From Rhodohalobacter sp. SW132 (GTDB taxonomy: Bacteria; Bacteroidota; Rhodothermia; Balneolales; Balneolaceae): a stretch of DNA of 64,000 bases. The notes under the pieces are model-generated. The model was given only the letters and a program-made list of their open reading frames with translations. It was not told where the DNA came from and ran no database searches. Position numbers and translations under genes: made by a program. Location of the stretch: positions 930,001 through 994,000 of the forward strand of contig NZ_QUOK01000001.1 of assembly GCF_003390325.1 (NCBI RefSeq), in the 5' to 3' direction. This document shows positions 1 to 64,000 of this stretch, piece by piece. The number at the start of each line of letters is the position of its first letter. Position 1 is the stretch's first letter.

Positions 1-33
1 GTTTTTTCGGTATAATTCACGTGCATCTTCCAA

Positions 34-49
34 TGTTTCACGTGAAACA
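34..49. promoter_or_regulatory. parS: parS centromere site (perfect)
   Basis: The 16-bp palindrome TGTTTCACGTGAAACA matches the classical ParB/Spo0J-binding parS consensus exactly. ParB loads here, spreads, and works with ParA/SMC in chromosome segregation; such sites cluster close to oriC. A second copy lies 34 bp further right and a weaker half-like TTCACGTG lies at about 16-23, so this is a small parS cluster beside mnmG. No parAB genes of chromosomal type are in the window; they may lie to the left. Confidence 0.88.
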
Positions 50-67
50 GAATGTTTTTGAATGGAT

Positions 68-83
68 TGTTTCACGTGAAACC
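68..83. promoter_or_regulatory. parS: parS centromere site (15/16)
   Basis: TGTTTCACGTGAAACC differs from the parS consensus only at the last base. It directly abuts and overlaps by one base the stop codon of mnmG, so the site sits just past the 3' end of that gene. Confidence 0.82.
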
Positions 84-1972
84 TATCGTTTTAAATAAAT
101 CATGAGAACAGAAAGATCGCTTGCGGACACTCCGCTGATCCTCGACGCTTGCCCGATCGTTTCGGGTTTAATTTTTTCAAGCTTAGAACGGCCTTCTGAA
201 GAGAGACTTTTTATTCTCTCGTACTGAATATCCATCGGGATAGGCGCCTCCTCTTTCTGTTTAAGTTCTTCTACCATTTCAAATTCACGCTCGATATATC
301 CGGCATATTTAATCTGTATTTCAACCTGCTCCAATACACGTTCATCGGATGAAATATTTTCTACCTGAGATTTCAACTCTTCATCCGCATCCAAAAGGTG
401 TTGCAGATGAAGTTCCGGTCGGGGTATTAATGATTTTGCTTTTACAGGCTGACTCAGAACAGATGTTCCCTGCTCTTTAAGCATCGGGTCCATTTTTTCT
501 GGCCTGACCGTGTAGCTGCTGATCAAATCATACAGGCGATCGATTTCGTCTTTTTTCTTTTCGAACTGAGCAAAACGCTCTTCATCTATCAATCCGAGTT
601 TACGGCCGAGTGGTGTCAGGCGAAGGTCCGCGTTATCCTGACGTAATAAAATTCGGTGTTCAGCACGCGAGGTAAACATCCGGTACGGCTCTTCTGTCCC
701 CTTGTTGATCAGGTCATCAATCAGCACCCCGATGTACGCTTCCGAACGTTTTAAAACAAAGGGATCTTCATTATGAACAAATCGGGATGCGTTGATACCC
801 GCAATTAATCCCTGGCAAGCCGCCTCTTCATACCCGGTAGTTCCGTTAATTTGTCCGGCAAAGAAAAGTCCGTTAACTGCCTTCGTTTCCAGGCTTCTTT
901 TTACCTGGTATGGCGGAAAATAATCATACTCAATGGCGTAACCCGGCCGGAGCATCACAGCATTTTCAAATCCGGGAATGGTTCGGAGTGCGTGGTACTG
1001 AACATCTTCGGGTAAGGAAGTGGAAAATCCATTCAGATACATCTCATAGGTATCCCACCCTTCCGGTTCCAGAAACAACTGGTGACTGTCTTTATCAGAA
1101 AAACGATCAATCTTATCCTCGATACTCGGGCAATACCTGGGGCCAACAGATTGAATCCGTCCATTAAACATAGGACTTCGATCAAAACCGGTTTTAAGCA
1201 CATCATGTACTTTGGAGTTGGTGTAACCGATCCAGCACGTTAGCTGTTCATCTTTCGATGGGAGTGAATCCGTAGTAAATGAAAATGGATTGGGGTCTTC
1301 ATCCCCGTACTGAATTTCAAGCTGACTGTAGTCAATCGAACGGCCGTCAATTCGGGGTGGTGTTCCGGTTTTTAAGCGCCCGACTTCAAACCCAAGTTTT
1401 TCCAGGGAAGCAGAAATTCCAACGGACGCCCTCTCCCCTGACCGGCCGCCGCCATGCTGACTCTCCCCGATATGAATAAGCCCATTCAAAAACGTACCGC
1501 TTGTAAGAACTACGGAAGATGCCTCAAACGTCTGGCCGGTTTGCGTAACCACGCCGGTAACCTTATCCCCCGAACTGTTAGTGAGAATATCCACAACATT
1601 ATCCTGGCGAAAATGAAGATGATCAATCTGTTCAAGCTGACTTCTCATCAGTTTAGAGTAGAGAGAGCGGTCGCTTTGGCAGCGCGGACTCCACATTGCC
1701 GGACCCTTACTCAAATTCAGCATCCGAAACTGCACCCCGCTTTGATCGCTAACAATGCCGCTCAATCCGCCAAGTGCATCAATCTCACGCACAAGCTGAC
1801 CTTTGGCAACCCCACCCATAGCCGGGTTGCAGGACATCTTGGCAATGGCATCCAGGTTCATTGTAATTAGCAACGTTTTAGCACCGCTTTTTGCAGATGC
1901 GGCCGCAGCCTCACTGCCGGCATGGCCCGCACCCACTACAATAACATCGTAGGCGGGATATAAACTACTCAT
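83..1972 (-). CDS. mnmG: tRNA uridine-5-carboxymethylaminomethyl(34) synthesis enzyme MnmG
   Basis: MnmG (GidA) works with the GTPase MnmE to install the carboxymethylaminomethyl group on wobble uridine 34 of certain tRNAs, using FAD and NADH. The 629-residue length is standard. The N-terminus has the FAD-binding [10 protein letters not shown] dinucleotide motif at residues 14-23, followed by the family-typical CNPAMGG stretch near residue 48, and the C-terminal helical MnmE/tRNA-binding domain ends close to the parS sites. The start is the ATG just before the [10 protein letters not shown] strand. mnmG is commonly origin-linked, which agrees with the neighbouring parS sites. Confident from sequence similarity to the family. 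Confidence 0.97.
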
Positions 1973-2108
1973 ATCTCTTTGTTTTTATTCACTTTATAAA
2001 TTTTTATACAAACACTGCACAGAACTGCAAAATACCGTTTATTTTGCAATAGTTAAACGCTTGAAAAAACAGAACATTTTTAGTGAATAATCCAGGTTAA
2101 ATTAAAAT

Positions 2109-3428
2109 ATGTGGTTCAACAAAAAAGAAACGAAATCAGACACAGACTACTTTTCAACCCAATGGATGGAATCGTGGAAAGAGTCGATCAACCAGAGCGA
2201 ACATTACAAAAAAACCGCTGCTACGTGGAATGCTCCGCTGATCCTGAAAATCGAACCCAGGCCTGAATCTTTTGATGACGATTCCGCAATTGGACTTTAC
2301 ATGAACCTCGCTTACGGTGAATGCCTTGAAATGCGGTACGCCCATGAAAATGATACGGACACAACCGACATCATTCTGAAAGCAGATCGTGATACTTGGG
2401 TGAAAATGATTGAGAATAGTAAAGATCCAACTATGGCAATTATGAAAGGTGATATTTCCATAGAAAAAGGTAGCCTGATCACTCTTTCAACTCAGCGAAA
2501 GGCAGCCTCTGCCCTGCTCAAAACTGCGCCATCCATTTACAAGGGCGTTCCGGTTCCGTCAGAAAACATAAGCCCCAAAAAAGAGGCTCCCGATCCAACC
2601 CATAAAACATTTGTCACAACCTCACGCGGACTGAACCATGAAAGCTTTCCTATGAAGCTGTTTCAAAAATCCAAGCAGTTTGGGATCTGGAACCCATCAG
2701 ATATTAACCTGGATGAAGACCGTAAACAGTGGCAAACATTTTCGCCTGAGGAAAAACAGATCATCACGCATCTCTCCGCTCTATTTATGGCCGGTGAAGA
2801 AGCCGTTACCCTCGATCTGCTTCCGCTGATACAGGTGATCGCAAAAGAGGGGCGCATCGAGGAAGAAATCTATCTTACCTCGTTTTTATGGGAAGAAGCA
2901 AAACATACCGAGTTTTTCTCCCGCTATGTTCAGACCGTCATGACCGGAACTCCTGACTTTGAGCAGTTTCATAAACCGATGTATAAAATTCTGTTTTATG
3001 AAAAACTTCCAAAAGCGCTGCACGCCCTCTCGTCCGATTCCTCACCTTCGGCTCAGCTCCATGCCGCCGGAACCTATAATATGATCGTTGAAGGAACACT
3101 CGCAGAAACCGGATACGAAGCCTTTTCCAAAATGCTTACAGAGAATCAGCTTCTTCCCGGAATGCAGGAAGGGATTCTGAAATTGAAGCAGGATGAATCG
3201 AGGCACGTCGCCTACGGTATCTACCTGATCAACCGGCTGCTTGATGAAAACCGGGGCCTTGCCGACGGTTTTGAAGAAACACTGGAAGAGCTGTTGTATG
3301 ATGCCACCAATATCATCATGGAAATTTTTGCTCAGTATGAAATTGTGCCGTTTGGTTTGAAACAGGATTGGTTTTTGGATCACGCCGTGAAACAGTTTCA
3401 GCATCGGATTCGAAAATTGAACCTCTGA
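2109..3428 (+). CDS. SCP2-like domain fused to R2-like ligand-binding oxidase (R2lox)
   Basis: This 439-residue protein has two parts. Residues about 20-140 resemble an SCP2-type sterol/lipid carrier domain. Residues about 175-439 are an R2-like ligand-binding oxidase of the ferritin superfamily, which carries a Mn/Fe cofactor. All six metal ligands can be placed: E231, E263, H266, E328, E363 and H366, in the motifs GEEAV, WEEAKH, VEGTLAE and DESRH. V233 and Y323 sit at the spacing expected for the Val-Tyr ether crosslink that defines R2lox. R2lox binds a long-chain fatty acid in vivo, so a lipid-carrier domain on the same chain makes sense as a substrate-delivery module; that is inference. 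The gene stands alone, with the polymerase gene convergent 10 bp downstream. Confidence 0.85.
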   Translation: MWFNKKETKSDTDYFSTQWMESWKESINQSEHYKKTAATWNAPLILKIEPRPESFDDDSAIGLYMNLAYGECLEMRYAHENDTDTTDIILKADRDTWVKMIENSKDPTMAIMKGDISIEKGSLITLSTQRKAASALLKTAPSIYKGVPVPSENISPKKEAPDPTHKTFVTTSRGLNHESFPMKLFQKSKQFGIWNPSDINLDEDRKQWQTFSPEEKQIITHLSALFMAGEEAVTLDLLPLIQVIAKEGRIEEEIYLTSFLWEEAKHTEFFSRYVQTVMTGTPDFEQFHKPMYKILFYEKLPKALHALSSDSSPSAQLHAAGTYNMIVEGTLAETGYEAFSKMLTENQLLPGMQEGILKLKQDESRHVAYGIYLINRLLDENRGLADGFEETLEELLYDATNIIMEIFAQYEIVPFGLKQDWFLDHAVKQFQHRIRKLNL

Positions 3429-3438
3429 CCGGGTCAAG

Positions 3439-4782
3439 TCAGGAATTCCTTTCCAGAAAGTGGGTGTTTCCCTTAACACGCACCATGGTGTTTGCTTTTG
3501 TGATGTACTGCCGCCCAAACCGGTTTTTAATTTCATCCACCGCCCTGCAACGGGCAACGTGTTCTTTTTCATCAGAAAAAAAGAGGTTCATCTGGCTGGT
3601 TTTATCTATTTGATGTGTTCCGATAACCAGGTTCCGAATCTCCATATTCTTCTCCGCAGCACTTCTGATGATCGGCATAACCGCCTCCATACAGGCCGAA
3701 AAAATATAATCATCAATATTCGTATGGGCGTCAGTGATAAACCGAAATCCCACATCGGGCAGTTCCTGTTTATTAAACCCAACAATGCCGGAAAAACTAT
3801 TGGCCCGGATATTGTATGAGCGCATCCTGTAACAGATCTGCTGGATGGCAACCACAAACTCACCCCGAATTCGATCTACACTGACAGATCCCTCCGAAAA
3901 TGTGTGTCCGTAACTCACGCCGTGTTTCGGTTTATAATTTGCTGAAATTTCATCCATCACCCGACCCTGGTCTTTTCCGGTAATGGTTTGAAAAAGCATC
4001 TTGCCAAAATTAGCGCCAAACAGCCGGATAAACGTTTTCACATTTCCTTTCTCCACCACATCACCAATCGTACGATACCCCTCGGCAAGAATATGCTCGT
4101 ATCTCCTTCTCCCTACTCCCCACACTTCATTCAGCAAAAGCGGGTGAATACGGGCTTTTTCATCTTCATCCGTAAGAACAAGAGTAACCCCTTTTGGTTT
4201 ATGCAATCCGCTGGAAAGTTTTGAATACGTTTTGGACCGGGCCACACCAATCGCGCCGACAAGACCTGTAACATCAAATATTTCCCGCTGAAGCCGATCG
4301 GCATACGCTTTTATCTCGCTCCGCGGGGCATCTTTCATGAACGTTAACTCAATAAAATATTCATCCATTGAATACCGCTCTACAACCGGCGCAAATTTCT
4401 TCATCACCAGGTGTACTTGTTCAGATATAGCTGTGTATGCTCCATAATCCACCTGAAGCATGCACACATACGGACAGAGCTGATACGCTTCGAGCGCACT
4501 CATACCTGTTTTTATGCCAAACGCCCTCGCTTCGTACGATGCCGTGGCGACAATCCCCTTCACGGTACCGTTTTCTTTTCGCCATCCGCCAATGATGAGC
4601 GGAAGCCCGTAGAGATTTTTCCGAAGCTGTTCCACCTGGGCATAGAAACAGGCAAAATCAAAATGGAGATAAAGCCTCTCCTTCCGTGATTTGTACTGAT
4701 GCTCCGGATAAACTGTACTGTAGAGCGTAATACGGTGAACATCGCGTTCCGGCTGATATGAATGCTGTTTGTGTTTCGACAT
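3439..4782 (-). CDS. Y-family (translesion) DNA polymerase, copy 1
   Basis: A 447-residue polymerase of the UmuC/DinB superfamily, expected to copy across damaged template. The catalytic acidic residues are visible: D42 in HFDFACFYAQVEQ and D140-E141 in RYSMDEYF. The finger region SYEARAFGIKTGMS and the helix-hairpin-helix-like EVWGVGRRRYEHI segment follow in the usual order. About 35 extra residues precede the palm. A clear paralogue lies at 34151-35503, and in both places the gene is divergent from a paralogous ~200-residue protein across a conserved 30-bp site. I cannot assign it firmly to the DinB, UmuC or ImuB subfamily. Damage-inducible control is likely but inferred. Confidence 0.88.
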   Translation of the reverse strand: MSKHKQHSYQPERDVHRITLYSTVYPEHQYKSRKERLYLHFDFACFYAQVEQLRKNLYGLPLIIGGWRKENGTVKGIVATASYEARAFGIKTGMSALEAYQLCPYVCMLQVDYGAYTAISEQVHLVMKKFAPVVERYSMDEYFIELTFMKDAPRSEIKAYADRLQREIFDVTGLVGAIGVARSKTYSKLSSGLHKPKGVTLVLTDEDEKARIHPLLLNEVWGVGRRRYEHILAEGYRTIGDVVEKGNVKTFIRLFGANFGKMLFQTITGKDQGRVMDEISANYKPKHGVSYGHTFSEGSVSVDRIRGEFVVAIQQICYRMRSYNIRANSFSGIVGFNKQELPDVGFRFITDAHTNIDDYIFSACMEAVMPIIRSAAEKNMEIRNLVIGTHQIDKTSQMNLFFSDEKEHVARCRAVDEIKNRFGRQYITKANTMVRVKGNTHFLERNS

Positions 4783-4797
4783 TTCGGAAGTTTAAGA

Positions 4798-4827
4798 TTG
4801 ATATGTACAATATATGTGCATAGTTTG
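4798..4827. promoter_or_regulatory. Conserved bidirectional operator/promoter of polymerase cassette, copy 1
   Basis: This 30-bp site lies between the divergent polymerase and partner genes. Its core is an imperfect palindrome, TATGTACA-ATATA-TGTGCATA (7 of 8 arm positions pair), flanked by TTGA and GTTTG. The reverse complement of 34104-34133, in the same place in cassette copy 2, matches it at 27 of 30 positions. The position between two start codons and the palindrome suggest a repressor such as LexA, but no LexA gene is in the window and the protein is not known. Confidence 0.6.
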
Positions 4828-4850
4828 GAATGACCAACAGGAATAAGGTC

Positions 4851-5459
4851 ATGAATACGTTTCCGATTATTGAAATGCTCGCATTTTACAGCAGGTATCA
4901 GCGGCTTGAGAAGCCCTCCTGGAGATCTGCATGCACCCGCCAGCTCCACCGGGTGCGTTCCTGCCACTGTAAAACAGACGGGGGAGTTCGAAAATCGTAT
5001 TACAGTATAGAAACCAAATCGGGTGAAATTATTGACCTGGAGTATAACGAAGAAGAGCTTGTGTGGAACCTCGTTCCATCAGACAGTTACCCCGATCATG
5101 TGGTTGATAAAGTTCTGGTGCTGATTAAAAGGCACAAACATACTCCATCAAGAGCACACCGTGTGATTCCGTACCGATTTGAAATTTTTCCTGAGTCTGA
5201 GCTTCATCAGACAGACAACAGGCCCGCACCCGCACTGGCTCAGCGGGTGGAACCCTTTCGATTTCAATCCGGAAAAATTCCCTCCTCACAAATAATCAAA
5301 ATTGTGACGCGTCACTTGGAAAATGTGATGGTCACTAAACACCTGCACTACGTTGTGGAAACCGATCAGCACAGATTTTTCCACCTCGTGTATATTTTAG
5401 ATGAAGCAGATTGGAGGCTGATGAACGAGGTTGATGAGCAGTTCTTTTTTGTAAAGTGA
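4851..5459 (+). CDS. Conserved partner protein of Y-family polymerase cassette, copy 1
   Basis: A 202-residue soluble protein that I do not recognise as a named family. Its paralogue is at 33471-34079, with strong blocks in common: FP-IEMLAF at the start, RVRSCH, HK-PSRAHR-IPYRFE, FRSGKIPSSQ and TDQHRFFHLVYILDE-DWR near the end. The start here is set by the paralogue (MN-FP) and by AGGAATAAGG upstream; an in-frame ATG at 4830 would add seven residues that the paralogue lacks. Both copies are divergent from a Y-family polymerase and share its operator, so I infer a polymerase accessory or regulatory role. No signal peptide or membrane segment. Confidence 0.75.
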   Translation: MNTFPIIEMLAFYSRYQRLEKPSWRSACTRQLHRVRSCHCKTDGGVRKSYYSIETKSGEIIDLEYNEEELVWNLVPSDSYPDHVVDKVLVLIKRHKHTPSRAHRVIPYRFEIFPESELHQTDNRPAPALAQRVEPFRFQSGKIPSSQIIKIVTRHLENVMVTKHLHYVVETDQHRFFHLVYILDEADWRLMNEVDEQFFFVK

Positions 5460-5544
5460 TAGTCACTGAATGAATAAATGATCTGAAGCACAACGATCAG
5501 GGAATATTTTGATATGTATAGAACGTAAAAAAATAATTTAGGGT

Positions 5545-5590
5545 AAAAAAACTGTAAGGGATATCGCTTTTTTAGATCATACGATTAGAA
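5545..5590 (+). promoter_or_regulatory. Conserved leader of small cassette gene, copy 1
   Basis: The blocks AAAACTGTAAGGGAT and TTTAGATCATACGATTAGA recur almost unchanged at 35644-35685 upstream of the paralogous small gene. The TTTAGATCAT block is 43 bp from the start codon in both copies, although the surrounding DNA has diverged. That points to a promoter or activator site. GTAAGGG followed downstream by CGATTAG could be an ECF-sigma promoter, but the spacing is longer than usual. Confidence 0.55.
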
Positions 5591-5623
5591 AGGAGTAACT
5601 ATCACTAATTAGCCATCACGACA

Positions 5624-5815
5624 ATGACCGAAGACATCAGAATGACAAAAGAGATTGACAATTTTGTACGGGGTGATATGGATATAGATAACGCAATCCT
5701 GCTGCTGCAACAAATATCTAAATCCGATAAGTGGATTGATCATCTTTTACTTGAAATGGAGCTTTCCGAGTATTATACGACTTCAACAAGAAAAGTGTAT
5801 TCATCATTGAATTGA
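5624..5815 (+). CDS. Small acidic helical protein of polymerase cassette, copy 1
   Basis: A 63-residue protein, paralogous to the 55-residue product of 35720-35887. They share MTE-IRMT, IHNFV/IDNFV, an A-x-L-x4-IS-S centre and WID-LL-EMEL-EY. The pattern is amphipathic helices with many acidic residues. The centre slightly resembles the N-terminal helical segment of anti-sigma factors, but there is no zinc motif and I would not assign that. The same leader precedes both copies, and both follow the polymerase/partner genes, so it belongs to the cassette. Here it follows the partner gene; in copy 2 it follows the polymerase. Confidence 0.7.
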   Translation: MTEDIRMTKEIDNFVRGDMDIDNAILLLQQISKSDKWIDHLLLEMELSEYYTTSTRKVYSSLN

Positions 5816-6299
5816 ATTAAATCCAAAACAGAATCAGAGCTTCCTCTGAACGTAAGCTTATATTGGCTTTGTTTTTTTTGGATTTTAGATACAATTTTTT
5901 GAAGCGGTTTAACGCAACCTTGCACCCGATTCAGAAGGGTCTTGCCGAACATGCCATACGGTCTGAATATAGATCGTGGCCTCTTATATACGTATCCGGT
6001 ATATAACCCGGTAATTTCCGAGCATCAGTTCACGCAAGTTCGGGTCATTATATTCTGGCACAATTCTTCCTGATTCCGGTTGATCAATAAGCTGATCGGT
6101 TTTCTCAATAACCTGAGTTCTATTCTAAAATTGAGTAAAAAAAGTGGTTGATACGGCCTAAAAGGGCGTGCAACAAAGAATATTATCCTCAATACTGTCA
6201 TACCGGACTTTGATCCGCTCATCTTTTCCCCGCGAAGCGATATCTCTTGCCAACGAACGAATCCGCACTGCCTGCCCCGACCATTCGGGGAACCGCTGG
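5816..6299. other. Intergenic stretch with decayed toxin genes
   Basis: No intact gene. On the minus strand 5909-6115 reads as the end of a ParE/RelE-type toxin. A further minus-strand reading at about 6130-6300 gives an open frame with a basic, helical sequence (including SLARDIASRGKDERIKVRYDSIEDNIL in separate pieces) that ends at a stop and has no recognisable family. I read the area as a graveyard of toxin-antitoxin-like genes beside the intact higBA pair. Confidence 0.45.
5909..6115 (-). pseudogene. Remnant of ParE/RelE-type toxin
   Basis: Translating the minus strand from 6115 gives the C-terminal part of a ParE/RelE-fold toxin: P-x-S-GR-VPE, then NLREL-x-GNYRVIYRIR, then the strand IYIQTVWHVRQDP. 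An in-frame TAA interrupts it between RIRI and EATIYIQ, and the N-terminal part is lost behind another stop. The residues after the stop still read as the family's last strand, so the break is recent. No intact antitoxin partner is seen. Confidence 0.6.
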
Positions 6300-6590
6300 T
6301 TAAGCCTGAACAGCCTTAAGAGATTTGATATGCCTTTCTGGACGATTTAATGACAAATCGTGCATAGATTGCAAATTCAGCCAGAATTCAGGGGAGGTAT
6401 CGAATGCCTCTGACAGCAACCAGGCTGTATCCGGTGAGATTCCCCTTTTGCCTCTTACAATTTCGTTAATCCGCTGAATGGGGATTTCTAAATGGTCTGC
6501 CAATGCCTTCTGGGTTAGTCCCATTGGCTCAAGATATTCTTTGAGCAGGATGGTTCCGGGATGTGTTGTTACTCTGTTTTTTGGAATCAT
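6300..6590 (-). CDS. higA: HigA-type antitoxin, XRE-family helix-turn-helix
   Basis: A 96-residue DNA-binding antitoxin that neutralises HigB and represses its own operon. The family signature is clear: HPGTILLKEYLEPMGLTQ at the start, the helix-turn-helix LTQKALADHLEIPIQRINEIVRGKRGIS at about 25-52, and the DTSPEFWLNLQ tail at about 70. It lies 19 bp downstream of higB on the same strand, the usual toxin-first order of this family. Length is normal. Confidence 0.93.
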   Translation of the reverse strand: MIPKNRVTTHPGTILLKEYLEPMGLTQKALADHLEIPIQRINEIVRGKRGISPDTAWLLSEAFDTSPEFWLNLQSMHDLSLNRPERHIKSLKAVQA

Positions 6591-6609
6591 ATTGATTCAC
6601 CTGTTCTGT

Positions 6610-6903
6610 TTAATAGTGATAATCTACAATGGCTACATCATGAGCACTGGAATCCTGCCAGCGGAATACGATTCTCCATTGGGCATTGATTCGCATACTA
6701 TGATAGCCTTTATAATCTCCACGCAAAGCTTCTAATCGATTTCCTGGTGGTGATCGCAAATCATCCAAGGTGGTAGCCGCATTCAGTATATCCAGTTTAT
6801 AAGTGGCGGATTCAAGAATTTGGGTCGGAAGTCTTCTGACCTTGCTGCTTGAGTTGCCATGAAACAGATCTGATGTTGCCTTATCTCCAAATGATTTGAT
6901 CAT
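6610..6903 (-). CDS. higB: HigB-type toxin (RelE superfamily mRNA interferase)
   Basis: A 97-residue ribosome-dependent endoribonuclease of the RelE/HigB family. It begins with the typical MIKSFGDKATSDLFHG, has the L-x-L-x-x-A-x-x-L-x-DL centre, and ends with the RL-x-L-x-GDY-x-G-x-H-S-x-R-IN-QWRIVFRW strand set and the VDYH C-terminus. First gene of the two-gene operon with higA. Looks intact. Confidence 0.93.
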   Translation of the reverse strand: MIKSFGDKATSDLFHGNSSSKVRRLPTQILESATYKLDILNAATTLDDLRSPPGNRLEALRGDYKGYHSMRINAQWRIVFRWQDSSAHDVAIVDYHY

Positions 6904-6955
6904 TCTTTAAATTAATGGATTAACGGTATCCATGCAACTCTCTTGTTTTTAAGGG

Positions 6956-7048
6956 CATAACGTCCCAGCATTTAAGCGGCGAGTCAAGTTGTTAAAATTA
7001 AGGTTTCGAACCGTAAACGAGTCCGCTTGGAATGCCTTGTTATAGGGC
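6956..7048 (-). repeat. attC-like imperfect palindrome downstream of the HerA-type gene
   Basis: Two arms face each other: GCATAACG with GCATTTAAGCGG at the left and CCGCTTGGAATGC with GTTATAGG at the right. The right arm's complement gives ATAAC, GCATT and AAGCGG in the same order, with asymmetric bulges, which resembles an integron attC recombination site. It lies just past the 3' end of the 7144-9243 gene, where a cassette attC would be. The core boxes do not fit the consensus strictly and no integron integrase is present. A T-arm-like GGTTTCGAACC in the middle is an alternative reading. Confidence 0.35.
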
Positions 7049-7143
7049 GCTTTTTGGGATTGGTTTGAAATTATTCTGAGTCTCCGCTATGAAACGTGTC
7101 CCGAAGGGCATGTTTTATAACGAATGTTGTGCTTTCGTGATTT

Positions 7144-9243
7144 TTATTCAATTTCTCTTTCAAGATTTACTATCATTGGTAAGTTTGATCGTATCGCTTT
7201 TCCTGTTACAATTGCGTGATATTGCTTCAGATTGGGCAATGCTTGAACTAAATTTTTGCCAATATAATTACCTAAAAAGGTAAAACTAGTTTCGTCAAAA
7301 GCCTGGAAACAAATAATTGAATTACATTGGGTAAGCACTGTCTTTGAAACATTAGCTGTTCTTTGAGCGATAACCATTAAACCAACTCCATACTTTCTTC
7401 CCTGTAATGCAATTTGAGACATCTTATTTACTAGCGCCTTAGAACTACCATAATCTCCTAAATCTCCTAAAAAATTTGTCTCTGGAACTATAGTGTGTGC
7501 TTCTTCTAGTACCAAACACACCCGACTTCCTTTATTTTCTTTTGCATAATTAAACACGCTCTCTATAAAAAATTGAGTAAACTCTAAAATGAACGAAGTG
7601 TTTGATAATGCAGGTAGTTCAAATAAGCCCAGATTTTCTTCTCCTTCAATGAACTCTTTTACATACTCGTCAAGTTGACCTTGAATCTTTTTCTTTAATG
7701 CAAGTTCTTCCGCGGGCCTACGATTTAGAGCCTTTTCATGTTTATCCGCAAATGTCTCTTCGAGAGAACTTAATCCCTCAACTTTTATTAATTCAACTGG
7801 GTCTAATTCTTCTAAGTCAGTCTTGTATTCACCCGTAAAATCAATACAAATTACATTTGTATCTGTTTTTAATGATTTAATTATTTCTCTTGCTAGGAAG
7901 GACTTTCCAGAGCCTGTAACTCCTAATAACGCTAAATGATGGCTAACTGCTTCATTTAAGTTGATGATTGAAGGTAGATTTGTGTTGGGAATAGTACCTA
8001 ACTGGAATTCAGGATATTTGTACTCTTGAATCTCGATATTACTTGTATCAGCTTTAAAAATAGGAGTGTTAATAGATGGAACCCAACCAAACTTTTGGAA
8101 GGAAAGAAGGTCATTTTGCCATTCTCCTAGTTGAATTGCTTCTCCTTCGATAAATCCCGTCTCATTTTTACTTTCTAATTTTTCAAGTTCTGTTGTCCCA
8201 CTGATTACCTGATAAAACAGTCTATGACTGCCTACTTTTAGCTCCAATAAATCGCCTTCCTGAATGTCATCAGTTTGTTTTGAATATTCAAACTTTATAG
8301 AGCCAATAGATGATTTTTCAATGACCACACCAACGAAGTCTTTTACTCTAAGTGAATTAGACAATTCTTGTATTTCGCCAGGCTCAGTAATTTTATAGAC
8401 TACATTAGGCTTTAAGCCTGATAAATCATTTTTGATGGTTCCTAACTGAAGTACTTTGATCCATTTTTCCTGATTTAATAAATAGGTATCGAATACAATG
8501 CCTGCAATAGCATAAGCATCTGAGTCCTGCATTGAATACTTAAAGTTTAGAATATCAAATCGTTTAATACTCTTACTTCTATCTTCAAAAAGTTTAACTA
8601 AGAATATTTTCTTTGCTTGAACTCCGAAAATTTCTCCAACTGCATTTGATTGGACTTTCGATTGCTCTCTGAAAAAAGAATTATGAAGTGATTTTGAGTC
8701 GATAATTAAAACTAAGCCCCAAAGAATTACCATCGTAAAAAGATAGCTATCGCTAACTTGTTCTATTATTTCTGCTTTGTAAAGGATGAGAACAGAGATA
8801 AAAACAAAAGAGTAGAGAACTTTGCCCCGCCCGAGAAAAACTGCAATATTTTTAATGCTATTTGATAACTTATTCCTTGCTGATTCAGGGCTTTCATTAT
8901 CTGATGTGAGTGCAATGGCAATTATAGATAGGATGATTAAAATTCCGATTAAGGTAATTGTAGAATACCAAAGAGTATCGTTAGTAAATGAATCTTTTAT
9001 TGACACATATACAAGTAGTATAGGAATGGAATTAGTAATTACATTTTTTGGGGATGAATAGTATGGCTCGATGAACAGAATTGAGAAAAATAGCATGAAT
9101 AGTCCTGAATAAAACCAAATGTTTCTGGTTGAAGTGTCAGGTAGAAAGGAGTCAGTAAGCAGATAGTGAATTCCTATGAATAATACCGCACTAATTAAGA
9201 GAAGAATGAATCTATTGGTTATGAAGAACTTCAATTTAGCCAT
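7144..9243 (-). CDS. Membrane-anchored HerA/FtsK-type ATPase
   Basis: A 699-residue protein. Its N-terminus has about six hydrophobic segments (roughly 11-29, 45-60, 72-82, 92-113, 143-157, 168-182), so it is probably an inner-membrane protein. A middle region (200-420) contains a HerA-barrel-like beta-rich segment. The C-terminal half is a HerA-type ATPase: Walker A GVTGSGKS at 441-448, IDFTGEY after it, and a Walker B strand ending in LEEAHTIVPE, then the RKYGVGLMVIAQR sensor segment. HerA ATPases are hexameric DNA pumps and often pair with a nuclease or effector in anti-phage systems. Here the upstream neighbour on the same strand is a trypsin-like protease, so the two may form one system (inference). 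Confidence 0.85.
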   Translation of the reverse strand: MAKLKFFITNRFILLLISAVLFIGIHYLLTDSFLPDTSTRNIWFYSGLFMLFFSILFIEPYYSSPKNVITNSIPILLVYVSIKDSFTNDTLWYSTITLIGILIILSIIAIALTSDNESPESARNKLSNSIKNIAVFLGRGKVLYSFVFISVLILYKAEIIEQVSDSYLFTMVILWGLVLIIDSKSLHNSFFREQSKVQSNAVGEIFGVQAKKIFLVKLFEDRSKSIKRFDILNFKYSMQDSDAYAIAGIVFDTYLLNQEKWIKVLQLGTIKNDLSGLKPNVVYKITEPGEIQELSNSLRVKDFVGVVIEKSSIGSIKFEYSKQTDDIQEGDLLELKVGSHRLFYQVISGTTELEKLESKNETGFIEGEAIQLGEWQNDLLSFQKFGWVPSINTPIFKADTSNIEIQEYKYPEFQLGTIPNTNLPSIINLNEAVSHHLALLGVTGSGKSFLAREIIKSLKTDTNVICIDFTGEYKTDLEELDPVELIKVEGLSSLEETFADKHEKALNRRPAEELALKKKIQGQLDEYVKEFIEGEENLGLFELPALSNTSFILEFTQFFIESVFNYAKENKGSRVCLVLEEAHTIVPETNFLGDLGDYGSSKALVNKMSQIALQGRKYGVGLMVIAQRTANVSKTVLTQCNSIICFQAFDETSFTFLGNYIGKNLVQALPNLKQYHAIVTGKAIRSNLPMIVNLEREIE

Positions 9244-9321
9244 TTTATTTAGTCTTTAGATTCACTGTTCATTTCGATTTGAATCGTTTTCATTTTAGTC
9301 TGTTCGGTTTTTATGCATGAA

Positions 9322-9378
9322 GCACAACGTTCTGTGTATAGTATCGTAGTATCCCGAGGGTGCTATGCGCTATACGCA
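9322..9378. repeat. Palindromic sequence between protease and HerA-type genes
   Basis: The stretch starts GCACAACGTTCTG, then GTATAG ... CTATGCGCTATAC folds into an imperfect stem around CCCGAGGG. It lies directly 3' of the protease gene on the minus strand. It could be a weak terminator or another decayed recombination site like that at 6956-7048; there is no clear T-run on the minus strand close to the stem. Confidence 0.3.
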
Positions 9379-9422
9379 TTTTTGTAGTCTGTTTTTTTAA
9401 TATTTTATTGTTCCAAGGATAG

Positions 9423-10853
9423 TCATATTTTCAAAAAGAGAAACTGAAATCTTATTTCTTGGTATTCCTCAGATTGAATGTCATAAATGAAATTTACCCT
9501 ATAAAACGGTCTTACGTAGTGATCATACAACACGTTGATTCCGTCAGTTTCTTGATTGTAAAGACTACTTAAAGAAGTAATTAAATCTTTGTGAGATTCA
9601 TACTCATCCCTTGTAATTTTTAATTTGAGAACTGAGTTTCTAATGTTAAATAGAGCATCAATTCCAATAGTCCCATCATTTATTAGTTTGATTGATTCTA
9701 TGTTTAAATCTTCGAGGCCTCCCATGGTGGATGCCCCAATACAATCAAATAATTTTATAGTTTCAGTGTAATCCTTCTTCATTAGTGCTAAATCAAATGT
9801 TTTTTTATCAACGCTTGATAAGTAATTAAGTCCTTCTTCTTCTAAGAAATCTTCAAAATTATCGTATGAATAGTCATGAATATCATAATCATCAGTAGGA
9901 AATTTGATTCCCGCACTTTTCAATACTGACAACATTGAATCTGAACTTTGCTCTGGAAACTTCACCTTATATGAGCCTTCATCATCAAATCTCGCTGAGC
10001 CAATTAACTTTGCCCCGTTCTTTTTTATTGCAGTCTGTATTCCTGCGAGATTCTTTGGCCAATGATTTTCAGGCCAAGGGGAGTAAACTGTTGATGTTAG
10101 TGATGTCCAGATTAAGGAAACATAAGTTGGACTATTATTACCATTGTCATCTTCTAGACTTGAAGAAATAACACCCACAATTCTTCCTTCATCATTAAAG
10201 ACTGGGCCCCCACTCATTCCTCCGAAGGCTTCCATTGCAACTTCTATACAGGGTCCATTTATATGGCTACCTCTCCCTTGTAAATATTGCTCGGTAACAA
10301 GCCCAGAAGTGACGAAAAAAGATATGGTAGGAATACCATCATTGTGCGTTTCTCGATATCCTGTAGCCCAAAGTCGTTCATTGATTTTAGGTGCTGAAGC
10401 TTCTAAAGGAGCAAAGAAATAATCTTCCTTATCTGTAAACTTTGACAAGGGGGAATAGGATAAAATTCCAACATCGGTATATTTAGAAGGAGTGTTTTGA
10501 AAAGGAATTATTCCTATTGATACTTTTTCTTGAGTGTGAAAATCTATAGGAGTCCATATTCTCATACTATTTTCACTAGGGATCGAATATAGTAAAGCGC
10601 TCAAATTCTTCGTTTCTTCAATAACATGGGTAGCAGTTATACAGAGGCCAGGCGCTATCATTACACCACTACCAATAATTTTTTGCTTTTCATCGTCAAT
10701 AAAACCAATAGCAACAATTAGCCCTTTTAATGTCCATAGTTCGTGTTCACCAATACCATCAATTGCCATGAATTCAGGGCGAATCCATTTACACTGGCGA
10801 TCAAGAGCCATGGTTTCAGGGTGTTCAATTTTTTTTTGAATTGACTTTTCCAT
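9423..10853 (-). CDS. Trypsin-like serine protease with C-terminal helical region
   Basis: About 476 residues. The N-terminal ~250 residues are a chymotrypsin-fold protease with the complete triad: H76 in ITATHVIE, D127 in YTDVGIL and S214 in GGMSGGPV (numbered from the 10853 ATG). GSGVMIAPG precedes the histidine, as in S1/HtrA-like enzymes. There is no obvious signal peptide and no PDZ domain, so it is probably cytoplasmic. The remaining ~200 residues are acidic and unrecognised and may be the sensor or partner-binding part. An ATG at 10892 would add 13 cysteine-rich residues; I prefer the inner start. The promoter-like leader at 11062-11121 lies about 210 bp upstream. Proteases of this fold occur as effectors in anti-phage systems. 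Confidence 0.82.
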   Translation of the reverse strand: MEKSIQKKIEHPETMALDRQCKWIRPEFMAIDGIGEHELWTLKGLIVAIGFIDDEKQKIIGSGVMIAPGLCITATHVIEETKNLSALLYSIPSENSMRIWTPIDFHTQEKVSIGIIPFQNTPSKYTDVGILSYSPLSKFTDKEDYFFAPLEASAPKINERLWATGYRETHNDGIPTISFFVTSGLVTEQYLQGRGSHINGPCIEVAMEAFGGMSGGPVFNDEGRIVGVISSSLEDDNGNNSPTYVSLIWTSLTSTVYSPWPENHWPKNLAGIQTAIKKNGAKLIGSARFDDEGSYKVKFPEQSSDSMLSVLKSAGIKFPTDDYDIHDYSYDNFEDFLEEEGLNYLSSVDKKTFDLALMKKDYTETIKLFDCIGASTMGGLEDLNIESIKLINDGTIGIDALFNIRNSVLKLKITRDEYESHKDLITSLSSLYNQETDGINVLYDHYVRPFYRVNFIYDIQSEEYQEIRFQFLFLKI

Positions 10854-11061
10854 ATTTGACAATAGACTGCAACATTGGCATATGACCAACACTCTTGAGG
10901 TTATCCTAGCTTCTTACACAAGTTTTATTCATGTTATTCTTGAAATATTGAGGATAAAATGAAGAAATGGGAGTCAACATCAAAGTATGAACATCAGCTT
11001 ATCCTTGTGATAATTCAGCTTTTGGTTTTGCATTAGCTCTATAACATGTATTTCTCTTAGA

Positions 11062-11121
11062 GGCTCTCAGCCCTCCAATTAGTCGAATAGTAAGCGAATT
11101 ATCTATATCCTACAAATCGTG
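11062..11121 (-). promoter_or_regulatory. Shared promoter-like leader, copy A (protease-HerA operon)
   Basis: On the minus strand it reads CACGATTTGTAGGA, a 16-20 bp spacer, TTACTATTCGAC and GGGCTGAGAGCC. TTTG and TACTATTCG separated by 20 bp fit the Bacteroidota housekeeping promoter (TTTG at -33, TA-N2-TTTG at -7) fairly well. The same blocks recur at 46629-46684 and 47580-47640 ahead of unrelated genes. Confidence 0.55.
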
Positions 11122-11212
11122 ACCAAAAAAAGTCCAGGTACTGTTTATCGGCAGATTCAGAATGTTTAAATAAAACGCGTTATAAAATTGAGGGAGTCAT
11201 CAACTCAATTTT

Positions 11213-11560
11213 TTCCCTGCTTGCCGACAGCAGAAAAATCCATATAGATGGGGATTGTACCGGAAAGTAAATTGGTCAGTAAAAGAAAACTCAAAGGGCG
11301 AATAATTTTACACAACGCTTTCCACACCATTACGGGTTTCATGGGATTGGCTAAATAGGACAGCGGAGTTAGTGTGGGTTGAATTCACTCAATAATTTTA
11401 AACACAAAATAGAAGTCCTGCGCTCAAAAAAAGATCCAAACTTGAAAATAGTATGATTTTTGAGTCTGAAGCTATAAGCTTTTTAACTGTCCCCTGCCTG
11501 TCCCTGGATAATTAAAGAGAATATACACAAACAAAAAAACCCAACCACTTGTAAGTAATT
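11213..11560 (-). repeat. Diverged direct repeat of element end (left copy)
   Basis: This stretch aligns with 47751-48060. Shared blocks include CCCTGC near the start, GCAGAAAAATCCA, GGAAAGTAAATT, CTCAAAGG, AATTTTAC, GTTTCAT and, near the end, ACTGTCCCCTGCCTGTCCCT. Both copies end at a tRNA-Asp 3' end. It therefore marks the end of an older, related element whose cargo would be the protease and HerA-type genes. Confidence 0.65.
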
Positions 11561-11570
11561 GGGCTTCAGT

Positions 11571-11631
11571 GCGATCCGGACGAGATTCGAACTCGCGACC
11601 TTCCCGAAGCATCGGGACAGGCGTTCTAACC
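11571..11631 (-). pseudogene. tRNA-Asp 3' fragment with altered anticodon arm (1)
   Basis: The minus strand carries the T arm and acceptor 3' strand of the tRNA-Asp at 48111-48184 (GCGAGTTCGAATCTCGTCCGGATC) and part of its D-arm side (GGTTAGAACGCCTG). The anticodon stem is replaced by a CCCGATGCTTCGGGA hairpin and the 5' half is missing, so it cannot be a working tRNA. It is one of three such tails and marks a past attachment site. A terminator-like hairpin lies just beyond its 3' end. Confidence 0.75.
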
Positions 11632-11647
11632 GCCAAATTCTGACTGT

Positions 11648-11917
11648 TTAATCGGTTACCTCTCGCAAGTTAATTTCACCTGAAATCACCTTTTCAATTA
11701 CTTTCCTGCTCTTCATCCGCTTCAGCCAGTTTTCAGCTTTCATTGCTTCACTTCGGGTGCCGAAATCAATTGCCTTCTTCAGCTCCCAGGGAACACCTCG
11801 CTTTGTTGCCAACGATCTCCCCTCGTTATGCCTTCTACACCGATCTTTCAGATCCTGGGCATGCCCGGTGTAATATTGATCAATCCGTTGGCTATAAAGG
11901 ATGTAAACTGTATACAT
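11648..11917 (-). CDS. GIY-YIG nuclease-like protein, copy 1
   Basis: An 89-residue single-domain GIY-YIG protein (UvrC N-terminal/UPF0213-like). The motif reads VYIL...YYTGH at residues 4-19, followed by a conserved R near 26, H30-N31 and the catalytic-type glutamate in SEAMKAENWLKR near 57-62. Short stand-alone members are common in Bacteroidota, often near tRNA genes; cellular roles are mostly unknown. The start is MYTVYILY, with AAGGGGAAG upstream; the longer open frame runs into the upstream tRNA tail and is not used. Its near-identical copy is at 12064-12333. Confidence 0.85.
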   Translation of the reverse strand: MYTVYILYSQRIDQYYTGHAQDLKDRCRRHNEGRSLATKRGVPWELKKAIDFGTRSEAMKAENWLKRMKSRKVIEKVISGEINLREVTD

Positions 11918-11986
11918 GATAATTCTTCCCCTTGATGGATACCCCACAAACAAAAAAAGCCACCCACAATGTGAGCAGCTTTTTAT

Positions 11987-12047
11987 GCGATCCGGACGAG
12001 ATTCGAACTCGCGACCTTCCCGAAGCATCGGGACAGGCGTTCTAACC
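11987..12047 (-). pseudogene. tRNA-Asp 3' fragment with altered anticodon arm (2)
   Basis: A second, nearly identical copy of the tail described at 11571-11631, including the CCCGATGCTTCGGG hairpin in place of the anticodon stem. It lies 70 bp upstream of the start of GIY-YIG copy 1 and just past the stop of copy 2. Confidence 0.75.
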
Positions 12048-12063
12048 GCCAAATTCTGACTGT

Positions 12064-12333
12064 TTAATCGGTTACCTCTCGCAAGTTAATTTCACCTGAA
12101 ATCACCTTTTCAATTACTTTCCTGCTCTTCATTCGTTTCAGCCAGTTTTCAGCTTTCATTGCTTCACTTCGGGTCTCAAAACCAATTGCCTTCTTCAGTT
12201 CCCAGGGAACACCTCGCTTTGTTGCCAATGACCTTCCCTCGTTGTGCCTTTTAAACCGATCTTTCAGATCCTGGGCATGCCCGGTGTAATATTGATTAAT
12301 CCGTTGGCTATAAAGGATGTAAACTGTATACAT
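12064..12333 (-). CDS. GIY-YIG nuclease-like protein, copy 2
   Basis: Same 89-residue protein as copy 1 with a handful of substitutions (for example N13 for D13, FKRH for CRRH, GFETRS for DFGTRS). All motif residues are kept, so both copies could be active. It is the tRNA-proximal copy, next to the attachment repeat. A terminator stands between the tRNA tail and this gene, so it needs its own promoter; AAGGGGAAG is a likely ribosome-binding site. Confidence 0.85.
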   Translation of the reverse strand: MYTVYILYSQRINQYYTGHAQDLKDRFKRHNEGRSLATKRGVPWELKKAIGFETRSEAMKAENWLKRMKSRKVIEKVISGEINLREVTD

Positions 12334-12367
12334 GATAATTCTTCCCCTTGATGGATACCCCACAAAC

Positions 12368-12399
12368 AAAAAAAGCCACTCACAATGTGAGCAGCTTTT
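12368..12399 (-). terminator. Intrinsic terminator after tRNA-Asp tail
   Basis: On the minus strand AAAGCTGCTCACATTGTGAG pairs as CTCAC/GTGAG extended by GC/GC and is followed by TGGCTTTTTTT. It would have ended tRNA-Asp transcription before the element inserted. The same hairpin is repeated at about 11952-11985 in the tandem unit. Confidence 0.65.
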
Positions 12400-12444
12400 C
12401 AGCGATCCGGACGAGATTCGAACTCGCGACCTCCTGCGTGACAG
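12397..12444 (-). repeat. attL: detached tRNA-Asp 3' end (48-bp direct repeat)
   Basis: These 48 bp are identical to 48105-48152: the tRNA-Asp 3' flank, acceptor strand, T arm, variable region and half of the anticodon arm up to GTGACAG. Sequence diverges on both sides. The integrase gene starts 182 bp further right. This is the classical duplication left when a tyrosine recombinase inserts an element into a tRNA gene. Confidence 0.9.
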
Positions 12445-12625
12445 TCAGAATAAAGGCTACTCCATTGCATATCAATTAGTAACTTTCAGTAACTATAAAT
12501 TATTGTCTAACAACGATTTAAGCGTTACTTTGAATAACGATAATTAACAGTGTACAACTGACTTACACTGTCCCCTGGCTGTCCCCGGAAGATTGAATTC
12601 GTAAAGTTAAACACATAACATATTA

Positions 12626-13807
12626 ATGCCGATAAAGAAACTTAGTCATACTTTTATAAAGAAACTGAAAAACCCAAGGACAAGAATCGAGTATTCTGAT
12701 ACGGTTGTCGATGGATTAGTTTTAAGAGTTACAAAGACTGGTCACAAATCCTTTTGTTTTAGATATGGTGCGTCTGGTAAAAGATATACGATAGGTAAAT
12801 TTCCAACTCTTGGTTTAGCAGATGCAAGAAAGGTATCTAAGAAATTAGCTATAGATGTGGCCATGGGTATTGACCCCATGAAGAAAAGAAAACAGAAAGA
12901 GCGAGATGACAAGAACACTTTTAATAATCTGACAGCAAATTTCATCAAATATTACACACCATCGCTTAGGCCAAAGACTAAATATGAATATGAAAGAATT
13001 ATTAATAAAGAGCTTATTCCTGAATTTGGTAGCTCCAAGTTAAAAGACATAACTAGAGCTGAAATCCAAAAGTTTTTAGATCGTGTTGCCGATAAAAGAG
13101 ACAAAGCAACGATGTCAAACAGAATAAGGTCTGTTTTATCAAGATTATTCTCTTATGCAATTGACCGGGGGATGACTGAAAACAACCCGGTTATATCAAT
13201 ACCGCCGCGAAAAAAAGGTGAAAATAAAAGAGAGCGTTATTACTCAGAAAAGGAAATAAAGAAACTGTGGAGTGCTTTTGAACAAGAATCTGAACCCATA
13301 CAGTCGCTTTTTAAAATATTACTGCTGTGTGGACAAAGAAAGGGCGAAACCAGTAGAATGAGATGGAGTGATATAGAAAGTGGTGTATGGACTATTCCCT
13401 CCAAAGATTCGAAATCGAACAGGGAACACCGTGTACCATTATCCTCAACTAGTAAAAACATAATAGGTTCACTTAAATCTCACAATGGACATAGTGATTA
13501 TGTATTCAAATCGCCTGTTATGGAGAACGACCCAATACAATGGTTTAAACGAGCTGTGGATCGAATTCAAGAAGAATCAAAAGTATCCGATTTCAGAATA
13601 CATGACTTGAGAAGAACTGCAGCCACTTACATGGCACAATTAAAAATCGACAGAACTGTTTTGGGAAAAATATTAAACCACAAAGGATTATCTGGTGATA
13701 GCCAAATCACAGCTATTTATGACAGATATTCATATATGGAGGAAAAACGAGAAGCTATAGAATTGTGGAACAACTACTTATTAACAAAAATCCTTACCAA
13801 GAATTAA
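12626..13807 (+). CDS. int: Tyrosine-type site-specific integrase
   Basis: A 393-residue integrase of the P4-like type. It has an N-terminal arm-binding DUF4102-like domain (about 1-85), a SAM-like core-binding domain (about 100-185), and a catalytic domain with R in LCGQRKGETSR, K in DSKSNREHRVPL, the HDLRRTAATY box, H in ILNHKGL and the nucleophile in YDRYSYM. It should catalyse insertion into the 3' end of tRNA-Asp. The gene reads away from attL, and an unknown gene follows 4 bp downstream, so the two are probably co-transcribed. Confidence 0.95.
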   Translation: MPIKKLSHTFIKKLKNPRTRIEYSDTVVDGLVLRVTKTGHKSFCFRYGASGKRYTIGKFPTLGLADARKVSKKLAIDVAMGIDPMKKRKQKERDDKNTFNNLTANFIKYYTPSLRPKTKYEYERIINKELIPEFGSSKLKDITRAEIQKFLDRVADKRDKATMSNRIRSVLSRLFSYAIDRGMTENNPVISIPPRKKGENKRERYYSEKEIKKLWSAFEQESEPIQSLFKILLLCGQRKGETSRMRWSDIESGVWTIPSKDSKSNREHRVPLSSTSKNIIGSLKSHNGHSDYVFKSPVMENDPIQWFKRAVDRIQEESKVSDFRIHDLRRTAATYMAQLKIDRTVLGKILNHKGLSGDSQITAIYDRYSYMEEKREAIELWNNYLLTKILTKN

Positions 13808-13811
13808 CTGT

Positions 13812-14765
13812 ATGCTTTTAGAAAAACACGACTACAATGAAATCCTTCAACACTATTACGACGAATATAAAGAATCATCAGACTTTAAAAACGATAATGT
13901 TCTCACTACGAATTACAAGCTTCTTAATAATAGAAACTATATTGATGAACAAATTAAAAACAAATTAAGCGAATTCAACGAGGAGATAGAACGCTTTGAA
14001 AATATTTATTTAGATGATTTGCTTACTATACCATTCCAGAGAAATAAATATAAATTAGATAATAGAGATTCTATAGACTGGTCAGCAAAGCAGTTTATGG
14101 AAGATTTCACTTCAATTACACTTAACAGCGAGTATTTCTCTCTACTTTCCAGAATTCATAATTCTATAAAAAAAGTAAAACGTAAAATTGAATACATAGT
14201 GGAGGAAGGTACTTTTATATCAATAAAACATGAAGTAGAGACTCTCAGGGATTTATTTAATGAAATTTCAAATATGGAGATAGATCCAATTTGGTCTCAT
14301 GAAACGCTTAAAATTAGTAAGATCTCATCGGTAGATCTTCATCATTTTTCTTTAGGTTCAATAACAAGTTTATATGACGACCTGGTAGATCTAACATTAA
14401 GATGGTGGGCGCTAAAATTCTTACTAAATTTTAATTTCGAATCAATTTCATTCATAGAGAATAAACGCAATATCAATCTTTTAGAAATGGGTTCTCAACT
14501 CCCTGAAATGAGTGCTTTCGATTTACATAAGCGTAAACTTATGCCTTGGCTGATAGAATTACTGATCGAAGAAAATACTAATCCAAAGGTACTTGTAAAC
14601 TATGACTTGTATAAAAAGGATGGTTCTTTAAATATATCTGGAATTGCTGGATATCTAAAAGAAGATAATGCGGACGAAATCGAAGTATCTGCCGACTATA
14701 TAAGAACAGATATCTTGCCAAAATTATTAGATCATAAAGAGTTCAATCATTTAGTAAGAAACTAA
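13812..14765 (+). CDS. Unknown protein co-transcribed with the integrase
   Basis: A 317-residue, AT-rich-coded protein that I do not recognise. It is rich in charged helices and has predicted coiled-coil-like stretches (about 40-75 and 110-150); no signal peptide or clear membrane segment. It follows the integrase by 4 bp, so it may be an integrase accessory or an element-specific factor. A diverged, frameshifted copy of its last ~35 codons plus its downstream hairpin region is found at 15369-15530, showing a partial duplication. Confidence 0.6.
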   Translation: MLLEKHDYNEILQHYYDEYKESSDFKNDNVLTTNYKLLNNRNYIDEQIKNKLSEFNEEIERFENIYLDDLLTIPFQRNKYKLDNRDSIDWSAKQFMEDFTSITLNSEYFSLLSRIHNSIKKVKRKIEYIVEEGTFISIKHEVETLRDLFNEISNMEIDPIWSHETLKISKISSVDLHHFSLGSITSLYDDLVDLTLRWWALKFLLNFNFESISFIENKRNINLLEMGSQLPEMSAFDLHKRKLMPWLIELLIEENTNPKVLVNYDLYKKDGSLNISGIAGYLKEDNADEIEVSADYIRTDILPKLLDHKEFNHLVRN

Positions 14766-14818
14766 CTATTTGGTGATGGGGGGAGATGGGTTTTACTCAA
14801 ATCCCCTGTTCTTCTGAC
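14762..14818 (+). repeat. Duplicated 3' flank of the 13812 gene, copy 1
   Basis: CTAACTATTTGG, then GAGATGGGTTTTACTCAAATCCCCTG..CTTCTGA in part, recurs at 15474-15530. GGGGA...TCCCC arms around the T-run could act as a terminator for the integrase operon. Confidence 0.5.
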
Positions 14819-15368
14819 TTCCGCATTGGGACACCCTGTTCGAATGTTTAATACTTCAGCAAATGTTTCTTACTCTCACTCAAGTTCATTATTTGCTGAA
14901 TTCCATCATATTTTAACTGTGTGGCCATATTTATGGTAAAATGGTTAATTGATATTAACGGCTAAATCAAGATATCTCTCCAGTTAGCTTGCTCACCAAA
15001 TAGCACAGCCTGGACAAAACCAGGTTGTGAAACAGCTTATCGTCAATTTGGCTAAAGCCAACTTGTTAAAAGAGTTTACCAATCAACAGCTCCAGTTCCG
15101 GCCCCCTATTTTTTATAAGTATTGAATGCAAATGTATTTCATCGTGACAAATCGAGTTCAGATTGCACTGCATTATGGCTGAGCCACTGATGATACCGTC
15201 GAACAAACTGATCTACTTGTTCAGAATCCGCCGAACCTCCTGGGGTTTTATGCCATTGTAGCTACCATAACTATTGTCAATGAACTGAATGAAAACAGAT
15301 GCATCCATTTTCAATGGATTTTTCGCGTGTAAACATATCCCATAAATACACTAAAAGGTGCGGACGTC
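14819..15368. other. Gene-free stretch
   Basis: About 550 bp without a credible gene on either strand. It is AT-rich and contains short inverted pairs (for example GGCTAAAGCCAACTTG and CCTGGACAAAACCAGG), but nothing I can name. It separates two copies of a repeated 3' flank, so it may be the scar of a lost gene. Confidence 0.4.
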
Positions 15369-15530
15369 ATGAAAGAAAATATAGGAGAAGAAAACAAAAT
15401 AGGTTTCGAACATCTTAGAAGAGATATCTCCAAGAAAATTATATCATGAAGAGTTCAACAATATAGAAAGAAGCTAACTATTTGGGGATTGTGGAAGATG
15501 TGTTTTTACCCAAATCCCCTGCTCTTCTAA
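15369..15530 (+). pseudogene. Frameshifted remnant of the 13812 gene's 3' end
   Basis: From the ATG at 15369 the reading KENIGEENKIGFEHLRRDI matches the spacing of the last part of the 13812-14765 product (KEDNADEIEVSADYIRTDI), then a stop breaks it, and in another frame HEEFNNIERS matches HKEFNHLVRN. The following CTAACTATTTGG flank matches 14762-14818. It is a decayed partial duplicate. Confidence 0.6.
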
Positions 15531-15547
15531 ATCACATGAAATACCTT

Positions 15548-15584
15548 TGTATCAACTTATAACACAAACTAAAATGTTGATACA
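15548..15584. promoter_or_regulatory. Inverted repeat abutting the alpA-like start codon
   Basis: TGTATCAAC (15548-15556) and GTTGATACA (15576-15584) are perfect 9-bp inverted arms with 19 bp between, and the right arm ends exactly at the ATG. It could be an operator for the gene's own HTH product or an RNA hairpin that covers the start codon. Confidence 0.6.
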
Positions 15585-15824
15585 ATGAGAATTATTAGAA
15601 AAGCTGAGTTAGCAGATATTTTAGGCATATCGATTCAGACAATTTGGAGAATGACAAAGAGGGGTGAGTTACCTCCCAAAAGACAAATCTCTAAAGGCTG
15701 CGTTGGCTGGCTCGAAGACGATATCATCAAATTCCTTAAGAGCAGACCCATCGCTGACGGGGACCTTGATTCAAAAAGAGAAAACTCTGAAGCAAAACCA
15801 TCCTATTCAAGCAATACTGATTAA
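15585..15824 (+). CDS. AlpA/excisionase-like helix-turn-helix regulator
   Basis: A 79-residue protein of the AlpA/MerR-like winged HTH group. RIIRKAELADILGISIQTIWRMTKRGELPP gives the helix-turn-helix and the wing follows in GCVGWLEDDIIKFLKSRP. AlpA proteins promote excision or activate int genes in P4-like elements. Its leader holds a perfect inverted repeat that ends at the start codon, which suggests tight control. Confidence 0.82.
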   Translation: MRIIRKAELADILGISIQTIWRMTKRGELPPKRQISKGCVGWLEDDIIKFLKSRPIADGDLDSKRENSEAKPSYSSNTD

Positions 15825-16036
15825 TAAATCAGTAGCCCCTTAAAAACAAATTCCCAAAACTCTGAGCCATACTCAATAGTTGAGATCGGCTCAGAATTGA
15901 ACATGATGAACTGCAATTCACCATGCCATGGGATTGCTATAAATATTAATCAATCAATAATTAACACATGTATACTACTAAATTTTCTGACAATTACATA
16001 ACGCATAACGATGTAACCCATCGGCCTCTCTATAAC

Positions 16037-16050
16037 TTTGCATATGCAAA
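16037..16050. promoter_or_regulatory. 14-bp palindrome upstream of the initiator-like gene
   Basis: TTTGCATATGCAAA is a perfect palindrome 25 bp ahead of the GTG start at 16075. It is a possible operator. TTTG-like promoter elements around it are compatible with transcription towards 16075. Confidence 0.4.
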
Positions 16051-16074
16051 TCAAACTATTCAGGGAGGCAGATC

Positions 16075-17190
16075 GTGAAGAAGGCTTATTTCAATCCGTA
16101 CCGATTGTTCCACGGCGTATTCATACCAGACTGGCTTCTCAACTGTGAATCTTGTCCATCTAAGGCAAAATTGCTTTATGGTTATTTAGCAAAACGTGCT
16201 GGCAAGAGTGGTGACTGTTTTCCAGGCCAGAAAGATATTGCCATGAATTTAAACTGCTCAACACGACATGTTCGAACGCTTTTAGATAAGCTTGTAGAAT
16301 TAGACCTTATCGAGATAAAAAGAGTCGGGTTAAACAAAAACAATGAGTATAGATTTATCTTTAATGAAGAGATTATCCCTGCCAATTCCTTCAGAAGTGA
16401 ACCTTTCATTAGTACTTCAAACGAAAATGTTGACGGTAATACGGATGATAAGGACAATAGTAAAGGGGGTGGTAACAAGCCAGGTAAAGGAAAGAAAGAG
16501 GGAGACAAGGAAGATGAATATCCATCTATAACCTACTGTTCAGAAGGTGTTACTGTCTCAAAGGCTACCAACAATCAAAGGAATGAATTGTCCTGTCCAG
16601 ACGAGACTGATTCTTCCGGTCAAGAAGCAGAGGTACAGTCCGGTCATGAAAAAGGGAAATTGTCCGATCCTATATATAAACCGAGACCTTATAAGAAGAG
16701 TCCTCCCCTGAACACAAATGACACGGCATCGAAGCATCAAAAACATACTGATAACCAATACTCCTCAGGTGATGCACACACACCTACTGCTTCGGGGGGT
16801 GGGGAATTAGTTTCTTCTCTTAGGAATACCATGCAAGTGCTTTGCAATTTGAGGCGCGATCAAGTCGATAGTGTTTGTAGCTGGCTAAAGGATAATCCAG
16901 ATAAGCTCAAATCATTCAATCAATGGTTTTACAAAAATATTACACTAAAATTTTTCGATGATAATTTTGTCATCAGAACTTCAGCCGGGTTTTCATGGGC
17001 TGAATTAAAAAAAGTACTGGAGGACGAGATTACAATACCGAGAGATGATGACTCCAAAAACGAAGTAGACCTCTTTTACCGATTAAAGTACAAAGAATTA
17101 GAGCCAGATACAGAGGGGTTAAAGCAGATATCAGGCCTCTTAAAGAATCGTGATTTAAGAAAGTACGCTATACAGAGGGCAGGCCAATGA
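16075..17190 (+). CDS. Replication-initiator-like helix-turn-helix protein
   Basis: A 371-residue protein starting at GTG with a strong GGGAGG ribosome-binding site 5 bp upstream. Residues about 15-110 form a winged HTH of the kind found in plasmid and phage replication initiators: SKAKLLYGYLAKRAGKSGDCFPG, then QKDIAMNLNCSTRHVRTLLDKL. A long polar, low-complexity linker follows (130-245), then a C-terminal helical region. By position, ahead of parA, it could be the element's replication or conjugation initiator; function is inferred. The reading frame stays open for another 100 codons past its TGA. Confidence 0.65.
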   Translation: MKKAYFNPYRLFHGVFIPDWLLNCESCPSKAKLLYGYLAKRAGKSGDCFPGQKDIAMNLNCSTRHVRTLLDKLVELDLIEIKRVGLNKNNEYRFIFNEEIIPANSFRSEPFISTSNENVDGNTDDKDNSKGGGNKPGKGKKEGDKEDEYPSITYCSEGVTVSKATNNQRNELSCPDETDSSGQEAEVQSGHEKGKLSDPIYKPRPYKKSPPLNTNDTASKHQKHTDNQYSSGDAHTPTASGGGELVSSLRNTMQVLCNLRRDQVDSVCSWLKDNPDKLKSFNQWFYKNITLKFFDDNFVIRTSAGFSWAELKKVLEDEITIPRDDDSKNEVDLFYRLKYKELEPDTEGLKQISGLLKNRDLRKYAIQRAGQ

Positions 17191-17277
17191 AAACGAAATC
17201 GTGGTACTCTGCACGGACTCGGGTATGCTCCCCAGCCCGACGCAATTCGGAGGCTCGTCCTCTTATCGGGCCAGTCG

Positions 17278-17490
17278 ATGCTAACGGTGACTTTGTCGCC
17301 GGCAGACCCTCCCCTGCTCAAGAGCCTTGTGGCCCGATGTTTCCGGGTAGATGGAGTGATGGGTCACTTCCGTATGTCCCGTGGCTTCCGTGGAGATGTG
17401 GGCCAATTGATGGTCTGCCAAGCAGGAAAGCTTCAACTCATCCAATCGGCCTATGACATCCAACTACCTAAGTACTCACAGACAAATTAA
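17278..17490 (+). CDS. Possible small protein ahead of parA
   Basis: A 70-residue frame whose composition looks protein-like (LLKSLVARCFRVDGVMGHF, GDVGQLMVCQAGKLQ) and which ends 19 bp before parA. It lies in the same frame as the initiator-like gene upstream, separated by a TGA at 17188. The region is GC-rich and other frames are open too, so this could be spurious or the 3' end of a broken longer gene. No family recognised. Confidence 0.35.
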   Translation: MLTVTLSPADPPLLKSLVARCFRVDGVMGHFRMSRGFRGDVGQLMVCQAGKLQLIQSAYDIQLPKYSQTN

Positions 17491-17509
17491 TCTTTTCACC
17501 AAATCTATC

Positions 17510-18277
17510 ATGATGAAAACCATATCGATTACGAATCAAAAAGGAGGTGTCGGAAAAACGACGACCGCCGTGAACCTGTCGGCCGGATTGGCCCGCAGAG
17601 GCTTCCGGGTGCTGCTGGTCGACTCCGACCCTCAGTGTAACGCCTCCACGCATTTGGGTGTGACCCATGAGGATGAAAAGCGAACGCTGGACGATCTCTA
17701 CTACCAGCCGGAGCTTCAGACGGGCGAGATTATTCAGCCAGCCAGAGGATTTGACCTGCTGCCGGCCGGAGAAGCGCTGGCGTACGCCGAGCAGAAACTG
17801 GCCGGGGTGCCGGGACGGGAGATGATTCTCTCGGAGAAACTGGCGGGTCTATCGGCCCGCTATGACTTTTGCATTATCGACTGCCCGCCAAATCTTGGCT
17901 TTCTGACGATCAACGCCTACACCGCCTCTGACGGGCTAATCATCACCGTCAAACCGGAGTATTTTGCACTGGAGGGCCTCAAGCAGATCCACTCGATCCT
18001 TGGTTTTATCCGTAAGCGGCTGAACCCTGACTTGGATGTTCTTGGCTATCTGATCACGGACTTTGACGCTCGAAAAAACCAGCACAAAGAGATCCGCGAG
18101 GCCATGGTTCACACCTTCAACGGCAAGGTGTTCGATACGACCATCCGCACCAACTCCAGGCTCAGCGATTGCTCATCGGCCGGGAGCAGCATCTTTGAAT
18201 TCGCTCCTAAAACCTACGGGGCGATTGACTATCTGAACCTGGCCAAAGAGCTGGAGGTACGTCATGGGCAAGCCTGA
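17510..18277 (+). CDS. parA: ParA-family partition ATPase
   Basis: A 255-residue Soj/ParA ATPase that would drive segregation or stabilisation of the excised element. The deviant Walker A is KGGVGKTT near residue 10-17, Walker B is CIIDCPPN, and LITDFDARKNQH is the family's third motif. I place the start at MMKTISI; the open frame extends 19 codons upstream but these are not ParA-like. GC content is clearly higher than in neighbouring island genes, suggesting a different source. It overlaps the next gene by 14 bp. Confidence 0.92.
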   Translation: MMKTISITNQKGGVGKTTTAVNLSAGLARRGFRVLLVDSDPQCNASTHLGVTHEDEKRTLDDLYYQPELQTGEIIQPARGFDLLPAGEALAYAEQKLAGVPGREMILSEKLAGLSARYDFCIIDCPPNLGFLTINAYTASDGLIITVKPEYFALEGLKQIHSILGFIRKRLNPDLDVLGYLITDFDARKNQHKEIREAMVHTFNGKVFDTTIRTNSRLSDCSSAGSSIFEFAPKTYGAIDYLNLAKELEVRHGQA

Positions 18278-18806
18278 TTACGAGGAGTTTTTAAGTGGTA
18301 TTTCAAGCCAACCGGAAGGCCCGGAAAAACCTAACGATCAACCAATGTCGAACCCGTCTGATCAGCCTGACACCAATGACAGGTCAGGCAAAACTGAACC
18401 TTCGAATTTGTCAGATCCGCTTGACCCTTCAGAAATTTCAGAACAACCTGATCCGCCGGAAACTACAAAACCGTCTGATCAATCAAGTCGGTCAAAACAG
18501 GCAGATCAGGCAAGTACGTCAAAGCAGGCTGATAATGTGAATCAGTCAGATCAGCCAAGTCAGCCTGAACAGTCCAATCAATCAGATCCGTTGAAACAGT
18601 CGGATCAACCTGAACAGCCGGAGGAGCTGATCACCTTTTCGGTGCGCATGCCAACCGGCTACATTGATCGCATCAAAGCCATCACCTGGTGGGAACGCTG
18701 TACACACCGCACCTTCCTGGAAGAGGCGGTCGACCGCTATCGGGAAACCCACGGCCAAGCGCATCTGGACAAGATTCTGACCGATTACAACAACCATAAC
18801 TCCTAA
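18264..18806 (+). CDS. ParB-like ribbon-helix-helix partner with low-complexity N-terminus
   Basis: A 180-residue protein overlapping parA by 14 bp, the normal place for a centromere-binding partner. Residues about 15-120 are a disordered tail made of degenerate SDQP/SKQAD repeats. The C-terminal ~55 residues form a likely ribbon-helix-helix domain: ITFSVRMPTGYIDRIKAITW and TFLEEAVDRYRE. I infer it binds the element's partition site and contacts ParA. The repeat tract is encoded by imperfect TCAGATCAG-type repeats, which may vary in length between strains. Confidence 0.7.
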   Translation: MGKPDYEEFLSGISSQPEGPEKPNDQPMSNPSDQPDTNDRSGKTEPSNLSDPLDPSEISEQPDPPETTKPSDQSSRSKQADQASTSKQADNVNQSDQPSQPEQSNQSDPLKQSDQPEQPEELITFSVRMPTGYIDRIKAITWWERCTHRTFLEEAVDRYRETHGQAHLDKILTDYNNHNS

Positions 18807-18816
18807 ACACGACACA

Positions 18817-19167
18817 ATGGATATACAAAACCTTGACAAATCGCTGTTAAAACAGCTCTACGCCGCTCAAAAACCTCTCTTTGATGAGATAATTCGTGAG
18901 CACAATGCTACGACCCTTGCCCCACTCTCAGCCCTTGAACATGAGGATCTTCCGTGGAATGCTCCAAGAGTCCGAGACGATGTGAACGTCTCCTGAAGAT
19001 TACGTCTGCCAGAACCACGAAAACTCCAGCTAAAATGGATTTATCGAACTCACGAGGTCAGCATGAATCAGTATGTCGTGAAGGCCCTTGAGGCGCGTAT
19101 GATTAGCGATATCCGCCGGGAAATCAGCCGCCGTGGTTTAGCGACCGGAGGCGATGCAGGCGAATGA
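18817..19167 (+). pseudogene. Ribbon-helix-helix-like gene with internal TGA
   Basis: The ATG frame at 18817 gives 59 residues (MDIQNLDKSLLKQLYAAQ...), ends at TGA (18994-18996), then stays open in the same frame for 56 more codons. The part after the stop reads RLRLPEPRKLQLKWIYRT and VSMNQYVVKALEARM, which looks like a ribbon-helix-helix DNA-binding domain. So one ~116-codon gene appears to be cut by a nonsense codon; CGA to TGA is one possible origin. Translation of just the first 59 residues is possible. A relation to the partition genes just upstream is likely by position. Confidence 0.55.
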
Positions 19168-19635
19168 TATACCTACTCCCTCTCTCCCCTTTAAAAACAA
19201 TCCTAACCTAAATAGCCAGGTCTTATGATGAGTACCCGAAACCGTTCGCCGCCAAAATCCTGATTTCACGATTGATGAGACCCTACAGCGAATCTTGAAT
19301 GATCTTTTATACAAAAAGATAAACTCTAATGGATAGCCGGCTCATTACGATTACTTGTTCCAATGATTTCAATCATGGAAAAGGCGTTTGACCCGGCATG
19401 AAAGCAATCATGAGCCCAGTAACTTGATGTATTACACTACGCAATGCACTACGTATTACACTACGCATTGCACTAAACGGAGCATGATAAAGTGGAGCAA
19501 GCAAGTGGTTATGTAATACATAATGCGGAGCGCATCATGAACCATAACCAAAACTTGGATTCGCCCACCAGGGACTCAACATGTCAGATCAAATAAACCG
19601 TCTTAAAAAAACTTTCAAATATCAATGATTTCACT
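19168..19635. other. Possible oriT/regulatory region ahead of mobC
   Basis: No credible gene in 470 bp. The centre (19429-19476) holds two tandem 24-bp repeats. Downstream at about 19510-19540, TGTAATAC is the complement of the repeat's GTATTACA, and ATGCGGAGCGCAT forms a small hairpin. Direct and inverted repeats immediately upstream of mobC and a relaxase are what an origin of transfer looks like. The nick site cannot be named from sequence alone. Confidence 0.5.
19429..19476 (+). repeat. Two tandem 24-bp repeats (iteron-like)
   Basis: GTATTACACTACGCAATGCA plus CTAC is followed directly by GTATTACACTACGCATTGCA plus CTAA. The units differ at two positions. Such repeats bind relaxosome or replication proteins. 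Confidence 0.75.
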
Positions 19636-20040
19636 ATGAAAAAAGAATACAGAAAGCCGCTTTCAGTTAGACTTTCAAAGAATGAAAAAGCCATTTTAAA
19701 AAATTGGGCTTCTGAGAAAAATGTGTCTCTTAGCCGGTACATCCGAAAAATTGCTCTCGGGGAGCTGCCCCAAAACAGCAGAATTTTCAAACGCGGAGGG
19801 ATCAGTGAAATGGACCTTTGGGAACTACGAAAAGAGCTGGCTGCTGTTGGGAACAACATCAACCAAATCGCACACCGGTTGAACAAGCGGCATCTTCAAT
19901 TAATGATGAAGCAGAAGAATGGAGAGAGGGTGTTGGTTCGACTGGAAGAAGATGCAGAAGCATACTTGATTCAGGAGCTACGGAAAGTGCGGGGGGTAAA
20001 CTCCAAAATTCTAAAATTACTGATCCGGGCCTTGAAATGA
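19636..20040 (+). CDS. mobC: MobC-type relaxosome accessory protein
   Basis: A 134-residue mobilization protein. The N-terminal ribbon-helix-helix (PLSVRLSKNEKAILKNWASEKNVSLSRYIRKIALGE) should bind oriT, and the C-terminal MobC segment has ELRKELAAVGNNINQIAHRLN, the family hallmark. Its TGA overlaps the relaxase ATG (ATGA), so the two are translationally coupled. Confidence 0.9.
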   Translation: MKKEYRKPLSVRLSKNEKAILKNWASEKNVSLSRYIRKIALGELPQNSRIFKRGGISEMDLWELRKELAAVGNNINQIAHRLNKRHLQLMMKQKNGERVLVRLEEDAEAYLIQELRKVRGVNSKILKLLIRALK

Positions 20041-21719
20041 TTGGAAAAATCAGTAGCGGAGCTTCTTTTGGCGGGCTGATTCGGTATATCACAGATCCGG
20101 AAAAACAGCAATGGATAGATAGCCGTAATCTTTTAGTAACCCGCCCACCGGATGTTATTCAAGAAATGGATATGGTAGCAAACCGCAGCCGGGCAACCAG
20201 TCCTGTGTATCACATTTCTGTGAGCTGGAATCCCAACGATGATCCATCCAAATTTGACATGATGGAGGTGGCCGATCGGGTGTTATCAGAATTGCAAATG
20301 GAACGGAACCAGACGCTCATTGTCTCTCACAAAGACACCGGCCATCCGCATATTCATATGGCTATTAATCGGGTGGATCCGGAAACGTTCAAAGCTGTTG
20401 ATCGTTGGAATGATATGGGAAGAGTGGAGGGGGTACTGCGAGAGATTGAAAAGGAAAAAGGATGGCAAGAAACCCCGGGCTTACTATATGGGGACCCAAG
20501 CAAAGTAAAGTGGAAAGGAGAAAAGCTTTGGGAAGCCGAGCAACGGGTACGAGTGAATGAGGCGCTGAAAGGTGTGGGAATCGGAGAACCTGAATATAAA
20601 ACGGTTCGGGTGATGGCGCTTGAGGTGAAGAAAAATCTTTACCATGCTAAAAACTGGAAATCATTTGATGACATACTTGCCGGTCAAGGTCTTTGGGTGG
20701 AAAGCAAGGGCGCGGGTATGGTTGTTACCGATGGAGCCATGAGCATTAAAGCCAGCAGCGTAGGCCGGGATTTTAGCCGGGGTAAGTTGGAGAAAAAGTT
20801 TGGGGAGTCTCTGTCCAAGTATGAGGAGCATAGAGAGCTTAAAGTGGACGTAAAGAAAGGTATTGGAGAGGTCAACAACTGGACAAACGCCATTGAACGA
20901 ATCAAGTTGGAAGCAACGGAGACGGATCTGGAACGAAGCAAAAAGTTTATAGACGCTGAGCTGCGGAAGATTGATTACTACGATACACACCTGAAAATTC
21001 TGAAAGATCGAATCCAAGAGGGGTTTGAAAAAACGTTTGATGATCCGGATAAGGCGCAGCAAGAGTTGGCCAGGGTCATAAATGAGGAAGGTTTGGAGAA
21101 TGCCGGGGCAGAGTTAGTGTCTGACCCAAGGAGATTTGGTAAAGTAAAATTGGAAGGGTGGATGCTTCAAAAGCTTGGGAATGATATTTCAGAGATGAAT
21201 CAGAAGTACAAGGAATGGGAAACATACCTCGAAGAGAAGATTATTCGTAATCCGAAAGAACTGAGCCAAAGACGTAAAGAGCTTAAAGAGAAGCAGAGCC
21301 ATTTATCTAACGTCAAGCTGCCGGGCATCAGGCAGGCGTTACGGAAAAACATGCGGGAATCAGAGGCGGGCTATACCTTGAGCCGTGGTGCGGAAGAAGT
21401 GATTGCCGTGAGCCGGGCGATCTCTGCCATCATGAAGAACTATCAACCGCTGGCCAAAAAGGTGGCCGGACGCGGGGTGGCTGCGTTCAAAAATGATTTA
21501 GCCAAAGAAACAGAAGCCGGTCAGGCCCTGGTCCAGATGAGTGACCAGTCGATGAAGGCGACCCGTCTGTTCCTGCAAATTGCAACCGCACTGAAATCCG
21601 GTGGCGTGTCACTTGCCCAAAGCGGAATTCGCCACGCCGTGCATCAACACCGTTACACCGCTATTCAAAAGCAACTGGAGCGTGAACGTGAAGCCCAGCG
21701 CGGGGATTTTAGCCGGTAA
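20037..21719 (+). CDS. MobA/BmgA-like relaxase
   Basis: A 560-residue relaxase that would nick the element at oriT and lead the strand into a recipient. The start is the ATG that overlaps the mobC stop; the frame is open further upstream but there it merely shadows mobC. MIGKISSGASFGGLIRYITD is a typical N-terminus with the catalytic tyrosine candidate Y17. The metal-binding histidines are H103, H105 and H107 in GHPHIHMAINR, and HISVSW lies near 59. The C-terminal 300 residues are long charged helices. No coupling protein or secretion genes follow, so mobilization in trans is implied. Confidence 0.9.
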   Translation: MIGKISSGASFGGLIRYITDPEKQQWIDSRNLLVTRPPDVIQEMDMVANRSRATSPVYHISVSWNPNDDPSKFDMMEVADRVLSELQMERNQTLIVSHKDTGHPHIHMAINRVDPETFKAVDRWNDMGRVEGVLREIEKEKGWQETPGLLYGDPSKVKWKGEKLWEAEQRVRVNEALKGVGIGEPEYKTVRVMALEVKKNLYHAKNWKSFDDILAGQGLWVESKGAGMVVTDGAMSIKASSVGRDFSRGKLEKKFGESLSKYEEHRELKVDVKKGIGEVNNWTNAIERIKLEATETDLERSKKFIDAELRKIDYYDTHLKILKDRIQEGFEKTFDDPDKAQQELARVINEEGLENAGAELVSDPRRFGKVKLEGWMLQKLGNDISEMNQKYKEWETYLEEKIIRNPKELSQRRKELKEKQSHLSNVKLPGIRQALRKNMRESEAGYTLSRGAEEVIAVSRAISAIMKNYQPLAKKVAGRGVAAFKNDLAKETEAGQALVQMSDQSMKATRLFLQIATALKSGGVSLAQSGIRHAVHQHRYTAIQKQLEREREAQRGDFSR

Positions 21720-22275
21720 CCGTCTGGAAATGATCCGGCCAAATGGTACATTTCCCTTCCCATTTGCAATTCAACCATTTCTCAAAAACAAAAAACAGGC
21801 GACATCTATGAGCCATTAACCAATCAAAGAAGATTACATCGGCGACCTGAGTGACCTGGAACCAAAACGCAGTATTTCAGACAACTGGGAATTTTATGGA
21901 TATTTGGTACTGACTTTTATTGCTGGGATAGGGATTGGTGTGGCTTGGATTTTATCTACATAGTAAGTCCACACACCTCATTATTGACGCACTGTTTATA
22001 AGATCAGAATTGAGGCGAAGTATGAATTTTATATTTCCAGACTGAGAAGTTTAATGAGTCAGAATGGTGATATTTCCTGTATGCCATTCTCTCAGGCGAA
22101 TTTTAGATACGATTACTTTCTTTCCAATATTTTTTTATTCCAATAAGCTTCACTATTGAGTGGGTATATGCGAGCTTGACTTGCCTTATTAGTCTCATGG
22201 GAATGATTAGTAGACTCAGATTTGCTCATCTTAAACTTGAGACTAAGCTGTTCCTTGGAGTTTTTAAAACCTTTT
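21720..22275. other. Intergenic stretch after relaxase
   Basis: It holds one broken small membrane-protein gene (21808-21963) and otherwise no coding signal. It separates the plus-strand mobilization genes from the minus-strand defence operon that ends at 22276, and so marks the junction between the transfer and cargo modules. Confidence 0.5.
21808..21963 (+). pseudogene. Small single-pass membrane protein with early stop
   Basis: From the ATG at 21808 the frame reads M-S-H, a TAA stop, then 47 open codons: P-IKEDYIGDLSDLEPKR, SISDNWEFYG and a hydrophobic helix YLVLTFIAGIGIGVAWIL. The post-stop part clearly looks like a small inner-membrane protein, so a CAA-to-TAA change after the third codon is a plausible cause. 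Use of a non-standard start downstream cannot be excluded. Function unknown; it is probably part of the mobilization module. Confidence 0.45.
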
Positions 22276-23808
22276 TTATTCTGTGACATCAACTACCCTT
22301 TTTTCTTTTAAAGTTTGAGTAATCATTTGTTCCAAGATAGGTACCGCACGTAAACTTACTGATTGTTTTGGCGACTGATCCCTCGAACTGTATCGAATCA
22401 TTTTACCTGCTGTTTTATCTTTACGGGGCTTATTATTCTTGAAAAAGTGTAAATATTTTTTTGGTGAAATGCCATCATAGTGTAAGAATTTGACTTTGTC
22501 AGAACCATCATCTTTTTCAATGATTGAATCAAAATGTAATTTGGTTGCCAAACTTTTTCGATACGGTTCTATGAAATAAACCTCTTTGATACCGGCCAAA
22601 ACAATGTGGCGGGCACAGTTATGACAAGGATAAGTAGTACAAAATAGTTTCCCATTAATCATTTTATCCCCAGATTTTTGTGCCCCTTTTATTATTGCAT
22701 GCATCTCAGCATGCACCGCCCTGGAAAACTCTATCAATGATTTGATCTTAGACTTCTTAATAATTTGTAATGCTTTTGTCTTATTAAACTCGGAAATAAC
22801 ACCACCGTCAACTAAATCACCTAGTAATTTATCCGAAATTATAGCCTTCTCTTCATCATTAAAACATTTACCTCCTTCTATGTGCATGCACCGGCTATCA
22901 TTCACTTTATCTTCTGAATAATAAACCCCTCCTCCATATTTTGGGACGTCATTCCAGCCAACTGAAAGAACATCTCCTTGACTACTCATTACAGATGCCC
23001 CAACTTGTCTACTTAAACATGCAGAGTTACCAGCTGCTGCATATGCTAAATACATGGCTTTTTCATTTGCAGTTGGAGTCACGATACTCGTTTCAAATAT
23101 CAAGCTGCAAAATCGAGATATTTTATCCTGTAAAATTTGTCTATTAGTAATATTCAGTCTAATAAAAATATCAGATTCAGTTAAGCACTTAGATACTTTC
23201 TGTCCATGATCAAATTCTTCACCTGAATCCCTATCAATCAATTCAAAAATTTCAGGCTGTTCTAATCTCTCTTGAAGCAAATTATTGGTTCTGGTTTCAA
23301 TATCTGATAGGACACCTACGAAATAAACTATGTTACCATACACTAAGTTGAAAAGCTCAAGTTCTTCAATGTTTTTTATGGAATCAATTATGAAACACTT
23401 TCTAAGTGAGTGGAAATCATCATCAGGATGATCTTTACTTTTTTCTCTTACTTGGGCAATTTTATTGATTGCTAATTCGGCTAAAATTGATGCACCATGT
23501 TCTTTTCTAAGTTCATTCCCAGCATCAATAATTCTGTGATAGTACTTACCCTTACTCTCAGAAGAAGGGTCAAATTTAGCAACACTTTTATGCTTCTTTA
23601 TATATTCACTTAATTTTATTATTTCAGTCTCGTAAGAAAATTTTGAATCTAAGATTTCTTTAAATTCTGAAGCTGTATTGTGAAGATCCACACCTATAGG
23701 CCCACAGAGGCAAATTATTAATTCGTCTGTATATGTATTTTTAATTTTCTGTTGCAGACTTCCTTGTTCTACTTTTGATTTTAATACTTCTAATTGTTTT
23801 TCACCCAT
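22276..23808 (-). CDS. Anti-phage dCTP deaminase (AvcD-like)
   Basis: A 510-residue two-domain protein. The N-terminal ~230 residues have a P-loop-kinase-like fold with a degenerate loop (IICLCGPIGVDLHNTASEF). The C-terminal half is a zinc-dependent cytidine/deoxycytidylate deaminase with H366-A-E368 and PCHNC (C395, C398). This matches the AvcD/DCD anti-phage family, which depletes dCTP by deaminating it to dUTP during infection. In Vibrio the partner AvcI is an RNA; I see no room for an RNA gene between this and hsdR, as only 28 bp separate them. It is the last gene of a five-gene minus-strand operon with a type I restriction system. Confidence 0.87.
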   Translation of the reverse strand: MGEKQLEVLKSKVEQGSLQQKIKNTYTDELIICLCGPIGVDLHNTASEFKEILDSKFSYETEIIKLSEYIKKHKSVAKFDPSSESKGKYYHRIIDAGNELRKEHGASILAELAINKIAQVREKSKDHPDDDFHSLRKCFIIDSIKNIEELELFNLVYGNIVYFVGVLSDIETRTNNLLQERLEQPEIFELIDRDSGEEFDHGQKVSKCLTESDIFIRLNITNRQILQDKISRFCSLIFETSIVTPTANEKAMYLAYAAAGNSACLSRQVGASVMSSQGDVLSVGWNDVPKYGGGVYYSEDKVNDSRCMHIEGGKCFNDEEKAIISDKLLGDLVDGGVISEFNKTKALQIIKKSKIKSLIEFSRAVHAEMHAIIKGAQKSGDKMINGKLFCTTYPCHNCARHIVLAGIKEVYFIEPYRKSLATKLHFDSIIEKDDGSDKVKFLHYDGISPKKYLHFFKNNKPRKDKTAGKMIRYSSRDQSPKQSVSLRAVPILEQMITQTLKEKRVVDVTE

Positions 23809-23836
23809 GACTAAAGTTGTTAGTTTAGATTATTAT

Positions 23837-26215
23837 TTATCCCACCCTCTCCCTATACAACCACTCCTGAAATCCAACAAATGTCTCCCGGATCGATGGG
23901 ATATCTCCAAGTTCTCGCTTGGCGTCTGCTATGGCCCTATATTTTAGCCTGAGCAGGTTGCCGAGCTTATCATCGTCCAATTCACCTACACCGTCTTTTA
24001 TGTACTGCGCAAGGACAAAATTGATAAACTCCTGCTGTTTGGGGTCGTATGAGTCCAGGTGAAGCTTTGCGCGGTTCGCGCGGTCTGTGCGAGGAACAAT
24101 ATCGGAGTGGTAGGCCACGTAGGAGAGCACATCAAACAGGTCGCTGTCTTGACCGTGAATGGTATTGCGAAGATCTTCAAGCTGCGGGCCGGTATAACCT
24201 CGGTCGCTGAGCTCCTGAAGGAGTTGCTTTCGGGTGCCGGGTTTGCTCCATATTCGCCGAAGCTCATCTTCGCTTTTGATCAGGTCGGGCAGCTCGCCAA
24301 ACAGGTTCTCAATGAACTGTTCTGCCGATATCGGCGTACCATCGGGACTCCAGAATGTGGTTTTCACCATCGAATCCAGCTCCCGTACCTTGTTATCGGA
24401 TAGCTTCACCCGGACCATTCGTCGGGGTGACGTCTCACAAACACAGGGGTATTCACCGCACACCCGACAAAGTACAGGTTCGTTTATACACACACACGGC
24501 GATTGGCCGCAAACGGAGCAGAGCTCAGGACCGGGCGGGGGAACCGGAGGCTCCGGTTCAATCGGTTCGCCATCCCACTCCGGATCGTTGAAGTGTTCGT
24601 GTGCGTTCACAAAGTCGTAGATTGTAAAGTAGTCTTTACCGTCAAATACCCGCGTGCCGCGACCTACGATCTGCTTAAACTCCACCATGGAGTTGATCGG
24701 GCGCATCAGCACGATGTTTCGAACCTCCGGGGCGTCAACACCGGTACTCAGTTTTTGCGACGTGGTTAAAATCGTGGGGATGGTTCGCTCATTGTCCTTA
24801 AACTCGTTGAGGTGCTGTTCTCCCCGCGCCCCATCATCAGCCGTTACCCGGTGGCAGTAGTTGGTATTGGTACTATCGGCAATTTGGTTGATCAGGTCAC
24901 GGACGGCAGCCGCGTGGATTTGAGTGGCACAGAATACAAGCGTTTTCTGATTCTGGTTCATCATATCCATGAATAGCTCAACCCGGTACCTTTCCACATC
25001 CATCAGTTCGATGATGCGGTTCTGCTCTTCCAGCGAGTATTCCTTCTCTTGGTCTACTTCACCCTCCAGTACCTGGTCATCGGGTGTGTAGCGGTATTGA
25101 TCCCCTGTTGTGGAGATCTCCTTCACTTTAAACGGCGTTAGGAAGCCATCATTGATCCCTGCCTTCAGCGAATAAGTGTAGACCGGCTCGCCAAAGTACC
25201 TGTAGGTATCCACGTTGTCATTGCGCTTGGGGGTGGCGGTAAGCCCAAGCTGCACGGCCGGACTAAAGTACTCCATGATGGCCCGCCAGGAGCTTTCGTC
25301 ATTGGCTCCGCCGCGGTGACACTCATCAATGATGATAAAGTCGAAGAAATCCTCCGGGTACTCCCCGAAGTAGGGGGAGTCGTCCGGACCGCTCATAAAG
25401 GTCTGAAAAATTGTAAAGAAGAGGCTGGCGTTGGTCGGGACCTTGCCTTGTTTTTTGATCTCATCGGGGCGGATGCGAATAGTTGCATCGTCATTAAACG
25501 CACCAAACGATTGGATTGCCTGGTTGGCCAGCACATTACGGTCAGCTAAAAAGAGTATGCGCGGTCTTCTCTGGCCATCCCTGGAGAGATTCCACTTGGC
25601 CTGAAACAGTTTCCAGCAGATGTGAAAGGCTGTGGCCGTTTTACCCGTCCCCGTGGCCATAGTGAGTAGCAGCCGGTCTTGCCTCTCTGCAATAGAGTTA
25701 AGTACAGCATCCACGGCATTGCGTTGATAGTACCGTGGGAGATATTTGCCCATCAATAGCTCGTAGGGTACAGAGTTAAATCGCTCTTTCCAGTTCCATA
25801 CTTCGGGGTTTTGCCGAGTCTCTTCCGGTGGATAGGTCTTTAGCCAAAGCTCTTCAGGAGTAGGAAACCGGGAAACCTCTTCTTCACGAGCCTCTTCCAT
25901 ATCAATGCTGTAAATCCGGCCCCCGTTGGTGGAAAAAGTGTGGCGAATGTGGAGCCGTTCGGCGTAATCTTTTGCCTGTGCTACTCCGTCCGTATAATAT
26001 TTTTTTCTCGCTTTGGCTTCAATGACGGCAAGCTGACGATTTTTGTACTCAAGAATATAATCGGCGATGAGCGGGGGTGTCCGCCTGCCATTTCCAATCA
26101 GCCGTCCATCTGTAATTTGAACCTCTACGCGGATGCGGCTCTCCTCAACTTCACCCCAGCCAGCTTCTTTCAAAGCAGGTGTAATCAGCTCCAGTCTGGT
26201 TTGCGCTTCGTTCAT
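23837..26215 (-). CDS. hsdR: Type I restriction endonuclease subunit HsdR (EcoEI-like)
   Basis: A 792-residue restriction and translocation subunit. N-terminal nuclease motif: D52 and E66-A-K68 in VIEAKAR. Helicase motifs: Walker A MATGTGKT at 187-194, DECH at 297-300, TATPKR, and VGRGTR at 517-522. The C-terminus is EcoEI-type (GYTGPQLEDL onwards). An unusual insert at about 560-600 carries two CxxCx4CxC units (C566/569/574/576 and C583/586/591/593) after a proline-rich stretch, a likely zinc site between motor and C-terminal domain. It is separated from hsdS by an AlbA_2 gene, in operon order M-S-AlbA_2-R-deaminase. Confidence 0.95.
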   Translation of the reverse strand: MNEAQTRLELITPALKEAGWGEVEESRIRVEVQITDGRLIGNGRRTPPLIADYILEYKNRQLAVIEAKARKKYYTDGVAQAKDYAERLHIRHTFSTNGGRIYSIDMEEAREEEVSRFPTPEELWLKTYPPEETRQNPEVWNWKERFNSVPYELLMGKYLPRYYQRNAVDAVLNSIAERQDRLLLTMATGTGKTATAFHICWKLFQAKWNLSRDGQRRPRILFLADRNVLANQAIQSFGAFNDDATIRIRPDEIKKQGKVPTNASLFFTIFQTFMSGPDDSPYFGEYPEDFFDFIIIDECHRGGANDESSWRAIMEYFSPAVQLGLTATPKRNDNVDTYRYFGEPVYTYSLKAGINDGFLTPFKVKEISTTGDQYRYTPDDQVLEGEVDQEKEYSLEEQNRIIELMDVERYRVELFMDMMNQNQKTLVFCATQIHAAAVRDLINQIADSTNTNYCHRVTADDGARGEQHLNEFKDNERTIPTILTTSQKLSTGVDAPEVRNIVLMRPINSMVEFKQIVGRGTRVFDGKDYFTIYDFVNAHEHFNDPEWDGEPIEPEPPVPPPGPELCSVCGQSPCVCINEPVLCRVCGEYPCVCETSPRRMVRVKLSDNKVRELDSMVKTTFWSPDGTPISAEQFIENLFGELPDLIKSEDELRRIWSKPGTRKQLLQELSDRGYTGPQLEDLRNTIHGQDSDLFDVLSYVAYHSDIVPRTDRANRAKLHLDSYDPKQQEFINFVLAQYIKDGVGELDDDKLGNLLRLKYRAIADAKRELGDIPSIRETFVGFQEWLYRERVG

Positions 26216-26270
26216 TCTATTAGATTCTATTGAGTATTCTATTTAGCAATTATTCATTTTCTTGCACTTT

Positions 26271-27908
26271 TTACTTAATAGAATATCGGGTCCATCTTTT
26301 CTCGCCTTTTTTCTCAAGACTACCTTTATCAACCATGGATTTGATGATTCTTCTTACTTTGTGCTTATTGATTTCCTTTCCAATTCTTTTGTGAATGTCA
26401 CCAAAAGCACTTTTAGGATAAGCTTTTACATCTTTGTAGATCAATTCTTCCAATCGGTGATCTTCGATATTCTTTAGGCTGGTTTTACCTTTGAATTGGG
26501 ACTGCCGTATAAATTCGGGATTCACTGCATATTGAGTTCCTTTCCCTCGGCCAGATTTTACGACTAAGTCATAATCAAGTAATCGGCCAAGCCAACTCCT
26601 TAATCCATGTTCTTTATCTTGAGTTAAAATCTTGGATAATTCAATAGCCGTATATGATTGCTGTTGAGCTAATAGCCCAAGCGTTATAAGTTCACGTTGT
26701 TTCAGGTTAAACTCCGAGCTTGCTTTATCCATTAACCGGATAACCTGTTTGCTCACGAACTGCTTTTTCACAATCACTACAACTCTGTCATCAAGATCTT
26801 TAACCTCCGGAATTGGTTTACCTGAGGCAAGTAAATTAGCATACACTAAATCATAGCCACTTCCTTCTTTTTCCATTAACCCTAAATCATAAAATACTTT
26901 TGAAAGGTGTTCATTGCGCCTTACCGATTGACTCAGGATGTTTTTAGGAGTTACGCCAAAAGGCAGGCGACCCGGACTGTGGATTTCTAATCTGTCTGTA
27001 AAAATATTGATAAAAATATCGCCACGCATGGTATAGGTTCGATGTACTAAAGCATTTACAACCAACTCTCTTACCACTTCAATGGGGAAGAATTGGATGT
27101 TCTTTCGAAACATCCCTTCTGAAACTTCGATGCTTTCCTGCCAATCGGGAACATCGCTTAGAACACTGTTTAGCAGTTCTTTGGGATTTCTAAAGTAATC
27201 ATCCAGCAACAGCTTCCATACCTTTTCATCACTTTCGTTGTAGCGAATAACCTGTATAGCTGGCGGATATAAAAGGCTTGCCCTGTCCTGCCGGATACCA
27301 ATCCAAAGGATACCTAAATTGGTTAAAAAGCCTTGTTTTTGGAAAAAATAAAACTCAAAAATTTCTTCATCAGGCATTTCTTTAATAAAATCACTGACAC
27401 GAGCCGAATTGCGGATGTCATTCAAGAATACTTGCCTTTTTTGTGGATCAAAACGAGTGGCCGGTACCCGCTTGGTGATTTGTTCCTCCCACACATAGGC
27501 ATTTTTCTCGGCTGCTAAACGAGCCATTTCATCAGGCGGAACCGGTGTGCATTCATCATGTACGCGGGTATAGTAACGGCCATCGGTGGTAGAAGCGATG
27601 GTTTGTGCATTACGGAAGATTTCCAGCCGAATATACTCTGCCTTATTTTCGGCAATCTCAATAGTTACTGCGATACCGACATTTAAGGTACGGTGAGCAA
27701 TGTTTTTCTGTATCTTCTCCGGGAGATGAGGGTCTTTTATCGATTGGTTCTTGGGTGGTGAAGAATCCCCATCTTCAATACCGATAAAAATTATTCCACC
27801 ACGTCCATTAGCAAAGCACACACAATCTTTAGCCAATTCATCCCAATCGGTATTGGCACCTTTTAAAAAGCGAAGAGATTTTTTGTCGTTATTTTTACCT
27901 TCTTTCAT
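26271..27908 (-). CDS. AlbA_2 (Schlafen-type) ATP-binding protein with wHTH tail
   Basis: A 545-residue protein. Residues about 1-130 are a Schlafen/AlbA_2 domain (FLKGAN, CVCFANGRGGIIFIGIEDG). The middle has VVRELVVNALVHRTY and FTDRLEIHSPGRLP, the GHKL-like HATPase segment of this family, and the last 130 residues are winged-helix repeats. Such genes are often embedded in type I restriction operons, where they may regulate or act as an extra anti-phage component. It overlaps hsdS by 4 bp (ATGA), so it is an integral part of the operon. Confidence 0.85.
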   Translation of the reverse strand: MKEGKNNDKKSLRFLKGANTDWDELAKDCVCFANGRGGIIFIGIEDGDSSPPKNQSIKDPHLPEKIQKNIAHRTLNVGIAVTIEIAENKAEYIRLEIFRNAQTIASTTDGRYYTRVHDECTPVPPDEMARLAAEKNAYVWEEQITKRVPATRFDPQKRQVFLNDIRNSARVSDFIKEMPDEEIFEFYFFQKQGFLTNLGILWIGIRQDRASLLYPPAIQVIRYNESDEKVWKLLLDDYFRNPKELLNSVLSDVPDWQESIEVSEGMFRKNIQFFPIEVVRELVVNALVHRTYTMRGDIFINIFTDRLEIHSPGRLPFGVTPKNILSQSVRRNEHLSKVFYDLGLMEKEGSGYDLVYANLLASGKPIPEVKDLDDRVVVIVKKQFVSKQVIRLMDKASSEFNLKQRELITLGLLAQQQSYTAIELSKILTQDKEHGLRSWLGRLLDYDLVVKSGRGKGTQYAVNPEFIRQSQFKGKTSLKNIEDHRLEELIYKDVKAYPKSAFGDIHKRIGKEINKHKVRRIIKSMVDKGSLEKKGEKRWTRYSIK

Positions 27909-29086
27909 ACCGTTACAGTTTCATTCGCTGTAAGTTCTCCGGAGAAGGCTTTTTTTAATATGGATTTTTTGAGTTCTTCAAGTTCAACGCTCATTTTTTT
28001 ATAACTCTGAATAAGAGCAGCACTTCCCTCTTTAATCTTGACTAACTCATTAACAATTTTTTTCTGAACAACTATATCAGGCACGGGAATTTCAAATTGT
28101 AGAACATCATCCATATTTGCTCTTGGCATTCTTGCACCAGTTGAAGTATTGTTAATATTCTGGACAGTGCTTGGCTTTAAAAACCAGTAAAATATATATG
28201 TATTTAAAATTCTATTTGATGTTTTTACAGGGAAAATTTCTGTTGAGCAATGACCTTCGAAAGAAGGGATTAAAATTTTATTTAAGTAAGGTCGTAATCG
28301 TCCATACAACAGGTGGTTTTCATTAAAGTAAAATGTCCGACTTTTCATCTCCTTAGGGGTTAAATCACCAATGAATCGTCCTGTATTTGATTCGATATCT
28401 GCTAAACCCACATAAGGTATTCCAGTTTTTTCGTTGGTTGTTTTATCGTATTCACATACATCCTTAAGGTGAAATATATTTTTGTCATCTTCTGATAATT
28501 GGTCAAATGCTTTCTCCATCTTACTCTGAAACAGCTCCTCCGCATTTTCAATATTCCGCTCAAAGTTCGCTTTCGCTTGATCAATCGCCTCAAACGCTTC
28601 ATCCAAAATAGCTACGATGCGCTTTTGTTCTTTAGTGTTCTTAGGAAGATTAATTTTCAAATCTTCAAAACTGTAATTATTTATTTGAGGTATTGAGCTT
28701 CCATTGGATATGTCCAACAAATCAAAGCTTAAAAAATAATAGAAGAGATACTGTGAGAGAATATTGTCATGGGGAATTACTCCCATAATATTAAGATCTA
28801 CGCAAGCCGGTGTTTTTAAAACCCTTTTTTTATTCGTTGCTATTGCCCCGCCTCGCTTTGGAAAAATTACTGTACCAACCGGTAATATTTTACTTGGCTG
28901 TATATCATTCTTGTTAAGATGTCTTGATGAAGTAGTTACTGAATGTTCATTTTCAGGCAAGTTCATATCAGCGACCTTTAAATAAGGAATGTCACCAAAT
29001 TCCTGCTCCAATTTTTTAGAAACTGTAGTACCACTTTTAAGATTTACTACATCTATCAAATTTATTTCATCCCAACCATCCCTCAT
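27905..29086 (-). CDS. hsdS: Type I restriction specificity subunit HsdS
   Basis: A 393-residue subunit with two target-recognition domains separated by helices. Each TRD starts in the usual way (GWDEINLIDVVNLKSGTT and NIFHLKDVCEYDKTT). The conserved spacer helices read LPKNTKEQKRIVAILDEAFEAIDQAKAN after the first domain and VQKKIVNELVKIKEGSAALIQSYKK at the C-terminus. Recognition sequence cannot be predicted. It overlaps hsdM by 4 bp upstream and the AlbA_2 gene by 4 bp downstream, so the subunits are translationally coupled. Confidence 0.94.
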   Translation of the reverse strand: MRDGWDEINLIDVVNLKSGTTVSKKLEQEFGDIPYLKVADMNLPENEHSVTTSSRHLNKNDIQPSKILPVGTVIFPKRGGAIATNKKRVLKTPACVDLNIMGVIPHDNILSQYLFYYFLSFDLLDISNGSSIPQINNYSFEDLKINLPKNTKEQKRIVAILDEAFEAIDQAKANFERNIENAEELFQSKMEKAFDQLSEDDKNIFHLKDVCEYDKTTNEKTGIPYVGLADIESNTGRFIGDLTPKEMKSRTFYFNENHLLYGRLRPYLNKILIPSFEGHCSTEIFPVKTSNRILNTYIFYWFLKPSTVQNINNTSTGARMPRANMDDVLQFEIPVPDIVVQKKIVNELVKIKEGSAALIQSYKKMSVELEELKKSILKKAFSGELTANETVTV

Positions 29087-30540
29087 ACCAACTCCCGTAC
29101 TGATTGCATAATCCCTCGTGTTTCTACATCCAACATCTCCATTTCGTCCAAAATCTCTTGTGGGCTTCGGAGCGGACCTTCTTCCGGTGTATTTGGATTT
29201 GCAGGACTGAGATCAAATGTATCCTCTGGCACATCTTTGATCTCCAGATTCCAGGATTGTTCGGTTTCCGGCTTCTCTTTCTGTAGCTCTACAAACTCGG
29301 CCAAGTCCTCATCATTCAGAGGATTCGTTTTTCCTAAGTTTCGTTCCGGCCTGAACTGGTAGTACCAGATGTTTTTTGTGGGTTCGCCCTTTTCAAAAAA
29401 GAGCACAACCGTTTTCACACCCGCTCCCAGAAACGTACCTCCCGGCATGTCCAAAATAGTATGGAGGTTACAACTTTCGAGTAGTCGCTTCCGGAGGCTG
29501 ATGGAGGCGTTATCAGTATTGCTCAAAAAGGTATTCTTAATTACAATTGCTGCACGTCCGCCCGCTTTCAGGGACTTGATGAAGTGCTGCAAGAAAAGGA
29601 AAGCTGTTTCACTGGTCTTTATATCAAAGTTCTGTTGTACCTCTTTGCGCTCTTTTCCGCCAAAGGGAGGATTGGCCAGAATCACATTGTGCCGGTCCTT
29701 TTCCTGTATGTTCCGGATGTCTTCAGCCAGCGTATTGGTATGCACGATATTGGGTGCCTCAATTCCATGCAGAATCATGTTCATAATCCCGATGATGTAG
29801 GCCAGGTTTTTCTTCTCCTTCCCGTAAAACGTACTCTCTTTAAGGGTCTGAAGGTTCTCGGTCGTTTTCTCCATCCGCTCGTACATGTAATCGTAAGCCT
29901 CACACAAGAAACCGGCAGAACCAACGGCACCATCATAAATGGTCTCACCAACCTTTGGATCAACAACCTTGATCATGGCCCGGATCAGCGGCCGAGGCGT
30001 GTAATACTGTCCGCCGTTTCGCCCGGCATTGCCCATGTTCTTAATCTTGGTCTCATAGAGGTGGCTGAGTTCATGTTTATCTTCCGCTGAGAGAAACGGG
30101 AGCTTATTCACCTCATCAATCACATCCCGGAGCACGTACCCGCTATGCATCTTATTTTTCAGCTCCGAAAAGATCTCCCCGATCTTGTACTCGATGGTTT
30201 GCGGGTTATCAATATGATCCTGTCTGAACTTCTTGAGGTAGGGGAACAGCTTCTCATTTACAAAATCGATCAGGTCGTCGCCGGTCAGTACCGCGTTATG
30301 GTTCAGCTCACCCTCCTCATTCAGCGGATAAGCCCAGCTTTCCCACCGGTACTCTTCATCCAGTATATAGTTGTAACTCTCACCTTTTAACTGGGCCTCA
30401 TCCGACTTTTCCTTCTCCAGATCGTCCAGATATTTCAGAAAAAGTACCCATGAGGTCTGCTCAATATAATCGAGTTCACTATCGCACCCTGCATCCTTCC
30501 AGAGAGAATTATCAATATTGTTAAATGCCTGTTCGAACAT
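29083..30540 (-). CDS. hsdM: Type I restriction N6-adenine methyltransferase HsdM
   Basis: A 485-residue methyltransferase. The SAM-binding motif I region is DGAVGSAGFL near 203-212 and the catalytic motif IV is NPPFGG at 290-295. N-terminal HsdM_N helices (WVLFLKYLDDLE) precede it. With HsdS it methylates host DNA; with HsdR it cuts unmodified DNA. It is the first gene of the operon, so the promoter should lie in 30541-30718. Standard length, intact. Confidence 0.96.
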   Translation of the reverse strand: MFEQAFNNIDNSLWKDAGCDSELDYIEQTSWVLFLKYLDDLEKEKSDEAQLKGESYNYILDEEYRWESWAYPLNEEGELNHNAVLTGDDLIDFVNEKLFPYLKKFRQDHIDNPQTIEYKIGEIFSELKNKMHSGYVLRDVIDEVNKLPFLSAEDKHELSHLYETKIKNMGNAGRNGGQYYTPRPLIRAMIKVVDPKVGETIYDGAVGSAGFLCEAYDYMYERMEKTTENLQTLKESTFYGKEKKNLAYIIGIMNMILHGIEAPNIVHTNTLAEDIRNIQEKDRHNVILANPPFGGKERKEVQQNFDIKTSETAFLFLQHFIKSLKAGGRAAIVIKNTFLSNTDNASISLRKRLLESCNLHTILDMPGGTFLGAGVKTVVLFFEKGEPTKNIWYYQFRPERNLGKTNPLNDEDLAEFVELQKEKPETEQSWNLEIKDVPEDTFDLSPANPNTPEEGPLRSPQEILDEMEMLDVETRGIMQSVRELV

Positions 30541-30718
30541 AGACTTGATGTGTATTTAGCCGGTTTGCAGTTTGATGAAGCCCAAAGCCTTTTTTTGGGA
30601 GTGCCTGAATATTTCGAAAATTCGGCTGAAAAGCTACTTTGATTAATTGGGGGATAAGGGAGTTCTTAGAGGCTATTAGAAATTAGATTCTAATTTGGGT
30701 GAATTGACCCAGATAACT

Positions 30719-31333
30719 CTATTCTTTCCGCTGATTCGGTGAAATAGGTTGCGCTGAAATGATTTTGAGAAGGTCCGTCGCTGTTGCAATTAGTGTAAGC
30801 AATACTTCCGAGTCAACCCTAAAATGCTTATCACTTACTACCCGGCTTTTTATCTTCCAGAAGGTTTTGAATGCATCCTGAGTTTCAGCAGGCAATAATC
30901 CTAACTTTACACCTTGATTAAGGCTTTCCTCTAATGATGCAAATCGGCCAACTTCTGGACCAAGACGCTTCCGGAGTGCCTCCTCAAGCATAGAACACAG
31001 GGCAAGAACAACAATACCTGGCCTGTCCACAGAATTTTGGAGTAACATCGATACGCGTTCAGAAATCTCTGACGGAATAACCATATCTTCTTTCAACAAT
31101 GCATTTTGTGCTGCCCCGATTTCGCGGCCAAGACGTGTAAGTTCGAACTCGATCTCAACATCACCCATTTTGAAGCGCTTCATAGGTTGATAGGTGATGA
31201 GTACCGCGACAGCACCCACCACAAAAAGAATCAGTGAAATTTGGTCTAAGTACAGCAGTATCGGATCTAGAGCGCGCGTGATTACAAGGCCACCGGCGAC
31301 TATCGCTACAATCAAGAATGGTAAGCGTTGCAT
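30719..31333 (-). CDS. Unknown membrane protein with helical cytoplasmic domain
   Basis: A 204-residue protein with two N-terminal membrane helices (about 3-20 and 32-49) and a ~150-residue cytoplasmic helical domain (LEEALRKRLGPE, LNQGVKLGLLP, FKTFWKIKSRVVSDKHF). The soluble part resembles DUF4145-type helical domains found in defence and restriction contexts, with moderate confidence. It lies 178 bp downstream in sequence (upstream in transcription) of hsdM on the same strand and may be an additional membrane-linked component of that defence block. Confidence 0.6.
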   Translation of the reverse strand: MQRLPFLIVAIVAGGLVITRALDPILLYLDQISLILFVVGAVAVLITYQPMKRFKMGDVEIEFELTRLGREIGAAQNALLKEDMVIPSEISERVSMLLQNSVDRPGIVVLALCSMLEEALRKRLGPEVGRFASLEESLNQGVKLGLLPAETQDAFKTFWKIKSRVVSDKHFRVDSEVLLTLIATATDLLKIISAQPISPNQRKE

Positions 31334-31693
31334 AATTTTTACCTACTGATTAGATACGGTTCATACTTCTGATCCTGCCCACGTGAATCAATTGAATTAA
31401 ATGACAGACCGAATATTGTGTCTTTATTAGCTGATGATCAAATTCAACTAATCCAATTATTCCTACAGAGTCCTTCTCTATTGACAAAAAGTGTTGCCAA
31501 TGTGGAAATTTCATTATTTCTTGGATCGCAAATTTAATGTTGGAATTATTAGTCTTATAAAACGAACTCCTGCTGAATAACTAGATCATGAATAAGTGAA
31601 ATGAGACGATGAATACAAAGCTTATAATGACGGCATATAATGACGGCATATAAAGTAAAATTACTCAAAAATTTATCACCTATTGTATTAAGA
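31334..31693. other. Gene-free stretch
   Basis: 360 AT-rich bases without an open frame of note. ATAATGACGGCAT is tandemly repeated at about 31624-31650. Promoters for the 30719-31333 gene should lie at its left end; nothing specific recognised. Confidence 0.4.
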
Positions 31694-32581
31694 TTAAATT
31701 ACACGTGGCATTAACTGCAGCCCAATGCTAATAGGTGTAGATGTAAGTGACTTAGGTCCGGACAGACCGTTTCTTATTCGTAGACGGTATTGACTCGCAA
31801 TATCAAGAGCAATTTCTAACCTCAAGTATCCGAAAGGACCAGCTGTTCCCATTGCTTCATAAAAATCAGATGAGCCTATGGCATAACCTGTTCTCAATGC
31901 ACCTTTAATATCAAAAATACGTTCGAAGGAGAGTACATCTAATCTTATATCTGCTGCCAAATCAAAATTGTATGAATTACTATTAGTTGATGTATTCAGA
32001 CCTGATACTGTTGTAGAAAATCTTGGTGCAAGGAGTACATCCAAAACAGATGACCTACGCATGCCACTAGGTCCATTACGCCATGAAACTACAGGGGCTG
32101 CATAATAAAAGCTGATATTCCCACCGCCATCCATGAATTGGGCATTCGCAGCTGACTGTGAAAGCGAATCCGCTTGACCTCCTTGTACAAGTAAGCCAAC
32201 ACCATATCGACCATACCCGAATAGCTTGCCTATTATCGGTATTCTACCAACCACTGGTAGCGCTCCTATATCACTAAACGTTTCAACACCCAATATTGCT
32301 GTATCGTCCTGAAAGAATAAAGCCGCAGATCTTAGAATACGATCTCTGTCTCTAAAATAACATTCTGCATATTTTCTAGTTAGTATAGGTCCGATTAAAA
32401 TTGGTTCTTTTGTTGTTGCGTCATATGTAGCTCTTTGTGTATTTATTATAATACTATCACATTCAGCTTCTATTAGATTCACATCAAGCTTGTCCATATC
32501 AAACACGGCCTGTAGACCATATTGTGCTGACGCATGATTCACTACAAAACTAGAAATGACCATTAATAATAGAATACGCAT
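31694..32581 (-). CDS. Exported protein of unknown function, possibly outer-membrane
   Basis: A 295-residue protein with a clear Sec signal peptide from the 32581 ATG (MRILLLMVISSFVVNHASAQ, cleavage after ASA). A further upstream ATG would add 15 unlikely residues. The C-terminal half has alternating strands ending LRLEIALDIASQYRLRIRNG, which suits a small outer-membrane beta-barrel, but no family is recognised. It is oddly placed among cytoplasmic defence genes and may alter the cell surface; that is speculation. Confidence 0.55.
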   Translation of the reverse strand: MRILLLMVISSFVVNHASAQYGLQAVFDMDKLDVNLIEAECDSIIINTQRATYDATTKEPILIGPILTRKYAECYFRDRDRILRSAALFFQDDTAILGVETFSDIGALPVVGRIPIIGKLFGYGRYGVGLLVQGGQADSLSQSAANAQFMDGGGNISFYYAAPVVSWRNGPSGMRRSSVLDVLLAPRFSTTVSGLNTSTNSNSYNFDLAADIRLDVLSFERIFDIKGALRTGYAIGSSDFYEAMGTAGPFGYLRLEIALDIASQYRLRIRNGLSGPKSLTSTPISIGLQLMPRVI

Positions 32582-32772
32582 GGCTTTAAAGATTAGATTA
32601 CAAGGGTTTGTTAACCACTGCGCCACAAATCAGTGGAATAACGATCCAGTTCAAGACAGAAGAGATGCTAATCGATTTTAAAAAATATTATAACTTCTAG
32701 CAATATCTGTGGGATATATATTTTGTATACTTTTCTCTAATTCAGTTATTATCACTGTTTCAACCCAATTTT

Positions 32773-33474
32773 ATGTGCGGACGTTACACACTTACCAGTA
32801 AAGAACTGAGGGAACTCGAAGAGTTTTTGAATACTATTGATAGAGATTCTAGTTTGAGTGACTCAAAAGCTCCTATCAATAACTACAATGTTGCACCCAC
32901 CCACGAAATGCCGGTGGCATATGTAGATGTAAACGGAAAACGAACACTGGAAACGATGCACTGGGGGTTTATGGGGTGGAAACCAAAGCCAGGCAAAAAA
33001 CTCTTTCTGCCAATCAATACTCGCGATGATTCTATTGTCGAGAAGCCAATGTGGAAGAAGCCTTTTCTCACAAGCAGGTGTATCATACCGGCAAGTGGTT
33101 TCTACGAATGGTCAGGTAAAAAAGGAAATAAGACGCCACACTATATCTATCCTGTAAATGAGAAGTTCATCGGGTTTGCTGGAATTTTCTCTGATTTGGC
33201 TCCTGAAGATATTTCTTCCAACAGGTCTTACTCGATTATCACAACCAAGCCGAATAAGGTGATGGAGAAGATCCATGATCGCATGCCGGTCATTTTGCAT
33301 CCATCGGAGTTTAGCGACTGGCTTGATCCGGATAATGAAGACCCGGATTATTTAACAGATTTTCTACGTCCGTATTCCGATGATGGAATCGATGAATATA
33401 TCGTCAGTAAAGCTGTCGGAAATGTCAAAAATAACAGTGAAAATCTTATTCAAAAGGCTGACTTATTTGGTTAG
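32773..33474 (+). CDS. SRAP-family (YedK/HMCES) abasic-site-processing protein
   Basis: A 233-residue SOS-response-associated peptidase-fold protein. It starts MCGRYTL, so after removal of Met the catalytic Cys2 can crosslink to abasic sites in single-stranded DNA and shield them. Other family motifs: NYNVAPT near 37-43, HWGF near 63, INTRDDS, CIIPASGFYEW with the key glutamate near 114, and the histidine in IHDRMPVIL near 175. It converges with the cassette partner gene (4-bp overlap) and sits next to a translesion polymerase, forming a local DNA-damage-tolerance block inside the element. Confidence 0.94.
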   Translation: MCGRYTLTSKELRELEEFLNTIDRDSSLSDSKAPINNYNVAPTHEMPVAYVDVNGKRTLETMHWGFMGWKPKPGKKLFLPINTRDDSIVEKPMWKKPFLTSRCIIPASGFYEWSGKKGNKTPHYIYPVNEKFIGFAGIFSDLAPEDISSNRSYSIITTKPNKVMEKIHDRMPVILHPSEFSDWLDPDNEDPDYLTDFLRPYSDDGIDEYIVSKAVGNVKNNSENLIQKADLFG

Positions 33475-34079
33475 CGTACAAACAGATACTGTTCATCTAC
33501 CTCCTGCATAAACCGCCAGTCCATCTCGTCCAAAATATAGACCAGGTGAAAAAACCGGTGTTGATCGGTTTCTGCCACGTAATTTAACTCTTTGGTGATC
33601 ATCGTGTTTTCAAGGTGCTGGGTTGGAAGCCCAATGACTTGAGAGGAGGGTATCTTACCGGAACGGAACCGGTATGGCTGCATTCTGTGAATCAATGATT
33701 TTTCGGTACCGTCATAGGTTTTCTTGGCTATCTCTTCTGGAAGCAGCTCAAACCGGTACGGGATGATTCGGTGCGCCCGTGATGGTTTATGTTTATGACG
33801 GTCTACAAGGGCTAATACCCGGTCAATCGCCATATCTTCATAGCCGTTTGTTTTATCGAGCGACCAAAACAGTTCCTTTTCGTTTAACACCAGGTCAAAC
33901 CGCTCACCCTGCTTGGTGTCTATCGTGTAAAATGATTTTTGAATCCCTCCCTCTTCTTTGCTGTGGCAAGAGCGCACTCGCAGAAGGTCACGGCGATACG
34001 GCAGCCTCCAATCTGCATTAGGACTGGCTTCATATCGGGTAAAAAATGCCAGCATTTCTATAAGTGGAAATTCATTCAT
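33471..34079 (-). CDS. Conserved partner protein of Y-family polymerase cassette, copy 2
   Basis: A 202-residue paralogue of the product of 4851-5459 (blocks MNEFPLIEMLAF, RVRSCHSK, RHKHKPSRAHR, FRSGKIPSSQ, TDQHRFFHLVYILDE). Roughly half or more of positions agree by eye, so the two cassettes separated a fair time ago. Divergent from the polymerase at 34151 and, at its 3' end, overlapping the SRAP gene by 4 bp. Unknown function; the constant pairing suggests it serves the polymerase. Confidence 0.75.
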   Translation of the reverse strand: MNEFPLIEMLAFFTRYEASPNADWRLPYRRDLLRVRSCHSKEEGGIQKSFYTIDTKQGERFDLVLNEKELFWSLDKTNGYEDMAIDRVLALVDRHKHKPSRAHRIIPYRFELLPEEIAKKTYDGTEKSLIHRMQPYRFRSGKIPSSQVIGLPTQHLENTMITKELNYVAETDQHRFFHLVYILDEMDWRFMQEVDEQYLFVR

Positions 34080-34103
34080 GACCGTAATTCTTTTTGGTCA
34101 GAT

Positions 34104-34133
34104 CAAACTACACACATATATTGCACATATCAA
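34104..34133. promoter_or_regulatory. Conserved bidirectional operator/promoter of polymerase cassette, copy 2
   Basis: The reverse complement agrees with 4798-4827 at 27 of 30 positions, with the shared core ATATGTRCAATATATGTG. Orientation relative to the gene pair is the same in both copies, and distances are alike (24-25 bp to the partner gene, 16-18 bp to the polymerase gene). The palindrome is weaker here (4 of 8 arm positions pair), which argues that direct half-sites rather than symmetry may matter. Confidence 0.6.
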
Positions 34134-34150
34134 TAGAAGGAAAAAAATTG

Positions 34151-35503
34151 ATGTATGAAATGCCTAAAAAAAAGACATATGCCTATCAGCCCGAACACGA
34201 TGTTCACCGGATCACCCTGTACAATACCATCTACCCGGAACACCAACACAGTTCGCGAAAAGACAGGCTTTATCTCCACTTTGATTTTGCCTGTTTTTAT
34301 GCGCAGGTAGAACAGCTTCGCAAGAATTTATACGGGCTGCCGCTGATAATAGGTGGGTGGCGCAAGGAGAATGGTCAGGTAAAAGGAATTGTAGCCACGT
34401 CCAGTTATGAGGCTCGAAGCTTTGGCATTAAAACGGGCATGAGCGCCTTTGAAGCGTGGCAAATCTGTCCGCATGTTTGCATGCTCCAGGTGGACTATGA
34501 CTCCTATACTGCCATCTCCAAGCAGGTACACTTCATTTTTAAGGACTTTGCCCCTGTTGTGGAGCGCTACAGTATGGATGAGTATTTCATGGAGGTAGAT
34601 TTTCTGAAGGAAAAATCCCGAAAGGAAATAGACGACTTTGCAAGGCGGCTGCAGGAACGGATCTTTGAATCCACAAACCTGGTGGGCGCTGTGGGCATTG
34701 CCCGCTCGAAGACCTACGCCAAGCTCTCCAGCAGCTTAGACAAACCAAAGGGTCGGACGTTAATATTAACGACCGATGATGAACGAACAGAAATCTGGCC
34801 ACTGGATCTGGATGAAGTCTGGGGTGTGGGCAAGAGAAGGTATGAGCATATCCTGGCTGAAGGCTACAAAACCATTGGAGATGTAGCTCAGCGCGGAAAT
34901 ATCAAGACCTTCATTCGCCTGTTCGGTGCCAACTTTGGCAGAATGCTCTATCAAACCATTACTGGGAAAGACCAGGGTCGCGTAATGGAAGAAATCTCTG
35001 AGGACTACAAGCCAAAGCAGGGCATCAGCTATGGGCACACCTTTTCAGAAGGCTCTGCCGATATGGATCGGATAAAGGGTGAGTTTGCCATTGCCGTCCA
35101 GCAGGTATGCTACCGGATGAGAGCCTATGGCATCCGTGCAAATTCGTATTGGGGGATGTTTGGTTTTAATGATCCTACTAAACCCGGAGTTGGATTTCGA
35201 TTTGTCACCCCCGCTCATACAAGCATTGATGATTATGTATTCGCGGAATTAATGAATCAAATTAAACCGGCCCTACAAAAAGCGAGCAGGGATGGCATTG
35301 AAATCCGGAACATTGGCCTTGGAACCCATAAGATTGATAAGACGAATCAGCTCAGCGTATTCTTTCAGGATGATGAAGATAAAACAAAACGGATAAAAGC
35401 TATGGACGAAATTAAGAATCGGTTTGGGCCGAAGGTCATTACCAAAGCAAATACTCTTCACCGGGTCGAAGGTAATACCCACTTTTTAGATCGTAACGTA
35501 TAG
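34151..35503 (+). CDS. Y-family (translesion) DNA polymerase, copy 2
   Basis: A 450-residue paralogue of the 3439-4782 product, highly similar over its length. Catalytic residues are kept: D45 in HFDFACFYAQVEQ and D143-E144 in RYSMDEYF. I choose the ATG at 34151, preceded by GAAGGA, because the longer frame from 34094 would run through the conserved operator and because copy 1 starts at the equivalent place. Being on a mobile element with an SRAP gene, it may supply damage tolerance during transfer, when DNA is single-stranded. Confidence 0.88.
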   Translation: MYEMPKKKTYAYQPEHDVHRITLYNTIYPEHQHSSRKDRLYLHFDFACFYAQVEQLRKNLYGLPLIIGGWRKENGQVKGIVATSSYEARSFGIKTGMSAFEAWQICPHVCMLQVDYDSYTAISKQVHFIFKDFAPVVERYSMDEYFMEVDFLKEKSRKEIDDFARRLQERIFESTNLVGAVGIARSKTYAKLSSSLDKPKGRTLILTTDDERTEIWPLDLDEVWGVGKRRYEHILAEGYKTIGDVAQRGNIKTFIRLFGANFGRMLYQTITGKDQGRVMEEISEDYKPKQGISYGHTFSEGSADMDRIKGEFAIAVQQVCYRMRAYGIRANSYWGMFGFNDPTKPGVGFRFVTPAHTSIDDYVFAELMNQIKPALQKASRDGIEIRNIGLGTHKIDKTNQLSVFFQDDEDKTKRIKAMDEIKNRFGPKVITKANTLHRVEGNTHFLDRNV

Positions 35504-35643
35504 TTTACCTCTGCTTCATCAATTTTTATGATCAACGCACAGTTAAATTCTCACTCAATCTCTGATTGATGCCTAATCTGGATAGTAATTGATTTAAGTC
35601 TCATTTCATTTCTCATCTGTAGTCACACAAAAAATATTCCAAT

Positions 35644-35685
35644 AAAACTGTAAGGGATCGATAGGATTTAGATCATACCGTTAGA
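35644..35685 (+). promoter_or_regulatory. Conserved leader of small cassette gene, copy 2
   Basis: AAAACTGTAAGGGAT, then TTTAGATCATACCGTTAGA, match 5545-5590 nearly base for base; the TTTAGATCAT block lies 43 bp from the ATG in both. Confidence 0.55.
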
Positions 35686-35719
35686 GAGAATCTTCAATCA
35701 TAAATTAAATATCAGGACG

Positions 35720-35887
35720 ATGACAGAACAAATTAGAATGACGAGAGACATTCACAATTTTGTGCAGGGTAAAATGGATTGGGAGAATGCTGTAGAGTTG
35801 TGGAGAAGGATATCAGAATCGGAAGTGTGGATTGATTATTTATTGATGGAGATGGAACTGTATGAGTATTTTGAAAATTTCGAATAA
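35720..35887 (+). CDS. Small acidic helical protein of polymerase cassette, copy 2
   Basis: A 55-residue protein (MTEQIRMTRDIHNFVQGKM..., ending EYFENFE) that a length filter of 60 residues would miss. It is the paralogue of 5624-5815: the N-terminal MTE-IRMT, the WID-LL-EMEL-EY motif, the leader and the spacing are all conserved. Here it follows the polymerase gene in the same direction, 216 bp downstream, while in copy 1 it follows the partner gene. So the small gene keeps company with the cassette although gene orientation changed. Confidence 0.7.
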   Translation: MTEQIRMTRDIHNFVQGKMDWENAVELWRRISESEVWIDYLLMEMELYEYFENFE

Positions 35888-36072
35888 TGCTCACCTCTGA
35901 CCGACAAGCTAACATGGAAAGCTGCAATTTCTCTAAGATGAATACCTAAATCTCACAATCGAGCTTATCTAAGATTTCCCATTCCCAAAAACGATCCCGT
36001 ATGGATCTAATCCCCCCTGAATTCAAAAAAAGGAGATATACCTGTTTAACCTGTGAGTTGATATAAGTGATA

Positions 36073-36507
36073 TCAGCCATCACCTACTAAGAATAAAATA
36101 AATTCTCTTTCGGGATCGCCGGCAATGGCTGCGTAACGTTCGATATCATTTTCCGGATCCTTTGATGGAATAATTGGGTAGAAGCTAATAGGCAGGTATA
36201 CATTCGCGTCCGGGGGCATTGACAATACTGGCCATTCTCCTTTCCCTTCAGCTACCATCTCATCAATGTGTTTTTTCAAATCGTTGAGAGTCTCTACATG
36301 ACGTACATCTGAATCTCCACCTTCTAGGTAGAAAGTTTTAAAGTGCATTCTGTCATCGACTTCAAAATCAACACCTTTTGATGAGAGCTGTGCTACTTCA
36401 GTGGCATGATCCTCCCAAAACTCTCTCGATATTACAACCTTTGGGTACACTCCGTAAGTGGAAAAGTGATTTTCAACAGCTTCAAAAAGATTATCAACTG
36501 GTTTCAT
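36073..36507 (-). CDS. Unknown small soluble protein
   Basis: A 144-residue protein without a recognised family. It begins MKPVDNLFEAVENHFSTYG and has KVVISREFWEDHATEVAQL, a helix-strand mix, and an acidic pI; no membrane or signal segment. It is followed on the same strand (after a gap) by two antitoxin-like genes. Possibly an immunity or regulatory protein of the accessory block, but this is only by context. Confidence 0.5.
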   Translation of the reverse strand: MKPVDNLFEAVENHFSTYGVYPKVVISREFWEDHATEVAQLSSKGVDFEVDDRMHFKTFYLEGGDSDVRHVETLNDLKKHIDEMVAEGKGEWPVLSMPPDANVYLPISFYPIIPSKDPENDIERYAAIAGDPEREFILFLVGDG

Positions 36508-36722
36508 GGCCTATCTCATAATTGATTCAGTGTATGGAGAATTTAGAAAAAAGGAAGGAGAATCAATTGATATTTTAAAGCGATCTCGCAGGATAGAGCT
36601 ATTGAGTCTGAAAGAGTCTGGATTTATATGCACCGGCAGGCAGGGAGGGAGGTTGAATGGTGCGGAGAAATTGAATGGGTTTACTGAAATCGATTCTTTT
36701 CTCGCTTCCTGAAAAGAGTAAA

Positions 36723-36956
36723 TCATTCAGAAAAACTTTTTTTTAACTCTTGAACTTCTTTTTCAAATTGGTCTCCAGGAATAGCTTTTACCTTGCCTTC
36801 TTCGAATTCATTCAACCGTCGCCGGGCTTCTTTGGCCCAGGCTTTTTCAATATCCGGATCGATCTGGTGAAGAGATTGAAGAATTTGATCAGCAATTTCA
36901 ATTCGCTGATCAATTGGCAAATCGTTGATAAAGGAAATGATCTGGTCTTTATTCAT
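36723..36956 (-). CDS. Addiction-module-component-like protein, copy 1
   Basis: A 77-residue protein of the short helical addiction module family (TIGR02574-like): QIISFINDLPIDQRIEIADQILQSLH, then IEKAWAKEARRRLNEFEEGKVKAIPGDQ. Members usually act as antitoxin next to a RelE/ParE-type toxin. No toxin gene adjoins it, so it is an orphan. It has a paralogue 100 bp upstream at 37055-37279. Confidence 0.75.
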   Translation of the reverse strand: MNKDQIISFINDLPIDQRIEIADQILQSLHQIDPDIEKAWAKEARRRLNEFEEGKVKAIPGDQFEKEVQELKKSFSE

Positions 36957-37054
36957 GGGAGTAATTTAAATAATTAAATGTCGATAAAGTCAGAAAATTT
37001 TTCCGGAAATCAAGTATGCAGCTTCATATGAACTGCATCTTGTAGTCGAGACCA

Positions 37055-37279
37055 TTATCCCAGAGTAAAGGATCTGAGGCGTTGCATAGCCTGCTCCCCG
37101 GGAACCATTTCGACTTCCCCTGAGTCAACTTCTCTGGCCCTCCGCTCGACCTCATCCATCCAGGCTTTTTCTACATCCTGATCTGGTTGATGGAACTTTT
37201 GCAAGATCTGATTAACTATCTCTGCTTGCTGATCAAATGGTAAATTGGATATTATAGATATGATCTGTTTTGTGTTCAT
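37055..37279 (-). CDS. Addiction-module-component-like protein, copy 2
   Basis: A 74-residue paralogue of the previous gene (QIISIISNLPFDQQAEIVNQIL, EKAWMDEVERRAREVDSGEVEMVPGEQ). It ends differently (RLRSFTLG). Also lacks an adjacent toxin. Two orphan antitoxins in tandem may serve as anti-addiction factors or be leftovers of lost modules. Confidence 0.72.
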   Translation of the reverse strand: MNTKQIISIISNLPFDQQAEIVNQILQKFHQPDQDVEKAWMDEVERRAREVDSGEVEMVPGEQAMQRLRSFTLG

Positions 37280-37704
37280 GGAAACAAAAATATATCAATA
37301 ATTATGAGTGAATTTTCGATGCCATTGAATTGGATCTATTTACCCGAAATACCGGGTGTTTGGGCTTGCCCCTTCTCAGAGACTTGCCATAAATGAATGA
37401 GGCCAAGAAAGTTTAGCCTGCTGCTTGATTGTCCAGTATAAAAATACACAACATATTCTATTGTCTTCTAGACTGTCATGGATCACGAGGCAGAAGCCTG
37501 ACTGACCATATCGTGGTTTATCAGTTGAAAACCGTTGAAATGCTGTGTGGCTCTACGGTATATAACTTTTTTAAACATAATAACTTGTAAAATACAATCC
37601 TGTAAGCGTTTAACAAGTCTCTTAAAAATTAAGGTACATAACGGCTTCCAACCCTTAAAGCGCTGATCATGCGAATATGTGTGCAAATTTAATAAAGAAT
37701 TTCT
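37280..37704. other. Gene-free stretch
   Basis: 425 bp without a convincing gene. Near 37625-37660, directly 3' of the next minus-strand gene, GTTATGTACC with GCGCTTTAAGGGTTGGAAGC resembles the half-sites seen in the attC-like site at 6956-7048, but no full palindrome is visible. Confidence 0.35.
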
Positions 37705-38292
37705 TTAATTATTGGATACCTGTACTAATTGATCGTCGTTTAATTCAAATTCTTGACTTGGAGACTTAATATTTGAATCATCAAGTGAGTATAAACCTAA
37801 TTTTACGATTATTTCCCGTAGACGGATACAATCTTGGATCAATTCTTTAATTGTCGTGATTGTGATTGGAGTTCTATTTTTAGAAATCCCTTTTTTGGGG
37901 GAAGATGTATTTCTAAATCTTAATGCATCCGCCTCATCTGAAATGGGAGTGTTTGGGTGACCTAAAGACCAAATGTCATGAGATATTCTATTACGCTCCT
38001 CAATTAATTTAATAATCTCTTTTCTTATTGAATTAATTACATTCTTGTCTTCTGAACTCCAAACATCAATTTTTTCTTCCATTAGTAGTGAAAATAGTTT
38101 TGACATAACTGGATAAGTCGTCTGATCGCTTACTAAAATCCAAGCCTTATTTCTTGAACTGGAGGAGCCTGGGTTTGAAATCATATTTACCGACATTAAT
38201 TCCATCATGCTATGAAGATGTGAGAACTCAACCACAAAGTGTCCAATTGCGTTGTACACTCCTTCCTCATTTTTTGACCTATAATTTTTCAT
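37705..38292 (-). CDS. HEPN-like protein
   Basis: A 195-residue, mostly helical protein. EERNRISHDIWSLGHP at about 97-112 contains an R-x4-H motif at the end of a long helix, typical of HEPN RNases, and the flanking helices (HFVVEFSHLHSMMELMS, IKELIQDCIRLREIIVKLG) suit that fold. HEPN proteins often act as RNA-cleaving toxins or effectors in defence. No MNT-type antitoxin adjoins it. It lies 148 bp downstream of the DRT1 gene on the same strand. Family assignment is tentative. Confidence 0.5.
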   Translation of the reverse strand: MKNYRSKNEEGVYNAIGHFVVEFSHLHSMMELMSVNMISNPGSSSSRNKAWILVSDQTTYPVMSKLFSLLMEEKIDVWSSEDKNVINSIRKEIIKLIEERNRISHDIWSLGHPNTPISDEADALRFRNTSSPKKGISKNRTPITITTIKELIQDCIRLREIIVKLGLYSLDDSNIKSPSQEFELNDDQLVQVSNN

Positions 38293-38440
38293 ATCGTTTG
38301 ATTTTTTTTGGACACAATTTTATTCGCCTAACGGCCCACAGCTTGTGCAGCCTGCCAACTATTTTAATTGTCAAATTTTTAAAACTGAATAGATCAGTAT
38401 GAAGCCATAGTTATTTTCCGTGCCTGTTAACGTGCTGAAA

Positions 38441-41400
38441 TTAGTCATTGCTTTTTAAAACCCACTCACCACGAATCCTCCTCTTTACTTTCTCGTGATC
38501 AAAACTTGGGGGTGAGGGTTTATACACTTTAGCATCCTTTTGATCCTCATACCCTACCTCAAGATATTCCCGGAACTCTTTAAGATCGATGGTCGCAATG
38601 ATAACAAGGTCATTTTCACCGCCATCCAATCGAATCAGGTTTTTGTAAATAGTTTTTGCCGGACGAGTCAACCGATTATCACCATATTCTGATGAGTTCA
38701 CTTGTGCAACATACATATTCAAATCCCTGGCTGTTGAATCGATGATGTTTGAAAAATAATTCACATCCTTATTTAGTTCTGAAGCAATCAATAAGTCTGC
38801 TTTTGATCTGAACCAGGATCTATGTTCAATATCCGCCAACTCAAAACAGTAAAATGTTGTGAAGTACAGGTCTCTCCATTTGAGCAGATGGTAGAAGTGT
38901 TTAGTATTATTTACTGCCTTTACATGATTTGCCCGAATCTTCGACAGTTCTTCGTGGCTGTAATGATTTTTTATCCTTGGAATAAATATTGCATCCTGTC
39001 TCTTTTTTAGCTTAAACGGCAGCACTGTTGCTATGAAATTGTATGCATGTGTTCCCGTATTTATGTGTTCAATCCCAAAAACAATACCAAACTGGTAGTT
39101 TTTTGCAAACCACAAAAGGCGCGAAGTGAATGCATGCGGAATGGATGTTTCTGGGAAGATGGCCAAATCTGTTTTTAACTCATCGATTCTGAATTTTTCC
39201 AGTATTCGATAAATTCTGTCTAATCGGTCGAGATTGACAAGTGGCCTTCTTCTTAAACTGTATTCTGCTTCGTGCTCCCATTTAACTTTCATATTGACAA
39301 GGCCGATTCGGATTTTAAGCTTTTCCTCTTCGTCCATTTCAAAGTCATCTGGGAGGATATTCTGAATATGAATTTCTTGGAGGTGTTCGGGGTTTTCAAT
39401 CTGATGTTCATCCACCTCTTCAGCCAAATCTCGTATAGCCTCCTTCACGTCCAATTCATCAGCAGGGATGTTATTCCACTCTATATACTTATCTATTGCC
39501 TCATTAATGAACCCATGCATAAAACTGCGGGTTCTAAATTCGTCAGACTGATGATTTGCTATGATTTTTGATAACCATAAATAATGCGAAACCTCATAAA
39601 GGTTGAAAAATCTGGGATATGGATTTGGTACTTTTGCAAGATCAAATGTTTCCCTATTCAGGTGTGGCCAGTCTAATTCCAGTTCAACAAGCGACTTTAA
39701 AGCTGAAGTATCCTTAGATTGTGCCCAGTTGGTAAATTCCAATAACGGGTAAGTAACATACGCCGAGCGTACGAACCAAGTATTGCGAATGGCCAGCGTG
39801 GCCTTTATTAGTTTTCTGATCCAGTCGGATTTTTCTCCGTAAATGCTTTCCAGTCTGCCAGTAAACCACTTATCATTTAGAATTCCGGCTTTTAAAGCAA
39901 ATGATTGGGCTAGTGAAGTACGTACATAATCTGACAAGGTCAGTTGAACTGTCACGCGAGTTGATATAAATGGTTCTTCTAACTCAAGGGATTTTATTTC
40001 GTTATGAATACTTTGTAAGAGTGATGCCAGATCCCTTTTCCGGTCAGCAACCACCAATAGAGTAAAAAGCTTTTCCCAAAGCTGGTAATAGGTAATGAGA
40101 TTGCTTCCTTTGAAGAAGACACGCACTTTTTCCATCTCATTTTTTAAGCCTGTTCCATCTTTCCAGATCGCTAATGAGGTTGCCTTATACAGATACGTGG
40201 AGAGACCTACACGGTTTTCCTTATAATTCTTAAGTGTGCGGGGTTTACCGAAACTATCATCATATAACAATTCATACACTTCTTTATCAAAGTCGAGTCG
40301 TTCTTCCGTGGGAAGCTGTCTAAATTCACTGCTCCGCTCTTCGATATCTTTTTGAATTTTGTCTATGACGGATTGGGAATAACCAGCTTTGAACTCATAA
40401 ACCATTACCTTGCGTTGCTGTACATGCAACAGATTATATTTTTGTTTTCTGAATTTATAAATCTGGGTATTCTCTTTTTCATCCTGCTCCACTTTGAACA
40501 GCAAAGAGAAATTTTGAATGATACTTATACTGTTAGGGCTAAGGTTGTCAATCAGATTGATAAGTCGTTTATCGTGCCGATACGTTTCGATGAGCTTGAT
40601 AAGAAGTTCCTCGCTGACTTCAGCAGTTTTCGTATCAGCTAATACAAATACTATATCATCCACATATCGGCCATAGTAACTGGTGTTAACTAAGTTCGAC
40701 ACATCATCATCGAAGACTTTTAGGTAGTGATTGGCAAGGATGTAAGAAGAGAATAAACCAATAGGCAGGATGACTTCACTTTCCTCAAATTTACTGCTGT
40801 GTGATTTTTCGGCGACTTCCTTCAGTACCTTTCGGGTATAAGCCTGATGAATCCTGAACATCATCTCATGAATCAATTCATCACGTTCATTGTTTCCGAC
40901 AAATTCTTCCAATTCCTCCCAATTCAGCCGTACGTTGTAGTAATAACTGCTGATATCAAGGTTCACAAAGGTAGCGTTGTTCCCTTTTTCCAGCTCCTTT
41001 TTGGCTTCTTCAATTCCCTGATCGCGCCATAACTGATACTGTCGATAATAAGGCTTTAACAGTCCCCGGCCGGTTACAATACCGGTACCTTCATCATTTA
41101 AAAGCAGTCGATTGCCGTAACATGAATTGGGTAGGTTTTTTTCAATCTTATATCCAATTCGCATCAGCCATAAAATACTCAGTATGTGTATTTCCAGCGG
41201 AGTATCAATGATCAGGTTAATATCTTCAATGACTGTCTTTTTTTCTGCTTTGTAATTCGTGATGAACTGTTCAGATGAATAACCATTCTTGATACGTTTG
41301 GGAATAACGACATAGGAAATTTTCTTTAAAAAGGGCTCAATTTCATCTCGCCCCATGAGTAGCTTATACACAGAGTCTTCCAACTTCTTTTTTCCGTTTT

Positions 41401-41521
41401 GATCCAGATACGTAACTAGCTGTCTACGCAGGTGAAGATTGGTGTTGGATTTATCGTAGTAAACCTGGCTTTTGAGCTTTTTAAGGGCTTGTCGTATAAG
41501 GTCCCGAATATTTTCTGCCAT
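38441..41521 (-). CDS. drt1: Defence reverse transcriptase DRT type 1 (RT-nitrilase fusion)
   Basis: A 1026-residue protein. The N-terminal half is a UG-type reverse transcriptase: palm motif LDISSYYYNV with D189 and catalytic YVDD at 286-289. The C-terminal ~260 residues form a nitrilase-fold hydrolase with its triad E791 (IFPETSIP), K851 (RIKNHYS) and C892 (FYCFELAD). This architecture defines UG1/DRT1 systems, which act as single-gene phage defence; the enzymatic product is not settled. Long helical region at 400-720 links the domains. No ncRNA or partner is evident. Intact catalytic residues in both domains. Confidence 0.93.
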   Translation of the reverse strand: MAENIRDLIRQALKKLKSQVYYDKSNTNLHLRRQLVTYLDQNGKKKLEDSVYKLLMGRDEIEPFLKKISYVVIPKRIKNGYSSEQFITNYKAEKKTVIEDINLIIDTPLEIHILSILWLMRIGYKIEKNLPNSCYGNRLLLNDEGTGIVTGRGLLKPYYRQYQLWRDQGIEEAKKELEKGNNATFVNLDISSYYYNVRLNWEELEEFVGNNERDELIHEMMFRIHQAYTRKVLKEVAEKSHSSKFEESEVILPIGLFSSYILANHYLKVFDDDVSNLVNTSYYGRYVDDIVFVLADTKTAEVSEELLIKLIETYRHDKRLINLIDNLSPNSISIIQNFSLLFKVEQDEKENTQIYKFRKQKYNLLHVQQRKVMVYEFKAGYSQSVIDKIQKDIEERSSEFRQLPTEERLDFDKEVYELLYDDSFGKPRTLKNYKENRVGLSTYLYKATSLAIWKDGTGLKNEMEKVRVFFKGSNLITYYQLWEKLFTLLVVADRKRDLASLLQSIHNEIKSLELEEPFISTRVTVQLTLSDYVRTSLAQSFALKAGILNDKWFTGRLESIYGEKSDWIRKLIKATLAIRNTWFVRSAYVTYPLLEFTNWAQSKDTSALKSLVELELDWPHLNRETFDLAKVPNPYPRFFNLYEVSHYLWLSKIIANHQSDEFRTRSFMHGFINEAIDKYIEWNNIPADELDVKEAIRDLAEEVDEHQIENPEHLQEIHIQNILPDDFEMDEEEKLKIRIGLVNMKVKWEHEAEYSLRRRPLVNLDRLDRIYRILEKFRIDELKTDLAIFPETSIPHAFTSRLLWFAKNYQFGIVFGIEHINTGTHAYNFIATVLPFKLKKRQDAIFIPRIKNHYSHEELSKIRANHVKAVNNTKHFYHLLKWRDLYFTTFYCFELADIEHRSWFRSKADLLIASELNKDVNYFSNIIDSTARDLNMYVAQVNSSEYGDNRLTRPAKTIYKNLIRLDGGENDLVIIATIDLKEFREYLEVGYEDQKDAKVYKPSPPSFDHEKVKRRIRGEWVLKSND

Positions 41522-41734
41522 GTTGAGCTTATACTCAGCTTTTAAAGAAGATCTAAATACATCATTCTGTTCATCATTTTTTTGAATTTCGCCATCATCC
41601 CCGAATACGCTCTTATCAAATTAACGAACTAAAGTAGTCTCTAAATTTTCAATATTATTAAAAAAATTGTGTATTGCTACCAGTTCAAATTTGTCAAACG
41701 CACGATGCCTGTCCTCCCGTCATGGGAATAATTC

Positions 41735-43471
41735 TTATTCAATGTCGATAGCGGAGATGTTTGGTGCTCCAAACCAACCCTCAAGTATATCCAGTGCATC
41801 CTGTGTAAGCTCTTGGGTAAAAAACAATGCGAGGTTCTTCCTTGAGCGTGAACAGGCTACGTAGAACAAATTTCTGTTACGAATATAACTATCCTCCTTG
41901 TTACCTGGATAACGATCGGGAAACCACTCGAGAAATTGATTCCAGTTGTAATGATTCCAACCTCTGCCAAGTACAACGAGAACATTATCAAACTCCGCTC
42001 CCTTTACTCCATGTTTTGTCGAAAATGGTGTGTTATCATTGATGAACTTCGCTAGGTTAATTAACTCTGAATAGGGAAGTGGGCGGAGCCTATCGATTTG
42101 TGTCAGCGTCAACGAAGCGTCGATCTCCTCTCGCGTGGCATCGGCAAGCCGCCTTTCGGTTTTGAAAACAGCCTCCGGTAGCCTTGGTCTCTGGGTCTCC
42201 CTCAGGAGATCGATGACTTCTCCGATTGTCCCAACCGCCCGAAGCTCAATCAATCGTTGCATGTCACGCGCCCATTCTTGCTTCTCAGCGTGGGTCGAAA
42301 GACTTCCAACTTTTTTCCCAATCACAGAAAACATCTCTCCAAACTTTCCAGCAGAATATGCTGTACAAGCAGGTTCTACTGTGTCTGCCAAAAAACTTAT
42401 ATGGGGATCTTCCTTCTTAATTAGAGAGTCGTTGAATTGGAAAACTCTTAGAATCTGGCTGTAATTCTGCTCTGCTGCTAGGACATTGTGTGTGAGCATC
42501 AGGATCTTTGTTTTCTTCGGAGAAAAATCCCAACCGGTGTTAGTGAGCGTTTCGCGAAGTGCAGAAAGGTAGCAATGCGCCTCTTCAGGGGGCAGGTCTC
42601 CACCCCAATGTCCTCCTGTTTGTCGCTGACCATTGAATCCGTTAGAATGGTAAACTCTGGCGGATCCCACTGCCATCGGATCGCTTACCTGTTGTGTAAA
42701 GTCCGGACGGATTCGATTCAAGATATCTACGACGGCTGGAACTGATCGGAAGTTCGCTCCATTCCCGATCAATTGCAGGTGATCATGATTGATGGGACCT
42801 GCGCCGGTTCGATAGATTTTCTGCCAACTGTCCCCGAATAGTCCTATGAGTGGGCCGTCCATAGTTTCAACAAAGTTCCGAATCAAACTTTCCGCGAAGG
42901 CCGCATCAGTGTCTTGATACTCATCGATAAAGAGGATAGGAAATTTTGCTGTCAAAATTCTCCGAAATTTGGAGCGCTCCATAAGAGCTACCATTATCTT
43001 CAAAACATCATCATGATGCAATAGGACCTCGGTATCTGTGACTCGCCGGTGGCCTAGTTCGTAGGCAATTCGTCGTATCCCTATTCCACCCACTTCATTA
43101 ATTTTCTCGACCAATTGGGGGATGTTCATTACTTCCGAACGGAGCACCACTTGAAAGCTCTTGCACAGCTCCCAACAAAACGAGTGGATTGTAGAGGCTT
43201 GGACAGCAGGATGACCGTCAGTGCGCTTTGTTATTTCATCAGTAGCGACATTGGTGTATGTAATACACGCCACCTTTTGGTGGCGACGGACGAATCGGGT
43301 GCCTTGCTCTTCAATGATTAGTTGAAGCGCTTTAACAAGAGAATAGGTTTTTCCTGCTCCTGCTCCGGCTTCTAAACGAAAACTTTGCTTCTCCCGAATA
43401 CAGCGATACACTTCGTCAAGGGCTCTCTGTGCTGCTATTTCAGCTGGATTTGATACCACTGTGTTAGACAT
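41735..43471 (-). CDS. gajB: GajB-like UvrD-family helicase
   Basis: A 578-residue superfamily 1 helicase. Walker A AGAGAGKT at 35-42, TYTNVATDEI, Walker B LFIDEYQDTD near 170, and the late motif VKGAEFDNVLVV near 500. The true start is at 43471, overlapping the upstream gene by 8 bp; a longer open frame merely shadows that gene. In Gabija, GajB senses DNA ends and activates the GajA nuclease. It is somewhat longer than typical GajB (~490). Another possible label is a class 2 OLD-associated helicase, which is the same idea. Confidence 0.88.
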   Translation of the reverse strand: MSNTVVSNPAEIAAQRALDEVYRCIREKQSFRLEAGAGAGKTYSLVKALQLIIEEQGTRFVRRHQKVACITYTNVATDEITKRTDGHPAVQASTIHSFCWELCKSFQVVLRSEVMNIPQLVEKINEVGGIGIRRIAYELGHRRVTDTEVLLHHDDVLKIMVALMERSKFRRILTAKFPILFIDEYQDTDAAFAESLIRNFVETMDGPLIGLFGDSWQKIYRTGAGPINHDHLQLIGNGANFRSVPAVVDILNRIRPDFTQQVSDPMAVGSARVYHSNGFNGQRQTGGHWGGDLPPEEAHCYLSALRETLTNTGWDFSPKKTKILMLTHNVLAAEQNYSQILRVFQFNDSLIKKEDPHISFLADTVEPACTAYSAGKFGEMFSVIGKKVGSLSTHAEKQEWARDMQRLIELRAVGTIGEVIDLLRETQRPRLPEAVFKTERRLADATREEIDASLTLTQIDRLRPLPYSELINLAKFINDNTPFSTKHGVKGAEFDNVLVVLGRGWNHYNWNQFLEWFPDRYPGNKEDSYIRNRNLFYVACSRSRKNLALFFTQELTQDALDILEGWFGAPNISAIDIE

Positions 43472-45497
43472 CTGCAACATCCTCCGCTGAGTTTTCGATC
43501 TCCTCGTGCGCTTGTGCAAAATCATCAAGCTGTACGAGCCAACATAACCCGTCGTTAATATATCGAGGAATTGCCCATTCTGTGTCATTGATCGCATACC
43601 GAAGTGCAAAATCACTTTTCTTGACGTCCTGTGCGAAGTCCCACGCTTGAGCTTCTCTTTCAGTAGCAGTTCGTCCATCAACATCGAATTTGATCGGATT
43701 TGCCAATATAAACGCATCCTCAAAGCTGCGTCCACATGCGTCGCCGTCAGTGTGGGGGATCTGGTAGGCGATGTGTCGACGATTAATTGATTTCTCATTG
43801 ACGGTCTTAGCACGAAGATCTTGAAGCGTAGGACTGTTATCCCCGGCTGGATCAAACCACCTGTTGACCGATGCATTGCTAGAGTGGGTTCCAGCAGACA
43901 CTCTGCATTTTGTCCTATTGTTCGTTGCATTAACTGAATCCAAATCTGTGACAACCAGAGTCCGAAGATCAAGGAAATCGACAAGATTGTAGAACAGGTG
44001 TGCATATGCTCCACCTACCTCCATGATCGAAAGATATTTTTTCCCGAGATTGGTGCCGTTTTGCTCATCAAACTTCTCAATCGCCTTTGGAATAAGAAGT
44101 CGTTCCGTTGTTCCCTCAACGAATACTGCTCCATCAGCAAATAATAAGTCGCATCGGGTCAGAGTCATATACTGGTGAAGGAAGTCGCGGTTCTCGGGTT
44201 GTTCTCCACTCAAACCGGCGCGAAGGTCTTTCGATTGAGTGCTTAAAATTGAAGATCCATCCTCCCGAGCTCTCGCTAAAAAATACCGCATAGCGTCAAA
44301 TGACGCTTCATTCGCGATGTGCGACGAATGAGTTGTTACAACGAATTGAACTGGCCAAGTTTTTCCTTGATTGTAGGTTACTTCAAATAACGCTCGGATT
44401 CGATTGAGCTGACGAATGAAGACCGATTGCATTTGCGGGTGCAGGTGTGCTTCTGGTTCTTCGATGAAAACGAGATGAACCCCTGATTCATGATCGCGAG
44501 TCGTAAATTCTCGAAAGAGCTCGAATAATTTTAGCAGGATGAAAATCAGATTTCTCGATCCGAGTCCGTTGTAAGATTCTGGCAGATTAACCCCTTCAGG
44601 ATTCGGGCCCAAGTAAGTCACATTTGTATGATTGGAAAGCAACTGGTGTACATCGAGCTGGGTTTCTGTTCGAAGTTGAGGATCGGAGAGGCCGGGATAG
44701 CCAAAGAGCTCAAACGTTGGAATGAGGGCACTTAGTTGATCGTTAAAGTCGGTATCAATTTGGCTCTGTACTTCTTCAACTGCAGTTTTTAGAGCCTCAG
44801 CCCTCGCTTGGTCATCTTCTCCGGCCCCGGAGGATGATGCTGACGTAAACAAGCGTTCAAAAACTTTTCCCAAAACCGCCTTTTCCTTATTTGCTGCATC
44901 ATCTAATGCCCGTTGGGCATTGATGAATCCAAATTGAAGGACGGCTCTTAAATTATTACTTTCTAAAATTTTTGTGTTTGATGGGTCATTCGGATCTTCT
45001 GCCATAATTCGGGCCTCGAACATTTTAGGCACACGCTCGCGAAGTGCTCGAAAGAAAGTTTGACGGTCGTTGTCAAGATCAGCAAATAGTCTGCTAATTT
45101 TCCCATCACCAATTGCATAAGTGACAACGATCTTTGTCGTTGTGCACTCCTCATTGAGATCGACGATAAAGTCGGAGAGTGTCCCGAGCTCCTCTTCAGC
45201 TGAATATTCAACAAATAAGGAAATTGAAATCGCAGGCAATCTCTCCCGAATTACGTCCTCATTTTCTTGATTTCGAAAAAGCTCATGCGCCTCCCAGAAT
45301 CGCTCGTGAATTCCGAGCGAGAAATCTTCAAGCCTGAATTTAGGTGAACTGTCGGCCAAGAGGCGACGGAACAATTCGGTTAGTGAAGTCTTACCAGTAT
45401 TGTTTCTACCAACGATCAATGTCGTGTCGATTTCAAGATTTAGTTCAACTTCTTCGAGAAGACGAAAGTTCTTAATTGCAATTTTTTTAATTTGCAT
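43464..45497 (-). CDS. gajA: GajA-like OLD-family ATPase/TOPRIM nuclease
   Basis: A 677-residue OLD-family nuclease. ABC-type ATPase: Walker A VGRNNTGK at 29-36, signature region near 309-316, Walker B FIEEPEAHLHP at 344-354, and H-loop TTHSSH. TOPRIM nuclease: E461 in VEGTTERLLIP and D518/D520 in VTDLDS. In Gabija systems GajA forms a tetramer with GajB and nicks phage DNA when nucleotides are depleted. It is about 100 residues longer than the type GajA, with the extra length after the TOPRIM domain and in the insert near 205-250. Translationally coupled to gajB. Confidence 0.88.
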   Translation of the reverse strand: MQIKKIAIKNFRLLEEVELNLEIDTTLIVGRNNTGKTSLTELFRRLLADSSPKFRLEDFSLGIHERFWEAHELFRNQENEDVIRERLPAISISLFVEYSAEEELGTLSDFIVDLNEECTTTKIVVTYAIGDGKISRLFADLDNDRQTFFRALRERVPKMFEARIMAEDPNDPSNTKILESNNLRAVLQFGFINAQRALDDAANKEKAVLGKVFERLFTSASSSGAGEDDQARAEALKTAVEEVQSQIDTDFNDQLSALIPTFELFGYPGLSDPQLRTETQLDVHQLLSNHTNVTYLGPNPEGVNLPESYNGLGSRNLIFILLKLFELFREFTTRDHESGVHLVFIEEPEAHLHPQMQSVFIRQLNRIRALFEVTYNQGKTWPVQFVVTTHSSHIANEASFDAMRYFLARAREDGSSILSTQSKDLRAGLSGEQPENRDFLHQYMTLTRCDLLFADGAVFVEGTTERLLIPKAIEKFDEQNGTNLGKKYLSIMEVGGAYAHLFYNLVDFLDLRTLVVTDLDSVNATNNRTKCRVSAGTHSSNASVNRWFDPAGDNSPTLQDLRAKTVNEKSINRRHIAYQIPHTDGDACGRSFEDAFILANPIKFDVDGRTATEREAQAWDFAQDVKKSDFALRYAINDTEWAIPRYINDGLCWLVQLDDFAQAHEEIENSAEDVADV

Positions 45498-46150
45498 TTT
45501 TGGCGTTATCCTTGTGTCAAGATATCATTTTGTGCGTGTTCTGTACACATAACGGTGTGGCGTTTAACCGGTTTGGCAATTGCTGGCTTTTTAAAGTGAT
45601 AAAAAGAGAGGTATACCGCAACTATGAAAATTTCATTATCAGAACTGAGCGACCAAATCCGGTTGAATCGCTGATTATACTGCTGAACCCACTTTTTTGG
45701 TAACTGTTTACAAATTTTGAAATTGTCAATCTATGACTTACAATCTGCGTAGTTTTGGAAAATTCCTGCTGTCGGAGAGGTAAATATTGCCCTGATGATC
45801 TAAGTTTAGAATGGATACACTCAGTCTTTCCATCTTGTCTATATATGCAATTCCAATAAACTCTCCATCAATTTTTAAATATCAGATCGTAATTCAAGTT
45901 TTGGGTTGATATCAAAAATCCCAACTTCAAATTCTTGTCGGTAGGTAAAAAATGGATTGGAAAAGCAGGGTGGATTTCAATCTCCTGCCTGTTCTGTCAG
46001 CTTGCGCAACACATGGTTTGAATTTCGCTCCTGCATGGCGATTTACATCTCGGACTTGGGTTCAATTCCCGGCACCTCTATACCAGGTTTCTGTAGTGAG
46101 AGAGAGATTCGAACCCCCGACCCTCCCCGCAGCTCATCCGAATTCCATGT
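45498..46150. other. Gene-free stretch with tRNA-like tails
   Basis: No credible gene in about 650 bp. Close to gajA, CATAACGGTGTGGCGTTTAA resembles half of an attC-like site. Near 46048-46080 the plus strand has TTGGGTTCAATTCCCGGCACC, a T-arm and acceptor-like tail, and 46098-46130 on the minus strand has a tRNA-Ser-like tail. These look like old element junctions. Confidence 0.45.
46098..46130 (-). pseudogene. Decayed tRNA-Ser-like 3' tail (1)
   Basis: Minus-strand GGGTCGGGGGTTCGAATCTC followed by TCTCTCAC resembles the T arm and acceptor end of a bacterial tRNA-Ser. Just beyond it AACCTGGTAT matches the flank of the tail at 46717-46750. No tRNA body is present. Confidence 0.45.
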
Positions 46151-46606
46151 TTATATTATATCTTTCTTGAGCTTTTCAAATTCACTATCAGTTATAACAT
46201 TGTTTTCTCTTAGCTTCTGAAGCTTTTCAAGCTTGTCGAGTTTTGAAGATGTTTTGTCATTAGTAAGACTTTTTTTTATTGATAAAAGTGATTCCCTTAA
46301 TTTTTGTGTGCTACTGGGCTTACTGGACCGTTGTTTTTTGATTTTGTTTACCTCACCTATAACATTCTCCGTTGTGACTCTGAAATGCTTTTTTTTACAG
46401 TTCGAAATCGCTTCTTTATATATGTCAGGTTCTTCAGTTGCAATTCTGTTTAAGTATTCCTGTCGATTTAAACGATCACTTTGAGCTTGTCTAGCCTCTA
46501 CAGGATGATAAAATGTCGCTCCAAAAAATTTTGCCATGACCCAAAAGACGCCATAAAAAAACGTCAAAACTATTCCTATCATTAAAAGAGTAGTAATAAT
46601 TTCCAT
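46151..46606 (-). CDS. Membrane protein with C-terminal SHOCT domain
   Basis: A 151-residue protein with one or two N-terminal membrane helices (about 3-28), a charged middle, and a C-terminal SHOCT-type motif, LDKLEKLQKLRENNVITDSEFEKLKKDI. SHOCT domains are short oligomerisation modules seen in many bacterial membrane proteins. It follows a copy of the shared promoter-like leader (46629-46684) by about 25 bp. Role unknown. Confidence 0.65.
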   Translation of the reverse strand: MEIITTLLMIGIVLTFFYGVFWVMAKFFGATFYHPVEARQAQSDRLNRQEYLNRIATEEPDIYKEAISNCKKKHFRVTTENVIGEVNKIKKQRSSKPSSTQKLRESLLSIKKSLTNDKTSSKLDKLEKLQKLRENNVITDSEFEKLKKDII

Positions 46607-46628
46607 AATACAAAGTATTAATTGTTCA

Positions 46629-46684
46629 GGTTAGCCTTTCTAATTGTCGAATAGTAGACGAATTTCTAACTCCTACAAATCGTG
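46629..46684 (-). promoter_or_regulatory. Shared promoter-like leader, copy B (TM-SHOCT gene)
   Basis: Reads CACGATTTGTAGGAGTTAGA, then TACTATTCGACAATTAGAAA on the minus strand. TTTG and TACTATTCG are 19 bp apart, against 20 in copies A and C. It starts about 25 bp from the 46606 ATG, so it would give a short 5' UTR. Confidence 0.55.
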
Positions 46685-46716
46685 CCCTTTAAATTTCAAT
46701 CACTACGATACCAGGT

Positions 46717-46750
46717 TCCGGAAAGGGAGGGATTCGAAACCCAGACACTC
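46717..46750 (-). pseudogene. Decayed tRNA-Ser-like 3' tail (2)
   Basis: Minus-strand GTCTGGGTTTCGAATCCCTC, then CCTTTCCGG, looks like a mutated T arm and acceptor 3' strand. It is followed by AACCTGGTAT, TTGAAATTTAAAG and then leader copy B. It lies 11 bp past the stop of the 46762 gene. Confidence 0.45.
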
Positions 46751-46761
46751 CCTGGACCCGA

Positions 46762-47151
46762 TCATCTAAAGTTGTGAAAGGTATTTTTTGCTTCAAGTAT
46801 TAAATCATGTTCTGCTCTTGAATAATCTTTAAAACCAGTCTCTTCAAGTTGTCTAATTAAGTCACCGAGAACTGCCATCAAAAAGTGTTTATCTCCTTTG
46901 ATTAAATCATTTCTGTTAACACTTTCAGAAAGTGAAGAAATGATCACGGTGTTTGTATTTGGTTTACCACCAAGCTCGCCATCAAATAATGATGAGTTCT
47001 TCTCCCATGACGATGAGACCAAATCACCGGCAAGTTTACCGTTTGAAAAATTTGCCGGCATTTTTCTTGTATATGCATCGAGAATCATTTCGAGTTCAGT
47101 GGCATATTTCGCCTGATTAACAGTTTTTTTTAATCTACTGAAGAGACCCAT
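46762..47151 (-). CDS. Unknown small protein, second of a pair
   Basis: A 129-residue protein, GLFSRLKKTVNQAKYATELEMILDAY at the start, then SLFDGELGGKPNTNTVIISSLSES. No family recognised. Eight bases separate it from the upstream gene 47160-47543, so the two form an operon behind leader copy C. No signal or membrane segment. Confidence 0.55.
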   Translation of the reverse strand: MGLFSRLKKTVNQAKYATELEMILDAYTRKMPANFSNGKLAGDLVSSSWEKNSSLFDGELGGKPNTNTVIISSLSESVNRNDLIKGDKHFLMAVLGDLIRQLEETGFKDYSRAEHDLILEAKNTFHNFR

Positions 47152-47159
47152 TGAATTCC

Positions 47160-47543
47160 TTATATATTCAGATAATGATTAGTTATTTCTTTCAAATGCT
47201 CAACTTCTTCAGAGAGTAGTGAGTTGGAATTTGAATGTTCAACCTTTATTCGATAGATAACAAAATCGCTGATTTCTGTCGGAGTTATACCAAAACCAGA
47301 ATTTGCCTTCGAACGCATCGATTCAATTTTAGAAATTGCATCTTTTTCATTAATACCTTCAGATACTAAAGATTTAAATTTGTCCAAAATTGTAATTACT
47401 GTGGCTTCTGGATAGCGCATCAGTTGCATTACTGAAGTATCATCTAAGGTAGATTTCGGAACCCCCCGAGCCATAGCATACCGCTTTATGCTATCAACTT
47501 TCTTTCTATTTAGTGCTTTCAGAATAGAATTAAACATAGACAA
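47160..47543 (-). CDS. Unknown small helical protein, first of a pair
   Basis: A 127-residue, helix-rich protein (MSMFNSILKALNRKKVDSIK, MARGVPKSTLDDTSVMQLM, RSKANSGFGITPTEISDFV). Not recognised. First gene behind leader copy C, which lies about 40 bp upstream, and the nearest cargo to the intact tRNA-Asp. By analogy with the other leader copy at the same distance from a tRNA-Asp end, this is the cargo slot of the element. Confidence 0.55.
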   Translation of the reverse strand: MSMFNSILKALNRKKVDSIKRYAMARGVPKSTLDDTSVMQLMRYPEATVITILDKFKSLVSEGINEKDAISKIESMRSKANSGFGITPTEISDFVIYRIKVEHSNSNSLLSEEVEHLKEITNHYLNI

Positions 47544-47579
47544 AGTTTTTTGTTAAAAACGTAATGTAGTTTTTTTAAA

Positions 47580-47640
47580 GGCTCTCAGCACTGAATTTTG
47601 TAGAATAGTAACCGATTTTTCTTATTCCTACAAATATTTC
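47580..47640 (-). promoter_or_regulatory. Shared promoter-like leader, copy C (small gene pair)
   Basis: Minus strand reads ATTTGTAGGAATAAGAAA, TTACTATTCTAC and AGTGCTGAGAGCC. The TGCTGAGAGCC end agrees with copy A (GGCTGAGAGCC), and the TTTAAATTTCAATC flank upstream agrees with copy B. Confidence 0.55.
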
Positions 47641-47718
47641 CAAAAAACGGTCTTTAAATTTCAATCCTAACTATATCAGCTCCTAGAGAGGGAAGTACTA
47701 AACCTTCGGTACCTGTTG

Positions 47719-47747
47719 GGCGGAGAGAGAAGGATTCGTACCCCCGC
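47719..47747 (-). pseudogene. Decayed tRNA-Ser-like 3' tail (3)
   Basis: Minus-strand GCGGGGGTACGAATCCTTCT, then CTCTCCGCC, is the best preserved of the three tails and fits a tRNA-Ser T arm and acceptor 3' strand (CTCTCTCCGCC). One base in the T-loop core differs (TACGAAT for TTCGAAT), and the tRNA body is absent. Confidence 0.55.
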
Positions 47748-47750
47748 AAA

Positions 47751-48060
47751 TTCCCTGCCTGCCCAGTGCAGAAAAAATCCACCTATAGGAAGATTGCACT
47801 GGAAAGTAAATTTGTTAGAAAAAGAGATCTCAAAGGAAGAGAATTTTACAAAACGACAACCACAAAAATGTGAGTTTCATAAATCTGGTTAAATAGGGTG
47901 AGCATGTAGAAAACCAAAAATACTTCGAACACCTCGATTCAGCGCACAAAATAACCGGCTTTGTAAGAAAATAGTTTGACCTTTGAAGCTGAGCCACTAT
48001 GATTTTTTACTGTCCCCTGCCTGTCCCTGATCAATTTAAGAATAGATACAGAAACGAAAA
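47751..48060 (-). repeat. Diverged direct repeat of element end (right copy)
   Basis: Counterpart of 11213-11560, with matching blocks in the same order, ending ACTGTCCCCTGCCTGTCCCT before the tRNA-Asp terminator. No coding signal. It may hold integrase arm-binding sites for the right end. Confidence 0.65.
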
Positions 48061-48103
48061 AAGCCCTTGGATTGAAACGTAAGTCGTTACAAAACAAGGG
48101 CTT
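48056..48103 (-). terminator. Terminator of tRNA-Asp
   Basis: On the minus strand AAGCCCTTG and CAAGGGCTT form a 9-bp stem with a 25-nt loop, followed by TTTTCG. It lies 8 bp beyond the tRNA 3' end and was brought by the element. Confidence 0.65.
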
Positions 48104-48110
48104 ATTTCAG

Positions 48111-48184
48111 CGATCCGGACGAGATTCGAACTCGCGACCTCCTGCGTGACAGGCAGGCGTTCTAACCAGCTGAACTACCGGACC
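48111..48184 (-). tRNA. tRNA-Asp (GTC)
   Basis: A complete 74-nt cloverleaf without encoded CCA. Acceptor GGTCCGG pairs with CCGGATC (one G-U), discriminator G. D arm AGTTCAGCTGGTTAGAACGC, anticodon loop CTGTCAC with GTC, T arm TCGCGAGTTCGAATCTCG. Its 3' part is the attachment site of the island: 48105-48152 is repeated exactly at 12397-12444, and the integration rebuilt an intact gene here. Confidence 0.95.
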
Positions 48185-48270
48185 AATTTCAATAAGTTTC
48201 TAAAATTTCAGTCTGTAAATAAGCTTCTTGCCTGCCGTGGCAGCGCGTTCCCCCGAAGGGATGCCTTTGG

Positions 48271-48295
48271 CATAACCAGCTGAACTACCGGACCA
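48271..48295 (-). pseudogene. Duplicated tRNA-Asp 5' fragment
   Basis: The minus strand repeats the first ~22 bases of tRNA-Asp (TGGTCCGGTAGTTCAGCTGG), then departs into a GC-rich hairpin (CCGAAGGG...). It shows that the tRNA locus was also duplicated on its chromosomal side. Confidence 0.7.
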
Positions 48296-48363
48296 AAATT
48301 TGATAGACTTAAATATACCACCCGTTTCGGCAGCTTGTCAAGAGCAGATGTGATTTTATTTGA

Positions 48364-48400
48364 CAAAAAAATGAGGGGCACAAAATCAATTGTACCCCTC
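48364..48400 (-). terminator. Terminator after glutathione-peroxidase-like gene
   Basis: Minus-strand GAGGGGTACAATTGA then TGTGCCCCTC forms an 8-bp stem followed by ATTTTTTTG. Confidence 0.75.
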
Positions 48401-48432
48401 TTATCGGGATGGTGATGGGATGTAAGCTCGTA

Positions 48433-48975
48433 CTATAAAATTTCTTCTATGGAAGACCGTATTTCGTCTCCCATTGGTTCTTCATTACTCTTAAATCTTC
48501 TCAGGAGATTTCCGTTCCGGTCAACCAGGAATTTTTCAAAATTCCACCCGATTTCGCCCGTAAAATCAGAATTTTCCATAGTTGTCAGGTCAGCAAAGAG
48601 CGGATGTATTGAATCACCTTTAACATCTGAGCGGGCAAAAAGCGGAAAGGTTACTCCAAAATTCACTTCGCAAAACTCCACGATCTCCTCTTCAGTGTCC
48701 AATTCCTGGCCTCCGAAATTATCTGAAGGAAAACCAAGTACCGTAAAGCCCTTCTCCCCGTAAGTTTCGTACAGCTTTTGTAACTGTTCATACTGAGGGG
48801 TGTATCCGCATTTGGATGCTGTGTTTACGATCAGCAAAACATCCCCTTCGTATGCCTGAAGAGTTGTATCTTCTCCACGGATAGTTTTCAATTCATAGTC
48901 GTATATTGAAGACAGTGTGTTTAAATCAGCTGCCATGAATAAAAATGGAATTAATGTGAATATTTTTAGTTTCAT
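48433..48975 (-). CDS. Exported glutathione-peroxidase-like thiol peroxidase
   Basis: A 180-residue peroxidase of the GPx/BtuE family that reduces hydroperoxides, probably with thioredoxin. NTASKCGYTPQYEQLQ carries the peroxidatic cysteine near 56; GFPSDNFGGQE supplies the glutamine near 90; GWNFEKFLVDRNG supplies the catalytic tryptophan and asparagine. The first ~16 residues are hydrophobic, a likely signal peptide or anchor. First chromosomal gene right of the tRNA; divergent from 49035. Confidence 0.92.
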   Translation of the reverse strand: MKLKIFTLIPFLFMAADLNTLSSIYDYELKTIRGEDTTLQAYEGDVLLIVNTASKCGYTPQYEQLQKLYETYGEKGFTVLGFPSDNFGGQELDTEEEIVEFCEVNFGVTFPLFARSDVKGDSIHPLFADLTTMENSDFTGEIGWNFEKFLVDRNGNLLRRFKSNEEPMGDEIRSSIEEIL

Positions 48976-49034
48976 ATCGTTGAGTTGTTACTTTCAGTTG
49001 TAACGATAATTTACCTTTAATTCATTCCATCGTT

Positions 49035-49760
49035 TTGAAAAAATTACTCCTTGCTGTTTTTCCAATTCTGCTGCTCGGTCCCACCGCCATCCAGGCTCAA
49101 ATGTTTTCAGTGGGAGACTCCAACGACCGCCCTGCTTCAACTTTGTCATATTATAGTACCCTCGGTGTAACCTGGGAAATAGCGGATTTTGAATATACCG
49201 GTGATGCCCTTTCCGCTGAAAATCGTGCGGATTTTCAAAACAGTGTGATACGCTTTCGCTTTGAAAACCCCGGAATAAACATATCCGCAGGCTTTGGCGG
49301 TGCGTTAACCGGAATGGAAGATCGGTCGTACGTAAATGTGAATGCACAATTGTACAACGATATTGCATTGATCCGCTCCCAACGATTTGTTCTCGGCCTG
49401 CCGATACAGATTTCAACTGATCTGCTAAGTGTTGCCGCCCAGCAGCAAACCGGTAACAGTTTTCAGCAAAGCTCACTCGTTTTCGGAACCGGGGCCAGCA
49501 TGAGATACCGTATCAATCAGCGGGTGCAGATGGGGCTCCGGGCAACCCCGAATATTGGGTTTAGTTTTTCACAGGGTGCCCTTTTCGGGGGACGTCTGTT
49601 TACAACCACCTCCGGTGCCCGGCTCTATTTTTCAGACATTCTGGGCTCGAACACTCTCGTTTTTGGGTATGACTTTGATTACAGAGATTACAATATTGAG
49701 GGTGATCAAAACGACTACCAATATCTTTCACACGCATTTACATTAGGCATTGCATTTTAA
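49035..49760 (+). CDS. Exported outer-membrane-type beta-barrel protein
   Basis: A 241-residue protein with a clear signal peptide (MKKLLLAVFPILLLGPTAIQ, cleavage near AIQA-Q). The rest is alternating strands with a final ...YLSHAFTLGIAF whose terminal phenylalanine is typical of BAM-assembled barrels. No specific family recognised. It starts an operon-like row with the next two genes, 5 bp before 49766. Confidence 0.7.
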   Translation: MKKLLLAVFPILLLGPTAIQAQMFSVGDSNDRPASTLSYYSTLGVTWEIADFEYTGDALSAENRADFQNSVIRFRFENPGINISAGFGGALTGMEDRSYVNVNAQLYNDIALIRSQRFVLGLPIQISTDLLSVAAQQQTGNSFQQSSLVFGTGASMRYRINQRVQMGLRATPNIGFSFSQGALFGGRLFTTTSGARLYFSDILGSNTLVFGYDFDYRDYNIEGDQNDYQYLSHAFTLGIAF

Positions 49761-49765
49761 ATTTC

Positions 49766-50059
49766 ATGAAAACAGAAAAACTGATTCTTGAACTTGAGAC
49801 TCTCTGCGAAAAACTGGGTTACGTCATCAGAAAAGAGAGAGGCAGTTTTCGCGGAGATCAGTGTGTGATTGAAGGGGAAAAACTGATTGTAATCAATAAA
49901 AATAAACCACCCGTTTCACAAGCCGGAATCCTTGCCAAAGTTCTTCGTAACGGCAAGACAGACGATATGTTTATCAAACCGGCTGTAAGAAAAGAACTGG
50001 AGGATCTGTGGGTGCGAATCGACCGGTTTAAGGAGCCAGCCGAGGAGATTTCTGAATGA
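49766..50059 (+). CDS. Conserved small protein of unknown function
   Basis: A 97-residue soluble protein (LETLCEKLGYVIRKERGSFRG, GEKLIVINKNKPPVSQAGIL). Widely seen beside housekeeping genes in this type of bacterium as far as I can recall, but no function is known to me. Overlaps the next gene by 4 bp (ATGA). Confidence 0.65.
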   Translation: MKTEKLILELETLCEKLGYVIRKERGSFRGDQCVIEGEKLIVINKNKPPVSQAGILAKVLRNGKTDDMFIKPAVRKELEDLWVRIDRFKEPAEEISE

Positions 50060-50829
50060 TGAAATGCACTTTTTTAGGAACCGGTACATCCATGGGCGTT
50101 CCTGTAGCCGGCGGCTTTGGCAGTGAGCGAATCAACGGGGATCCCCGCAACCAGCGCTATCGCTGCTCCGTGTGGCTGGAAACGGATCAAACATCCCTCA
50201 TCATCGATACGGGACCGGAATTCCGTCTGCAGACCATCCGCTCAGGTGTCAAAAAAGTAGACCTTGTTCTCATCACTCATGAGCATATGGATCATATCGC
50301 CGGTCTTGATGATCTCCGGGCATACAACTACGTTCAAAAATCCCCTATCCCGCTCTATACCAGCGCTCGTGCTGCAAAATCGATCCGGGAGAGATTCTGT
50401 TACATGTTCGGTGAAAATAAATATCCCGGCTCCACAAGCATAGACATCCGTGAAACAGATCAACCGTTTACTTTTAATGAGCTCACAATCACTCCGCTCA
50501 CATATAACCATGGTTCCATTACGGTTCAGGGATACCGAATTGGAAATTTTTCTTATATGACCGACGTGAAAACAGTGCCTGAAGAGACTCAAAAAAAAAT
50601 TACAGGCAGCGATGTACTTGTTCTAAGCGGATTGCGATGGGGACCGGAGCATCCCACACACCTGACGATCCCGGAAGCGGTTGAATTTGCCACAAAACTG
50701 AATATCCCAAAAACCTACCTGATTCACATGAACTCGTATGTGGATCACAAAGAGACAAACAAAAAGCTACCCGATCACATCCGGCTCGCTTACGATATGC
50801 TTGAAGTGAACATTCCTGCTTCCGATTGA
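50056..50829 (+). CDS. MBL-fold hydrolase, PhnP/RNase Z-like
   Basis: A 257-residue metallo-beta-lactamase-fold phosphoesterase. The metal site is THEHMDHIAGLDD near 74-86, with further ligands in MTDVKTVP and LTHLTIPEA. The N-terminal FLGTGTSMGVPVAGG is like the cyclic phosphodiesterase PhnP and related lipoate/RNA-processing hydrolases. The exact substrate cannot be told. Translationally coupled to the upstream small gene. Confidence 0.88.
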   Translation: MMKCTFLGTGTSMGVPVAGGFGSERINGDPRNQRYRCSVWLETDQTSLIIDTGPEFRLQTIRSGVKKVDLVLITHEHMDHIAGLDDLRAYNYVQKSPIPLYTSARAAKSIRERFCYMFGENKYPGSTSIDIRETDQPFTFNELTITPLTYNHGSITVQGYRIGNFSYMTDVKTVPEETQKKITGSDVLVLSGLRWGPEHPTHLTIPEAVEFATKLNIPKTYLIHMNSYVDHKETNKKLPDHIRLAYDMLEVNIPASD

Positions 50830-51066
50830 TTCCGGAGCTTGAGGCTATCCAAAAAACATGAACTGAATTCTCAGAGCCTAAATACCTTAAGTAGGTTATG
50901 AATATTTTATGGAGCCCCCCTCCATATGGAGTGTATTTGCGACATAGGGAGGGGCCGGGGGTGGGTCAAAAAGACCGGGTGCTTAAATTTAATTCAAAAA
51001 CTTAAATTAATTAGGCGCTGACTCATAGGAATCCACTTTTGGACAGCCTCCGGGCTGTGCTACCAC
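50830..51066. other. Intergenic hairpin-rich sequence
   Basis: GGAGCCCCCCTCCATATGGAG followed at 50950 by GGGAGGGGCCGGGGGTGG contains several overlapping inverted repeats between two convergent genes. It is probably a genomic REP-like repeat or a bidirectional terminator. Confidence 0.35.
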
Positions 51067-52155
51067 TCAAGAGTCACCATCCAGTATATGATCCGCCCGG
51101 GTGAGAGTAAAGCTGAACGTTGATCCTCCTTTACCGCTGGTAATAAAAAGTGTCTCCCCGTGCGCCTCTATGATATGTTTTACAATCGAAAGCCCCAGTC
51201 CGGTACCGCCTTTTTCTCGCGAGCGTGATTTATCAACCCTGAAAAACCGCTCGGTCACCCTGCTGATATCCTTTGGATCGATACCGATGCCGGAATCTTT
51301 TACGTACAACAATATTTTCCCCGCCTCCTTTTTTACCGGGCCTGTACCAATTTCTACAACACCATTCTGCACGTTATATTTAATGGCATTCTCAACCAGG
51401 TTGATCAGCACCTGTTTGATCTGGTTGCGATCCGCTTTGATCTGCAAATTCTTATCAAACGGCTCAACGCGAATTTCTACTTTCTCTTTTTGTGATTTAT
51501 ACTGAAGGTTTTCAATCACATCAAACACCAGGTCGCGCAGGTAGATATCCTGAACGTTGGTTTTCAGTTCACCGGTTTCGAGCCTGGAAATTTCCATCAG
51601 GTCTTTGGTGAGATAGGTGAGCCGGTTGACGTTTTTCATCGCTTTCTGCAAAAATACCTCGTTCACCTCGGGATCGTCCATCGCACCGTTCAGCAGTGTT
51701 TCGATGAATCCCTGGATGGCAAAAATCGGGGTTTTCAGCTCGTGTGAGATATCCCCGATAAATTCTTTTCGGTAATTTTCAATTTTGTTGAGCCGCATGA
51801 TCTCTTTCTCAACCGTCTTGCTGGCCAGGATCAGCCGTTTGATCAGCAGGTCGATTTCATCCCGGCTCTGAATACTCACATTATCGTATTCCCGAAATAT
51901 TTTTTTGGTGATGTTTTTTGCGATGCCGTGGAGCATATCCACCCTCTTTTTGTATACACACACTGACCAGCCGTACAAAAACAGGCCTAACGACAGGGCG
52001 CCGAAAAGAGCGTATACAAAAACAACCCCAATGGGCAAATCGGTTGCCATTCGCAGAAGCAAAAACTGTATCACCAGGCTGCCTGTCAATCCAGCCACTG
52101 CCGTTTTCAGTGCAAATCTGGAGAGCAGTGATTCGCTGATTTCAATTTTACTCAT
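51067..52155 (-). CDS. Sensor histidine kinase, PhoR-type
   Basis: A 362-residue kinase with two membrane helices (about 16-35 and 38-58), a short loop between, a HAMP-like helix, then the dimerisation/phosphoacceptor helix DISHELKTPIFAIQGFIETL with H near 133, and the HATPase domain (N box NLVENAIKYN, G1 DSGIGI, G2 GGTGLGLSIVKHI). It overlaps its response regulator by 4 bp. The layout matches PhoR for phosphate sensing, but the signal is not proven. Confidence 0.88.
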   Translation of the reverse strand: MSKIEISESLLSRFALKTAVAGLTGSLVIQFLLLRMATDLPIGVVFVYALFGALSLGLFLYGWSVCVYKKRVDMLHGIAKNITKKIFREYDNVSIQSRDEIDLLIKRLILASKTVEKEIMRLNKIENYRKEFIGDISHELKTPIFAIQGFIETLLNGAMDDPEVNEVFLQKAMKNVNRLTYLTKDLMEISRLETGELKTNVQDIYLRDLVFDVIENLQYKSQKEKVEIRVEPFDKNLQIKADRNQIKQVLINLVENAIKYNVQNGVVEIGTGPVKKEAGKILLYVKDSGIGIDPKDISRVTERFFRVDKSRSREKGGTGLGLSIVKHIIEAHGETLFITSGKGGSTFSFTLTRADHILDGDS

Positions 52156-52829
52156 TCTTTAAATCTATAGCCCACACCCTTTACGGTTTCAATGTAGTGA
52201 TCACCGAGTTTCTCCCGAATTTTGCGAACGTGAACATCTACCGTTCGATCCACCACGTAGATATTATCGCCCCAAACTTTATTGAGCAGCGTCTGCCGGT
52301 CCCGAACTTTTCCTTTTCGTCCCGCCAGGTAGTAGAGCAGTTCAAACTCTTTTCGCGGCAGCTGAAATTCTTCCTCTCCGCGGCTAACAATGTAGCGGTC
52401 TTTATCGATTTCCAGATCGTGAACAACCAGCCTGTTCACCTCTTCTTCCGTTTCGCTAAACCTGCGTAGAACAGCCCTGATTCTGGAAATCAGTTTGGTT
52501 GTGCTGATCGGTTTGGTCACATAATCATCTGCACCGAGATCGAGGCCTTCCACCTCGGTTTTTTCGTCACCCCGGGCCGTTAGAAAAATGATCGGGATGT
52601 GGCGAAGTTCGGCATCAGAACGCATCTTTTCACAAACTTCGAGACCGTCCATTTTGGGCATCATAATATCCAGAAGCAGAAGATCGGGGTTTTGCTCCCT
52701 CGCGGTGTTCAACGCTTCAAGGCCGTTTTCAGCTTTTAAAACTCTGAACCCCTCTTTTTTCAGATTATACTCAATCAGATCTAAAAGATCCTGTTCATCG
52801 TCGACAACTAATATGGTGTGTGCTGACAA
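52152..52829 (-). CDS. OmpR/PhoB-family response regulator
   Basis: A 225-residue regulator. Receiver: DDEQD near 10-14, phosphoacceptor D54 in LLLDIMMP, and K103 in VTKPIS. C-terminal winged-helix domain with RKEFELLYYLAGRKGKV and VHVRKIREKLG...VKGVGYRF. The start codon is TTG at 52829. Operon with the histidine kinase that follows. Confidence 0.9.
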   Translation of the reverse strand: MSAHTILVVDDEQDLLDLIEYNLKKEGFRVLKAENGLEALNTAREQNPDLLLLDIMMPKMDGLEVCEKMRSDAELRHIPIIFLTARGDEKTEVEGLDLGADDYVTKPISTTKLISRIRAVLRRFSETEEEVNRLVVHDLEIDKDRYIVSRGEEEFQLPRKEFELLYYLAGRKGKVRDRQTLLNKVWGDNIYVVDRTVDVHVRKIREKLGDHYIETVKGVGYRFKE

Positions 52830-52915
52830 AATTCAATGGTTTGATTCATTCAAAAAAGTAATTCCAGCGCGAAGCTGTTACACACACATAATACTAACTT
52901 CATATTAAGAAACTA

Positions 52916-53509
52916 TTACCGTTTTATTTCGCTCAACGCACGCTTCACAATATCAGAAACGTCTGACTTTGGGTTTTCTGCAATGATAGACCCCACAATT
53001 TTTCGGGCATTCTGCTTTTTAAATCCGAGCGCAAGCAGTGCTGAAACCGCCTCCTCTTTGCGGTCGAGTTTCTGGCCGTCTTCCGATACAATTGAAGGCT
53101 CCGACTCATCAAACAGTTTATCCTTCAGCTCGAGCACCATTCTCTGGGCCGTTTTCTTGCCGATCCCCGAAATTCCCGATAGCGCCGTTGTGTTTTGCGT
53201 AACAATCGCTTCAATCAAATCGGCGGCCGGCATTCCGCTTAAAATCGTCAACCCCAGTTTTGGACCGATTCCTTTTACCGTAATCAGCCGTTCAAAAAGG
53301 TTTTTCTCTTTTTGTGATGTAAACCCAAACAGCCGCTGATCACTATCTATGATGTGATGATAAATCATCAATTGAATCTGCTCACCCCGCTCCGGCAGTG
53401 TTTCCAGCGTTTGTGTGGAGATGCCAACCATATATCCAACACCCGATACATCAATAATCAGCTGTTCATTCTGTTTTTGATGAAGGGTTCCTTTGAGGTA
53501 TGCAATCAT
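52916..53509 (-). CDS. ruvA: Holliday junction branch migration protein RuvA
   Basis: A 197-residue RuvA: N-terminal OB fold (MIAYLKGTLHQKQNEQLIIDVSGVGY), two helix-hairpin-helix motifs (LITVKGIGPKLGLTILSG and LSGISGIGKKTAQRMVLELKD), and the C-terminal RuvB-binding three-helix domain (EEAVSALLALGFKKQNARKIV). It tetramerises on four-way junctions and loads RuvB. It follows ruvC by 3 bp on the same strand. Confidence 0.96.
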   Translation of the reverse strand: MIAYLKGTLHQKQNEQLIIDVSGVGYMVGISTQTLETLPERGEQIQLMIYHHIIDSDQRLFGFTSQKEKNLFERLITVKGIGPKLGLTILSGMPAADLIEAIVTQNTTALSGISGIGKKTAQRMVLELKDKLFDESEPSIVSEDGQKLDRKEEAVSALLALGFKKQNARKIVGSIIAENPKSDVSDIVKRALSEIKR

Positions 53510-53512
53510 GAA

Positions 53513-54091
53513 TTAATGTTTTTTGATGCGATCAGGGTTGTCTTGAACAAAAGCGGCCCAGCTCGATTTTCGGTTATTCTGGTGAGATGGTTTTTTTCCT
53601 GTGGCAGGTGTAGATAAACCCGATTTGGTGTGATGACACCACGCCACGGCCAGTGCGTCGGTAGCGTCGTTCCCGATTTTCTCCTCCGGAAGATTCATCA
53701 TCCGTTTCAGCATAAATGCCACCTGCTTTTTGCTGGCATTGCCATTTCCGGTGATCGCCTTTTTTACCGCCTTGGGATAGTACTCTTCCACCGGCAGTTT
53801 TTGATTGGTGATGGCGAGAATAGCGGCGGCCTGGGCCCGGCCAAGTTTCAGCATGGCAAGCGGATCCACACCGTAAATCGGTGTTTCCACAGCGCATTCG
53901 TCGGGCTGCTGATCTTTTATGATCGCCGTAACCTCCTCAAAAATATATTGAAGTCTATCTGTTTGGCTCTCCATCTTGTCCATCCGAAGCACACCAAACA
54001 CATCAGAGCTGTAGCGGGTGCCCTCAATGGTTAACACAGCATACCCGGTGTGTCGTGAACCGGGATCGATTCCAAGAATTTTTCGGGCCAT
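53513..54091 (-). CDS. ruvC: Crossover junction endodeoxyribonuclease RuvC
   Basis: A 192-residue Holliday junction resolvase. RNase H-like catalytic residues: D7 in ILGIDPGSRHTGYA, E in CAVETPIYG near 68, and the DATDALAVAWCH aspartates near 140. The C-terminus carries about 30 extra polar residues. Operon with ruvA downstream, 3 bp apart. Confidence 0.96.
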   Translation of the reverse strand: MARKILGIDPGSRHTGYAVLTIEGTRYSSDVFGVLRMDKMESQTDRLQYIFEEVTAIIKDQQPDECAVETPIYGVDPLAMLKLGRAQAAAILAITNQKLPVEEYYPKAVKKAITGNGNASKKQVAFMLKRMMNLPEEKIGNDATDALAVAWCHHTKSGLSTPATGKKPSHQNNRKSSWAAFVQDNPDRIKKH

Positions 54092-54169
54092 AATATTTGG
54101 AAATCAATTGAATATCGAAATGCAAAATTTTCAGAATTCTACATTCGATATTCAATATTTGTTATTCAC

Positions 54170-55012
54170 CTATTCTTCGTCGGCGTAAAGCTTCACCAGT
54201 CCGTCGATCATCTCTTCGGAAATTCCGGAGGTAACAAACCCGCCGTCGTGATAAAGATTCTGCATCGTTACTTTTTTCGTAAGGTCTGAAAAGAGCGTCA
54301 CGCAGTAATCGGCGCATTCATCCGCACTTGGATTTCCTAACGGTGCAATTTTATCAGCGAAGGTATACATGCTGTCAAATCCCTTAATACCGGTTCCCGC
54401 ACTTGTTTTGGTTGGCGCCTGCGATACGGTGTTCACCCGGATCCCGCGACCGGCAAGCCGGCTTCCGTAATTTCTCGCAATACTTTCGAGCAGCGCCTTG
54501 GCATCGTTCATATCGGAATATTTGGAGAAAATCCGCTGTGCACCGATATAGGAGAGCGCAACTACACTGCCCCCATCATTCAAAATTCCCTCTTTATCCG
54601 CAAAATGAAGAACTTTATGCAGGGATATTGCTGAAATATCGAGCGTTTGGTTTAACCAGTTGTAATTCAGATCGGTGTACTCCCTCTTTTTTCTCACATT
54701 TGGTGACATCCCGATTGCGTGAAGAATAAAATCTACACCGCCCAGCTCCTCTTTCACCTTCTGCATCAGCTTTTCAACATCTTTCTCATCTGATACATCG
54801 CATGGAATAATCGGGGCGTTGGTCTCTTCACCGAGCGCATCAAGCGTACCCAGGCGCAGGGCAATCGGTGCGTTGGAGAGAACAAAATCAGCTCCCTCAC
54901 GCTTACAGGCCAGAGCAATTCTCCAGGCGATGCTCCGCTCATCCAGCGCGCCAAAAATAATCCCCTTTTTACCTTTTAATAATCCATATCCTTTAGAGTC
55001 CGACATATTCAA
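54170..55012 (-). CDS. fabI: Enoyl-[acyl-carrier-protein] reductase FabI
   Basis: A 280-residue short-chain dehydrogenase of the FabI group, the last reduction step of fatty-acid elongation. NADH site: KKGIIFGALDERSIAWRIA near 15-33. Catalytic region: ALSYIGAQRIFSKYSDMNDAKALLE, with the Y-x6-K pair in YSDMNDAK, and the RVNTVSQAPTKTSAG loop. Two in-frame ATGs at 55012 and 55006 are equally possible. Confidence 0.93.
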   Translation of the reverse strand: MNMSDSKGYGLLKGKKGIIFGALDERSIAWRIALACKREGADFVLSNAPIALRLGTLDALGEETNAPIIPCDVSDEKDVEKLMQKVKEELGGVDFILHAIGMSPNVRKKREYTDLNYNWLNQTLDISAISLHKVLHFADKEGILNDGGSVVALSYIGAQRIFSKYSDMNDAKALLESIARNYGSRLAGRGIRVNTVSQAPTKTSAGTGIKGFDSMYTFADKIAPLGNPSADECADYCVTLFSDLTKKVTMQNLYHDGGFVTSGISEEMIDGLVKLYADEE

Positions 55013-55367
55013 TTTTTTTATGTGTTCGTTTTAACAGATCTGACCGAAAATAACACCTTCGCCCGTCAGTTCGAAATCTATCGTGTTGATTTACTCTTTC
55101 ACCACGCGAGCAAATTTTCAGCAGGCCAATCCGGAATATACCTTCTCCCTGATACGGAGCCGCCTGCTGACTCCTTTGTATTAATTATCCAACATCATAT
55201 GAATAATATTTTTTCTTGAATATCTATACTCAGGACCGTTAAACGTCATTTTAGCAGGTACCCAATGAGTACCTTGAAAAATTATCCACATCTGTTGTTG
55301 ATAAGTAGGTTGGCGCTCCGTATTTTTGGAGACTCTGCACCTGTACATACATACTTATTGACTCGTT
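55013..55367. other. Intergenic promoter region of ffh with one DnaA box
   Basis: No gene in 355 bp between divergent fabI and ffh. A perfect DnaA box TTATCCACA lies at 55282-55290, alone. A direct pair GGTACCCAATGAGTACC is next to it. Promoters for both flanking genes should be here. Confidence 0.5.
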
Positions 55368-56708
55368 ATGTTTGAAGATTTGTCTTCTAAAATAGAATCC
55401 GCCGTTCAGTCACTGAAGGGTAAATCCAGGATCACGGATGTCAACATCGCCGAAACGGTGCGTGAGATCCGTCGTGCTCTGCTTGATGCAGATGTGAACC
55501 TGGAAGTTGCGCGCAAGTTCACAGATGATGTGAAAGAACGCGTTATGGGGTCCGATGTGCTTACCAGCGTAAATCCCGGCCAGCAATTCACGAAGATTGT
55601 CTTCGATGAGATGGTTACCATGCTTGGCGAAGAGCGCGTGGATCTGAATGTCTCCTCCAAACCTCCCACTGTTATTCTGATTGCAGGATTACAGGGATCC
55701 GGAAAAACAACGTTTGCCGGTAAACTTGCCCGATATCTTAAGGAAGAGAATAACAGAACTCCAATTCTGGCCGCTGCTGATGTCTATCGTCCGGCCGCCA
55801 TCAATCAGCTAAAAACGCTGGCTGAATCCATTAATGTGCCTGTCTACTCCATCCAGCAAAAAGATCCCGTTCGTGTAGCCCGCGAAGCTGTATCCATGGC
55901 GAAAAGCCTTGCGCTCGACACCGTTATTATTGATACCGCAGGCCGTCTGCACGTGGATGAAAAGATGATGGACGAGGTAGAGCAGATTAAAAAAGCGGTA
56001 GATCCAGACGAAATTCTTTTTGTAGTGGATTCCATGACGGGTCAGGATGCCGTTAATACCGCCAAAGCATTTAACGACCGCATTGATTTTGACGGTGTTG
56101 TGCTCACCAAACTTGATGGTGATACCCGAGGCGGCGCTGCTCTTTCTATCCGATCGGTTGTAGCCAAGCCTATTAAATTTATGAGTACCGGTGAGAAGCT
56201 CGATGCGCTCTCCCCGTTTTACCCCGACCGGCTTGCACAGCGAATTCTCGGTATGGGCGATGTAGTGTCGCTTGTTGAAAAAGCCCAGTCGCAGTATGAT
56301 GAAGAGCAGGCACAAAAGCTTCAAAAGAAAATAAAGTCTGATAAATTTGATCTGGAGGATTTCCTCGATCAGATTCAGAAAATTAAGAAAATGGGGAACG
56401 TATCCGACCTGGTCGGTATGATTCCCGGAGCTGATAAAGCGGTTAAAGATGCCGATCTCAGCGACGAATCGTTCAAACCCATCGAAGCGATCATCCTCTC
56501 GATGACACCTGAAGAAAGACAGGACCCATCTCTGTTGAACGGCAGCCGGAGACGCAGAATTGCAAAAGGATCCGGAACCACTGTTCGTGAAATCAATGAA
56601 CTGATGAAGCAGTTCACCCAGATGAAGAAGATGATGAAGACAATGTCGAAAATGAACAAAATGGGCCGTGCTATGGAAGGGCTCAAAAACTTGCCGTTTG
56701 GCAAATGA
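55368..56708 (+). CDS. ffh: Signal recognition particle protein Ffh
   Basis: A 446-residue SRP54 GTPase that binds signal sequences on translating ribosomes and docks with FtsY. N domain helices, then the G domain (GLQGSGKTTFAGKLARYL near 105-122, DTAGRLHVDE, TKLDGDTRGGAALS), then the M domain, methionine-rich at the end (MKQFTQMKKMMKTMSKMNKMG). It heads the conserved ffh-rpsP-rimM-trmD-rplS row. Confidence 0.97.
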   Translation: MFEDLSSKIESAVQSLKGKSRITDVNIAETVREIRRALLDADVNLEVARKFTDDVKERVMGSDVLTSVNPGQQFTKIVFDEMVTMLGEERVDLNVSSKPPTVILIAGLQGSGKTTFAGKLARYLKEENNRTPILAAADVYRPAAINQLKTLAESINVPVYSIQQKDPVRVAREAVSMAKSLALDTVIIDTAGRLHVDEKMMDEVEQIKKAVDPDEILFVVDSMTGQDAVNTAKAFNDRIDFDGVVLTKLDGDTRGGAALSIRSVVAKPIKFMSTGEKLDALSPFYPDRLAQRILGMGDVVSLVEKAQSQYDEEQAQKLQKKIKSDKFDLEDFLDQIQKIKKMGNVSDLVGMIPGADKAVKDADLSDESFKPIEAIILSMTPEERQDPSLLNGSRRRRIAKGSGTTVREINELMKQFTQMKKMMKTMSKMNKMGRAMEGLKNLPFGK

Positions 56709-56750
56709 AAATCCGATTATAAAAACTAAAAACCAACCTGGAGTAAATCA

Positions 56751-57764
56751 TTGATTACGTTACGTCTACAAAGAAAAGGAAGAAAGAAGAGGCCATTTTA
56801 CCACATCGTGGTAGCTGACAGCCGTGCACCGCGTGATGGACGCATAATTGAAAAGCTCGGACGTTTTGATAACGTCAGTGAGAACAAAGAGCTCACATAT
56901 GATGAAGAGCGCGTCATTCACTGGCTGAAAACAGGCGCACAGCCCAGCCACACCGTCAGAAATATCCTCAAAAAAGAGGGTATCATGTACAAAATGCACC
57001 TGATCCGATGGGGCAAGAGCGAAGAAGAAATTGAAGCCGCTCTAACAGAATGGAAAGAAGCACGGGAAGAAAAATCCGGCGAGAAAGAGATCAGCCGTAA
57101 AGCGCAGCAAAAAGAGTTGCTGAAAGCGGAAGAAAAAGAGTACAAAAAGCAGGTAGAAGAGAAAGCCGCCGCTGCCGCCAAAGAGCTCGAGCGAAAGAAA
57201 GCTGAAGAGGCACAAGCAAAAGAAGAAGCTGAAAAAGCTGCAGCTGAAGAGGAAAAGGAAGAAAAATCTGAAGCAAAAGCAGAGGAAGAGCCTTCTGAAG
57301 AAAAAGAGGAAGTGAAAGCTGATAAGCCGGCTGAAGAAGAATCCGCAAAGGCTGAAACTGAAGAAGTAAAAGCGAAAGAAGAAGAACCGGCAAAAGCGGA
57401 AGAAAAAGCCGAAGCGAAAGAAGAAACTCCTAAAGAGGAGAAAAAAGAAGAAGCACCGGCTGAGGCAAAAGAAGAAACAAAAGATAAACCTGAAGCAGAA
57501 GCTGAGGAAGAGAAAAAGGCAGAAGAGCCTGAAGAAGAACCCAAAGCTGAAGCAAAGGAAAAGGAAGAGCCTGCCGGGGAAAAAGCAGAAGCTTCTGAAG
57601 AGAAGGAAGATAAGAAGCAGGTTTCAACAGATATGAACGCCAACGAGGCGATTGATCATATTAAAGATACTCCGCTTGAAGATCTGGAAGGATTCGTACC
57701 TGAAGATGAAGACCGTGTTACCGTTCAGCGCGCATGGGAAAGCAAACAGTCTGACGAAGATTAA
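56751..57764 (+). CDS. rpsP: 30S ribosomal protein S16 with long acidic/alanine-rich tail
   Basis: The first ~85 residues are a normal S16 (RLQRKGRKKRPFYHIVVADSRAPRDGRIIE, then LSHTVRNIL-like segment). The remaining ~250 residues are a Glu/Lys/Ala-rich low-complexity helix of EEKAEAKEE-like units, finishing with a more complex ~45-residue end (DHIKDTPLEDLEGFVPEDED, VQRAWESK). Bacteroidota S16 proteins often have extensions, but this one makes the protein 337 residues, about four times the core. The tract is GAAG-rich DNA and may vary in length. Next gene rimM starts 24 bp later. Confidence 0.93.
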   Translation: MITLRLQRKGRKKRPFYHIVVADSRAPRDGRIIEKLGRFDNVSENKELTYDEERVIHWLKTGAQPSHTVRNILKKEGIMYKMHLIRWGKSEEEIEAALTEWKEAREEKSGEKEISRKAQQKELLKAEEKEYKKQVEEKAAAAAKELERKKAEEAQAKEEAEKAAAEEEKEEKSEAKAEEEPSEEKEEVKADKPAEEESAKAETEEVKAKEEEPAKAEEKAEAKEETPKEEKKEEAPAEAKEETKDKPEAEAEEEKKAEEPEEEPKAEAKEKEEPAGEKAEASEEKEDKKQVSTDMNANEAIDHIKDTPLEDLEGFVPEDEDRVTVQRAWESKQSDED

Positions 57765-57788
57765 TCACTCTGAAAACCGGAGATTTTT

Positions 57789-58322
57789 ATGACATCCCGG
57801 TTCTTTGAAATCGGCCGTATTGGCCGTGCACGCGGACTCGATGGATGGGTCCGCTTTCTGCCTGAAAATTCTCTTGTAGATGAGTTTCTCTCAGAATCCC
57901 CGATTGTCTATTTCAAAAATGACCGGGGTGGTTTTCAACCGCTGAGAATTGAAGAGTTCTACACGGAAGAAAAAAAAAATCAGGTATCGTTCTTTGTAAA
58001 ATTTGATATGATCACCAATCGCACGGATGCTGAGTCGCTTAACGACAAAGGAATCTACTCCGACCGATTCGATCCGCTTGCTGAGCTGGAATCGAACGAT
58101 TCGGATACAGAAACCGATCTAAGTGGTTACGAAATCCAATACAAATCGGAAGTTCCCGGGTATGTGCTTGATACATTTGAAACACCTGCACATACAATCC
58201 TGGAAGTGAAAACCGACAGCGGTTCGCTGCTGATTCCGTTTGTGGATGAATTCATCGAACAGGTAAATCACGAAAAAAACGCGATTATCTGCCGAAATCT
58301 TGATCAGCTAATGGATGAGTAA
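57789..58322 (+). CDS. rimM: Ribosome maturation factor RimM
   Basis: A 177-residue 30S assembly factor that binds S19. N-terminal FEIGRIGRARGLDGWVRF and C-terminal PRC-barrel segment with LDTFETPAHTILEVKT and LLIPFVDEFIEQVN are family-typical. Between rpsP and trmD as in most bacteria. Confidence 0.94.
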   Translation: MTSRFFEIGRIGRARGLDGWVRFLPENSLVDEFLSESPIVYFKNDRGGFQPLRIEEFYTEEKKNQVSFFVKFDMITNRTDAESLNDKGIYSDRFDPLAELESNDSDTETDLSGYEIQYKSEVPGYVLDTFETPAHTILEVKTDSGSLLIPFVDEFIEQVNHEKNAIICRNLDQLMDE

Positions 58323-58328
58323 CTGCTT

Positions 58329-59024
58329 ATGATGCGAATCGACATTATATCCGGTGTACCTGATCTTCTGCACAGCCCGCTCGATCACAGTATTGTGGGC
58401 AGGGCCCGAAATGACGGCCATGTAGATATTCACGTTCACGATCTGAGAGATTATTCTGAGGATAAACATCTTAAAATTGATGACTATCCTTATGGTGGCG
58501 GAGCCGGAATGGTACTCTCCCCCCAGCCGATTTTCTCTTGTATTGAAAAACTGAAAAGTGAACGTGAGTATGACGAGATCATCTTTACAGCGCCCGGCGG
58601 AGAAACGTTTGAGCAATCACATGCCAACCGGCTCTCCATCAAAATGAACATTATAATTCTTTGCGGGCACTACAAAGGTGTGGATCAGCGGGTGAGGGAT
58701 CAGCTCATTACAGCCGAATTCTCTATCGGGGATTATGTGTTGTCGGGCGGTGAACTCCCGGCACTGGTAATGACAGATGCGATTGTGAGGTTAATTCCCG
58801 GTGTGCTGGGTGATGCCGAAAGCGCCCTTTCCGATTCATTTCAGAATGAACTGCTGGAAGGTCCCATCTACACACGGCCGGCTGAATTCCGCGGACTTAA
58901 AGTTCCGGACGTACTCCGGTCCGGTGATCATAAAAAAATTGAACAGTGGAGAATGGATCAGTCGATCAAGCAAACGAAAGAACGAAGACCTGATCTTTAC
59001 AAAAAATTTGATAAGAATAACTAA
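58329..59024 (+). CDS. trmD: tRNA (guanine(37)-N1)-methyltransferase TrmD
   Basis: A 231-residue SPOUT-class methyltransferase that makes m1G37 and prevents frameshifting. The knot region is visible: [13 protein letters not shown] near 55-67, [14 protein letters not shown] near 112, and [15 protein letters not shown] near 135. C-terminal tRNA-binding domain follows. Six bases after rimM. Confidence 0.96.
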
Positions 59025-59047
59025 CGCCAGTAATAAGAAATAAACCA

Positions 59048-59416
59048 ATGGATAAATTAAGATTAATAGAACAAACCGTGATGCGTGATGACCTGCCTGA
59101 ATTTGTTGCAGGGGATACCGTGAATGTTCACTATCGTGTTCGTGAAGGTGAAAAAGAGCGTATACAGCAGTATGTAGGCGTTGTAATTAATGAACGCGGA
59201 AGCGGTGCAAACAAAACGTTTACTGTTCGCAAAATATCGGGTAGTGTGGGTGTTGAACGTATCTTTCCGCTCTATTCACCTTTCATCGCAAAGATTGAAG
59301 TGAAAAAGCGCGGAAGTGTTCGCCGTTCCAAACTCTTTTATCTGCGAGAGCGTACTGGTAAATCTGCCCGTATCCGCGAGAAAAAAGCTGTGGAAGCTCC
59401 AAAGGAAAAAAATTAA
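59048..59416 (+). CDS. rplS: 50S ribosomal protein L19
   Basis: A 122-residue L19 with the usual [40 protein letters not shown], and [23 protein letters not shown] segments. It ends the operon; a strong terminator follows at 59427-59463. Confidence 0.97.
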
Positions 59417-59426
59417 CCGACTCCTG

Positions 59427-59463
59427 AACGGATTTTCAATAATTGAAAATCCGTTTTTTTTTG
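59427..59463 (+). terminator. Terminator of the ffh-rplS operon
   Basis: AACGGATTTTCAAT and ATTGAAAATCCGTT are perfect 14-bp arms with one base between them (so a slightly shorter stem with a small loop), followed by eight T. Confidence 0.9.
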
Positions 59464-59535
59464 GAACCCCGTCAGAAGCTCAAACCGATCTTTTACGGGT
59501 TGATTACGTTAACGTCCTAAAATTCTGATTTATCC

Positions 59536-60096
59536 ATGAAATTAATTTTGTTTGGCCCTCCGGGCGCTGGAAAAGGTACACAGGCTGATAAAATCAAATC
59601 TCATTACGATATTCCCCATCTCTCAACCGGAAACATCTTTCGGTATAATATTAAAAATGAGACAGAGCTCGGTAAAAAGGTAAAATCGATCCTGGATGCC
59701 GGCAAGCTGGTGCCGGACGAAACGGTTGTAGACCTGGTTGTGGATGAAATTCAAAAGCCGGAATACAAAAACGGGTATATTCTCGACGGTTTTCCCCGAA
59801 CCATCCCCCAGGCGGAAGCACTGGATGAGTATCTCGCCTCAAAAGAAACATCCATCGACCTGTTTCTGAATCTCGAAGTGCCCGAACAGGAACTGATTGA
59901 TAGAATTCTTTCAAGAGCTGAAGGACGATCTGATGATACCCCTGAAAAGATTAAAACGCGCCTGAGCGTTTACCATAATGAAACTGCTCCCGTGCTCAAT
60001 CACTATGAAAAAAAGGGAAAAGTTCAGAAGATAGATGGTGTTGGCTCGATTGATGATATTTTCGGGCGAATTAAAGATGCGCTGGATGAGCTTTGA
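59536..60096 (+). CDS. adk: Adenylate kinase
   Basis: A 186-residue short-type adenylate kinase, ATP + AMP to 2 ADP. P-loop FGPPGAGKGTQA at 5-16, AMP-binding STGNIFR near 30 and GFPRT near 83, and a short LID (no zinc-binding insert) at RAEGRSDDTPEKIKTRL. Confidence 0.96.
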   Translation: MKLILFGPPGAGKGTQADKIKSHYDIPHLSTGNIFRYNIKNETELGKKVKSILDAGKLVPDETVVDLVVDEIQKPEYKNGYILDGFPRTIPQAEALDEYLASKETSIDLFLNLEVPEQELIDRILSRAEGRSDDTPEKIKTRLSVYHNETAPVLNHYEKKGKVQKIDGVGSIDDIFGRIKDALDEL

Positions 60097-60135
60097 GTGT
60101 TAAGTAAATAGTGCTTGGTTGTGAGTTATTAGTGT

Positions 60136-61035
60136 TTAGTTGCTTTCTTTCAGCAGCTTAACGATTCCAGGGGTTACATCCGCAATGCTCTCCGCATTTT
60201 CAAAATAGGATGTTTCTCCTTTCACCAGCAGCGGAACCGGGTTTCTTGTATGTGTTTTTATGGAGATATCTTCCAGATTCCCGTGATCACTGCTGATAAC
60301 CAGCGTATCGTTTTCGCTGATCGATTCGGCAAGATACTTTAAAAAGGGGTTCAGCAGATCACGAATTTCATCTGCATAGGCCCGGTTCAAACTGTGGCCG
60401 GCTTTATCTGTCAGGTAAAATTCATACAATACAAGATCTGACGTCTCACCTGCCCGAAGAAGCCGTTCAGCTGCTTCTATAACCGTAATTTCAGGCACAT
60501 CTAACCCCAGTTGTTCTCTCCATATGTTCTGACGTATTTCAGCCGTAACAGCTTCTCCTTTTAAAATATCTTTTGTTGTTTTTAATTCGATCCCTGCCGA
60601 CCGCGTCATCAGAGTAGTTGCCGTCCAGCGATCTCTTTTTGCTGCTTTTCTAAAAAATATTTCCGGGTAGGCGTTCATAAAAACAGGCAATTTTCCCATT
60701 TCAATCACTTTATGAAAAAGACTCTCTTGTTCAAGAAGAAAGCGCGTAGTTGAATAAGGAAAAGGTCCGTAATGTTTTCCTGCAATCTTTGACGCATTAA
60801 CACCACTGAACAGGGTTGTTTGTCCCGTTCCGCTTTGAGGAAGTCCTTCTACATCAAGGTTCGCATCGATCGGTTTGTACAAAAATTTATCGGTTTGAAC
60901 CGGATCATTACTTTCATCGAGCCCGGCAGTACCCGTGAATTCAGTAAAAAAACTCCACCCGTTTTCTGATAATGGATTATTCGGATTTTTTTTTCCAACA
61001 CCTACTCCATCAATAAATATAAAAATAACCAACAT
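60136..61035 (-). CDS. Alkaline-phosphatase-superfamily metalloenzyme (phosphomutase-like)
   Basis: A 299-residue member of the superfamily that includes phosphopentomutase and cofactor-independent phosphoglycerate mutase. Metal ligands: D8 in FIFIDGVGVGKKN and the late SSDHGNLEDISIKTH segment. GTGQTTLFSGVNA near 66-78 supplies the nucleophile Thr/Ser region. Shorter than true mutases and of unknown substrate. Its ATG overlaps the dtd stop (ATGA). Confidence 0.82.
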   Translation of the reverse strand: MLVIFIFIDGVGVGKKNPNNPLSENGWSFFTEFTGTAGLDESNDPVQTDKFLYKPIDANLDVEGLPQSGTGQTTLFSGVNASKIAGKHYGPFPYSTTRFLLEQESLFHKVIEMGKLPVFMNAYPEIFFRKAAKRDRWTATTLMTRSAGIELKTTKDILKGEAVTAEIRQNIWREQLGLDVPEITVIEAAERLLRAGETSDLVLYEFYLTDKAGHSLNRAYADEIRDLLNPFLKYLAESISENDTLVISSDHGNLEDISIKTHTRNPVPLLVKGETSYFENAESIADVTPGIVKLLKESN

Positions 61036-61475
61036 CAGCGCTCCATCACCAAGGTTACGGGGCCGTCGTTAATCAGCGACACATCCATCATGGCTCCGAA
61101 AGTTCCGGTTTCAACCAGACCATCAAAATCTTTCTTGAGTGTATCAACCATGTAATCATAAAGCGGTTCAGCCAGGTCCGGCTTTGCAGCCTCTATAAAA
61201 CTGGGCCGATTCCCTTTTTGAGTATTCCCATACAGTGTAAACTGCGAAATAACGAGCAATCCGCCCCCGATATCGGTGACCGATCGATTCATTTTTCCAT
61301 CCTCATCCTCAAAAATTCTTAGCTTACGAATCTTTCTGCAGCACCAGTCTACTTCTTCTTTAGAATCTGTTTCGTGGATGCCTGCAAGAAGTAAAAGGCC
61401 GCGTTGAATCTTGCCAACTGTTGAACCATTTACATCAACCGACGCAGATTTCACTCTCTGAATCACAATTCTCAT
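61035..61475 (-). CDS. dtd: D-aminoacyl-tRNA deacylase
   Basis: A 146-residue proofreading enzyme that removes D-amino acids (and glycine from tRNA-Ala) from mischarged tRNA. Family motifs: [13 protein letters not shown] at the start, SQFTLYGN near 77, and [10 protein letters not shown] at the end (the Gly-cisPro pair). The open frame runs 30 codons further upstream, but the MRIVIQRV start gives the normal family length. Upstream lies the DnaA-box cluster. Confidence 0.95.
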
Positions 61476-61918
61476 ATGTTGATAAACTTGTGTAAAACTT
61501 TCGGGTTTTGTGTGGACAACAAAATTCGAAAGAAAATTGATTTCTTTATCCACACCGTTCCACAAAAGATAGTAATTATGAACAGGGAAGAAGAATAACT
61601 TTTGATGTAGAAAACAGAAACTTAATTCTATGTAGGATATATATAGATATGTTGAAAACTAATTCTATACTTTTCTAAGTAACTGTTTTTTATCAATAAT
61701 TTATGCACATTTTTATCCACAAATGGGTAACAGTGATATACCTGAATCAGGACAAAAAAGTTATGCACTTATCCACACGCTCTATTACTATACTACAAAA
61801 ATTAAAATTCAGTTCTATTCGTTTACTCCTGTGGATAACACCTGATATTTCTCCTTAATCCTCTCTTTGTTTCTTTCTATCTTAGAGCTTAATTGAATAT
61901 CAAATAATCTGTACTTCC
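61476..61918. other. oriC: DnaA-box cluster, candidate oriC
   Basis: An AT-rich, gene-free stretch with four perfect DnaA boxes TTATCCACA: 61546-61554, 61713-61721, 61769-61777 (plus) and 61830-61838 (minus). Near matches add to these: TTGTCCACA at 61511-61519 (minus) and TTATGCACA at 61701-61709. Between them, 61610-61700 is strongly AT-rich and would suit an unwinding element. Together with parS near mnmG this makes it a good origin candidate. An autoregulatory DnaA target without origin function is possible. Confidence 0.65.
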
Positions 61919-62923
61919 TTGAACAAAAAACAATTTACATATAAAGATTCCGGAGTAGATGTTGAAGCCGGAGAAGAGCTTGTTAATTCGATTAAAGATG
62001 TTGTTAAGGAAACACACAATGTTTCTGTTTTAAGTAATATAGGTGGTTTTGGAGCTTTGTTTCAGCCCGATTTTTCATCCATGAAAGAACCTGTACTGGT
62101 AAGCAGTGTGGATGGTGTTGGAACTAAATTGATCGTCGCTTTCAAATCAGGTAAATATAACACGGTAGGGCAGGATTTAGTGAATCACTGTGTAAACGAT
62201 ATTGCCGTTTGCGGTGCCACTCCCCTTTTCTTTCTGGATTATTTTTCGACCGGATCTCTTGAAAAAGAAGTTGGGTTCCAGGTGATCAGCGGTTTCGCAA
62301 AAGCGTGCAGGGAAAATGGAGTGGCTCTGATTGGTGGTGAGACAGCCGAGATGCCCGATATTTATCAAAAAGGAGAATTTGACCTGGCCGGAACAATTGT
62401 TGGGGCGGTAGATAAATCAAAACTGATCACCGGAAATAAAATCCAAAAAGGTGACCTTGTTCTTGGTTTCAAAAGCAGCGGACTGCACACCAACGGATAT
62501 TCCCTGGCACGAAATGTACTTTTCAGTGAATTTGAACTGGATGATTCACCTGATGAAATTGAAGGAACCATTAGTGAAGAGCTTTTAAGTATTCACAAAT
62601 CATACCTGCCGTTAATCTCTGGATTGAAGAAGATTGAAGGTGTAAACGGCTTTTCACACATTACCGGTGGTGGTTTGATTAGCAATACGAATCGTGTGCT
62701 GCCTGAAGGCCTCGAGCTGAATATCAGCTGGGATAGCTGGGAGCGGCCTGGAATTTTTAAGCTGATTAAAAAAACCGGAAATGTACCGGAAGATGATATG
62801 AGACGAACATTTAACCTTGGGATCGGCCTTGTTTCGATTATCAATCCGGAAGTTAAAGACCAGGTCATTGAAGCCGCAGAACGCGTAAACGAAACCGTAA
62901 TTGAGATTGGAGAAGTAGAATAA
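61919..62923 (+). CDS. purM: Phosphoribosylformylglycinamidine cyclo-ligase
   Basis: A 334-residue AIR synthetase (purine pathway step 5, ATP-dependent). Typical features: TYKDSGVDVEAG near 6-17, VDGVGTKLIVA near 55, HCVNDIAVCGATPLFFLDYF near 80-100, GGETAEMPDIY near 130, and SSGLHTNGYSLARN near 178. The start is TTG at 61919. An ATG further in would lose the conserved N-terminus. Two bases separate it from the next gene. Confidence 0.95.
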   Translation: MNKKQFTYKDSGVDVEAGEELVNSIKDVVKETHNVSVLSNIGGFGALFQPDFSSMKEPVLVSSVDGVGTKLIVAFKSGKYNTVGQDLVNHCVNDIAVCGATPLFFLDYFSTGSLEKEVGFQVISGFAKACRENGVALIGGETAEMPDIYQKGEFDLAGTIVGAVDKSKLITGNKIQKGDLVLGFKSSGLHTNGYSLARNVLFSEFELDDSPDEIEGTISEELLSIHKSYLPLISGLKKIEGVNGFSHITGGGLISNTNRVLPEGLELNISWDSWERPGIFKLIKKTGNVPEDDMRRTFNLGIGLVSIINPEVKDQVIEAAERVNETVIEIGEVE

Positions 62924-62924
62924 T

Positions 62925-63272
62925 ATGGCAAAAGTAAAATTATTGGATATCGCACACGGAAGAAGCGGAGATAAAGGGAATGGAAGTAATGTTGGAATTA
63001 TCGCCCGGCACCCGGATGTGTATCCATTTCTTAAAGAGCATTTGACTGTAAAACGTGTTAAAGAACATATGAGCCATATATGTAAGGGAGAAGTTGAGCG
63101 TTATGAAATGCCGAATATCGGTGCGTTGAATTTTATTCTGAACGAAAGTCTTGGTGGCGGTGGTACCGTTTCACTGAAACTGGACGCCCAGGGAAAAACA
63201 CACGCTTCCACCCTGCTTCGTATGGAAGTAGAGGTACCAGACGTGCTTCTGGAGTCTGTTAAAAACAAATAG
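62925..63272 (+). CDS. AtuA-like ferredoxin-fold protein
   Basis: A 115-residue protein of the small AtuA-related family (LLDIAHGRSGDKGNGSNVGIIAR, then HMSHICKGEVERYEMPNIGALNF and ESLGGGGTVSLKLDAQGKTHA). In other bacteria this domain is fused or adjacent to acyclic-terpene or acyl-CoA catabolism genes; here its neighbours are purM and a lipoprotein phosphatase, so the role is open. Confidence 0.8.
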   Translation: MAKVKLLDIAHGRSGDKGNGSNVGIIARHPDVYPFLKEHLTVKRVKEHMSHICKGEVERYEMPNIGALNFILNESLGGGGTVSLKLDAQGKTHASTLLRMEVEVPDVLLESVKNK

Positions 63273-63275
63273 TTT

Positions 63276-64000
63276 TTGAAACGATCTGAGTTTTTATATC
63301 TGACCGGTGCTTTTGCATTCACAGCAGGATGCTCTACCCTTGCTGCACCCATCACACGATTTGGTCCAGACTCAAGGATTACCTTCTACAATGCTCACGG
63401 TCACCAGAATGGAAATGGTGAGTGGGAAATACCGATGCGCATTTACGCTTATGATCGAAGAAATAGCGTCGAAAGGCTGACTACCCGGATGGCCCGGGGC
63501 CGCTATAATCTAACTCCGGAAGAGGCAGACCGTTTTAGAAACAGAATCAGAGGGCTGGTTGCCGACAGTGAATCGCGACAAACAGTTTCGTTTGTGTTTG
63601 ATAACGATCCCGAAAATGAGGAGTTCTTTCTGCAGAACGAAAGTGGAAACCGTGCCCGAACAGATGCAAATGGAATTGCTGAGGGAAAAATATCACTAAG
63701 TAGCGAACGAGCCGAACAGCTGATGAATCTTCAGCGTTCTGATAAAGGTTGGCTCAGTTTTACTGCTGCATCCGGTCACAGGGGAAGCGGCCGGGCCCAG
63801 CTTATTGAACCGGAAGGGCTATCCATAATATCAGATATAGATGACACTATTAAAGTTACAGAGATTCCTGCCGGTTCAAGAATTGTGGTGAGAAATACAT
63901 TCTTTAAAGCGTATACAGATGCACCCGGTATGCAAAATATGTATCAGCAATGGGCTGATACCGCAGCTTTTCATTACGTGTCAGGTTCACCCTGGCAGCT
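63276..64000 (+). CDS. App1-like (DUF2183) phosphatase lipoprotein, 3' end outside window
   Basis: Starts with TTG at 63276, three bases after the previous stop. LYLTGAFAFTAGCS is a lipobox, so the protein is likely a membrane-anchored lipoprotein. After a ~160-residue domain, IISDIDDTIKVTEI near residue 188-201 gives the D-x-D-D-T haloacid-dehalogenase-like motif of App1 phosphatidate phosphatases. Truncated at the window end at ...YVSGSPWQL. Confidence 0.8.
   Translation, partial: MKRSEFLYLTGAFAFTAGCSTLAAPITRFGPDSRITFYNAHGHQNGNGEWEIPMRIYAYDRRNSVERLTTRMARGRYNLTPEEADRFRNRIRGLVADSESRQTVSFVFDNDPENEEFFLQNESGNRARTDANGIAEGKISLSSERAEQLMNLQRSDKGWLSFTAASGHRGSGRAQLIEPEGLSIISDIDDTIKVTEIPAGSRIVVRNTFFKAYTDAPGMQNMYQQWADTAAFHYVSGSPWQ

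Follow-up and report, generated by a model that had tools for sequence, protein, structure and literature searches.

Induction of the SOS response follows an established pathway, in which DNA damage leads to RecA filaments and these to the self-cleavage of LexA. Among the enzymes that take part in lesion bypass, most predicted mutasomes made of a Y-family polymerase and RecA (PolY-RecA) are, to our knowledge, without a known manager subunit. In the available portions of two reports, Y-family polymerases are described in which a motif resembling the RecA N-terminus (RecA-NT) is followed by a conserved tail, and these tails are proposed to bind UmuD or YolD (PMC6511836, PMC12926913). For the Balneolaeota, the accessible text of a regulon study gives a LexA motif, TTACACATATTTTWTACATA, with EMSA support obtained at other Balneola promoters, and a regulon that includes pol IV/V, a radical SAM protein and an SOS peptidase (PMC7739468).

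Here, we describe a polymerase-partner cassette that is real, SOS-regulated as judged by sequence and partly new, and that consists of two genes and not three. Our main reading, to which we assign a probability of about 0.68, is that it constitutes a two-gene SOS lesion-bypass (mutagenesis) unit, in which the partner would bind and manage the polymerase.

Two cassette copies and their mobile context

In the window, that is the whole 64-kb stretch of DNA analysed, a Y-family polymerase, a partner of ∼200 residues and a small protein of 55–63 residues are grouped at 3.4–5.8 kb and again at 33.5–35.9 kb (Table 1). The initial annotation had reported this double occurrence; the coordinates were confirmed, and both copies are homologous, with identities of 70% for the polymerases, 58% for the partners and 61% for the small proteins. 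The gene order it gave was also correct, the small gene lying 3′ of the partner in copy 1 and 3′ of the polymerase in copy 2. The conserved start codon of the copy 1 partner is an in-frame ATG at 4851. A recent duplication did not give rise to the two copies, since their nearest relatives differ (loci L043 and L042 for copy 1, L012 for copy 2). The host genome measures 5.1 Mb, and its named close relatives, as judged by the cassette locus, are Rhodohalobacter, Balneola and Gracilimonas. A HigA/HigB-like toxin-antitoxin pair is located downstream of copy 1 (window 6300–6903).

Table 1. Features of the two cassette copies and of the surrounding element (window coordinates)
Feature	Coordinates	Strand	Remarks
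Copy 1 Y-family DNA polymerase	3439..4782	-	447 aa; Pfam IMS 1e-37; alignment of 18 homologues
Copy 1 LexA box ATATGTACAATATATGTGCAT	4801..4821	+	Between polymerase and partner; matrix score 28.2
Copy 1 partner	4830..5459	+	Two tandem beta domains
ECF-type promoter-like element, TGTAAGG-N17-ATCATAC, upstream of small gene 1	5553..5582	+	
Small gene 1	5624..5815	+	63 aa; anti-sigma-N-terminus-like
52-nt tRNA-Asp-end copy (att-like), left end of element	12397..12448	.	98% identical to 48105-48156
Tyrosine integrase of element	12626..13807	+	Pfam Phage_integrase 1e-21
SRAP (HMCES/YedK-like) gene adjoining copy 2	32773..33474	+	Pfam SRAP 3e-59
Copy 2 partner	33471..34079	-	202 aa; tandem beta domains ∼residues 4-76 and 127-192
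Copy 2 LexA box ATATGTGCAATATATGTGTGT	34110..34130	-	Score 31.5 (matrix from other loci)
Copy 2 Y-family DNA polymerase	34160..35503	+	447 aa; Pfam IMS 8e-41; homologue alignment
ECF-type promoter-like element upstream of small gene 2	35649..35678	+	
Small gene 2	35720..35887	+	55 aa
tRNA-Asp, right end of element	48110..48184	-	ARAGORN; repeat 48105-48156

Copy 2 is carried by a ∼35.7-kb integrative element inserted at tRNA-Asp (window 12397–48184), and copy 1 lies outside it. The earlier claim that the module occurs on both chromosome and mobile element is thus borne out, as copy 2 is surrounded by a mobile element with a tRNA-Asp repeat at its bounds. Two further partial copies of the tRNA end, at 11566 and 11982, suggest that integration happened more than once. 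The cargo of the element comprises type I restriction, a dCTP-deaminase-like protein, a UG5-nitrilase reverse transcriptase and Gabija. These form a defence island (window 38441–41521, 41735–45497 and 22276–30540), in which the reverse transcriptase is a DRT, the Gabija GajA is found with a UvrD-like helicase gene and the restriction-modification system is accompanied by an AlbA/Schlafen-type protein.

Decaying remnants are present elsewhere in the same genome (L057 on contig C7 and L055 on C4). They include part of a polymerase gene, with 94% identity to copy 2, as well as small genes and a two-domain partner that are broken, and show that cassettes turn over. The partner was not found on PLSDB plasmids at E<1. 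One IMG/VR contig (L084) encodes a large restriction-methylation protein and SRAP together with a two-domain partner, and its end truncates the polymerase side; because a restriction enzyme and SRAP accompany the partner, this contig may be a mobile element rather than a phage.

Pairing of polymerase and partner and their common operator

The partner was sought in 198 genomes of the phylum and then by profile in 394; loci were counted after removal of duplicates between collections, and 24 were readable for the polymerase question. In both searches, two-domain partners were confined to the family of the host. The polymerase was their divergent neighbour in 23 of the 24 loci, which excludes chance as the origin of the pairing. 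At the single exception (L051), the partner is without an intact polymerase alongside, and a 23-residue polymerase scrap is found nearby. Distances between polymerases and between partners correlate (Mantel r 0.86, 0/5000 permutations), with a contribution of shared species history, and such a matched divergence is also expected from shared ancestry. Of the other neighbours, SRAP is the most constant, located within ∼5 kb of 16 of the 23 cassettes.

A common box, ATATGTRYAAWATATGTGTRT, was found between the two genes in 20 cassettes, and the three cassettes added later have it too (23/23). The operator is a direct repeat, ATGT-N7-ATGT, in favour of which a palindromic reading was dropped. When window sites were scored with a matrix built from other loci only, the two cassette boxes were the only strong LexA boxes in the 64 kb, the next best site reaching 8.4 and the shuffle maximum 11.3. 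The cassette box matches the reverse complement of the LexA motif given in the accessible text on the Balneolaeota (PMC7739468), and it is on this account that the polymerase-partner cassette is read from its sequence as an SOS unit, in a predicted regulon shared with lexA, umuDC and SplB-like genes. According to pattern searches, on which all genome-wide counts of the box depend, it occurs upstream of lexA-like genes (L088, L114 and L120, one of them in the host genome on C5), of umuDC (L078, L080, L083, L107, L121 and, on contig C9 of the host, L092) and of SplB-like radical SAM genes (L094, L105, L112 and others), and a weaker box is found near recA. The LexA of the host has both LexA_DNA_bind and S24 domains.

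An inverted repeat, TGACCA...TGGTCA, was also observed at window 4830–4856, where it reaches into the start codon of the partner (GGTCATGAA). It is conserved at the equivalent sites of nearly all cassettes, imperfectly in copy 1, and is possibly involved in translational control or a second operator.

The polymerase is the only member of the cassette with a recognised Pfam family (IMS). With this domain and its catalytic residues kept (D42, D140 and E141, invariant in an alignment of 18 homologues), it is predicted to be active. It has a clamp motif, QMNLFF, of which Q397 and F401 are invariant in the same 18 homologues, and after this motif a RecA-NT-like segment, A414-x-D416-x-I418...G423, followed by an invariant C-terminal tail, RVxGNTHFLxRN. 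The best position of the RecA-NT match inside the polymerase is the C-tail. Compared with the N-terminus of the RecA of the same genome, the segment gave p<0.001 in L044 (score 53), L046, L047 and L048 and p 0.007–0.008 for the window copies. By its clamp and RecA-NT-like motifs, the polymerase thus fits the PolY-RecA type, and a contact with RecA would be expected. A PDB sequence search with the C-tail gave nothing useful.

The small gene and its putative promoter

The initial annotation had proposed a three-gene translesion-synthesis module and a neighbourhood survey of its co-occurrence. What stands is an SOS-regulated polymerase with an unnamed partner, as predicted from the LexA boxes and found together in nearly all readable loci; the third gene probably does not belong to it, being near only 4 of the 23 cassettes, without a LexA box upstream and with a promoter of its own. 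The small gene was found within 5 kb of both window copies, at ≤250 bp, and of the cassettes of L015 and L037, where it lies downstream of the polymerase at a distance of 1.5–2 kb. Six-frame translations of the loci of the first survey were searched with an HMM of the small family, which revealed no further copies beside cassettes; for the three later additions the check was by tblastn alone, and the absences at L042 and L043 are weaker because these contigs are short.

An element of the type TGTAAGG-N17-TC[AT]TAC precedes most copies of the small gene and occurs nine times in 513 kb of locus sequence, as against 0.3 in shuffles. The small protein matches the N-terminus of a 276-aa TPR protein (L060; match in G151 with E 5e-4), the gene of which is preceded by the same element and lies directly downstream of an ECF-like sigma gene, itself weakly matched by Pfam. 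A homologous TM/TPR protein with a TM-like segment is encoded on C9 of the host genome. As the homologous N-terminus sits in a protein encoded beside an ECF-like sigma gene, the small gene appears to encode an anti-sigma-type N-terminal domain that stands alone, under a putative ECF promoter, and is probably a neighbour rather than a part of the polymerase-partner unit. The element was also seen before genes unrelated to the cassette (L060:8504, L039:10482, L044:7119 and L060:12225), and the genes behind it are a candidate ECF sigma regulon of the Balneolales.

It could still be argued that the small protein is an obligate third subunit or an inhibitor of a three-component module. Besides the spacing given above, its genes lie near a polymerase relic in L057, and, viewed from the small gene, nearness to cassettes or relics is commoner than chance for a family of ∼7 copies or remnants in 5.1 Mb, so that a loose link to the cassette remains. 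However, 19 of the 23 cassettes lack the gene, its ECF-type promoter element recurs before genes outside the cassette, and the homology of the protein is to the N-terminal part of anti-sigma-like TM/TPR proteins. A third subunit is thus mostly refuted by the survey, and we regard such a module as very improbable.

The partner protein and comparison with known systems

Neither the partner nor the small protein could be placed in a family with confidence by searches of Pfam, NCBIfam, PHROGs and PADLOC, and the partner family, described as unnamed at the outset, is indeed so. When the two halves of the partner were compared by hhalign, the score was 28.9, above the best of 200 shuffles (19.5); the protein has therefore arisen by tandem duplication of a domain of ∼75 aa, for which a beta fold is predicted. 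AlphaFold2 of the whole partner from six sequences was unusable (pLDDT 38.5). With an alignment made of both repeats of seven proteins, a single repeat was modelled as a four-stranded meander (pLDDT 71, core 85–91), and fold searches with this model returned weak matches to common beta arrangements only.

A profile search revealed single-domain relatives of ∼95–110 aa. They occur in many Balneolales, also outside the family of the host, and the host genome itself has one (C3:513837). These relatives are closer to the second half of the partner (E 4e-23) than to the first (E 6e-7). Across the order (L052, L139–L155), several have SRAP, lexA or a polymerase of a sister subfamily as a neighbour. 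The sister polymerase lies within 3 kb of seven single-domain loci, in several layouts, and most of the loci have a LexA box; one locus (L148) is a lexA-partner-polymerase cluster, and no polymerase was present within the DNA covered at L052, L151 and L155. The partner might be a damage-response protein in its own right, such as one that binds DNA or lesions and cooperates with SRAP, and only share the operator. Single-domain homologues that occur with SRAP or without polymerase and have their own LexA box (L052, L139/L151, L141) speak for this, as does the lesion binding that Aravind et al. proposed for ImuB-C. We nevertheless judge it unlikely, given that the polymerase is practically always present at two-domain loci and that loci from other families of the order (L150, L153 and L154) have both genes in the same direction, as an operon preceded by a single LexA box.

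The partner could also be a true, divergent and duplicated ImuB-C (DUF6504), and the cassette a DnaE2-free variant of the systems made of PolY, standalone ImuB-C and RecA. This would refine the two-gene SOS explanation rather than oppose it. The Pfam model most often matched below threshold by the partner is DUF6504 (11 of 22 members, best E 0.007), on the first repeat (∼residues 29–75) in every member inspected individually; the domain is all-beta in the model, hhalign aligns the partner domain with ImuB-C from end to end, and the company of PolY, LexA and SRAP is that of standalone ImuB-C genes (PMC3765255, PMC6511836). However, none of the DUF6504 matches comes near the curated cut-off, profile-profile comparison with 8 and then 17 ImuB-C sequences did not establish a link, the scores against the 17 being no better than those of shuffled columns, and DnaE2 is absent from the genome. 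Kinship with ImuB-C is therefore hinted at, not established; we consider it possible, though clearly short of probable, and what we claim, by analogy, is a similarity of role. Standalone ImuB-C genes adjoin PolY, DnaE and, once, lexA on Deinococcus plasmids, and in another lineage of the phylum (L065–L071) the order S24, polymerase-like, DUF6504 corresponds to the standalone ImuB-C layout.

Two other identities were rejected. The cassette is not ImuA-ImuB-DnaE2, as the genome has a single DnaE match and the catalytic residues of the polymerase are intact, and the partner is not a UmuD, as it has no S24 match in Pfam and the host has its own umuDC on contig C9.

We thus retain the two-gene SOS lesion-bypass unit as the preferred reading. 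LexA would bind the single operator between the divergent genes and keep both shut, as expected from the operator sequence and from the EMSA published for the same motif; after damage, its self-cleavage would allow both genes to be expressed. The polymerase would reach the beta clamp through its QxxxFF motif and RecA through its RecA-NT-like motif. The partner would bind the polymerase, most likely at the invariant tail RVxGNTHFLxRN, and most likely manage its activity or access in the manner of UmuD′ with UmuC, and of YolD and ImuB-C. The role of manager is suggested by the near-obligate pairing, the shared operator and the matched divergence, and the mode of action is argued by analogy, since the partner gave no confident family or fold match. 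Nearby SRAP may shield abasic sites in the same SOS response, and the small gene would be run independently of the unit from its ECF-type promoter.

More broadly, and as a tentative proposal to which we give slightly less than even odds, the partner family would be a new manager of Y-family polymerases. This beta-domain subunit, spread through the Balneolales, would have been single in its ancestral form and duplicated in one branch; it would stand in for UmuD, YolD or ImuB-C in a mutasome of the PolY-RecA type, often accompanied by SRAP, and copies of it would move on integrative defence elements. With a partner nearly always paired with the polymerase under a common LexA operator, and with single- and double-domain forms each having a sister polymerase, the family offers a natural experiment on the evolution of manager subunits. 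The cassette also allows a direct test of the invariant C-tail as a docking site, and a mobile defence island that carries a unit for SOS mutagenesis links phage defence with induced mutation.

Compared with PolY and standalone ImuB-C (DUF6504), the cassette is alike in having a small all-beta partner beside PolY, with LexA and SRAP nearby, whereas its partner is two-domain, divergently transcribed and not recognised as DUF6504, and it is without DnaE2. In B. subtilis YqjW-YqjX/YolD-RecA, a small beta partner likewise accompanies a RecA-NT PolY with a conserved C-tail; however, no sequence link of the cassette partner to YolD was found, in a Pfam search that might miss a remote relation. Pol V (UmuDC) shares with the cassette an SOS-controlled Y-family polymerase, a RecA-NT motif and a dedicated small partner, which in Pol V is the self-cleaving S24 protein UmuD, unlike the cassette partner, and the host encodes umuDC separately. 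The putative PolY-RecA mutasomes have the same combination of clamp motif, RecA-NT-like motif and conserved C-tail, to which the cassette adds a dedicated partner family not named in the available portions of those reports (PMC6511836, PMC12926913). Finally, the LexA regulon of the Balneolaeota, in the accessible description of which the partner is not mentioned, has the same operator as the cassette and likewise includes translesion polymerases (PMC7739468).
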